From Lachnospiraceae bacterium (GTDB lineage: Bacteria; Bacillota; Clostridia; Lachnospirales; Lachnospiraceae): a DNA stretch of 33,323 nucleotides. The notes below the pieces were generated by a model that saw only the letters and a program-made list of their open reading frames with translations, was not told the DNA's origin and did no database searches. Below are positions 1 to 33,323 of this stretch, in pieces. The stretch lies in assembly GCA_024691125.1 (NCBI GenBank), contig JAILNV010000025.1, forward strand, positions 1-33,323. Reading direction: 5' to 3'. Position numbers and translations under genes: made by a program. Every line of letters starts with the position of its first letter. The stretch's first letter is position 1.

Positions 1-1
1 G

Positions 2-79
2 GCAAAGAAAGAAATATCCTCCGTTATGAATAACCTGATCCAGCCTAAGAAGTATTCAAATGATCAAGAAACAAATTAA
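2..79 (+). CDS. C-terminal end of an unidentified protein (partial)
   Basis: An open frame enters from the left edge and stops with TAA at 77-79. It gives a hydrophilic tail of 25 residues (AKKEISSVMNNLIQPKKYSN..). The other two plus frames close within about 35 bases. This is the only plus-strand candidate in the first 20 kb. Too little is present to assign a family. It points toward the tRNA-Pro gene, so a recombinase tail next to a tRNA is conceivable, but nothing in these residues shows that. Confidence 0.35.
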   Translation, partial: AKKEISSVMNNLIQPKKYSNDQETN

Positions 80-159
80 ATATTGACTTAAGGATTTCTG
101 CTTCTGTTCTGAATAAAATGCGAAATAAATCGAAAAAGTTAGAACAAAGTTAGAACTGG

Positions 160-196
160 GAGTAAAATTTAAGGGCTCCCGAAACCGGAAACCCTT
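160..196 (-). terminator. Putative intrinsic terminator after tRNA-Pro
   Basis: On the minus strand, AAGGGTTTCCG, a GTTT loop and CGGGAGCCCTT form an 11-bp stem with two G-T pairs (171-196). AAATTTTA follows. It lies 13 bases beyond the tRNA 3' end, so it probably ends the tRNA transcript. The U-tract is short and interrupted, which lowers confidence. Confidence 0.5.
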
Positions 197-208
197 GAAA
201 ACACTGAG

Positions 209-282
<74 letters not shown>

Positions 283-311
283 TTATTTACTTATATATCA
301 CGAACGTTACT

Positions 312-340
312 ATTATATCATTATTGTTTCTTCTTAACAA
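312..340 (-). promoter_or_regulatory. Predicted promoter of the tRNA-Pro gene
   Basis: On the minus strand TTGTTA (335-340) and a perfect TATAAT (312-317) are separated by exactly 17 bases. Transcription would begin near position 305, giving a leader of about 23 nt before the tRNA. The -35 element lies inside the 3' end of the upstream XRE-like gene, so the tRNA need not depend on read-through. Confidence 0.6.
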
Positions 341-554
341 GAGAAATTTTTATATCCATCCCCATGCTGTTTGCATAGCGGGACAACACGTCCATAGACG
401 GTTCAGCACGCATTGACTCAAGTCTTGCGATATTCGGGCGCATAATTCCCGAACGGTCAGAAATATCCTGCTGTGTAAGCTTATGCTTCTTTCTGTAAGC
501 GATAAGCTCCTTTATAACCTCATCCGAATAAAAACTTCTGTCTTTATCAGCCAT
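321..554 (-). CDS. XRE-family helix-turn-helix protein
   Basis: This is a 77-residue DNA-binding protein. Residues about 13-65 form a Cro/C1-type HTH (KLTQQDISDRSGIMRPNIARLE), with the usual LTQ..IA.RSG..RP.IARLE spacing. The tail is basic (SLVKKKQ). Proteins of this size and type are often antitoxins or small repressors, but no toxin gene is adjacent. I chose the ATG at 554, which has AGGGG about 10 bases upstream. Earlier in-frame ATGs at 626 and 665 exist; the one at 626 lies one base after the stop of the preceding membrane-protein gene (TAG-A-ATG), so coupled initiation there is also possible. It is the last gene of a probable operon with galM. Confidence 0.8.
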   Translation of the reverse strand: MADKDRSFYSDEVIKELIAYRKKHKLTQQDISDRSGIMRPNIARLESMRAEPSMDVLSRYANSMGMDIKISLVKKKQ

Positions 555-627
555 ACCGCCGATTCCCCTTTCTGTTATGCCGAATCTGTATCCGGATAAT
601 CTATAAGAATAAGTCTCTTTAACCATT

Positions 628-2502
628 CTATTTAGCCGTCCAATAGCTGTCGGCTGCAATGGCATTATAATAATGATTAACGGGGATCACTTTACCCTTT
701 CTTATAGCGAAGGGCTCCCATACAACTCCAAGATGTCCGAGGGGAACATCGAAGGTTGCCGTTATTCCTTCATTACTGTAAATATACACTCTGGCACCCG
801 AGGATGTCATATTCCCGGAATTAGCGTCACCGCCTATACAGTCACTGTAATCAGACACGTAATACCTGTATACGTCTTCTGCTTCCGTTTCAGCTCCGGT
901 ATTAAGTGATATGGTCTCCGTTGAGAGCGAACCTACACTGTCCTGATGCCCACGTATCACGTTGACCGCTCCCGATGATATCAGACGTGCGTCAAGATCA
1001 AGCGGTGTCATATCCCATGCCAGTACTATCTGGATCTCTCCGTCCGGAATATCCTTAACCGCATATCCCACCGTAGCCGGCCTGTTCACCGTAACGATCA
1101 CATTAAAGAACGAATCCTCATATCCGCCTTTGCTGACCTCAGCCGTGTAATTACCCGACTGAAGTGTAAACATTGCGGCGCCGGTCGCGTCTAGCACAGA
1201 GCTTGCAATAACATCACCCTCCCGACAGTTAAGTCCGGAACGCAGCCGTATGGACGCATCAGTGATCGGAGCCGTGTTATCTATGGAATCTCTGACAACA
1301 ACCTGCAGATTGTACTCCGCACCATCATCTGAATAGGTAAGCCTCGGTACAGGAGGAAAGATCGTTCCCGAGCCCTCATAGGCCGTTATTCCGTATATAT
1401 TGACCCCATCCAGAGAATCCTTACGGGCAGCAAGCATATAGCTTCCATTATTACTTGTCGGCATGCTGAGTCTGTAATGCCCGTCACCGTCTGTCAAACC
1501 AGATGCAGCCTCAGACATATCCGCCTCGTCAAGAATCTGTATCTGAACATCACTTAGCGGCTGATCATATTCATCCAGAATATAGCCTTCTATATACTGT
1601 ATATCAGGCAGAGAATCTGCTGCATTAAGAGTGATATATGCCTTATTTAACATCTTTGCTTCAAGATATTCGTACTGGCCAACCGTACCTTCGCTGTAAT
1701 CCTTGATCGAAGCAGCATTAAAAACCGTTGCCTTGTTATCCTCACAGTATGAATACTTTACCATGGTATCGTTGGCAAAATAATATCTTGAGGTTATCTT
1801 TCCCGATGATATATCCACAGGCTCATCTATATCCGCTGCTCTTTCCGCTATATAGTTAACGACTCCGTCATTATAATAATAATCTATTATCCCCATGGGA
1901 CCGCTGCCGTATTCAACAGCGGTTATCTTTTCCACTTTCTTCGTTGACGGGTCGCTGTAGATGCACAGCTCAAGCTGTCCCCCATTAACAAGAGAGCTGT
2001 ACCTGCGTTTCAGATCATATGAATTCACCCTTGCGGCAGCAGGCTGCTTCACATTCTCAATCCTTGAAAACACCTGATCGCTCCACTTAAGTGCCGGATC
2101 CCTTTTACCCGGTTTGAACAGCTCGGTCGAATAATCAATGCTTCCATCCTCTGTCGTGTATTCACTTGGATCCGCCCCATGCTCTGCAGGAATGTTTATT
2201 TCCGGAGCAGATGCTGTTTCAGTGGTTTTTCCGGCTGTTTCATCCACATGCACTGATACTGCCTTATCATCCTTTGCCACATCTGCAGCTGCTGCATCCT
2301 GACCGGATCCTGCGGCCGCCACTGCTTCAGCCACCTCAGCATCCTTCTTATTAAAAGTATTCCTTATTGCAAAGAAGGTTCCTATCACGATCGCGATAAG
2401 TATCAGACCATATCCTATAAGACCCATAAGTACAATATAGAACTGATCCTTCGAACGTTTCCTCTTTGCATCTGTTATTTCATTATTATGCTTTATTTCC
2501 AT
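628..2502 (-). CDS. Membrane-anchored protein with carboxypeptidase-regulatory-like beta-sandwich domains
   Basis: This 624-residue protein has a short basic cytoplasmic start (residues 1-20) and one transmembrane helix (about 21-47, FYIVLMGLIGYGLILIAIVI). An Ala/Asp/Glu-rich linker of about 100 residues follows, then a large extracellular part. Around 300-375 is a carboxypeptidase-D-regulatory or Cna-B-like sandwich (YIEGYILDEYDQPLSDVQIQ .. DGDGHYRLSMP), and a second similar unit follows (ASIRLRSG .. GNYTAEVSKGGYED). The C-terminal part (IQIVLAWDMTPLDLDARL) resembles DUF2135/YfaP-like domains, which begin with LxWD...DxD. No LPXTG motif or enzymatic motif is visible. A structural or ligand-binding surface role is the most that can be inferred. 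The start is ATG 2502 with a weak GGGA ribosome site. It follows a small membrane protein by 41 bases. Confidence 0.8.
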   Translation of the reverse strand: MEIKHNNEITDAKRKRSKDQFYIVLMGLIGYGLILIAIVIGTFFAIRNTFNKKDAEVAEAVAAAGSGQDAAAADVAKDDKAVSVHVDETAGKTTETASAPEINIPAEHGADPSEYTTEDGSIDYSTELFKPGKRDPALKWSDQVFSRIENVKQPAAARVNSYDLKRRYSSLVNGGQLELCIYSDPSTKKVEKITAVEYGSGPMGIIDYYYNDGVVNYIAERAADIDEPVDISSGKITSRYYFANDTMVKYSYCEDNKATVFNAASIKDYSEGTVGQYEYLEAKMLNKAYITLNAADSLPDIQYIEGYILDEYDQPLSDVQIQILDEADMSEAASGLTDGDGHYRLSMPTSNNGSYMLAARKDSLDGVNIYGITAYEGSGTIFPPVPRLTYSDDGAEYNLQVVVRDSIDNTAPITDASIRLRSGLNCREGDVIASSVLDATGAAMFTLQSGNYTAEVSKGGYEDSFFNVIVTVNRPATVGYAVKDIPDGEIQIVLAWDMTPLDLDARLISSGAVNVIRGHQDSVGSLSTETISLNTGAETEAEDVYRYYVSDYSDCIGGDANSGNMTSSGARVYIYSNEGITATFDVPLGHLGVVWEPFAIRKGKVIPVNHYYNAIAADSYWTAK

Positions 2503-2543
2503 ATGCTGTTCCCGGACGATGGTATTTCTTCTTCAGTCACCTG

Positions 2544-2903
2544 TCATTCTGCTTCATCCGGCTCTCCTGTAACATCGGCATCTTCCGGTATGCCCTGCAC
2601 ATTCTTTACCTCGTCCTCTTTTTCCTCACCTTGAACGGGCTTACCATCATTAGTATCTGAATCTGCCGGTTTATCCTCCTGATCACGGAAGTCCTTGTAA
2701 TCCTTATTTATATAGGCTTTTATCGTAAATGCAATGATAAGCACACCCGCAAAGGTAAATGCTATGGCAAAAGCTGCCATCAGCCTTACATTGGGTGCCG
2801 TATCCAGTTCCGATATTATTGAATGCGCCAGATAAATAAGATATACTGCAACAACACATCTGATCAGAAGATTTATCTGGGTTGTCTGTCTCTTTTTCTT
2901 CAT
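2544..2903 (-). CDS. Small two-helix membrane protein with acidic tail
   Basis: This protein has 119 residues and is not recognised. A basic start (MKKKRQ) is followed by two predicted transmembrane helices: about 14-30 (IRCVVAVYLIYLAHSII) and 40-62 (MAAFAIAFTFAGVLIIAFTI). The cytoplasmic tail is about 55 residues, very rich in Asp and Glu. I use ATG 2903 because the longer frame would begin with TTG at 2915 and overlap the galM stop. The gene begins 4 bases after galM ends and is followed by the sandwich-domain membrane protein, so the three are probably co-transcribed. Confidence 0.7.
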   Translation of the reverse strand: MKKKRQTTQINLLIRCVVAVYLIYLAHSIISELDTAPNVRLMAAFAIAFTFAGVLIIAFTIKAYINKDYKDFRDQEDKPADSDTNDGKPVQGEEKEDEVKNVQGIPEDADVTGEPDEAE

Positions 2904-2907
2904 ACTT

Positions 2908-3948
2908 TTACACAAACTTATATATTGTCACCGTATGATACTTTTCCCCTGCTTTCTTAACAGGTGATTCAAATGCCGGTTCATTAACGCTGTTTGGGAA
3001 ATACTGGGTTTCAAGACAGAAGCCTCCCCTGTCGCCATACTTTGCTCCGTCCTTTGCCTCATAGGGTGACAGTCCGTTGCCCGAATAGAACTGCAGTCCC
3101 GGAAGATCACTGTATACCTCCATTGTCCTGCCGTCATAGCTTGCCCTTGCAACCAGCTTCACCGTTCCGTCATAGTCATCTATAACAAAATTATGATCAT
3201 ATCCGTTTCCAAGCTTCATCTGCTCCCAGTCTGAATCAATATCCTGTCCTATCTTCTTGGGAGAAGTAAAGTCCATTGCGGTTCCTTTTATATCACAGAT
3301 TTTACCTGTGGGTATCAGGCCTGCTCTAACCTCTGTAGCCTTTGATGCATTTATCATAAGCTCCGTATCAAGAAGTGCCTTGCTTCCGGCTTCATGTCCG
3401 CCGAGAGCAAAATAACTATGATTGGTCATATTAAATAAAGTAGCCTTATCACTTACTCCCTCATATTCAAGCTTAAGTTCATTATCATCGTTAAGAGTAT
3501 ACGTAACAGAGGCTGTAATATTTCCGGGGAATCCCATCAATCCGTCTTCTGTCTTTACCGTGAACTTAACGCCGTTATCCACAAGGGATGCCTCAAACAG
3601 CTGCTTATGATAACCCAGATCAAAATCACTGTGCAGATTATTTCCTCCATCATTATCCTTAAGCCTGTATTCTGTCCCGTCTATCGTAAAACTGCACCCT
3701 GCTATCCTGTTTGCGCTGGGACCTATGGTTCCTCCGAAGAAATTGGGATTACTCTCATACTGGGCAACATTATCGAAACCAAGTACCACATCCTTAACCT
3801 CACCCTTATCATTAGGTACCTTAAGGCTTACCAGTATGGCACCAAGATCGGTAAGAACCGCTTCAGTTCCTTTTGCGTTCTTTATAGTATACAGACTTAC
3901 TTCCTTTCCATCCTTAGTCTTTCCAAAACTCTTTACTTCTACACCCAT
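2908..3948 (-). CDS. galM: Aldose 1-epimerase (galactose mutarotase)
   Basis: This 346-residue protein has the typical length of bacterial GalM. It interconverts alpha and beta anomers of galactose and other aldoses in the cytoplasm, feeding the Leloir pathway. Family hallmarks are GPSANRIAG (77-85), the catalytic His in TNHSYFALGG (H177) and the catalytic Glu in GFCLETQYFPNSVN (E313). E. coli GalM uses His175 and Glu309, so the spacing fits. The start is ATG 3948, preceded by GGAAAGAGGTAAACAA. The frame stays open upstream to a GTG at 3993, but that lacks a ribosome site. No other gal genes are present nearby. The gene is followed at once by two membrane-protein genes. Confidence 0.93.
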   Translation of the reverse strand: MGVEVKSFGKTKDGKEVSLYTIKNAKGTEAVLTDLGAILVSLKVPNDKGEVKDVVLGFDNVAQYESNPNFFGGTIGPSANRIAGCSFTIDGTEYRLKDNDGGNNLHSDFDLGYHKQLFEASLVDNGVKFTVKTEDGLMGFPGNITASVTYTLNDDNELKLEYEGVSDKATLFNMTNHSYFALGGHEAGSKALLDTELMINASKATEVRAGLIPTGKICDIKGTAMDFTSPKKIGQDIDSDWEQMKLGNGYDHNFVIDDYDGTVKLVARASYDGRTMEVYSDLPGLQFYSGNGLSPYEAKDGAKYGDRGGFCLETQYFPNSVNEPAFESPVKKAGEKYHTVTIYKFV

Positions 3949-4014
3949 TTGTTTACCTCTTTCCTTTATACCTGGCTTATAATTTTTATTCACGCTGTTT
4001 TTGTATTTTCATAC

Positions 4015-4039
4015 AGAAATTAACCGGCTATTAATTTCT
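4015..4039. repeat. Perfect 9-bp inverted repeat between recR and galM
   Basis: AGAAATTAA (4015-4023) and TTAATTTCT (4031-4039) flank CCGGCTA. It lies 28 bases beyond the recR stop and 66 bases before the galM start. In the direction of these genes no T-run follows, so it is a poor terminator for recR. On the plus strand a T7 run follows six bases later, but no plus gene needs it. It could be an operator for galM or a weak terminator. Confidence 0.4.
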
Positions 4040-4067
4040 CTCCGTTTTTTTATAATGAACTATGCTT

Positions 4068-4667
4068 CTACAGTTCTACCCTTGCATCCAGAGCCCTTGA
4101 CAGAGTAACCTCGTCAATATTCTCAAGCTCTCCTCCAACAGGTACTCCGCTTGCTATCCTTGTCACCCTTATACCCGATGACTTGATAAGCTTACTTATA
4201 TACATTGCGGTTGTCTCACCCTCAATGCTTGAATTGGTGGCTATAATAACCTCTGTTGCATCCACACTCTGCAGCCTTCTTAGCAGTTCCGGAAGTCTTA
4301 TATCATTAGGACCCACTCCGAGGCTTGGATTTATAGCACCGTGGAGCACATGATAAACACCCTTGTATTTACCCGTCTTTTCATATGCAGTCATATCCCT
4401 GGTATTTTCCACAACCATTATCTGCCTGTGATCGCGGGTTTCATCCTTACATACTGGACATATCTCATTATCCGTAAGTGTAAAACACTCCTTACAATAT
4501 TTAATATTGTTCCGTGCCTCGGTCATGGCATTTGCAAGATTCTCCACCTTGTCCTTCGGCATATTTATTATATGAAATGCAAGGCGCTGTGCGGACTTGT
4601 TTCCTATACCGGGCAGAACCGACAGCTCCCCTATCAGGCGGCTTATGTATCCGCTGTATAGTTCCAT
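4068..4667 (-). CDS. recR: Recombination mediator protein RecR
   Basis: At 199 residues this is the usual RecR length. RecR acts with RecF and RecO to load RecA on gapped DNA. Visible parts are the N-terminal helix-hairpin-helix (LPGIGNKSAQRLAFHI, about 18-33), the four-Cys zinc motif CKEC..ICPVC (C58, C61, C70, C73), a Toprim domain starting at IMVVENTRDMTAYE, and the C-terminal VTRIASGVPVGGELENIDE signature. The start ATG 4667 has AAGGGGA upstream. It follows the ybaB gene by 23 bases and completes the classical dnaX-ybaB-recR cluster. Confidence 0.97.
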   Translation of the reverse strand: MELYSGYISRLIGELSVLPGIGNKSAQRLAFHIINMPKDKVENLANAMTEARNNIKYCKECFTLTDNEICPVCKDETRDHRQIMVVENTRDMTAYEKTGKYKGVYHVLHGAINPSLGVGPNDIRLPELLRRLQSVDATEVIIATNSSIEGETTAMYISKLIKSSGIRVTRIASGVPVGGELENIDEVTLSRALDARVEL

Positions 4668-4690
4668 TAGTATTCCCCTTATTGTTAATA

Positions 4691-5047
4691 TCAGAAAGGA
4701 AAGCCTCCGCCCATTCCGAGTCCGCCGGTAAGCTTGCCCATACTGTTCTGAGTTTCTTCCTCAACCTTGCGAAGCGCTTCATTCATGGCAGCCATTATAA
4801 GATCCTCAAGCATTTCAATATCATCGGGATCGACTACCTCTTCCTTAAGCTTTACCGCGGTTACCTGTTTCTTACCCGATATGGTAACCTCAACCGCTCC
4901 GCCTCCTGCTGAAGCACTGAATTCCTTTTCTTCAAGCTCCTTCTGACTCTCCTCAAGCTGCTTCTGCATCTTCTGAGCCTGCTTCATCAGATTGTTCATG
5001 TTTCCGGGCATTCCCATACCGCCGGGAAATCCGCCTCTCTTTGCCAT
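4691..5047 (-). CDS. YbaB/EbfC-family nucleoid-associated protein
   Basis: This 118-residue protein starts with a Gly/Met/Asn-rich segment ([20 protein letters not shown]). It continues with a charged helix ([15 protein letters not shown]) and then the core fold with [16 protein letters not shown] and [19 protein letters not shown]. These are the family hallmarks. Homologues form DNA-binding dimers and lie between dnaX and recR in many bacteria, as here. The ribosome site GGGAGG precedes ATG 5047. The family is sometimes called EbfC or YaaK; I leave the symbol blank because it differs between species. Confidence 0.95.
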
Positions 5048-5050
5048 CTG

Positions 5051-5104
5051 TCATTTCCTCCCTCGTATAATATGTATTGCCCCCTCAAAAACAGTCGGCG
5101 GCAT
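5051..5104 (-). CDS. Possible 17-residue leader or coupling peptide between dnaX and ybaB
   Basis: The 73-base gap between dnaX and ybaB holds a complete short frame, MPPTVFEGAIHIIRGRK. Its ATG (5104) has a perfect AGGAGG 7 bases upstream, directly after the dnaX stop. Its stop TGA lies only 3 bases before the ybaB ATG, and the ybaB ribosome site (GGGAGG) lies within its last codons. That layout suits translational coupling or a leader peptide, but so short a frame can arise by chance and no homologue is known to me. Confidence 0.3.
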   Translation of the reverse strand: MPPTVFEGAIHIIRGRK

Positions 5105-5120
5105 GTCTGTTCCTCCTAAG

Positions 5121-6707
5121 TCAGTATTCATCCTCTTCACTGTCATCAGTTGTGATATCCATATTTATCTTTGAAAGGTCAGGGAACTTCTTTCCTGCTC
5201 CTTTCCCCTCTCCCTTCAGGATAACCTCATAATCAACCTCTGCGCCCATAACCTCTATAAATGCTTTATGAAGCTCTTCGGCTGCCAAATCTTTCATCAG
5301 GTATTCATACGCGAAAGGGTCTGCTGTTGTTATTATCAGTCTGTCCTCATCCGACATGGACAGCCTGCACTTTTTAAGAAAGCTTTGCAAGGGATTATGA
5401 ATACGATCTATTATTTTCGACCACTCCGACACTATCTTTTTTATATCTCCCGGAACAGGCCTTGTAAGCTGCATAGGCTGTTCATCTTCATCATCGTCCA
5501 TTGAGTTTACCGAACCCACAGCATTTGTTCCGGGTGCAGGGATCATCCCATTCTCAAGCTTCTCTTCCAGAGCTTTAATCCTGTCCTTAAGAGAATCCGT
5601 ATCCGTCTCCATATCAGGTCTGCACAGCTTGATTATCGCAATTTCTATAAGAATCCTCTTCTGCGTCGCATACTTAATATCGTTTGACAGCTCTGAAAAT
5701 ACCCTTATATAGCGCATTATCCTGTTTAAATCTATTGCGGAAGCCTCTCTCTTAAGCTGTTCAAGATTCTCGGAAGACATATCCAGAACTTCTTCTATAT
5801 TATCCTCCTCCGAGGATTTAACCAGCAACAGATTCCGCAAATACCATGTAAAATCAATAACGAACTGATTAAGTTCCCTTCCCTGTGAAACCACATCGCC
5901 GAGTATGCTTACGGACGACTTTATATCTCTTGCCATCACAGCACATAAAAGATCAGAAAATACCCTGGTGTCAACAGCACCCAGAACCTCCAGCACCTTA
6001 TCATAGGTAAGCTTCTGTCCGTAATAGAAAGAGCTGCACTGATCGAACAGACTGAGCGCATCTCTTAATCCGCCGTCGGCGATTTTTGCAATATACGCAA
6101 GAGCCTTCTCATCTGCCTCAATGCCTTCACCCTCCATCAGTTCATGAAGGCGCTCCACTATGGTATCAACTGCTATCCTTTTAAAATCATACCTCTGGCA
6201 TCGCGACAGTATGGTTACGGGAATCTTATGGTATTCGGTAGTCGCAAGGATAAAAATCACATATGATGGAGGCTCCTCCAAAGTCTTAAGCAGAGCATTG
6301 AATGCCGCATTTGACAGGTTGTGAGCCTCGTCTATTATATATACTTTATATCTTCCGTCAGTAGGAGCATATGTAACTTCATCCCTTATAAGGCGGACGT
6401 CCTCCACGCCGTTATTGGATGCTGCATCCATCTCAATTACATTCATTGAGCTTCCTTCGGCGATTGCCCTGCAGCTTTTACACTCACCGCAGGGACTTCC
6501 GTCTATGGGATTCTCGCAGTTGACCGCCTTTGCAACTATCTTGGCTATGGTGGTCTTTCCAGTTCCTCTGGTACCGCAGAACAGGTAGGCATGTCCGATA
6601 CGGTCACGAATTATTTGATTTTTAAGGGTGGTCACTATTGCTTCCTGCCCCTTTACATCCTGAAACCTTTCGGGCCGCCATTTCCTGTATAATGCGGTAT
6701 ATGACAT
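5121..6707 (-). CDS. dnaX: DNA polymerase III subunit gamma/tau
   Basis: This 528-residue clamp-loader ATPase is part of the replicative polymerase holoenzyme. It begins with the family signature YRKWRPERFQDVKGQE. Walker A is GTRGTGKT (45-52). Four zinc-binding cysteines lie at 64, 73, 76 and 79 (CENPIDGSPCGECKSC). Walker B is DEAH (126-129) and the sensor is LATTEYHKIPVTILSRCQRYDF. Domain III and a short tau-like end (LTRPVPGDIKKIVSEWSKII) follow. The acidic extreme C-terminus ends DDSEEDEY. ATG 6707 has AAGGAAG upstream. It starts 24 bases after pfkA, so the two are probably co-transcribed. Confidence 0.97.
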   Translation of the reverse strand: MSYTALYRKWRPERFQDVKGQEAIVTTLKNQIIRDRIGHAYLFCGTRGTGKTTIAKIVAKAVNCENPIDGSPCGECKSCRAIAEGSSMNVIEMDAASNNGVEDVRLIRDEVTYAPTDGRYKVYIIDEAHNLSNAAFNALLKTLEEPPSYVIFILATTEYHKIPVTILSRCQRYDFKRIAVDTIVERLHELMEGEGIEADEKALAYIAKIADGGLRDALSLFDQCSSFYYGQKLTYDKVLEVLGAVDTRVFSDLLCAVMARDIKSSVSILGDVVSQGRELNQFVIDFTWYLRNLLLVKSSEEDNIEEVLDMSSENLEQLKREASAIDLNRIMRYIRVFSELSNDIKYATQKRILIEIAIIKLCRPDMETDTDSLKDRIKALEEKLENGMIPAPGTNAVGSVNSMDDDEDEQPMQLTRPVPGDIKKIVSEWSKIIDRIHNPLQSFLKKCRLSMSDEDRLIITTADPFAYEYLMKDLAAEELHKAFIEVMGAEVDYEVILKGEGKGAGKKFPDLSKINMDITTDDSEEDEY

Positions 6708-6731
6708 CTTATTCTAACTTCCTTCCCTTAC

Positions 6732-7814
6732 TCATTCGTCACCAAAGCTTATTCCGAGAAGCTTGGCTTCCTTGATTATCGTTGCATCCGGAGATACGTA
6801 TTTAAGCTTGCCGGCAACATCATCAAGCGGAACCTTAACGATCTCTCTGTTCTTATATCCAACCATAAATCCATATTCACCCTTCATGATAAGCGCACCG
6901 GCCTCTGCTCCCAAACGGCTTGCAAATACGCGGTCATATGCACAGGGTGTTCCACCTCTCTGTGTATGTCCCGGAACCGTAACCCTTATTTCCTGTCCGG
7001 TTCTCTTCTGAAGCTCGTCAGCCAGCTCATATGATACAGAGGGATACTTGGTCTTCTCCATATATTCCTTAAGTTCTTTCTTACTCATCTTCGCTTTCTG
7101 CTTACTCATTGCTCCTTCGGCAACAGCAAGAATGGTAAATGTAGAACCTCTCTTAACTCTTAAATTAATGGCATCTACTATCTTATCCGTATCATAAGGT
7201 ATCTCAGGGATAAGTATGATGTCCGCACCGCCTGCAATACCTGCATTAAGGGTTAACCATCCTACCTTATGACCCATTACTTCTACAATAAATACACGTC
7301 CGTGTGATGACGCTGTTGTATGTATACAGTCAATACAGTCAACTGCTATGTCTACTGCGCTCTGGAATCCGAAGGTCATATCCGTACCATACAGATCATT
7401 GTCTATGGTCTTGGGAAGAGTGATTATATTAAGTCCTTCCTGACTCAGCAGATGAGCTGTCTTATGAGTTCCGTTTCCTCCAAGGACAACCAGACAGTCA
7501 AGGTTAAGATTATAATATGTCTGCTTCATTGCAGCAACCTTATCGAGTCCGTTCTCATCCGGCTCCCTGATTGTCTTAAAAGGTGTTCTGGATGTTCCGA
7601 GTATTGTACCGCCCCTTGTAAGAATACCCGAAAAATCCTTAAACTCGAACTTCCTGTAGTCGTGGTAGATAAGACCTCTGTATCCGTTATTGAATCCATA
7701 GATCTCTACCTGGTCTCCGCCAAGTGTATACCACAATGATTTAACAACACCTCTCATTGCGGCATTAAGTGCCTGGCAGTCCCCACCGCTTGTCAGCATA
7801 CCGATTCTCTTCAT
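6732..7814 (-). CDS. pfkA: 6-phosphofructokinase, group III-like
   Basis: This 360-residue enzyme phosphorylates fructose-6-phosphate in glycolysis. Motifs are MLTSGGDCQALNAAMR (6-21), GGNGTHKTA (112-120), the active site PKTIDND (134-140) and MGHKVGWLTLNAGIAGGAD. Phosphate-donor prediction is mixed. Gly115 in GGNGT corresponds to E. coli Gly104, a mark of ATP use, while Lys135 of PKTIDND corresponds to position 124, where PPi enzymes carry Lys. This pair is known from actinobacterial-type ATP enzymes. Asn114 replaces the usual Asp or Glu, which is unusual. The start ATG 7814 has AAAGGAGAAGGAAAT upstream. dnaX follows. Confidence 0.92.
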   Translation of the reverse strand: MKRIGMLTSGGDCQALNAAMRGVVKSLWYTLGGDQVEIYGFNNGYRGLIYHDYRKFEFKDFSGILTRGGTILGTSRTPFKTIREPDENGLDKVAAMKQTYYNLNLDCLVVLGGNGTHKTAHLLSQEGLNIITLPKTIDNDLYGTDMTFGFQSAVDIAVDCIDCIHTTASSHGRVFIVEVMGHKVGWLTLNAGIAGGADIILIPEIPYDTDKIVDAINLRVKRGSTFTILAVAEGAMSKQKAKMSKKELKEYMEKTKYPSVSYELADELQKRTGQEIRVTVPGHTQRGGTPCAYDRVFASRLGAEAGALIMKGEYGFMVGYKNREIVKVPLDDVAGKLKYVSPDATIIKEAKLLGISFGDE

Positions 7815-7879
7815 ATTTCCTTCTCCTTTCTGTAACTGCTTTCTAATTTTTTAGTAATAAGGTCTTACCGTATATGGTT

Positions 7880-7983
7880 CCCCTTATGATATATTGTAAG
7901 AAGTACTCCGTACTTCTTTTGAATACGCTCGCCGCTAAGGCATCATAAGGAATCCACCGCTACGTGATCCCCCTTATGATATA
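7880..7983. repeat. Short repeats and perfect hairpin between pfkA and the ACP gene
   Basis: CCCCTTATGATATA occurs at 7880-7893 and again at 7970-7983, where it encodes the end of the acyl carrier protein. An inverted 9-base copy (ATCATAAGG) lies at 7942-7950. Between them is a perfect 9-bp hairpin, AAGAAGTAC TCC GTACTTCTT (7898-7918). The hairpin could end the FkbH-ACP transcript, although in that direction it is followed only by ACAATAT. The duplicated gene end suggests a local duplication. Confidence 0.5.
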
Positions 7984-8202
7984 GTCAACCATTTCGCCTA
8001 CATTTTTCATTTTTACAACGGTCTTCATATCAAACCTTATATCGAATTCCTCCTCGACAGCATCCATAAGGGTAATATGTATAAGGCTATCCCATCCCTC
8101 TACATCAGCTGCCGTAGTTTCATCACTTACCGTAATGTCGTCCCTGTCAAACACATCACGGAAGACCTCATTTAATCTGGTATAAATCTCTTCTCTGCTC
8201 AT
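7960..8202 (-). CDS. Acyl carrier protein
   Basis: This 80-residue acidic four-helix carrier protein has the phosphopantetheine site GWDSLIHI, with Ser39 as the modified residue. The overall pattern (VFDRDDITVSDETTAADVEGWDSL) is that of stand-alone carriers used in specialised pathways rather than of the fatty-acid synthesis AcpP. The start ATG 8202 has GAAAGGGG upstream. It lies 36 bases after the FkbH-like gene and is almost certainly co-transcribed with it, so it is the likely acceptor of the group that enzyme loads. No ketosynthase, ligase or thioesterase is present nearby. Confidence 0.93.
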   Translation of the reverse strand: MSREEIYTRLNEVFRDVFDRDDITVSDETTAADVEGWDSLIHITLMDAVEEEFDIRFDMKTVVKMKNVGEMVDYIIRGIT

Positions 8203-8238
8203 TTATTCCCCTTTCAGTCGGTCTGCCCTGTCACTTTT

Positions 8239-10023
8239 CTATTGATCGGAATTTACCGATATATACTGATTCTTATCCTTATAATCGTCTTTAATCCTGA
8301 ATTCCCACGTCCGGTTGCCTTCACTGTCCTCATTTATCAGCTCGAATCCCATAAGTCCGTAGAAATCCTTAACCATCTTGTTCTTTGCCGTCGGATAGTA
8401 ATATCCGTGAATGATCTTGATCCCTGCTTCCTTTGCTCTGTGTACCAGTTCATCCATCATGGCGAACTCCATGTCTCTCTTAAGCACACGACAACTCATG
8501 ATCCACAGATCCATATCAAGAACATCACCGTTCTTATGGCCTATAACAACCGAAACCACACCGTTATCACCGAACTTATCCTGAAGCTTTCCGTAAATAT
8601 CTATATATTCATCCGAATCTGCCGTTTCTTCGATCTCAGCCCTTGTATACCGTTTTGTCGTCAGATTAAACTGGTTGCTCTTATTCGAAAGCTGGGCAAT
8701 TCTTTCCATATATATAGGTTCAAATGGTTTAATCGTTCCCTTCATCTCAAGAGATGTCAGATAATCCCCATAATTGTCAAAGCTTGCTTCAAGCTTTGCC
8801 CTCCTGGCATTTTCTTTGTACATCTCATTTCGCTTGGCATCATCCGATGAAAGATTGGTAACCTCAAAAAATCCCGAATGATCAAGAATCCTTATATAAT
8901 CCTCGACACTTCCTATTTCCGGAGATACAACATTAAGCTGTGCTCTTACTATCTCACGCTCTGCCGGATTATCATCAACAAAAACAAATGACTCCGGCAG
9001 CAGATTAAGCTCTCCTGCCATATCGGCAAGATTCTTACTCTTCGGATCCCAGTTGGCCTTGATCTCTATAAAATCATCCGGCTTAAGTACTCCATCCGGG
9101 TGATTAAGCCCCGCGATCGCATTCTCTTCTTCATTCTTGGAACAGACGTTCAGAATGACACCTATATCCTTCAGCATCTTAAGATACTCCTGGAATTCGG
9201 AATATACCTGTCCCATAGATGTCTCAGGCCCTATCTCAATACCCTCTACTCCGTCATCACCGACTATTCCGCCCCAGAGTGTGTTGTCAAGATCCAGAGC
9301 CAGGGCTTTCTTATTTTTTCCGTAAATGGATTTGATTATGTTGCTTACACTATATGCAAGTGTCGGAATAGCTTCCATTGACAGCGCGTATTTATACATA
9401 TGCCAATACAACGGATCGGACCATTTATCCAAGCCATAGCAGGCTGAAAGATAATTAATATCCTGAATGAAGAAATCCTTATGCTCTCCTGCATATGCCG
9501 CAAATCTTTCATTTAACCTGTTAATATAATTCACCCTGCCGTGTATATCGGTTGCATCCGCATTACCCAACAACCTGTAAAACGGATACTCGAAATTATT
9601 CTGTATAACCGGGCAATTATATGTGTTTTCTATCTTACCCCACAGTTTTTGAAAGTGAACATAATCTGCTTCCAGAAGCGCATCCACCTCATCAGCACTC
9701 ATAGAGATTTCCGGATACTGCCTTATATTCCTGTTACCGGTATGTATATAGATGATATCCGGATGGAATTCCACAAGCTCCGGATTATCAAACATAACAT
9801 CTTCCCAATACTGGGCATATTCACTCTCGTAAAACTGAGGACGTATCCCCTGATCCAGGAGAAACAGCTCAAGTATCATAATTATATCATGAGTAGTAGA
9901 GCCGCCCAGAACAGCGATCTTCTTATCGATAAATCCGTTTCCCTGTTCAAGAAGCTGTCTTTTAATGGATTTTTTTTTCTTTATTATGTATCTGCTGTCA
10001 AAGGGGTATTGCAATTCCTGCAT
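8239..10023 (-). CDS. FkbH-like HAD-IIIC enzyme (probable glyceryl-ACP synthase)
   Basis: This 594-residue protein has three parts. The N-terminal part resembles an SGNH-type fold (IAVLGGSTTHD, about 36-46). The central HAD phosphatase domain has the nucleophile motif ALDLDNTLWGG (D244, D246), later CSKNEE and FVFVDDNPAERE. The C-terminal part, from about 430, is GNAT-like (QFNLTTKRYTR .. FYGLMGFELINED). Characterised FkbH proteins take the glyceryl unit from 1,3-bisphosphoglycerate, remove its phosphate and load it on a carrier protein. The adjacent ACP fits this. ATG 10023 has AAGGAAGG about 11 bases upstream; a TTG start at 10050 is less likely. The end product is unknown. Confidence 0.9.
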   Translation of the reverse strand: MQELQYPFDSRYIIKKKKSIKRQLLEQGNGFIDKKIAVLGGSTTHDIIMILELFLLDQGIRPQFYESEYAQYWEDVMFDNPELVEFHPDIIYIHTGNRNIRQYPEISMSADEVDALLEADYVHFQKLWGKIENTYNCPVIQNNFEYPFYRLLGNADATDIHGRVNYINRLNERFAAYAGEHKDFFIQDINYLSACYGLDKWSDPLYWHMYKYALSMEAIPTLAYSVSNIIKSIYGKNKKALALDLDNTLWGGIVGDDGVEGIEIGPETSMGQVYSEFQEYLKMLKDIGVILNVCSKNEEENAIAGLNHPDGVLKPDDFIEIKANWDPKSKNLADMAGELNLLPESFVFVDDNPAEREIVRAQLNVVSPEIGSVEDYIRILDHSGFFEVTNLSSDDAKRNEMYKENARRAKLEASFDNYGDYLTSLEMKGTIKPFEPIYMERIAQLSNKSNQFNLTTKRYTRAEIEETADSDEYIDIYGKLQDKFGDNGVVSVVIGHKNGDVLDMDLWIMSCRVLKRDMEFAMMDELVHRAKEAGIKIIHGYYYPTAKNKMVKDFYGLMGFELINEDSEGNRTWEFRIKDDYKDKNQYISVNSDQ

Positions 10024-10063
10024 TGAATGATATGCCTTCCTTGTTATCAAAAGTTATACATTA

Positions 10064-10092
10064 AGTATATCCGATTTACCCATCGATTTCAA
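10064..10092 (-). promoter_or_regulatory. Predicted promoter of the FkbH-ACP operon
   Basis: On the minus strand TTGAAA (10087-10092) and TATACT (10064-10069) are separated by 17 bases. It lies in the 94-base gap before the FkbH-like gene, giving a leader of about 35 nt. Five of six bases match the consensus in each element. This supports separate transcription of the FkbH-ACP pair from the signalling genes upstream. Confidence 0.6.
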
Positions 10093-10117
10093 TCAAAACA
10101 AAAAGGTACAACTGCTT

Positions 10118-10882
10118 TTATCTCAGCTTATCATGCAGAAGATTTAACAAATTCACTCTCGACGTGGATTTGAGAATGTATCCGTCAGGTTTTAATGACA
10201 TAACACGCTCAACCGCCTCCTTGTTTCCTATACCTGTAAGAAAGATAACCGGGATATCCTTTGTATCCGGTTCCTGTTTTAGCATCTGAAACACCTGCGG
10301 ACCGTCAATTACAGGCATTTCATAATCAAGCAGTATAAGATCCACTCTGTTCTTTAGCAGGAACTTGATAGCCTGCATCCCTGCTGTAACTATATCGGTC
10401 TGATATTCTTTTCCTATCCATTCCCTTATCATCTTGGCATATGAAGAATCGTCATCTACGATAAGTATCCTTTTTAAAGATCCTGACGAACCCGGCAGAC
10501 CGACAGCATTCTCTATTGCAGGCACCAGAATATCCATTTCTATAGGTCTGTCAACCCATGTGTAATCACCGATCACGGGCACTTTATCAAACAGATCGGA
10601 ACGGTCTTTTTCCTCCCCTATAATGATCATGCTTCTGCCGCTTCTGTTTACATTATCACAGATATATGTCAGTTCTTCCAGCTTATCTTTCATTTCCGTA
10701 ATATTTCCCGGAAGATAAAGAAGAAACAGATCTGTACTGCATGACATATCCTTTACTTTCTCATAGCCTTCCGAAAGAATAGAGGCTTTATATCCTGCGT
10801 CCTTCAGTTTTCTCTCAATGCCTTTTACAACAACACTGTACTGTAATACGATCAGTACAAAACTTTTCTGTCCTTCGCTCAT
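10118..10882 (-). CDS. Response regulator with a degenerate and an intact receiver domain
   Basis: This 254-residue protein has no DNA-binding or enzymatic output domain. Residues about 5-125 look like a receiver fold that has lost its acceptor Asp (FVLIVLQYSVVVKGIERKL .. DLFLLYLPGN). Residues 137-254 are an intact receiver: acidic pocket IVDDDSS, acceptor D186 in LILLDYEMPVIDG, and Thr in FLTGIG. The conserved Lys is present (K238), but the usual KP is replaced by LKST. Such output-less proteins act by protein contact in a phosphorelay. ATG 10882 has GGGAGG upstream; a TTG 12 bases earlier is rejected. It is the last gene of the signalling operon, 74 bases after the preceding gene. Confidence 0.88.
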   Translation of the reverse strand: MSEGQKSFVLIVLQYSVVVKGIERKLKDAGYKASILSEGYEKVKDMSCSTDLFLLYLPGNITEMKDKLEELTYICDNVNRSGRSMIIIGEEKDRSDLFDKVPVIGDYTWVDRPIEMDILVPAIENAVGLPGSSGSLKRILIVDDDSSYAKMIREWIGKEYQTDIVTAGMQAIKFLLKNRVDLILLDYEMPVIDGPQVFQMLKQEPDTKDIPVIFLTGIGNKEAVERVMSLKPDGYILKSTSRVNLLNLLHDKLR

Positions 10883-10956
10883 TTTTCCTCCCAACGCGTA
10901 TTTCGAGCCTTATCCCCATTCAGACATTTAATGGCGGTGTGTCTGCACCCATGGTT

Positions 10957-11922
10957 TTATCCCAGTATCTCACAATATACAAGCGTCTGGTTAAGGAGCT
11001 GATATGCCACTTCACCGAAGGTAACAGGTCCTGTATACGGAGGTATCTTCTGCCCTTTTAAGTTTCCAAACTGATAATTCAGTATACAATTACAGGATAA
11101 AGCAGGCCTGTGGGCTCCCGCTTCATTAATCCTCTCCCTGAACTTTGCGGCATAGTCCTTCACATCAACCGCAAAACGGTATTCAATATTCCGAAAGACC
11201 GGAGCATAGAAACTTACCGTGCTGTCTGTCACTTCCTTGATTGAAGTATTTATATACGAACCATTATAATCCGCAACCAGCGGCATCTTAATGTCTATAC
11301 CCTTCTTCCTTATATACTCCGAAAGATTCACATCCTGCCCGTTAACTATGCAGTTTGTAACGCTCAGATCATTATCATTAAACTGAATGATCGGATCGGT
11401 CTTATCATCCGAGAAAATATTTATCATATTTATCATGGCGCTCTTCCCTTCCGGAAGCTTTATATACATTGCCACTGCCTTATCTGTATATGATTCTCCC
11501 CTTGTACCGTCATAGACCTTTGCGGTTCCTCCTGTTTCAAGATCGAAACCGGATATCCAGCCTATAGTCGGATGCATAAGCAGTTCTTCCACCTCGGGAG
11601 CTTCCTTGGCATACTTTGTGGCTACCTGCGATCCGTAGGGAATGATAAGTATGGTAAGACCGTTATCATAGCATTCTTCAACAATCTGAAATATATTATA
11701 CTTCCCATAAGCTTCTACCCTTATTTCCTCGGCATAATCTATCTCATCAACAAAAAGCCTCTCTTTTGTAAGCAGCCCGCCCTCTTCACTGATGAAATAC
11801 GGAGTTGTTCCTCCTATCCAATTGCCCTTGGGAAGCTGTTTTAACAGTGAATCATCCGCTGCTATATGTAGTTTTTTTCCTTCATTTATTAAATTTATGG
11901 TCTCTTCCAAATTTATAAGCAT
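10957..11922 (-). CDS. Conserved protein of unknown function with possible FIST_C-like end
   Basis: This 321-residue soluble protein is not firmly recognised. No signal peptide or transmembrane helix is visible. The N-terminal half (MLINLEETINLINEGKKLHIAADD .. LPKGNWIGGTTPYFI) has alternating strands and helices and Gly-rich turns. The C-terminal part, with ALSCNCILNYQFGNLK and later GPVTFGEVAYQLLNQTLVY, recalls the FIST_C sensory domain, where a Cys-containing strand is followed by a GE motif. That similarity is by eye only. The start ATG 11922 has a perfect AGGAGG. It sits between a 72-residue protein and a double-receiver regulator in the signalling operon, so a ligand-sensing role is plausible. 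Confidence 0.75.
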   Translation of the reverse strand: MLINLEETINLINEGKKLHIAADDSLLKQLPKGNWIGGTTPYFISEEGGLLTKERLFVDEIDYAEEIRVEAYGKYNIFQIVEECYDNGLTILIIPYGSQVATKYAKEAPEVEELLMHPTIGWISGFDLETGGTAKVYDGTRGESYTDKAVAMYIKLPEGKSAMINMINIFSDDKTDPIIQFNDNDLSVTNCIVNGQDVNLSEYIRKKGIDIKMPLVADYNGSYINTSIKEVTDSTVSFYAPVFRNIEYRFAVDVKDYAAKFRERINEAGAHRPALSCNCILNYQFGNLKGQKIPPYTGPVTFGEVAYQLLNQTLVYCEILG

Positions 11923-11946
11923 ATTTTTCCTCCTATTCTCTGCCGT

Positions 11947-12165
11947 TTAAAGTGCCGCTATATTAGCAAGATCAACCTTGGCAACTATGGGATATTTTGC
12001 CAGGAATTCCTCCATTTCCTTCATACATGTTTCCATATCAACAGAATTTGCTTTAAGTCTCTTCTGCATTTTGGAGATCATCATATTAAAAGCAAGATTT
12101 GCTGAAGTATATCTTAGCTCTCCGTACAATATCTTCTCTATCTTTTCCCTAACAACCGCGTCCAT
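11947..12165 (-). CDS. Small helical protein (72 aa), unknown
   Basis: The protein MDAVVREKIEKILYGELRYT .. VAKVDLANIAAL is charged and predicted all-helical, with no membrane segment and no known motif. AAAAGGAGGAG precedes ATG 12165. It lies 13 bases after the large DegV-containing kinase and 24 bases before the FIST-like gene, so it is clearly part of the operon. Its place suggests a partner or adaptor for one of these, but that is inference only. Confidence 0.75.
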   Translation of the reverse strand: MDAVVREKIEKILYGELRYTSANLAFNMMISKMQKRLKANSVDMETCMKEMEEFLAKYPIVAKVDLANIAAL

Positions 12166-12178
12166 AAAACTCCTCCTT

Positions 12179-15100
12179 TTAACTTAATGCCTCTATTATC
12201 CCGTCATAATCAAATCTGTCTGCTTTTTCACAGATCAGATCAAACTTTTCTTTTTCTGAGGCAGGAATGGCATATTCTTCTATTTCCTTCATGATATCAT
12301 CTATCATGTCACTGTTCATATCTTCCGCCGCTTTACGGAGTTCTTCATAAATACTCTCCATAAGAAACTCATCCGCCAAAGGTTTATCAGAATCATCAGA
12401 GCTTCCTGACTCAAACAAAGGAGCCAGTATTTCCAAATAACTTAGATACTCATCCATGACGAAATCATGATTTTCTTTTATATATTGAATATTATCTCCC
12501 TTCCCCGCCATTTCAAGCTTCTCTGCACAGTCTCCAAGTTCAACGGCTCCCACAAGTCTTGCAGAACTCTTAAGCGCATGTATTTTTATTGTATAATTCT
12601 CCCAGTTCGAAGATGTAAAAGAGTTTTCAAGTTCCTCATACTTATCCTTTATAGAATCATAGAATATCTTAAGCACCGTCCTAAAGGCTGCTTCGGATCC
12701 TGAATTCTTTATTGCAATCTCTGTGTCGATTCCTTTGATATCTTCTATCGACAGTTCTTCATCCGATACATCCAAATCATTTGATTCCTCATATGATTCC
12801 GCATCTGAGACAGCTTCAGAATACTCTTCCATAAACTCTTCTTCAATTGCGGTCTCATCATTTTCATCCCCTTCAATATCCTCGTGCAGAGATTCTTCCA
12901 TATTCATATCATCAATAAAAGAGGCTATGTTATATGATTTATTTGATTTAAGGAAATAAAATATTCCGAATGAGCCAGGTCCGCAATTTGAAGATATAGC
13001 AGCCGACGCCTGCTGAAAAACAACATGCTCAAAATATGCTATCTTCTGGATTTCCTCTTCGATCCATTTAAGTACATCCGTCAGCACATCTGCATAAGTA
13101 ATAAATAAAATGTCCGAATCAGGTACTGTATCCTTTGGAAGAGCATATTTTATATATTTCCGATATGCTCTTCTTGTCCTGCCCAACCATATTCCGCCTA
13201 CATCTGTCCTGTCGTTCCTTATCTTTAATGCCGGATGTATATTTAACGCATCTGCAATCCTATTAAGTCTGGAACTCACAAGCCCTTTCTTAGCCATATA
13301 TTCTGTGGTATTGATAATAAAGCTGCATTTGAGACGCTTCTTTACCGTTTCAAGCTCGGATAGAATATCTTCAACCTGCTTTCCCTGCTGCATAAGCTTG
13401 TATGCGATCAAAACCAATATTCCCATAGAACTTGAGATACTCTCCGAATTGATAACCGTAACATTATCAAATGCTTTGGCCGCCTCGGAGGCTGTTTTAA
13501 AATCATCACTCATGCTTGTTGTGATCGCTATATGGATAAGATGATGCGCCTTCTTTAAATTTTCCGCAAAGAATTCCGTATAATCGGCTTCACACGGAGG
13601 TGCCGAAACGGCTTCCTTTCCGGATCCGATATGCTTAATAAGTTCATATGCATCCATATGAAACCCATCTTTAAATATTCCTTCTTCAGTCTTAATTACA
13701 AACGGAATAATGGGTATATGCAGCTTTCTTATCACGGAATCCGGAAGATCGCACATACTCGAAGATGTAATTATAACCGGAAGCTTCTGAGAATACTTAT
13801 CGGCTGTATGTATCTCCTCACCATCTCCCGTCAAAACAGATCTTAATATGATCTTTTCACCGGAGATATGCCGTATAAGCATTTCTTCCATAGCTTCTCC
13901 GGAAACAGGCTTAACAAGATATCCGTCAAATCCTGCCTGATTATACAGCTCTCTGTTTTCGCTTCCCGCATTGGCTGTCAGCACAATAACCGGTGTGTTT
14001 CTGTTAAGCCCACCGGTCTGGTTTCTTAATGCTTCCAGACACTCTATTCCATCAATGCCCGGCATCAGATGATCCATAAATATCGCATCATAATGGATCC
14101 CTAAGCACATCTCCAGAGCTTCCTTTCCGCTCCTTGCCACATCGATACCCATGTCTGTATCCTCAAGCAGTCTGCGCTCAACCTCTAAGTTCATTTCATT
14201 ATCATCTACTATAAGTATCCTGACTTCAGGCGCTAAGAAGCTGCTCTCGTATATATTTCTTTTAACTATCTGCTGGTTATGGATATTCAGTTCTCCAATC
14301 CTGTTATGATCCGATACCTTCTGCTTTACCATAACAGTAAAGGTAGAACCCTCACCATAAACACTGTTAACGGTGATCGTTCCATCCATCAGTTCAGTAA
14401 GCTGTTTTACAATGCTCAGTCCCAGTCCCGTTCCTTCAATATGGCGGTTTTTCCCTTCATCCACACGTTTGAAAGCGTCAAACAGATATGGCAGGTCTTC
14501 CTTTTTTATTCCCATTCCCGTATCTGAAACGGATATCATCAGTTCTACCTTATCCGTCTCTGCCTCTCTGCTCTCTACACGAAGTCCGACATGACCTTTT
14601 GCCGTATATTTTACTGCATTGTTTAACAGGTTTATTATGATCTGCTTAATACGGACCTCATCTCCGTAAAGAACCGTGGGCACCTCCGGATCCACGCTCA
14701 CTTCAAATCCCAGTCCCTTATCATGGGTCCGAAGCCACATCATATTAACGATCTCCGAGAGCATATCTCCTATATGGTAGTCAACGGGAACTATGTCCAT
14801 GCTCCCTGCTTCAATCTTGGAAAAATCAAGTATATCATTTATAAGTGCAAGGAGCATCTTGCCGGAACCCTGTATACCCGAAGCATCCTTTATTATATCA
14901 TCCGACGCATCCTGATCTCTCAGAATAAGTTCGTTAAGACCCAATATTGAGTTGATCGGAGTCCTTATTTCATGACTCATACTCGAGAAAAAGCGGTTTT
15001 GTGACCGGTTTAATTCTTCTACCCTTTCGGCTTCTGCATGAGCTCTCTTACTCTCTTCCGTAAAGATCGTCTTTTGATACATCAGCATAAAATACATGCA

Positions 15101-15613
15101 TATACCAACCAGTATAACCGACACAAGCGGATCAAGAAAACTCATCATCATGGAATGCGGATATATCCATTCCAAATGCCTGTATGCCGACCAGAATTCA
15201 AAAATACCGATGAATGTAAGTATGCCCATCATCGTAACCCTTAAGCGGCCCGTAAGAGACATTCCGATGAACATATATGCAAATATGATCCAGTATATTC
15301 CTCCTCCCCTTGTTCCTCCTCCGTAATAGAAGGTTATCGGTAATATTATAAAGATCAGTGCGCACACAGATATGAACGACCCTATTGGGATTTTTTCAAA
15401 GCGTATACTTAATGAAACCAATACCGGAATAGCTATTATGGATGCGGAAATGGTAACTATCTCCTGCATGCTTTCACCACCGATTATATCAAATATCAGG
15501 GCTATCACCATTGCGGAGACTCCTATTATTGACAGCATGATAAACGTTCGTTCTTCATAACTGCGTGTGAAGTCTGTAAGTCTTGCAAACAGCTTTTTTA
15601 TCAGCTTCATCAT
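12179..15613 (-). CDS. Hybrid histidine kinase with internal DegV-like domain and C-terminal Hpt
   Basis: This is a 1144-residue membrane protein. Residues about 22-180 contain several transmembrane helices. HisKA has SSMSHEIRTPINSIL (H214), and the ATPase domain has NLLNNAVKYT, DTGMGI and GTGLGLS (about 310-432). The receiver (464-585) has IVDDNEMN, D514 in IFMDHLMPGIDG, and LVKP. Residues about 611-890 match the DegV fatty-acid-binding fold: IITSSSMCDLPDSV, FKDG, ITTSMSDDFKTASEAA, NTTEYMAKKGLVSSRL and NCGPGSFGIFYF. An acidic linker (900-950) leads to Hpt with H1012 (IHALKSSARLVGA). A tail of about 60 residues is shared with the first kinase-like protein of the operon. It overlaps the previous gene by ATGA and has GGGAGGGG upstream. 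A DegV domain within a phosphorelay protein is not an arrangement I know as characterised. Confidence 0.93.
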   Translation of the reverse strand: MMKLIKKLFARLTDFTRSYEERTFIMLSIIGVSAMVIALIFDIIGGESMQEIVTISASIIAIPVLVSLSIRFEKIPIGSFISVCALIFIILPITFYYGGGTRGGGIYWIIFAYMFIGMSLTGRLRVTMMGILTFIGIFEFWSAYRHLEWIYPHSMMMSFLDPLVSVILVGICMYFMLMYQKTIFTEESKRAHAEAERVEELNRSQNRFFSSMSHEIRTPINSILGLNELILRDQDASDDIIKDASGIQGSGKMLLALINDILDFSKIEAGSMDIVPVDYHIGDMLSEIVNMMWLRTHDKGLGFEVSVDPEVPTVLYGDEVRIKQIIINLLNNAVKYTAKGHVGLRVESREAETDKVELMISVSDTGMGIKKEDLPYLFDAFKRVDEGKNRHIEGTGLGLSIVKQLTELMDGTITVNSVYGEGSTFTVMVKQKVSDHNRIGELNIHNQQIVKRNIYESSFLAPEVRILIVDDNEMNLEVERRLLEDTDMGIDVARSGKEALEMCLGIHYDAIFMDHLMPGIDGIECLEALRNQTGGLNRNTPVIVLTANAGSENRELYNQAGFDGYLVKPVSGEAMEEMLIRHISGEKIILRSVLTGDGEEIHTADKYSQKLPVIITSSSMCDLPDSVIRKLHIPIIPFVIKTEEGIFKDGFHMDAYELIKHIGSGKEAVSAPPCEADYTEFFAENLKKAHHLIHIAITTSMSDDFKTASEAAKAFDNVTVINSESISSSMGILVLIAYKLMQQGKQVEDILSELETVKKRLKCSFIINTTEYMAKKGLVSSRLNRIADALNIHPALKIRNDRTDVGGIWLGRTRRAYRKYIKYALPKDTVPDSDILFITYADVLTDVLKWIEEEIQKIAYFEHVVFQQASAAISSNCGPGSFGIFYFLKSNKSYNIASFIDDMNMEESLHEDIEGDENDETAIEEEFMEEYSEAVSDAESYEESNDLDVSDEELSIEDIKGIDTEIAIKNSGSEAAFRTVLKIFYDSIKDKYEELENSFTSSNWENYTIKIHALKSSARLVGAVELGDCAEKLEMAGKGDNIQYIKENHDFVMDEYLSYLEILAPLFESGSSDDSDKPLADEFLMESIYEELRKAAEDMNSDMIDDIMKEIEEYAIPASEKEKFDLICEKADRFDYDGIIEALS

Positions 15614-17661
15614 ACACCCCTCCCGTCATAGCTTATTTTCTTTGCCGGAAGTACCCTAAGCATAACTCTTTCAAAATCAGATGTATCGATTGGCTTGGCT
15701 ATAAAGCCGTCGAAGCCTTCTTTCATAAACATTTCTCTTGCACCTGATACTGCATTTGCGGTGAGTGCAACGATCACGGCTTCCCTGTCCATATCTTTTG
15801 CCAAGGCTTTTATCTGCTTCATGGCTTCCACTCCGTCCATTTCCGGCATCATATGATCCATAAATATAAGATCATAATCATTCTCCCTGAATTTACGGAT
15901 AGACTCCATACCGCTTGCTGCAGTATCGATAACCATCATATAATCCCTGAACAGAGAAGTGGCGACAACAAGATTCATTGGTTCATCATCAACTACCAGA
16001 GCCCTGACACCTTTAAAAACAGGCTTCCCCCGGCTCTCATTATCTTCTGATTCCCCGCCATCATGTCCATCATTCAGTATCTTCATTATCGGATAAGCAT
16101 ATAAAGGTTTGGGCATAAGTATTACCCGGCTGTTTTCAGGAAGTTTAAAATCCGGCTCCGCCGTTACCACGATTGTTATTTCTTCCTTCGCAAGCAATTC
16201 GAAATAGCCTCTGTTCTCTTCATACTCTTCCTGTCCCATGAATACATGAGTCGCATTCAGCTTCTCCTTGAGACGTTCCACTTCATAGACCGTTTCTGCC
16301 GGATACAGGGGAACATTCATAGCCGATGCAAGGTTTGCAGCCATACTCCGGTAAAAATCACGAAGTCTCGGAACCTTATACTTATCAGGTCTTACATGGA
16401 AAAGAACTGCACCGTCAAATGACTCCCCCAGTTTAAGGCAGGGTTTATCATCAACTACTTTCTGAGGAATAGTAACTCTTATTGTTGTTCCGTTTCTCCT
16501 GTCGCTTTCAATCTTGACAAAGCCACCCATCCTGTGTGCAAAACCGTATACTATGAAAAGTCCCAGGCCTATACCGCCTGAACTGCGGTTTCTCTTCTTG
16601 TTAGCCTGGTACATTCCCTCGGTAACCGACCTTATATCATCACCATTCATACCTATTCCCGTATCGGTCATCTCTATAGTAAGGTTCACGCCGTAATCCA
16701 TATTCTCGGTATACATTTTCACATATATACCGCCTTTTTTCGTGAACTTTATCGCATTCTCCAAAAGATGCCGGAATATCTTATGAAGCTTTTTTATATC
16801 CCCGGTCATCATCGCAGGTGTCATAGGACTTAAATCAACAACAAGTTCCAGGTCTTTAACACTGTCATTCATACGAAAACTTGTAACCACATCATTTATA
16901 AGGGATGTGCTCATGTAATTATCTTCTTCAAGAAATATCTTGTTTCTTTTGCATTCTGTATAATCCTGGATATCCTCAATCTGGTATGAGAGCCTTACTC
17001 CGGCAGTTTTAATGGAATCCGCTTCATAGCCGATCCCTCTTTTGATCAGAAGGTCTGACATACCGTTAACCACATTTACCGGTGTCCTTAGCTCATGTGA
17101 TATATTTGACAGAAAATCCTCCATGCTGTCATCATTTGCTTTAATACGTTCCTCTTTTATCCTGTTCTCTTCTTCATCATAGAGCCTGTCATTTATACCC
17201 CTCACGCTGATATAATATATAAAAAGCACTATTAATATATGAAGCAGAAGCCTTGATATAGCAAGCTTATCAAATACTAACGGGTCACCCCCGGGAAAAT
17301 TAAAAATGTGAATAAACAGCAGGGCAAAGTACTCAAAAAGAAAAAAATATATCATGTAGGTACTGTTAAGCATGGAATATGCTGCCATTGCCAAAACCGC
17401 TACCAATGCCGTATCAAATAATGAGCTCTTATGTACCCCATGATAAAAGACCAAAAGAACGGCATATACAAAATAAAACAGTTTCCGTATATCATATTCT
17501 ACCCGGCCGGAAAGATTAACTGCCCAAAGAGACATAAGTCCGACAACAATAACCGGTGGGACCCAGAATTCCCATCCCATCAGCTTTATCTCGGCGATCA
17601 AACCCAAAGACAACAGAGTTGCCAAAAAGGCTATAAATTTCTCGTTATTTTTCTGGCTCAT
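15610..17661 (-). CDS. Hybrid histidine kinase with pseudo-receiver and receiver
   Basis: This 683-residue protein starts with about six transmembrane helices (residues 10-155). HisKA has SNISHELRTPVNVVNG (H189). The ATPase domain has HLLENAIKFT, DTGIGM and GGIGLGLFIVYG (about 295-400). Residues 415-530 have receiver-like spacing (AVLFHVRPDKYKVPRL .. ATHVFMGQEEYE .. ITIVVTAEPD .. RVILMPKPL), but the DD pair and acceptor Asp are absent. The last domain is an intact receiver with VVDDEPMN, D602 in LIFMDHMMPEMDG, ALTANAVSG and IAKP. It lacks an Hpt, so its phosphate may pass to the Hpt proteins of the operon. The ATG 17661 lies inside the end of the cyclase gene (17-base overlap), with GAGGAAGG upstream. 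Confidence 0.93.
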   Translation of the reverse strand: MSQKNNEKFIAFLATLLSLGLIAEIKLMGWEFWVPPVIVVGLMSLWAVNLSGRVEYDIRKLFYFVYAVLLVFYHGVHKSSLFDTALVAVLAMAAYSMLNSTYMIYFFLFEYFALLFIHIFNFPGGDPLVFDKLAISRLLLHILIVLFIYYISVRGINDRLYDEEENRIKEERIKANDDSMEDFLSNISHELRTPVNVVNGMSDLLIKRGIGYEADSIKTAGVRLSYQIEDIQDYTECKRNKIFLEEDNYMSTSLINDVVTSFRMNDSVKDLELVVDLSPMTPAMMTGDIKKLHKIFRHLLENAIKFTKKGGIYVKMYTENMDYGVNLTIEMTDTGIGMNGDDIRSVTEGMYQANKKRNRSSGGIGLGLFIVYGFAHRMGGFVKIESDRRNGTTIRVTIPQKVVDDKPCLKLGESFDGAVLFHVRPDKYKVPRLRDFYRSMAANLASAMNVPLYPAETVYEVERLKEKLNATHVFMGQEEYEENRGYFELLAKEEITIVVTAEPDFKLPENSRVILMPKPLYAYPIMKILNDGHDGGESEDNESRGKPVFKGVRALVVDDEPMNLVVATSLFRDYMMVIDTAASGMESIRKFRENDYDLIFMDHMMPEMDGVEAMKQIKALAKDMDREAVIVALTANAVSGAREMFMKEGFDGFIAKPIDTSDFERVMLRVLPAKKISYDGRGV

Positions 17662-18994
17662 AACGTTCCTTCCTCAGTACTGACATTGCATACTCTATTT
17701 TGATCCTGTCATGATATCCCGCAAGCGATAATTCCTTCATTATGCGATCGATCAGTATGCTAATATTATCCTGTTTACACATGGGTAAAACCACAAAATA
17801 CATATTATGCTGCCACCTGATCATAATATCGGATTTTCTGAGTGTATTTTTAAGGATATTACCGAATTCGGATACCATCTCCGAGAATAATACCCCCTTC
17901 TCCCCGGACGATAAGGAAAACAATATCCTTACAGCAGTTCCTCCGTAACGCACTAAAAAACGTTCAATAAAACGATAATTGCTTAAAAACGCTTCCTGCC
18001 CCAAAAGTAATGCCCCCTTACCCTCAGTACGTTCAGCCATGATCTTGATTATCCTGATAAGTTCCCCGTCTATATCCTCCTTAGGATTCTCTGCCGTCGT
18101 ATCGGGATCATATATACGATAGCCATGCTTGCCTTCCCGTTTAGCTTCATAAAGCGCATTATCCGCATACTGAAACAGTATCTGATAATCCTTCCGGTTA
18201 TCATTGGTGAAAGCAGCTCCTATCGATATTCCCAAAGGAATTCCATGATCTTCTCCCATCAGGGATATAGCTTCCTCTGTCAGCTGTTCATTAAGCCTCT
18301 GGGTTATGGATGCTACCGAATCCTCATTATTCATATCTGTGAAGAATCCCATAAACTCATCGCCGCCTATCCTGCATACCATATCATCGTTTCTTACATT
18401 GAGCCTGACTATTCCGGAAAACGCAACAAGGACACGGTCACCCATATCGTGACCATAGAGATCGTTTACAAGCTTGAAATTATCAAGGTCCATTACCATT
18501 AAAGCTCCTTTTTCTGTCTTGCAAAGCTCTGATACTTTTTCCGTACCGCTGGCCTTGTTCAAAAAGCCTGTCAGCTTGTCAAGTGTAGCTTCCTCGGTAA
18601 GACTTTCTATCGTTTTATTGTTATCTATTGTGTTTTTTATACGTTTGATAAGGATGTCCTTGTCAAAAGGTTTACGTATGAAATCAGAAGCTCCTGCCTT
18701 AAGTCCCCTGCGCTCTGTTTCACTGTTATTCTCACCAGTCAAAAAGATCACCGGAGTCAGGTTTCTTTCATGGTCTTCTTCATATTGACGCAGTGCGCGG
18801 TATGTCTCAAAACCATCCATATCGGGCATCAATATATCAAGCAGTATAAGATCAGGTGTATGATCCATAATAAATTCCAGCAGATCCGCACCCGAACGCA
18901 GACAGCTCACACGCATATTCTCTTCACGCAACATATTTTTTGCATTTGTGAGACTGAAAGGTTCGTCATCTACAACTGTTATCCAGTAACCCAT
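17645..18994 (-). CDS. Response regulator diguanylate cyclase (REC-GGDEF plus degenerate GGDEF)
   Basis: This 449-residue protein makes cyclic di-GMP when phosphorylated, judging from its family. The receiver (1-120) has VVDDEP, acceptor D53 in LILLDILMPDMDG, FLTG and IRKP. The GGDEF domain (about 135-295) has MDLDNFKLVNDLYGHDMGD and an intact RIGGDEF (209-214). An inhibitory I-site RNDD (R201-D204) lies exactly five residues before GGDEF, so product inhibition is expected. Residues about 320-440 look like a second GGDEF fold in which the signature is replaced by LRKSDIMIRWQHNMYFVVLP, so it should be inactive. ATG 18994 has GGGAGAGAG upstream. It lies 21 bases after the first kinase-like gene and overlaps the next. 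Confidence 0.94.
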   Translation of the reverse strand: MGYWITVVDDEPFSLTNAKNMLREENMRVSCLRSGADLLEFIMDHTPDLILLDILMPDMDGFETYRALRQYEEDHERNLTPVIFLTGENNSETERRGLKAGASDFIRKPFDKDILIKRIKNTIDNNKTIESLTEEATLDKLTGFLNKASGTEKVSELCKTEKGALMVMDLDNFKLVNDLYGHDMGDRVLVAFSGIVRLNVRNDDMVCRIGGDEFMGFFTDMNNEDSVASITQRLNEQLTEEAISLMGEDHGIPLGISIGAAFTNDNRKDYQILFQYADNALYEAKREGKHGYRIYDPDTTAENPKEDIDGELIRIIKIMAERTEGKGALLLGQEAFLSNYRFIERFLVRYGGTAVRILFSLSSGEKGVLFSEMVSEFGNILKNTLRKSDIMIRWQHNMYFVVLPMCKQDNISILIDRIMKELSLAGYHDRIKIEYAMSVLRKERYEPEK

Positions 18995-19015
18995 ATCTCT
19001 CTCCCAAAGTATCTG

Positions 19016-21304
19016 TCAACCGTTCATTAGTTTAATTATGGTTTTATACTCATATTTATCCGATGCATCTTTGAGTTTATCATATAATTCCTTACTTTCT
19101 GCCGGAATGCGGTAATCACCCATTTCAGCAAAGATGCTGTCAAGCATTTCGCAATCCATATCTTCCGCGGCTGCTCTTATCCCTTCAAATACACTCTCCA
19201 TAAGGTCTGTATCGGCTTCCGGTTTATCATAGTCGGAATCAAATCCCGAAAATACCTCTTCCAGAATCTTTTTAAAGCTATCATATCTGTTTATAAATAC
19301 ATCATGGTGGCTCTTTATATAGACAATATTTCCTTCTTTACCTGCATCCTCAAGTCTCTGCGCCTCCTCACCGAAGACGTCCGCTCCTATGATCCTTGCC
19401 GAGCTTTTCAGGGCATGAACCTTTATCGTATAATTCTTATAATCTTTATTCTCATAGAAACGGCTAAGCTCCAAGGATTTTTCATCTATTGATTCATAGA
19501 ATACCTTTAAAAGAGCCAGGTATGACTCAGCACTTCCACTGTTCTTAAGTCCTTTCTTTGTATCAATAATATCTGAATTTATCATAGCTATGGCTTCCGG
19601 GAGGTTTATGTGATCTTCCGGGTTATCATCCCCGGTGCTGCATATCGTTACTTTATCCTCTGAAATATATTTAAGCATTATTTCTTCAAGCATTATCGGG
19701 TCAACCGGTTTTGCAAGGTAATCGCTAAAGCCCTCCGAAATATATTTTTCTCTAACTCCCGATATTGCATTTGCCGTTAGACACACAACAGGGGTTGAGA
19801 CATTTTTATTTGATGGACTCTCTTTTATTCCATGAAGCGTTTCTATTCCATCTTTTTCCGGCATCATATGATCAAGAAAGATCATATCATACCTGTTCTT
19901 TTCAGTCAGCTTAACACACTCATCACCACTGTGCGCAGTATCAAGCATCACACCCGTCTGCTTTATAAGGCTCTTGAATACCATAATATTCATAGGATTG
20001 TCATCCACTACAAGCACACGCGCATCGGGAGCCGTAAATCTTTCATGATATTTGTAATCTGCTGTAATCCGCTTTCTTAAATAAAGGCTGTTGTCCTCAT
20101 CTGCATCTTCTGTTTCAGCTAAGTCATACTTCTCTGCATCTGCCTCCGAATAATCAAGCATTTCATCAACCAGACCCAGCAGATGCCTGCCTGCTGTCTT
20201 AACATTCTCAGAATATTCACGGATTGCCGTTTCACCGCTTTCCCTTAAGATCATTTCGTTCATGCCAAGAATCGCGTTGATTGGCGTCCTTATCTCATGG
20301 GACATTTTGGACAGAAATTCCGATTTGGCATCACTCGCAGCGATTGCCTTCATCGACATATGCAGATATCTGTTGGAGCGTGTCATAATAATACTTATTA
20401 TCAGCACAATGGCTATGACTACAGTAATGGTTACAAACATAATGGAATTAAGTGAACCAAATACGGATGTAGCATCTTTAACTGATATACAGAACCATTC
20501 ATTCTGTATATCCGCAACATATACTATATAGTTCGCCCCATTAAATATGAACTCAAAATAGTCGTTCTCTTTATTGAGCCTGCTTAATATCTCAGATCCC
20601 AGCGTGCCCTTTTCATCATGATAATTCTTGAAAACCTCGCCAATATCCGAATGAGCCACTACCATTCCATCATCATTGAGGATCATTTCAATATCGGAGT
20701 TCCCGTTTTTTACAGCCTGCTCCGTCAGGTTCTGTATCCGGTCAAGAGATACATCAACCGATATTACGCTGACACCGTCACACAACGTCTTACCGAGAGC
20801 AAGCATCATATTTCCTGACTGAACATCAATGTAAGGATCCAGGATCGTAATTTCACCCGGATTCTCCATCGGTCTTTTATACCAGGGCCGCTCCGTTGCG
20901 TCATAATCCTTGGGCGGCTCCCAGTTGGTACCGCTGAAGAATCTTCCGTTTATGTATCCGTACAGGCCCGTCGAATTCTCTATAACGGCATTTCTCACCG
21001 CTGTTGATTCACCTACAAGATAGTCCTGTATTTCTTCATCCGTCCTCTCTTCATTTATCATTTCATCCAATGTATAGGCGGCAAGTTTGACGGAATCGAT
21101 ATTTGTAGTCAGATACCGCTCTATCTGATCTGCGGATTCTTTAGCTGTTATCTCACCGGTTTTTACTATATTATTCCGTTTCTCGTTATAGAGCATACGG
21201 TAATACACTATGATTATTCCGGTAAAAAACAATATAACAAGAACGGCTATCACTATATTTCTTTTTATAAGCTTTCTTTTATCCCTGTCTGTATCTGTAC
21301 TCAT
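19016..21304 (-). CDS. dCache sensor HisKA-REC-Hpt protein lacking the kinase ATPase domain
   Basis: This is a 762-residue membrane protein. A first transmembrane helix (about 17-36), an extracytoplasmic dCache-like sensor (about 40-285, with the WYK motif in ATERPWYKRP) and a second helix (286-308) come first. HisKA follows with LSKMSHEIRTPINAILGMNE (H336). Only about 40 residues separate HisKA from the receiver, so the N, G1 and G2 boxes of the ATPase domain are missing. The receiver has VVDDNPMN, D478 in IFLDHMMPEKDG and LAKP. The Hpt has IKVHALKSSARIIGA (H630). The C-terminal tail is shared with the DegV kinase. The protein cannot autophosphorylate by the usual route. The start is uncertain: ATG 21304 (GGTGA upstream), ATG 21322 or TTG 21337. 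Confidence 0.92.
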   Translation of the reverse strand: MSTDTDRDKRKLIKRNIVIAVLVILFFTGIIIVYYRMLYNEKRNNIVKTGEITAKESADQIERYLTTNIDSVKLAAYTLDEMINEERTDEEIQDYLVGESTAVRNAVIENSTGLYGYINGRFFSGTNWEPPKDYDATERPWYKRPMENPGEITILDPYIDVQSGNMMLALGKTLCDGVSVISVDVSLDRIQNLTEQAVKNGNSDIEMILNDDGMVVAHSDIGEVFKNYHDEKGTLGSEILSRLNKENDYFEFIFNGANYIVYVADIQNEWFCISVKDATSVFGSLNSIMFVTITVVIAIVLIISIIMTRSNRYLHMSMKAIAASDAKSEFLSKMSHEIRTPINAILGMNEMILRESGETAIREYSENVKTAGRHLLGLVDEMLDYSEADAEKYDLAETEDADEDNSLYLRKRITADYKYHERFTAPDARVLVVDDNPMNIMVFKSLIKQTGVMLDTAHSGDECVKLTEKNRYDMIFLDHMMPEKDGIETLHGIKESPSNKNVSTPVVCLTANAISGVREKYISEGFSDYLAKPVDPIMLEEIMLKYISEDKVTICSTGDDNPEDHINLPEAIAMINSDIIDTKKGLKNSGSAESYLALLKVFYESIDEKSLELSRFYENKDYKNYTIKVHALKSSARIIGADVFGEEAQRLEDAGKEGNIVYIKSHHDVFINRYDSFKKILEEVFSGFDSDYDKPEADTDLMESVFEGIRAAAEDMDCEMLDSIFAEMGDYRIPAESKELYDKLKDASDKYEYKTIIKLMNG

Positions 21305-21409
21305 ATCCTTCGTCTTCACCATATCAAATAAATTCAATTATCATGCAATATCTTTCCTGCCTCATACAATATGTAATGCTGCCCTGTGGATATAGTGACT
21401 CATGGTTTA

Positions 21410-21446
21410 AGAATACCATAGTTCAGGAGCCTGTTCAAACATTATA
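21410..21446 (-). promoter_or_regulatory. Predicted promoter(s) of the signalling operon
   Basis: On the minus strand TTGAAC (21433-21438) and TATTCT (21410-21415) are 17 bases apart, and TGG just before TATTCT makes an extended -10. A second, perfect TATAAT (21441-21446) lies just upstream with only a weak -35. Both are in the 227-base gap between the radical SAM gene and the first signalling gene. This fits one promoter region for all seven genes. Confidence 0.5.
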
Positions 21447-21531
21447 GACAAGTCCCCGGATTTATCTGACATTTAAAAAAACCATTCATATCGATCCGGC
21501 TTTTATGACTGTCAAAAAGACCGGGGGCTTT

Positions 21532-22410
21532 TTACAGATCAAATAAACTCATCTGCCTGTATTTCTCCGGAAGGTCGCTCATGAAACGGAAGCATTCCTC
21601 AGGACTTGACATAATACTGTTTTCTTTACATATCCTTTTGAATATTGCTGTCAGATTACGTGCGTTTGGACTCGGAAGTTCATATGAATTTCCGTACTGC
21701 TTAATATATCGTTCCTTCATTCCGGGAAAATGCTTATCAAGCGCCGCGTAGTAGTATTCCCTGTTTCCTTCCCGAAGAGTCAGTCCCATGCCAAAATCTA
21801 TGATACCCTTTACCCCGGTACGGACACATTCATTCAATATAGATGTGATGTTTTCCTCTGTATCGTTAATGAACGGCAGGACAGGCGTGATCCACACTAT
21901 CGCCGGAATGCCTCTTTTGCGCATCTCCTCCAGTACTTCTATCCGCCGCTTCGTATTACAGACATTTGGCTCAAGTACTTGACACAGGTCATCATCATAG
22001 GTCGTAAGAGTCATCTGCACCACACATTTTGCCGATCGGTTTATTTCATCAAGCAGATCTATATCCCTAAGGATCAGGTCTGATTTTGTCTGTATCGCGA
22101 CACCGAATCCATATTTTAGGATAATCTCCAGACACTTTTCTGTAAGCCTTAAATCTTTCTCAATGTGCATATACGGATCCGACATCGCACCTGTCCCTAT
22201 CATACCCTTTTTCCTTTTTGATCTCAGTTCTTTTTCCAACAGTTCCGGAGCATTCTGCTTTACCTCTATATCCTCGAACGGATGCGTGAACCGGTAGCAA
22301 CGGCTTCTGCTGTCACAATAAATACAACCGTGGCTGCATCCACGATATATATTCATTCCATGGCGGCCGCCATTAGCGGTCAGTATTCCTTTTGCTTTAA
22401 CATAGTGCAT
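21532..22410 (-). CDS. Radical SAM protein, SPL/Rv2578c-like
   Basis: This 292-residue protein has the radical SAM cluster motif CSHGCIYC (C25, C29, C32) within MNIYRGCSHGCIYCDSRS. The segment GTGAMSDPYMHIEKDLRLT and the later WITPVLPFINDTEENI are typical of the family annotated as SPL-like or Rv2578c-like radical SAM proteins. It cleaves S-adenosylmethionine to a radical at a 4Fe-4S cluster. The substrate of this subfamily is not established, and the conserved C-terminal Cys of true spore photoproduct lyases is not obvious. ATG 22410 has GAGGGT upstream. The gene ends ...MSLFDL and lies head-to-head with the YunG-like gene. Confidence 0.88.
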   Translation of the reverse strand: MHYVKAKGILTANGGRHGMNIYRGCSHGCIYCDSRSRCYRFTHPFEDIEVKQNAPELLEKELRSKRKKGMIGTGAMSDPYMHIEKDLRLTEKCLEIILKYGFGVAIQTKSDLILRDIDLLDEINRSAKCVVQMTLTTYDDDLCQVLEPNVCNTKRRIEVLEEMRKRGIPAIVWITPVLPFINDTEENITSILNECVRTGVKGIIDFGMGLTLREGNREYYYAALDKHFPGMKERYIKQYGNSYELPSPNARNLTAIFKRICKENSIMSSPEECFRFMSDLPEKYRQMSLFDL

Positions 22411-22456
22411 CTTATACCCTCACTGTTTCACTCTTTGGTATCTTTATTGCCATAGT

Positions 22457-22512
22457 AACTGTTCCGAACAGTTAGTTGCCAAACACTTATAACATACAAT
22501 ACTTATAACATA
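22457..22512. repeat. Palindrome and tandem 12-bp repeat upstream of the radical SAM gene
   Basis: AACTGTT CCG AACAGTT (22457-22473) is a perfect palindrome with 7-bp arms, 47 bases upstream of the radical SAM start. ACTTATAACATA occurs twice, at 22485-22496 and 22501-22512. Both lie in the 327-base region between two divergent genes and are candidate regulator sites. The palindrome is not a LexA-type GAAC-N4-GTTC box, since the half-sites are in the opposite order. Confidence 0.5.
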
Positions 22513-22594
22513 ATTTGACGCCGGTATCTTTATAATAGTATTAAAAAGATTAAATCTATTGATTATTTGAAAGCTGTCCCATACCGGTTTCAGG

Positions 22595-22622
22595 TTGACA
22601 GAGATACTTTTTTTGATATGAT
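22595..22622 (+). promoter_or_regulatory. Predicted strong promoter of the YunG-like gene
   Basis: A perfect TTGACA (22595-22600) and TATGAT (22617-22622) are separated by 16 bases. Transcription would start near 22630, giving an untranslated leader of about 108 nt before ATG 22738. A T-rich spacer (T7) lies between the elements. It is the only clear plus-strand promoter in the core part of the window. Confidence 0.65.
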
Positions 22623-22737
22623 AAATTATAAATATGCCGGCTATACCATCCTTACATGATGAATTGTATATAATATGGCAGTGGTATCGTGGTGAAACCA
22701 TAAAGAGAGGCAGAACTTCTTAAGTATGGAGGCAGAT

Positions 22738-23163
22738 ATGGAGTATAGTTTTTTCGGTTGGGAGACAGCTGATTCAGCACCTGTTACAGATGAATATCCC
22801 GTAATAAATTCACCAAGGGATCTGTATGATGCTTTATCGGATATATGGTGTGAATACACCTGCGCTCCCAGGCTCAGGGACGGATGGAGTAAGGAAAATA
22901 AGACTCTGGGGCAGTGTTCGGTCACAGCCTTCCTGGTTCAGGATATATTCGGCGGTAATGTATACGGGATACCCAGGGAAGGCGGCACCTTCCATTGTTA
23001 TAACGTCGTAGGTGACCGGGTTTTCGATCTTACCAGTGAACAGTTTGGTGATGAGGAGCTTGATTACACAGACAATCCCGAGCAGTTTAGGGAAGTGCAT
23101 TTTGCCGGGGAAGAAAAAAAACAGCGCTACGAGTATCTGCGCAGAGAATTGAAGGCTTATTAA
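22738..23163 (+). CDS. YunG-like protein
   Basis: This 141-residue cytoplasmic protein resembles the B. subtilis YunG family. The pattern is GQCSVTAFLVQDIFGGNV, then GGTFHCYNVV, then RVFDLTSEQF. The order Cys-His-Asp (C in GQC, H in FHCYN, D in FDLT) resembles a papain- or transglutaminase-like triad, but no activity is known to me and that reading is inference. I chose ATG 22738, which has GGAGG five bases upstream; an ATG at 22726 lies within that ribosome site and lacks its own. It stands alone on the plus strand behind a good promoter, between minus-strand genes. Confidence 0.85.
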   Translation: MEYSFFGWETADSAPVTDEYPVINSPRDLYDALSDIWCEYTCAPRLRDGWSKENKTLGQCSVTAFLVQDIFGGNVYGIPREGGTFHCYNVVGDRVFDLTSEQFGDEELDYTDNPEQFREVHFAGEEKKQRYEYLRRELKAY

Positions 23164-23230
23164 ATTATTATACCCGATGTTATTTTGTTTTACTGCATCT
23201 GTATACATCTGTCGATATGTATCAGAAATT

Positions 23231-23244
23231 CGGTATTCGTACCG
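23231..23244. other. UUCG-type hairpin between convergent genes
   Basis: CGGTA TTCG TACCG forms a short 5-bp stem with a UUCG-type loop in the 139-base gap between the convergent YunG-like and YlmH-like genes. GACCGGGTTTTC follows on the plus strand, so it may be part of a weak terminator for the YunG-like gene. The stem is short. Confidence 0.3.
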
Positions 23245-23302
23245 GACCGGGTTTTCTGAAAGCAGAGACGTGTCATGCGGAACGGTTTTATTGCAATTTT
23301 CA

Positions 23303-24046
23303 TCACCTGTATATCCTGACTCTGCAGTTAAGCTTACCCTTTTTGCTCAGATTCAGTTCTTGTGAGAACTCGAACTTACCCTTTCCCCTTACGGATATCA
23401 CATCTTTTGTACTTAACTGTTTTGCATTCTCACTGCAGCTTCGGCCGTTAAGAAAAACCAGTCCTGCAGGGAACAGATCAAAAGCTTCCTGTCTTGACAG
23501 GTTATATACCCTTGCTATAACAGCATCAATTCTCTGCGAGGATACCTGTATGACTTTATCATCCATATCTGGTGTGGTTATTCCAGCGATATTATCCGCT
23601 ATTTCGGTTTTTACTGATGTATGCTTAACCCTCGTAAGATTATCCATAATGAACTGTGCTATATTGTCCCTGCAGAAGACACAGGCTTCCTTGTCCTTTA
23701 CAAAAATATCTCCCAGCATCTCCCGCTTGATCCCAAGGTTCATAAGAGCACCGAGAAAATCCCTGTGATTCAGGTCATCAGCGAATTTACTTGCAAGAGG
23801 TCTTACAGACAAAGCCATTATAGGGAATTCCTGTGCGTAACCAAGTTCATCTTCGCTTCCGAACCGTATGATCTTACGTTCAGACAGATCGCACCCTCCA
23901 AATAACTTGGGATGAGCATATTTAAGCTCGGATTCATTATTATAATATACCGAAAGCTCGGCAACAGACATAAAATCAGTAAATGTATACTGTCCGTTGT
24001 TATAGCTTCTTTCAGCAAGCTCACGCAGTCTTTGTATTTCATCCAT
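23303..24046 (-). CDS. ylmH: S4-domain RNA-binding protein, YlmH type
   Basis: This 247-residue protein has the YlmH layout. The N-terminal domain carries helices and the segment ELKYAHPKLFGGCDLSERKI. A middle domain has PIMALSVRPLASKFADDLNHRDFLGALMNLGI (typically HRD..GA.. in this family). A C-terminal S4 RNA-binding domain (about 175-247, SSQRIDAVIARVYNLSRQEA .. VFLNGRSCSENAKQL) follows. Relatives in Firmicutes bind stalled 50S subunits and help rescue nascent chains (RqcP2), and are often found near cell-division genes, which are not present here. The start is ATG 24046 with GGGAGA upstream. It marks the last core gene before the mobile island. Confidence 0.93.
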   Translation of the reverse strand: MDEIQRLRELAERSYNNGQYTFTDFMSVAELSVYYNNESELKYAHPKLFGGCDLSERKIIRFGSEDELGYAQEFPIMALSVRPLASKFADDLNHRDFLGALMNLGIKREMLGDIFVKDKEACVFCRDNIAQFIMDNLTRVKHTSVKTEIADNIAGITTPDMDDKVIQVSSQRIDAVIARVYNLSRQEAFDLFPAGLVFLNGRSCSENAKQLSTKDVISVRGKGKFEFSQELNLSKKGKLNCRVRIYR

Positions 24047-24218
24047 AGGCTTACTTATCTCCCTCTTCGCGGGTCCCTCCTTATGACAAGTTATCGTGTG
24101 ACTCTCTTTATAAACAAAAATATCTTATATATACGTAACTGATATGTAATGACCTCCTGTCAAGAGAAAACTTACAGGGAGTCACCACAAACTTATTTAA
24201 TTGTTATTCTGATATATG

Positions 24219-24493
24219 GATAATATGCCGAGCAGGCTATCCGTCCATTCACCATAGGTCGAAAGAATTTCGTCCTGATCGAATCCGATAATGGTGCAAA
24301 AGCCAGTGCCATACTCTACAGCCTCGTTGAAACAGCCAAGGCCAACCAGCTTAATACCTACAAGTATTTTGAGCTGCTTCTTACTGAAATTCCCAAACAT
24401 ACGGCAGACACAGACCTGCGTTTTCTTGATGATCTCATGCCCTGGTCGTACAGGGTTCAGCGCGAATGTCCGAGTCTCTTAAAAAGATCTTAA
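24219..24493 (+). pseudogene. IS66-family transposase, C-terminal remnant
   Basis: From 24227 one frame reads AEQAIRPFTIGRKNFVLI, then ASAILYSLVETAKANQL, then LDDLMPWSYRVQ, and stops with TAA at 24491. This is the conserved C-terminus of IS66 transposases, which contains the last catalytic Glu (AEQAIRPF). Upstream, GATAAT matches the expected DN of DNNRAEQ, but about four bases are missing, giving a frameshift and a stop. The remaining 5' part is gone. It is similar to, but clearly not a copy of, the IS66 transposase at 30.5 kb. Confidence 0.85.
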
Positions 24494-24516
24494 GTTTTCA
24501 ATGAACAACAGTTAAA

Positions 24517-24620
24517 TATAGCTATGCCTTAATTGCCACATGAATACTGGTGTTTTCGGCATTATGGCGTCCATGAATGAGGGCTTACCAACCAAGCACC
24601 GAAAAAGATTGCCAGTATTA
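24517..24620. repeat. Possible insertion-sequence end and imperfect inverted repeat
   Basis: TATAGCTATGCCTTAATTGCC (24517-24537) has a near-perfect inverted partner, GGCAATTAA-AAA-GGCATAG, at 25863-25881, upstream of the IS4-type pseudogene. It resembles TATAGCTATGG near 26320, after that pseudogene. A second imperfect inverted repeat joins AATACTGG..TTTTCGG (24543-24559) with CCGAAAAAGATTGCCAGTATT (24600-24620). Otherwise the 235 bases before the protease gene hold no gene that I can see. Confidence 0.4.
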
Positions 24621-24728
24621 TTGCGAAAAATCAATTAGGTTCTATGCGAATTTATGAGTAATTGTTATGCCTTTTTTCACAGATATTTTTCATGGAACTA
24701 TCCACAGGAAGCTCACACGCAATATCCA

Positions 24729-25742
24729 TTATTCAATAAAATCCCTAAAGAATCCCTGTCGAACTTCAAGAGTCTTAGATTTTCTATTTATAATATCAAT
24801 TAAATTATCCGCTGGAACTGCTACTCCATATCCCATATCATCATACTCACCATTTTTAGGATTTGCATCTGGAATCTGACAAGCAATTCCGACCAAGCAA
24901 CCATTTTGATTAATTACTGGTCCCCCACTATTACCACCTCTAATACGTGCAGTTATCAGCATCGCATCAATGTTAGCGAGATACTCATATCCATACGCTG
25001 CTATTCTTCCCCTTGTTGGAGTAATTCTGGATGAAGCTTTACCGGATATCGTAGCCTTCTCTGCTGTAAGAAAATCTGTAAATGTTGGAATTTTTGGATA
25101 TCCCATTACAAGCACTTCCTGCATTATCTCCCCATCATCTGAATAAATGATTGGCTCCGCAATTCTTCCAGTATGAATAAAAGCCAAATCAACATATTTA
25201 TTCTCCGATATATAGATTGGCTTTCCTTCGAGTTCAGATGCTTTATAACCTTTTATCTGCAGATTTGTAACATCAGTTAGACAATGCTTCGCAGTTACAA
25301 CTCCATCAAGAAATTTAAAACCTGTGCCGGCAGCATAATCTCCATTTCCTTTATCCCACACCAATGGTATCACAATATCTTTATACATTCTATAAATATA
25401 CTCAAAGCCGTAGACCATAGAATTATAATAATATTTCAACCTAGACTTTTCTCTCTCGAAAAAGGCCCTATCCCTCACAATAAATAGATAATTGTCATAT
25501 AATCCCATTCCACCAAGACTTCTAATGCATTCCAACTGTCCACAATCACATAGTCGTTTACAAATTCTATTTACGACAGTAGGCTGATAAATAAGTGTGT
25601 TGCCCTCCTTGAATTGCTCACTAAACTTCAACACAGATTTGTCTTTTACCTCACCAGCATCAGAATTCTGAAAATCAAAATATTCCAATATCTCCAAGAT
25701 CAAATCTGGATATTTCAAATCGTAATCATTGTAATAAACCAT
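24729..25742 (-). CDS. Trypsin-like serine protease with N-terminal helical domain
   Basis: This 337-residue protein has no signal peptide, so it is probably cytoplasmic. The C-terminal two thirds is a chymotrypsin-fold protease with a complete triad: His153 in VVTAKHCLTD, Asp185 in KYVDLAFIH and Ser272 in RGGNSGGPVI. Residues 1-110 are a separate helical domain that looks like a winged helix (PTVVNRICKRLCDCGQLECI .. GLYDNYLFIV); this part is my reading, not a known family. The DNA is more AT-rich than the core genes, and the gene lies between insertion-sequence ends, so it was probably acquired. The ATG 25742 has AAAGAGAG. Intracellular trypsin-like proteases occur in defence islands as effectors, so a defence role is possible but not shown. 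Confidence 0.88.
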   Translation of the reverse strand: MVYYNDYDLKYPDLILEILEYFDFQNSDAGEVKDKSVLKFSEQFKEGNTLIYQPTVVNRICKRLCDCGQLECIRSLGGMGLYDNYLFIVRDRAFFEREKSRLKYYYNSMVYGFEYIYRMYKDIVIPLVWDKGNGDYAAGTGFKFLDGVVTAKHCLTDVTNLQIKGYKASELEGKPIYISENKYVDLAFIHTGRIAEPIIYSDDGEIMQEVLVMGYPKIPTFTDFLTAEKATISGKASSRITPTRGRIAAYGYEYLANIDAMLITARIRGGNSGGPVINQNGCLVGIACQIPDANPKNGEYDDMGYGVAVPADNLIDIINRKSKTLEVRQGFFRDFIE

Positions 25743-25862
25743 CTCTCTTTACCAAGACTTTATAAGCCCCTTCTTCTCAACACCCTTTACCAAATATACA
25801 CTAAGTAACTAAAACTTCCCACACCGAAAAGGTGTATAGAACCTTGAAAATTCAATGATGTA

Positions 25863-25885
25863 GGCAATTAAAAAGGCATAGTAGC
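25863..25885 (+). repeat. Putative left end of the IS4-type element
   Basis: GGCAATTAAAAAGGCATAGT lies 54 bases before the transposase remnant start and is an inverted partner of 24521-24537, apart from a three-base insertion. It probably marks the left terminal repeat of the degraded element. Exact ends cannot be set without a full copy. Confidence 0.4.
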
Positions 25886-25938
25886 TGTGCCTTTGGTATA
25901 ATTGAGTTGATTAAAAACAAAAACGAAAGGAGCTAACT

Positions 25939-26285
25939 ATGCCAACATCAATTTTACCACAGGATCAGGTCGGACAGGAACTTTTTAATTCAATTTCTTC
26001 ATTTTTTTGCAGGTTTGGTATCGGAAATCTTCTCCGGAAATGCAACTTCCAGAAAGAAAAAGGTGTTTCGTTTAAATTTCTGATACCATCGAGCCGCTTA
26101 CGGGAGAGAACCGTGTTAATGTTTTTGTTGTTGATGACAGCCTGTTCGAGCGTACCAGCTGCAAACATGCAGAACTCGGCTCGAAAGTGTTTGACCATGT
26201 ATCCATAAAATACCGCAAGAGCTATCGTCTCATGACGCTCGGCTAGACCGAAGGGAATACGTTACTTCCAGTTAACAGCTGCCTC
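25939..26285 (+). pseudogene. IS4-family DDE transposase, broken
   Basis: The start is intact: AAGGAG precedes ATG 25939 and MPTSILPQDQVGQELFNSIS continues to RKCNFQKEKGVSF, the N-terminus of IS4-type transposases. After about 50 codons the family reading moves to another frame and jumps ahead: TIEPLTGENRVNVFVVDDSLFER (the first catalytic Asp region), then KVFDHVSIKYRKSYRLMTLG, then a TAG stop in place of the usual Trp, then TEGNTLLPVNSCL. So at least one internal deletion, a frameshift and a nonsense change have destroyed it. The rest of the gene, with the other catalytic residues, is absent. Confidence 0.82.
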
Positions 26286-26377
26286 AATTTACATATAAAT
26301 ACGCTGTTTAACTTTCATAATATATAGCTATGGTGAAACAATATACATATTTCCTTCTTTAGTCGGAAGAATACTCC

Positions 26378-26740
26378 TCAATAGCTGTTAACAGAGAATT
26401 GTAGCGTAGCAAATATATTTAATTCATCATCTAGATCTGTAGCCTCCCCTATAATATTTGTTATCATACCTATGCATTTTATTTCTTCGCCATACATAAA
26501 CCCGAACGTTTCCGGATTAACCAGAAAGAATTTATCCTCTACTGGAATTAAATACCCATCATCAGAAACCAACATCTTTCTAAATGGAATTATATTATTC
26601 ATGGCTGCAACAATTCCATGAATACCTTCATATTTTTTATCACACTGTTTTTCATATTCATGAATTTTCTTTTCGATAAGCTTCCCGCCTTCATGTCTAC
26701 GTTGATCTCTGTTCATGTTATTTTCTTCATGTTCAGCCAC
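26378..26740 (-). CDS. DUF6414-like fragment
   Basis: This frame of up to 120 residues starts at GTG 26740 or ATG 26716 (MNRDQRRHEGG), neither with a convincing ribosome site. The C-terminal half (FRKMLVSDDGYLIPVEDKFF and FGFMYGEEIKCIGMITNIIG) resembles the C-terminal domain of DUF6414 proteins, which are usually over 200 residues. I therefore suspect loss of the 5' part. This assignment is from memory of the pattern and tentative. It lies 87 bases after the TOPRIM gene and next to the IS4 remains. Members of that domain family are often found in accessory and defence regions. Confidence 0.5.
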   Translation of the reverse strand: MAEHEENNMNRDQRRHEGGKLIEKKIHEYEKQCDKKYEGIHGIVAAMNNIIPFRKMLVSDDGYLIPVEDKFFLVNPETFGFMYGEEIKCIGMITNIIGEATDLDDELNIFATLQFSVNSY

Positions 26741-26827
26741 CGTTCTTCTCTTCTGTTATTTTTCATTCTTTTTCATGAACTCAATAATTCCCTCCTTAGA
26801 AAAAAGCCCTTCTAAATACTCCAAAGC

Positions 26828-27571
26828 TTATATTTCCTTCAGAATACTAAATTGTTTGTCCGAAGCATCAAACTCTGCCCAATTTGCCTGACTAAGCAAT
26901 TCATCCATGATCCTAAAAATCCGTTCAGGATTAAAAATCGAAAGTGAAACACCTAACTCAGCTTTTACTTTATTGCGCCTGGATTTTAAGTAAACCTCTG
27001 ACTCAAAATCTTTTATAAATCGCTTCACCTGATCGATCACCTCTTTCTGTTCAGGATTATTCTCAGATAAAGCATTTAACATAAATGTTTCCAATGCCCC
27101 CACTTCCTGCATTGGGACAAGCAAATAGCACATCCTGGCTTTATTTTCATCAAATGAACTCTGGTATGATACTTCTGTCCAAATGTTCAGATTAGCACTT
27201 ATTCTGTCAATACTTCCCTTGGTTTCCGGAAAACAATCAACAAATCCTTTAAAAGTTGCCGTTACACGTTCATTTTCTGCCTTTTCATCATCATGATCCG
27301 TTACCACAACCAGGCTATCTAAACCTGCATCATACTTCTCTCTTTCGGAAATTTTCGCCATTACGCGGCTGAAATCATTGCCCTCCACTCTCCATATACC
27401 AAGCACACTTTGATTTTTTCCGCTGTACCATACTATCTCATTTTCTGTATACAGTGGCTTATCCGTCTTTTTATATTTCCAATCACCTAACGCTTCTAAA
27501 TAAAGACCGATCAGGACCTGATCCGTTTCCCCCTCACATAATATAAGACTATAGCGTTTTGTATTCATCAT
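26828..27571 (-). CDS. TOPRIM-domain protein paired with an AAA ATPase (DUF3226/OLD-like nuclease)
   Basis: This 247-residue protein begins with a TOPRIM fold: the metal-binding Glu motif LILCEGETDQVL (E13) and, about 75 residues later, the acidic pair VVVTDHDD (D92, D94). Middle residues YLLVPMQEVGALETFML resemble DUF3226 and DUF4435-type TOPRIM proteins. The start ATG overlaps the stop of the ATPase gene (ATGA), so both are translated in a fixed ratio. In OLD, Gabija and PARIS systems an ABC-type ATPase works with a TOPRIM nuclease against phages. Here the two activities are on separate chains, as in PARIS (AriA-AriB). The frame continues after the TAA with 23 open codons. Confidence 0.8.
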   Translation of the reverse strand: MMNTKRYSLILCEGETDQVLIGLYLEALGDWKYKKTDKPLYTENEIVWYSGKNQSVLGIWRVEGNDFSRVMAKISEREKYDAGLDSLVVVTDHDDEKAENERVTATFKGFVDCFPETKGSIDRISANLNIWTEVSYQSSFDENKARMCYLLVPMQEVGALETFMLNALSENNPEQKEVIDQVKRFIKDFESEVYLKSRRNKVKAELGVSLSIFNPERIFRIMDELLSQANWAEFDASDKQFSILKEI

Positions 27572-28698
27572 CTCACTTCCAGATTGTATTCTTTACGTAA
27601 TGTATGTGCCTCCGAAGCATCCAAAGTTCTTACTTGCAACGCCTCGCCATTATCTCTCATCGTTATAACCCGGATATCATCGCCGTTGAGCTTATCACTA
27701 TCTAATACCGCCAGAAAATGATCGAGGAATTCAATATTATGTGTAGTTATAAAAAGCTGCACATTATTTCTTTTTGCATATTTTATTAAATTGGAACAAA
27801 AAACCTCCTGTGCTTCCGGATGAATACCAACATCTATCTCATCTATGCATATAATAGAATTTTTATATAACTCTATTGCTCCAAGTATATAAAACCAACG
27901 CTGTACACCGTCACCATATGCATAAATAGGCAGAGCTGTTCCATCCGGCTTTTTAATACTGATGGGTGCCTGAGACCCGTCCGGATACGGTATCATATCA
28001 ATGCCAGATATTTCCGGAAATATAGACTGCATATTGCTTACAACTTCCTCTAATATCCCCTCTCGTTTTAAGGACCCATATATCTGAATATTTTCCGTAA
28101 TAGCTGTATGCGCCAAAACATCAACATACTTCGCTATTACATACGGTCTTACATTAGATGCCGCCCCAAAAGGAGATGTAACATCATATTCCTGAGCACT
28201 ATTTGTGTCGGCTATCTTCCATTTTGCCAACAAAACAGGCTGTTGAATCTGCATTCCAGATAAAAGGAGTTGTAACCCGTTATTTACAGGTGGCGCCTCA
28301 TTTGTACTGGGCACTATCTGTTCATTCATCTTTTTATAAGATGAATCATAGCTAGTCAACAAGTCGGAAGGATATACTGTATGCTCAAATTTTACAGTTT
28401 CACCATTCCAAACCCCTTCAAAACTCATTTCAAATGGAAGTTTACTCTTGTCATTAAAAACAGAAAGTATTTCCTCCATGATCCAATATGGAGTTTGTAT
28501 TCTTGAATATCTGCCTCTGCTTACAGGAACATTCATAAAGGGTATTATATTCTGACCACATGCCCATGAATAAACCGACTCCAGGATAGAAGTTTTACCT
28601 ACATTATTCGATCCCATTATAAAATTTATATGCCCCAGATTATCAAGCATCTGTTCTTTATATTTCCTAAAGCCTTTAATTGTAATCTTCTCAAGCAT
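27568..28698 (-). CDS. AAA-family (OLD/AriA-like) ATPase
   Basis: This 376-residue ABC-type ATPase is soluble. Walker A is GSNNVGKTS (29-37), in the typical context ITIKGFRKYKEQMLDNLGHINFI. The signature-like region is YAYGDGVQRWFYIL, Walker B is IICIDEIDVGIHP (282-294) and the switch His is in FITTHN (H320). The arrangement is that of AAA_15/AAA_21 ATPases of OLD-type systems. There is no nuclease domain in this chain; the TOPRIM domain is in the next gene, coupled by ATGA overlap. I chose ATG 28698 because GGAGGG lies just upstream; the earlier ATG at 28713 overlaps that site. It is probably the sensor component of a two-gene defence system. Confidence 0.87.
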   Translation of the reverse strand: MLEKITIKGFRKYKEQMLDNLGHINFIMGSNNVGKTSILESVYSWACGQNIIPFMNVPVSRGRYSRIQTPYWIMEEILSVFNDKSKLPFEMSFEGVWNGETVKFEHTVYPSDLLTSYDSSYKKMNEQIVPSTNEAPPVNNGLQLLLSGMQIQQPVLLAKWKIADTNSAQEYDVTSPFGAASNVRPYVIAKYVDVLAHTAITENIQIYGSLKREGILEEVVSNMQSIFPEISGIDMIPYPDGSQAPISIKKPDGTALPIYAYGDGVQRWFYILGAIELYKNSIICIDEIDVGIHPEAQEVFCSNLIKYAKRNNVQLFITTHNIEFLDHFLAVLDSDKLNGDDIRVITMRDNGEALQVRTLDASEAHTLRKEYNLEVR

Positions 28699-28728
28699 TT
28701 GGTTTCCCTCCATACATTGGTGTCTGTC

Positions 28729-28743
28729 ACCGTTAATTACGGT
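28729..28743. promoter_or_regulatory. Palindrome upstream of the ATPase gene
   Basis: ACCGT TAATT ACGGT is a 15-base palindrome 31-45 bases before the ATPase start, bounded by GTC on the left and GAC on the right (28722 and 28750 area). It is placed where an operator would control the ATPase-TOPRIM pair. No regulator gene lies beside it. Confidence 0.35.
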
Positions 28744-28785
28744 TTCTGACTTTTACTCAAAACACATCTTCACAACTTCAGTCAC

Positions 28786-28941
28786 CTTTCCCTGCTCATT
28801 ATAAGCATTGCTGCTGCCATGGCCGGATCCGGTCTCGGTAGTGAAGGCATTGCTGCGATAGCAGGACTGATGGTCATCCCTGCTCTGAACTGCCGTAGCA
28901 TCGATATCCACAGAAATGCAGCTCATCCAAAAGTTTAACTC
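28786..28941 (+). other. Gene-free 355-bp stretch with a hydrophobic reading-frame remnant
   Basis: Between the ATPase gene and the small protein at 29 kb I find no convincing gene. On the plus strand one frame reads SIAAAMAGSGLGSEGIAAIA, then GLMVIPALNCRSIDIHRNAA, and stops. It has the look of a membrane-protein end but no start or ribosome site, and I do not recognise it. It may be debris of a lost gene or chance. Confidence 0.2.
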
Positions 28942-29053
28942 ACTGTTTGCGGCATCATAAGGTGTCGTCTTTACCGGCGCATTGATATAATGTATATCTG
29001 AACCCAGAATAGTTTTGTAAGCAGAAATATCTTAACCGTTCTGCCATAACAGG

Positions 29054-29293
29054 TTATTCCGACTGATCAGGCTGCATGATAGTAATAGTCTGTTTCCCAG
29101 GTGTTCCATCCTTTTTCATATACTGACGATGTGTTACTTTCCCTTGTTTTGCATCAAGCTTCGTCACTATATCTCCACCAGGTTTCATTTCCTGTGTAAG
29201 CGTATCCCCAGGGTTTTGAATAAACTTACTCAAGCCAGAACCAGTTGTAGAAACAAGATCATTTGTATTCCCAAGTATCAATTCATTGCTCAT
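29054..29293 (-). CDS. Small orphan protein (79 aa)
   Basis: A good ribosome site (AAGGAG, 9 bases before ATG 29293) introduces MSNELILGNTNDLVSTTGSG .. MKKDGTPGKQTITIMQPDQS. The protein is polar, Thr/Gly/Asp-rich, without a membrane segment or known motif. It has no Gly-Gly leader site that would clearly mark a bacteriocin precursor. It stands alone between the ATPase-TOPRIM pair and IS66. The longer frame to 29335 lacks a ribosome site. Function unknown. Confidence 0.6.
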   Translation of the reverse strand: MSNELILGNTNDLVSTTGSGLSKFIQNPGDTLTQEMKPGGDIVTKLDAKQGKVTHRQYMKKDGTPGKQTITIMQPDQSE

Positions 29294-29473
29294 TATTTCA
29301 CTCTCCTTCGAAATATTCGTTGTGTCCATCAGCAAAGCAGTTAATCGGTTAGTGTAAGTCCTCTATCATACGTACCTTCTATTCGTTCCCGTTCTATGAG
29401 ATGATACCCCAAATAACTTCATCCGACAAGCCCTAGGCGTGCTGAACGGATGTCGAATATAAGGAGGTTCTCA

Positions 29474-29880
29474 ATGAACACAAACCAAACACTCGTCAGG
29501 CCACTCTGGCCAAATGGTCTACCATCTTCCAGGAGCAACAATCCAGCGGACTTACCATCAAAGAATGGTGCTCCCAAAAGGATATTTCCATCCACAGTTT
29601 TTACTATTGGAAGCGCATCGCCAAGGAAGAGTATCTCAAATCTGTTATGCCGGAGATCGTTCCGATCTCCATCCCTTCCGATCCTCTTCCCGCTCCGGGA
29701 TCAACTGCTCCTGCAAAGGAACTCGAGTTGTACAACTTTAACAACTCGTGCAACTCAAGTAATACCGTTCCAGATCCGGTTCCTATTTCCATCTCGACGG
29801 GTGATATCCGAATCGAGATCGGTGCATCTGCGCCGGATGCATTGATCACTAAGATCATAGGAGCGCTGCGCAATGCTTAG
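29474..29880 (+). pseudogene. IS66 accessory protein TnpA, frameshifted near its start
   Basis: AAGGAGG lies 6 bases before ATG 29474, which reads only MNTNQT before leaving the family frame. From about 29491 the frame shifted by two bases reads TRQATLAKWSTIFQEQQSSG, LTIKEWCSQKDISIHSFYYW, KRIAKEEYL, and runs to TAG 29880 (...IIGALRNA). This is the helix-turn-helix N-terminus typical of IS66 TnpA. Removing two bases from the ACAC run at 29489-29492 would restore one reading frame, so a dinucleotide insertion is the probable cause. The stop overlaps the start of the next gene (ATGCTTAG), as is normal in IS66. Confidence 0.8.
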
Positions 29881-30847
29881 AAATGCTGATCATTCTTCCT
29901 TTGCCTCCGTGTACGTGGTATGCGGCTATACGGATATGCGCCTCGGGACCGATTCCCTGGCAACGATCATCCAGTCACGCTATCACCTGACGGTATTCGC
30001 ACCCGAAGTCCTGTTTCTCTTCTGTGGCAGTCGCGTCACTGCATCCGTTGTATCGGTGATGATGAACGCTAAGTTTGCTAACCACCAACCGCTTGAACGC
30101 CAGGTACAATTCTTTAAAAGCTTTGGTGTTAACTTAAAATCCAACACCGCTGCCAACTGGATGATCAATGCTTCCGAGCAGTACCTGTCGATCATCTACG
30201 ATGAACTTCATAAACATCTATACGATTCCGAAGTGATCCACGCAGATGAAACTCCGTTTCAAGTCATCCGCGATGATCGTTCTCCCGGCAGCAAAAGCTA
30301 TATGTGGGTTTACCGCAACGGAGAATGCAGCGATAAACAAATGGCCTTTCCAAACGTGAGCGAAAAACAGCTCCAGCAGACGGTAAAACCTCTGGTGGAT
30401 AAGTTTTTCGCGTGGGCTAAAAATGCCATTCTGAAAGTCCCTGCTGAAAGCCTTACTGCCAAAGCTCTGCAGTACAGTATCAATCAGGAAGCCTATCTTC
30501 GCGTCTTCCTAGATTCCCCCAATGTCCCGATGCAGAATAACCGTGCAGAACAAGCTATCCGTCCATTCACTTTAGACCGTAAAAACTGGGTGGCAATCAA
30601 CTCTCCAAAGTGTGCTGATGCCAGTGCTATCATCTACAGTCTCGTAGAAACTGCTAAGGCGAATCAACTTAGTGTACAGGCTTATCTTGAATACCTGCTC
30701 ACTGAATTACCGATACACATCGATGATAAAGATCGTAATTTCATCGCTGATCTTCTCCCTTGGTCCAAGGCTGCACAGAAAAAGTGCCGCGCTCCTAAAA
30801 ATCTTAATTCATCTTTCAATGTGCTAATCTATCTGAATCGCCTGTAA
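29873..30847 (+). pseudogene. IS66 TnpB-transposase fusion with internal deletions
   Basis: One uninterrupted frame of 324 codons combines two genes. Residues 1-50 are the start of TnpB (VYVVCGYTDMRLGTDSLATI .. EVLFLFCGSR). From about residue 51 it continues as the middle of the transposase TnpC (NHQPLERQVQFFKSFGVNLK, then HADETPFQVI with the first catalytic Asp). After MWVYRNGECSDKQ a second deletion removes the block with the second catalytic Asp (usually near TDGY) and the CWAH motif. The C-terminus is complete (MQNNRAEQAIRPFTLDRKNW, SLVETAKANQL, LLPWS). Both deletions kept the frame. It should be inactive, but could still make a chimeric protein. Confidence 0.85.
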
Positions 30848-30881
30848 TACGGTGGTTCTTTTATTATATGGTACTCATGAT

Positions 30882-31124
30882 TTAAATACCTGTTCTATGC
30901 GTTACCGAAACACATCGATGATAAATATTTATATCTTTATCGCCAATCTTCTTCCATAGTCCACAGTCACGTAAAAAATGTATACAATCAGATGCGTACG
31001 CCTTCCTGATATGCCCCTTCAACTCCAAACTATCAGAATTATACATATTCAGTCGACTACCTAGATGATTGATTATGTTATTATGGGATAGTATAAAATA
31101 ATCAGAACCAAAACCTCCTTTCAT
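30882..31124 (-). CDS. Possible small protein downstream of the AIPR gene
   Basis: An 80-codon frame overlaps the end of the AIPR-like gene by 23 bases. Its ATG 31124 has no ribosome site, and the AAAGGAGG sequence lies just inside the frame. The second half (HIRKAYASDCIHFLRDCGLW, KKIGDKDINIYHRCV) looks protein-like and is Cys-rich, while the first part does not. It could be a fragment or chance. I do not recognise it. Confidence 0.3.
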   Translation of the reverse strand: MKGGFGSDYFILSHNNIINHLGSRLNMYNSDSLELKGHIRKAYASDCIHFLRDCGLWKKIGDKDINIYHRCVSVTHRTGI

Positions 31125-32424
31125 AGATTGCTTTTAGTTCTTTTAGTTTTGCTCTCGCATCCTCAATAGAACGATTGAAGTGTTCTCCTTCACATATGAC
31201 ATTATCGTCATCATCAAATACGTACCCGTACACTTGATGTTTAAGTCTATGTGAATATATCAGATACGATATAGCATAAGAAACCTTATTCGTTGATACC
31301 CCCATATTCTCAGCAATCGATTCATGTATCTTCCATGGCCAGGGCTGGCTCGGTAATTTCGCTACAACATCATCCAAAAAATCCTTTGGTAGATCATACC
31401 CTGCTTCTAGGGCATTATCAGATAAAAGCAATCTCTTTTTAGATTGAATTGCTTTAATCCCGTATTTTCTTTCAATGGCCGTATAGACTGCTGAATAAAA
31501 ACTACTTTTCGGCTTTCTAGTACGCGAAAAACAATTCGGATCCACTTCCATTAAATCCAAAACCGTTTTTTCTACTTCACCCTTTGTATACTTTTTCAAA
31601 TCCATCGTTATAAGTGCATTTTCACCAAATGCAAAGGTTCCCATTATTCTTGACACAGTAACAAATACTATTATTTGGCGATAATTCTTCTGTAATTTGA
31701 ATATATTTCCTTTGATTTTAACTCGTAATTCCGATAAATACTTGTCTGTTTTTTTCAGTAGAATAGCTATAGGAACCCAAACTTTTATATCAGAAGATGC
31801 AGAAAACACTTTTTCATATTTTCTATTATCACGCATAAATTTCTGCTTTAACGAAGTAGCGATAATAGGATTTTTATATATCAAACAAATGTAGCCCGCT
31901 GCAATACTCAGAGGAGTTATTATAGACTCCTTAGTCATGCCTTGATTTTCATAAAAATGCGTCTTCCTTTCATAGTATATACCGTTTGTTTTGAGTATTT
32001 TTTCAATATCCTTTTGAATTTTGTCAGTCGCTCGTAGTGCCGTCACGTTGACATTTGTTTGATTGTTGGTAGCATAGATGATTGAATCATTTATTTCCTT
32101 ATCTGTAGAGACAATTACTTTAATCAATACCGATCTAGAGTCACTTTCAACCACAGACTCAGATGCTTCACCTGATAGATACTGGTAAATTGATTCTGAA
32201 GTCTGTAATCCATTTACTATTTGAACATCTGTTATACTAATAGAATTTCCGACAATTGTTGCCTTTGATCCAATAATAGTTATACCATTATTTAACCACC
32301 AAAAATCTGGGCCTTCACATTTTTTCAATGAATTTAAAATATCTCTATTCACAGGATTCAATCCTAGATAATCTCTGACATTCGAATCAAACAAACGCCT
32401 TTCAAGATTTCCTTTTTTATTCAA
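31102..32424 (-). pseudogene. AIPR-family (abortive infection) protein, N-terminally truncated
   Basis: The 440-codon frame begins almost exactly at the AIPR core: LERRLFDSNVRDYLGLNPVN, FWWLNNGITIIG, VQIVNGLQTSESIY and ATNNQTNVNVTALRATDKIQ. These are hallmarks of AIPR (PF10592), found in abortive-infection phage-resistance proteins. Full-length members carry a further N-terminal part of roughly 150-250 residues, which is absent. The only start is TTG 32424 without a ribosome site, and stops (TAA, TGA) lie just upstream in the same frame. The preceding oxygenase gene ends 18 bases before. A deletion that removed the 5' end is likely. The C-terminal part (WKIHESIAENMGVSTNKVSYA) is helical and winged-helix-like. 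AT-rich DNA suggests transfer. Confidence 0.75.
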
Positions 32425-32442
32425 AATAACTCTGTATTACGA

Positions 32443-33323
32443 TCACTGCAGTTCTTCCCGTCGCCTTCTATACTCGATTATCGGCTTATCTGCCATCAGG
32501 AGCCGTTCATCTATACGAAGTGCGGTCTTTGACGGAATCTGCTTCTCCACGACACGCTTATCCTGCCGCTCAACTATCAGATCAGCCCAATTACCTGCAA
32601 ACGCAATTAGTTTGTCGATCAATCCTATCCCCGTAACCCTATTGTAGAATCTGATAGATATAATAGTCTCGTCTTCGTTAACCGGGATGAAATATGCGAG
32701 AATACGAATCTTATTATTGATGGTGTTCATCCAGAGATTCGGATATTTGAAAGTAAGATTTGTCGTGTTAATAGAGCACTCATCTGCCCCCCGCGGAACC
32801 TGCCCGGCATCTTTCTCATTATTCGCACTGGTCTGCAGGGTATTCTCATCAAGCCACACCACCTTGGGACCATTGATCAGGGTTTTATCCCCCCGCCCGA
32901 TAGTATTGTGGTGAACAAAGGCCAGATGCTGAACATCTAGCTGATTCTCTATCACCCTTGAGTAATGGATATTCCATGTGTCATTCAGATGCCCGTATTT
33001 AAACCTCTTATCGGTCATAATATCAAATACCGGTGGTTCTGATACAGGCTCTGCATCCCCATACCACATAAAAACTATCCCGCCGATTTCCCTTACCGGA
33101 TAGTTCTTCAGATTAAATCTGTCATAATTCTTATTTGACTTTCTTCCTTCCGCAGGAACACAGGCACATTTACCGTCTTCGTCAAATTCTATACCGTGGA
33201 AAGGGCACTGCAGATGGCCATTTACAACCTTTCCCATGCCTACCGATGTTCCCCTATGCGGACACCTATCCGACAGAATATGTAATTCGCCTTTGCAATT
33301 GCGAAAAAAGACAAGCTTTAGTC
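32443..33323 (-). CDS. Rieske non-heme iron oxygenase (5' end outside the window)
   Basis: The frame is open to the right edge of the window, so the N-terminus is missing. It reads RNCKGELHILSDRCPHRG and, after KVVNGHLQ, CPFHGIEFDEDGKC. The CPHRG and CPFHG boxes (CxH and CxxH) bind a Rieske 2Fe-2S cluster. The catalytic domain has ENQLDVQHLAFVHHN, with Asp and two His that would hold the mononuclear iron. Length and layout resemble PaO/VanA-type oxygenases with a single alpha-type subunit. They use O2 and electrons from a reductase to hydroxylate or demethylate a substrate. No reductase or ferredoxin gene is visible in the window. An internal ATG at 33237 lies between the two Rieske boxes and is not the start. 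Confidence 0.88.
   Translation of the reverse strand, partial: LKLVFFRNCKGELHILSDRCPHRGTSVGMGKVVNGHLQCPFHGIEFDEDGKCACVPAEGRKSNKNYDRFNLKNYPVREIGGIVFMWYGDAEPVSEPPVFDIMTDKRFKYGHLNDTWNIHYSRVIENQLDVQHLAFVHHNTIGRGDKTLINGPKVVWLDENTLQTSANNEKDAGQVPRGADECSINTTNLTFKYPNLWMNTINNKIRILAYFIPVNEDETIISIRFYNRVTGIGLIDKLIAFAGNWADLIVERQDKRVVEKQIPSKTALRIDERLLMADKPIIEYRRRREELQ

Follow-up and report, generated by a model that had tools for sequence, protein, structure and literature searches.

A FakB-related DegV domain within a paired hybrid histidine kinase of Lachnospiraceae: a candidate cytosolic lipid receptor

The DNA considered here (hereafter, the window) is a stretch of 33,323 nucleotides from a Lachnospiraceae bacterium (contig JAILNV010000025.1), one gene of which raises the question of what a domain related to fatty-acid-binding proteins does inside a hybrid histidine kinase. 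An earlier note had placed a DegV domain between the receiver and the Hpt domain of this protein, and had proposed either a phosphorelay gated by a bound fatty acid or phosphate transfer coupled to lipid supply. Profile searches bear out the placement: in a Pfam scan of the window protein, DegV (PF02645) matches with 125.5 bits (cut-off 27; E 3.4e-36), TIGR00762 DegV from NCBIfam matches with 139.6 bits (cut-off 99.7), and the sequence landmarks that the note quoted lie in the translation near where it had put them. The parts of the protein and its neighboring genes are collected in Table 1.

Table 1. Features of the DegV kinase gene and its surroundings in the window.
Feature	Position	Strand	Evidence and remarks
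Receiver protein (N-terminal part without assignment + REC), recurrent neighbor	10118..10894	minus	Pfam, locus comparison
DUF6976 protein, recurrent downstream neighbor of Hpt-type loci	10957..11922	minus	Pfam, locus comparison
DegV hybrid histidine kinase, 1144 aa, ATG start	12179..15613	minus	ORF list, Pfam; membrane part-HisKA-HATPase-REC-DegV-Hpt
Hpt, residues 980-1035	12509..12676	minus	Pfam 6.7e-07; His1012 in HALKSSA, pattern match
Acidic flexible linker between DegV and Hpt, residues ~910-954	12752..12886	minus	pLDDT <50
DegV domain, residues 615-887	12953..13771	minus	Pfam 3.4e-36, TIGR00762, phmmer, AlphaFold2, Foldseek
Asn876, equivalent of FakB1 His270	12986..12988	minus	Alignment
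Ser670, equivalent of FakB1 Thr62 (carboxylate network)	13604..13606	minus	Alignment
Receiver (Response_reg), residues 466-578	13880..14218	minus	Pfam 1.5e-23
HATPase_c, residues 317-431	14321..14665	minus	Pfam 6.5e-28; N box NLLNNAVKYT, G boxes DTGMGI and GTGLGL
HisKA, residues 205-270	14804..15001	minus	Pfam 1.6e-16; phospho-acceptor His214 in SHEIRTP (213-219), pattern match
Membrane part, hydrophobic stretches inside residues 21-181	15071..15553	minus	Kyte-Doolittle windows
Partner hybrid kinase, 683 aa, HisKA-HATPase-REC, no Hpt found	15610..17661	minus	ORF list, Pfam
Response regulator REC-GGDEF, GGDEF motif present; candidate output	17645..18994	minus	Pfam, pattern
dCache-HisKA-REC-Hpt protein, no HATPase found, first gene of run	19016..21337	minus	Pfam

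Structure prediction gives the DegV part the fold of the fatty-acid-binding DegV/FakB proteins. Absence of the two-domain DegV fold had been named beforehand as a result that could sink the proposal; an AlphaFold2 model of residues 596-900, built from 35 sequences, has that fold (mean pLDDT 90.0, pTM 0.87), and a Foldseek search with the model returns only DegV/FakB structures at ranks 1-45 (best 1pzx, E 9e-26; FakB1 with palmitate, 5uto, E 2e-21), followed below rank 45 by DhaQ/DhaK-type folds. Every title among those top 45 structures that names a ligand names a lipid or fatty acid. At the level of sequence, the top phmmer match among PDB sequences is 2dt8 (9.3e-24), and FakB chains rank lower.

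The motifs around this domain identify the window protein as a hybrid histidine kinase with an Hpt, with phosphotransfer activity predicted, and the setting is thus suited to a phosphorelay, as had been supposed: the HisKA His, the HATPase N and G boxes, the receiver Asp, and the Hpt His are all present. A strict receiver pattern missed the Asp, which instead rests on an invariant column of alignment A3 (residue 60 in its first row). Pfam recognizes no extracellular sensor domain in the membrane part.

The arrangement is not peculiar to one assembly. The same domain order is found in many other genomes, whose carriers are rumen and gut bacteria, and this recurrence makes it improper to regard the order as chance; a sequencing or frame artefact is likewise ruled out, as the same open frame occurs in many other genomes. 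The search in other Lachnospiraceae that the earlier note had advised yields, in 34 of 200 sampled genomes, a match that extends across the DegV part. Two trees place the fused domains together: in the first, 40 fused DegV domains fall on one side of a branch and 38 others (37 standalone proteins and FakB1) on the other, and in the second, 43 fused domains are set apart from 53 others, with SH-aLRT support of 100 in both cases. By sequence, the DegV kinases are a conserved family and their DegV domains are one clade. Several independent fusions were considered and set aside, since the trees require just one.

The DegV kinase does not occur alone. In the window, its gene overlaps that of the partner kinase by 4 bases, and a second hybrid kinase gene lies upstream in all 38 complete loci found without a DegV motif (a set of 20 loci hand-picked from 45 places plus 20 regions covering 21 of 31 places, of which three that are identical to loci of a separate scan are tallied there; the partner of L024 is cut by the contig end, 311 bases off, and that of L026 is split over two frames). 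An overlap of precisely 4 bases recurs in 49 of 82 pairs. Of the 37 whole pairs in the loci found without a DegV motif, 35 possess exactly one Hpt, located in the DegV kinase in 14 and in the partner in 21; none has an Hpt in both kinases, and 2 have it in neither. In 24 of 38 members of this motif-free set, no Hpt follows the DegV domain. The partner and the single Hpt recur in three additional loci, two of which belong to a different taxonomic family. All 93 Hpt domains of DegV kinases and all 22 of partners retain the Hpt His, near-copies being kept in these counts. As one change on the tree (support 62) suffices to explain Hpt placement, the 35 of 37 amount to about one event rather than many. 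The two kinases also look unequal, because the first N-box residue, read with an unanchored pattern, is Asn in 114 of 118 DegV kinases and mostly His in partners (His in 68 of 105, Asn in 2, another residue in 17, no match in 18). Neither kinase of the window pair has an extracellular domain recognized by Pfam and Kyte-Doolittle analysis, which leaves DegV as the pair's only recognized ligand-binding domain. The earlier note was silent on the partner kinase, the single Hpt per pair, and the nearby c-di-GMP genes; the constant pairing with one Hpt and the loss of FakB hallmarks described next are, as read from sequence, what the present analysis adds to it.

According to published work on FakB, Thr62, Ser95, and His270 form the carboxylate network (PMC8892158), Arg173 is required for the FakA reaction and Arg205 for FakA binding (PMC8892158, PMC9136124), and the FakB1 substitution A121I loosens selectivity while function is kept (PMC8892158). 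In the window protein, Ser95 is kept (Ser702), Thr62 is conservatively replaced (Ser670), and His270 has become Asn876. The positions of Arg173 and Arg205 hold Leu778 and Leu810, so the arginines expected of a FakA-serving FakB are missing; position 205 is somewhat alignment-dependent, with Arg812 two residues on and Gly in another alignment, and has no Arg either way. We counted residues over the 40 fused domains found without the DegV motif and compared them with 37 standalone proteins; the scan loci (L036-L115, 80 kept of 519 stretches) had been picked solely by a pattern around position 270 and were left out because that pattern covered the position, and a 99-sequence set was also left out. 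His270 is retained in 0 of 40 fused versus 37 of 37 standalone domains, Arg173 in 14 of 40 versus 37 of 37, and Arg205 in 0 of 40 versus 35 of 37 (the remaining 2 being Lys). The alignment that goes with the second tree includes three more fused domains: L168 carries Arg at position 205, while L166 and L167 have neither Ser/Thr at 62 nor Ser at 95. These residues either contradict the hallmark pattern or reflect alignment shifts. One protein grouped with the standalone set, L177 (601 aa), has Ser at 270.

These losses bear directly on the second proposal of the earlier note. With the FakB hallmarks missing from the fused domain, lipid supply via FakA is unlikely, and this part of the interpretation finds no support, while the DegV domain within a hybrid kinase and the phosphorelay setting stand. 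The same genome does encode a FakA-type protein (YloV, which we take to be FakA), and Arg173 persists in the 14 fused domains counted above, so one might imagine a DegV domain that is still a FakA substrate and couples fatty-acid phosphorylation to the relay. Both arginines are absent from the window protein, however, and Thr62, Ser95, Arg173, Arg205, and His270 are all retained in three standalone DegV proteins of the genome; on these residues we reject FakA coupling, which we regard as very improbable indeed.

The rest of the binding site presents a mixed picture. The headgroup site appears altered yet constrained: 35 of 40 fused domains have Asn at the position of His270, and 37 of 40 retain Ser/Thr at position 62. 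Both carboxylate sites are Ser/Thr in just 24 of 40, against 37 of 37 standalone, and the site may therefore bind another ligand or none. In the tunnel, all 40 fused domains have a non-polar residue at position 162, and 39 of the 40 have one at 191; Leu/Ile/Val occupies position 121 in 37 of the 40, yet also in 19 of 37 standalone proteins. A DegV domain without ligand could serve for docking, drawing the partner kinase or the Hpt towards the receiver, as the constant neighbor kinase, the weakly conserved headgroup residues, and the unequal N boxes would allow; we consider this quite unlikely, the Asn and Ser/Thr preferences at positions 270 and 62 resembling the constraint of a pocket.

Alternatively, DegV might be an output, its lipid binding or release governed by the phosphorylated receiver. 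Domains behind a receiver are often outputs, which counts against a sensor, and DegV lies directly behind the receiver in the manner of response-regulator effector domains, with no Hpt following it in the 24 members noted above. On the other hand, the fused domains have lost residues that dock the protein to membranes and contact FakA, including Arg205 throughout the 40 domains; the membrane-entry Trp180 of FakB1 is replaced by Asn/Lys/Arg/Ser/Thr in 27 of 40, although standalone proteins do not conserve this site either. Loss of these residues makes a carrier function unlikely, and we judge an output role decidedly improbable. The fused domain has mostly lost the parts that pass fatty acids to metabolism, and looks like a carrier turned sensor.

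What it might sense is addressed in part by gene neighborhoods. Of the 65 Hpt-type loci that offer 2.2 kb or more of room, 44 have a gene of the Na+:alanine symporter family (a name that rests on two representatives) no more than 2 kb downstream, and in 25 it is the very next gene; it points away from lipids, and thus against an acyl receptor. Together with the Asn at position 270 and the incomplete Ser/Thr pair, it would fit a DegV domain that is the receptor for a non-lipid small molecule, for example an amino-acid-related compound tied to the symporter, with the carboxylate site rebuilt for another headgroup. We find this unlikely. No symporter-family gene occurs in the 26 Hpt-less loci with room or among the Pfam-scanned window genes beside the kinase, tunnel positions 162 and 191 remain non-polar in nearly all fused domains, and the ligands named for the related structures are lipids or fatty acids. 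Among Hpt-less loci, 14 have a same-strand downstream gene within 150 bases, and no family recurs among the nine scanned with Pfam (L025, L027, L028, L032, L146, L147, L154, L156, and L166, the last without a Pfam match); L149 clusters with L146, and L024, L031, L091, and L114 lay outside that scan.

Genes for c-di-GMP turnover are a second, intermittent neighbor: GGDEF or HD-GYP genes are within range in 17 of 38 motif-free loci, and no c-di-GMP gene is within range in the other 21 or in 45 of 67 scan-set loci. Their absence near 21 of 38 loci, the Ser/Thr pair at 24 of 40, and the Arg at position 205 of L168 also weigh against the acyl-receptor interpretation.

Taking these observations together, we tentatively favor, at somewhat below an even chance, the view that DegV is a cytosolic receptor derived from FakB, with a ligand that is probably of acyl type, and that it tunes a phosphorelay shared with the partner kinase and no longer serves FakA. 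A FakB-type fatty-acid-binding protein would have been captured by a membrane hybrid kinase, once according to the trees, and become its cytosolic ligand-binding domain. Because the DegV kinase follows a second kinase and one Hpt is present between both, the two most likely act as one unit, in which phosphate would pass from the autophosphorylated HisKA to a receiver, on to the single Hpt, and finally to response regulators encoded as separate proteins, including some that may make or break c-di-GMP. Binding of what is most likely an acyl-type ligand to DegV would alter phosphotransfer or the balance of kinase and phosphatase; gating by a bound fatty acid, the first proposal of the earlier note, is thus possible. 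A bolder version, which we offer as a rather doubtful conjecture, is that fermenting rumen bacteria signal through a cytosolic lipid receptor of a new class, in which a FakA-uncoupled FakB reads free fatty acid or an acyl compound and sets a two-kinase, single-Hpt phosphorelay that steers c-di-GMP in part of the loci. Fatty acids are toxic to many rumen bacteria, and fatty-acid sensing by fermenting anaerobes is, to our knowledge, largely an open field, for which this type of kinase, through its FakB-derived domain, offers a direct candidate for feeding a lipid signal into a phosphorelay.

DegV domains have been arranged in a published similarity network (PMC12288450). Among the open-licence papers that our searches matched, no title or abstract opening describes a DegV-kinase fusion, which is weak evidence of absence. 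The window domain is predicted to share the complete two-domain fold of FakB/DegV proteins (PF02645, TIGR00762), and it has a Ser/Thr residue at the position of Thr62 and a Ser at that of Ser95, but it lies inside a kinase, has His270, Arg173, and Arg205 replaced, and belongs to a separate clade. The dihydroxyacetone kinase subunit DhaK and the operon co-activator DhaQ are distantly similar in fold (Foldseek E 3e-07 to 2e-06); DhaQ is a precedent for a substrate-binding fold turned regulator, although both differ in ligand chemistry and are not known as fusions to a histidine kinase. With the BarA, TorS, and ArcB families, the window protein shares the order HisKA-HATPase-REC-Hpt, and the NCBIfam profiles for TorS, BarA, and ArcB give long matches to it, all under their cut-offs. 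Unlike those kinases, it has DegV between REC and Hpt, and a sister group has the Hpt in the partner kinase instead; a single Hpt in either of two adjacent kinases is an unusual relay design.

We examined the DegV domain in the context of its host protein, a hybrid histidine kinase whose N-terminal part has hydrophobic stretches ahead of HisKA. The domain scores 125.5 bits in Pfam and lies above the NCBIfam DegV cut-off. The proposal in the earlier note that a DegV fold is built into this kinase is borne out by structure prediction: residues 596-900 were modelled by AlphaFold2 (35 sequences) with pLDDT 90.0 and pTM 0.87, and in a Foldseek comparison of this model with the PDB, ranks 1 to 45 are all DegV/FakB proteins (TM-scores 0.70-0.90), many with a fatty acid named in the structure title. 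A larger REC-DegV-Hpt model (pLDDT 81.1, pTM 0.49) shows three folded parts, whose mutual placement is unreliable, and a disordered linker ahead of Hpt.

Features of the window and of comparison loci (L-numbers)
Feature	Position	Strand	Remarks
DegV kinase ORF, 1144 aa	12179-15613	-	HisKA, HATPase_c, REC, DegV, Hpt (Pfam)
Partner hybrid kinase	15610-17661	-	gene shares 4 bases with the DegV kinase gene
dCache-HisKA-REC-Hpt protein	19016-21337	-
Relative of the preceding, 927 aa	L017:2783-5566
FkbH-type protein, then 80-aa phosphopantetheine-site (carrier) protein	7960-10050	-	downstream of the kinase run
AAA_15 ATPase gene adjoining DUF3226 gene	26828-28713	-	we take these to be possibly an OLD-type pair
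IS66-type transposase piece	29873-30847	+
Symporter-family genes (examples)	L016:4406-5929; L017:11047-12573		at Hpt-type loci
L177, 601 aa	L177:2369-4174	-	DegV in second half

Five DegV regions occur in the window's genome, two of them within kinases; the second such kinase (L004, partly read) is an 893-aa open frame without Hpt. The same architecture, which the earlier note had proposed seeking in other Lachnospiraceae, does recur: with the whole protein as query, and the window's own genome counted, matches extend through DegV in at least 34 of 200 sampled same-family genomes and through Hpt in at least 6, both lower bounds because only three candidates were scored per genome. Using Pfam DegV, open frames of at least 750 aa containing the domain were found in 15 of 19 genomes of the genus (own included) and in 0/12 from other families of the order; outside the window's genome there were 31 such places, and all 21 that we retrieved are kinases. 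Across 245 genomes of the class, DegV frames of at least 700 aa occur in at least six; four of these belong to the window's family and two to one other, f56. A scan of named genomes, by a pattern around FakB1 position 270, gave 519 related stretches, of which 80 were retained (72 labelled Lachnospiraceae, Butyrivibrio or Lachnospira, 3 Eubacterium, 4 Oscillospiraceae or Ruminococcaceae, and 1 bearing none of these labels). Rumen samples are named in many of the titles, and the set includes five Butyrivibrio isolates. Among the open-licence papers searched, no title or abstract opening described a DegV-kinase fusion.

A second set of loci was found without use of a DegV motif: 20 hand-chosen from the 45 non-own places of the whole-protein search and 21 of the 31 Pfam-DegV places, three of the latter being identical to scan loci and tallied with those. 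In this unbiased set the partner kinase lies upstream of every complete, distinct DegV kinase (38/38); it is truncated by the contig end at L024 (311 bases from the DegV kinase) and split over two frames at L026, where the REC-Hpt piece alone adjoins. Among 65 complete DegV kinases of the scan set (14 incomplete ones left out), 59 have a whole partner and another 3 have one truncated where the contig stops; none was seen for the other three, two beginning near a contig end and one being a 460-aa fragment. The overlap is exactly 4 bases in 49/82 pairs (L016-L115 minus L050).

The two kinases look unequal in sequence. In pattern matches with near-copies kept, unanchored for the N box, N...N is found in 114/118 DegV-kinase frames, whereas partner frames have H...N in 68/105, N...N in 2, another form in 17 and no match in 18; the window's partner exemplifies this N box, whose first residue is most often His. 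The phospho-acceptor His is present in 113/118 and 101/105 frames, respectively. The partner may be a weak kinase or chiefly an acceptor.

The pair generally carries one Hpt. In 37 unbiased whole pairs it lies in the DegV kinase in 14, the partner in 21, both in 0 and neither in 2 (L029, L157); in the scan set 56 pairs have it in the DegV kinase and none in the partner, and three pairs lack it (L040, L091, L115), with a separate Hpt-bearing frame just downstream at L040 and L115. By Pfam, the partners of L022, L023, L025 and L031 each comprise HisKA, HATPase, REC and Hpt (under the Pfam cut-off in L031). Because Hpt state changes once on the DegV tree (support 62), this complementarity is a trait fixed in two subfamilies and does not stem from many separate events.

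In the window, the gene run reads dCache-HisKA-REC-Hpt, REC-GGDEF, partner, DegV kinase. Pfam finds no HATPase in the first, yet its L017 relative has one, so the window copy may depend on another kinase. Genes for GGDEF and/or HD-GYP proteins, on the same strand within 4.3 kb upstream or 2.5 kb downstream, accompany 17/38 unbiased loci (13/24 Hpt-less, 4/14 Hpt-type) and 22/67 scan loci. Pfam identifies REC with HD_5, of HD-GYP type, in L023, L025 and L033, and REC-GGDEF-REC in L031. By our own profiles, 789- and 816-aa proteins upstream of the pair (L148, L152) combine receivers, GGDEF and HD-GYP-type domains in a single chain. Among Hpt-type loci that leave at least 2.2 kb of room, 44/65 have a Na+:alanine symporter-family gene (family assigned from two representatives) in the first 2 kb downstream, in 25 of them as the immediate next gene; DUF6976 and a 256-aa receiver protein occur there in 24/65 each, compared with 0/26 Hpt-less loci for all three. 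Because these loci are close relatives, scan set included, the counts lack independence. In the window, DUF6976 and the receiver protein are present, and no symporter was found among the genes scanned by Pfam next to the kinase.

DegV is the sole recognised ligand-binding domain of the pair, and we interpret it as a receptor, most likely for an acyl ligand, that would set phosphate flow between the receiver and the Hpt common to the pair. Live alternatives are a non-lipid ligand and, for the domain itself, a docking or an output role. Tunnel positions 162 and 191 (FakB1 numbering throughout, verified on its sequence) remain non-polar in 40/40 and 39/40 fused domains. At the position of Trp180, the FakB1 membrane-entry residue, most fused domains have a polar or basic residue, and standalone proteins vary there too.

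PMC8892158 and PMC9136124 describe a fatty acid carboxylate network of Thr62, Ser95, Ser171 and His270 in FakB1, with Arg173 required for the FakA reaction and Arg205 for binding FakA and the membrane. We compared 37 standalone DegV proteins with 40 fused domains obtained without motif selection (one from each of 38 loci, plus those of the window and L004). Position 62 is Ser in 26, Thr in 11 and other in 3 fused domains, versus Thr in 35 and Ser in 2 standalone; position 95 is Ser in 23 and other in 17, versus Ser in 36 and Thr in 1; and position 270 is Asn in 35, other in 5 and never His, versus His in 37/37. Arg173 is kept in 14/40 versus 37/37, and Arg or Lys at 205 in 0/40 versus 37/37 (35 Arg, 2 Lys), while Ser171 is conserved in neither group. 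A second alignment setting reproduced the counts at positions 62, 173 and 270 and, for positions 95 and 205, those of the leading residues. Fifteen further standalone or near-standalone proteins were picked from the list of the 245-genome search: the 601-aa L177, in which the scan found no kinase domain, carries Phe at position 205 and Ser at position 270, and 13 of the other 14 keep Ser/Thr62, Ser95, Arg173, Arg205 and His270, the exception (L175) having Val at 205. Since standalone relatives keep these residues, their loss goes with fusion. Judged by these residues, the fused domain differs from FakB1 in a headgroup site that is altered yet constrained, and in the features needed by FakA, which are gone.
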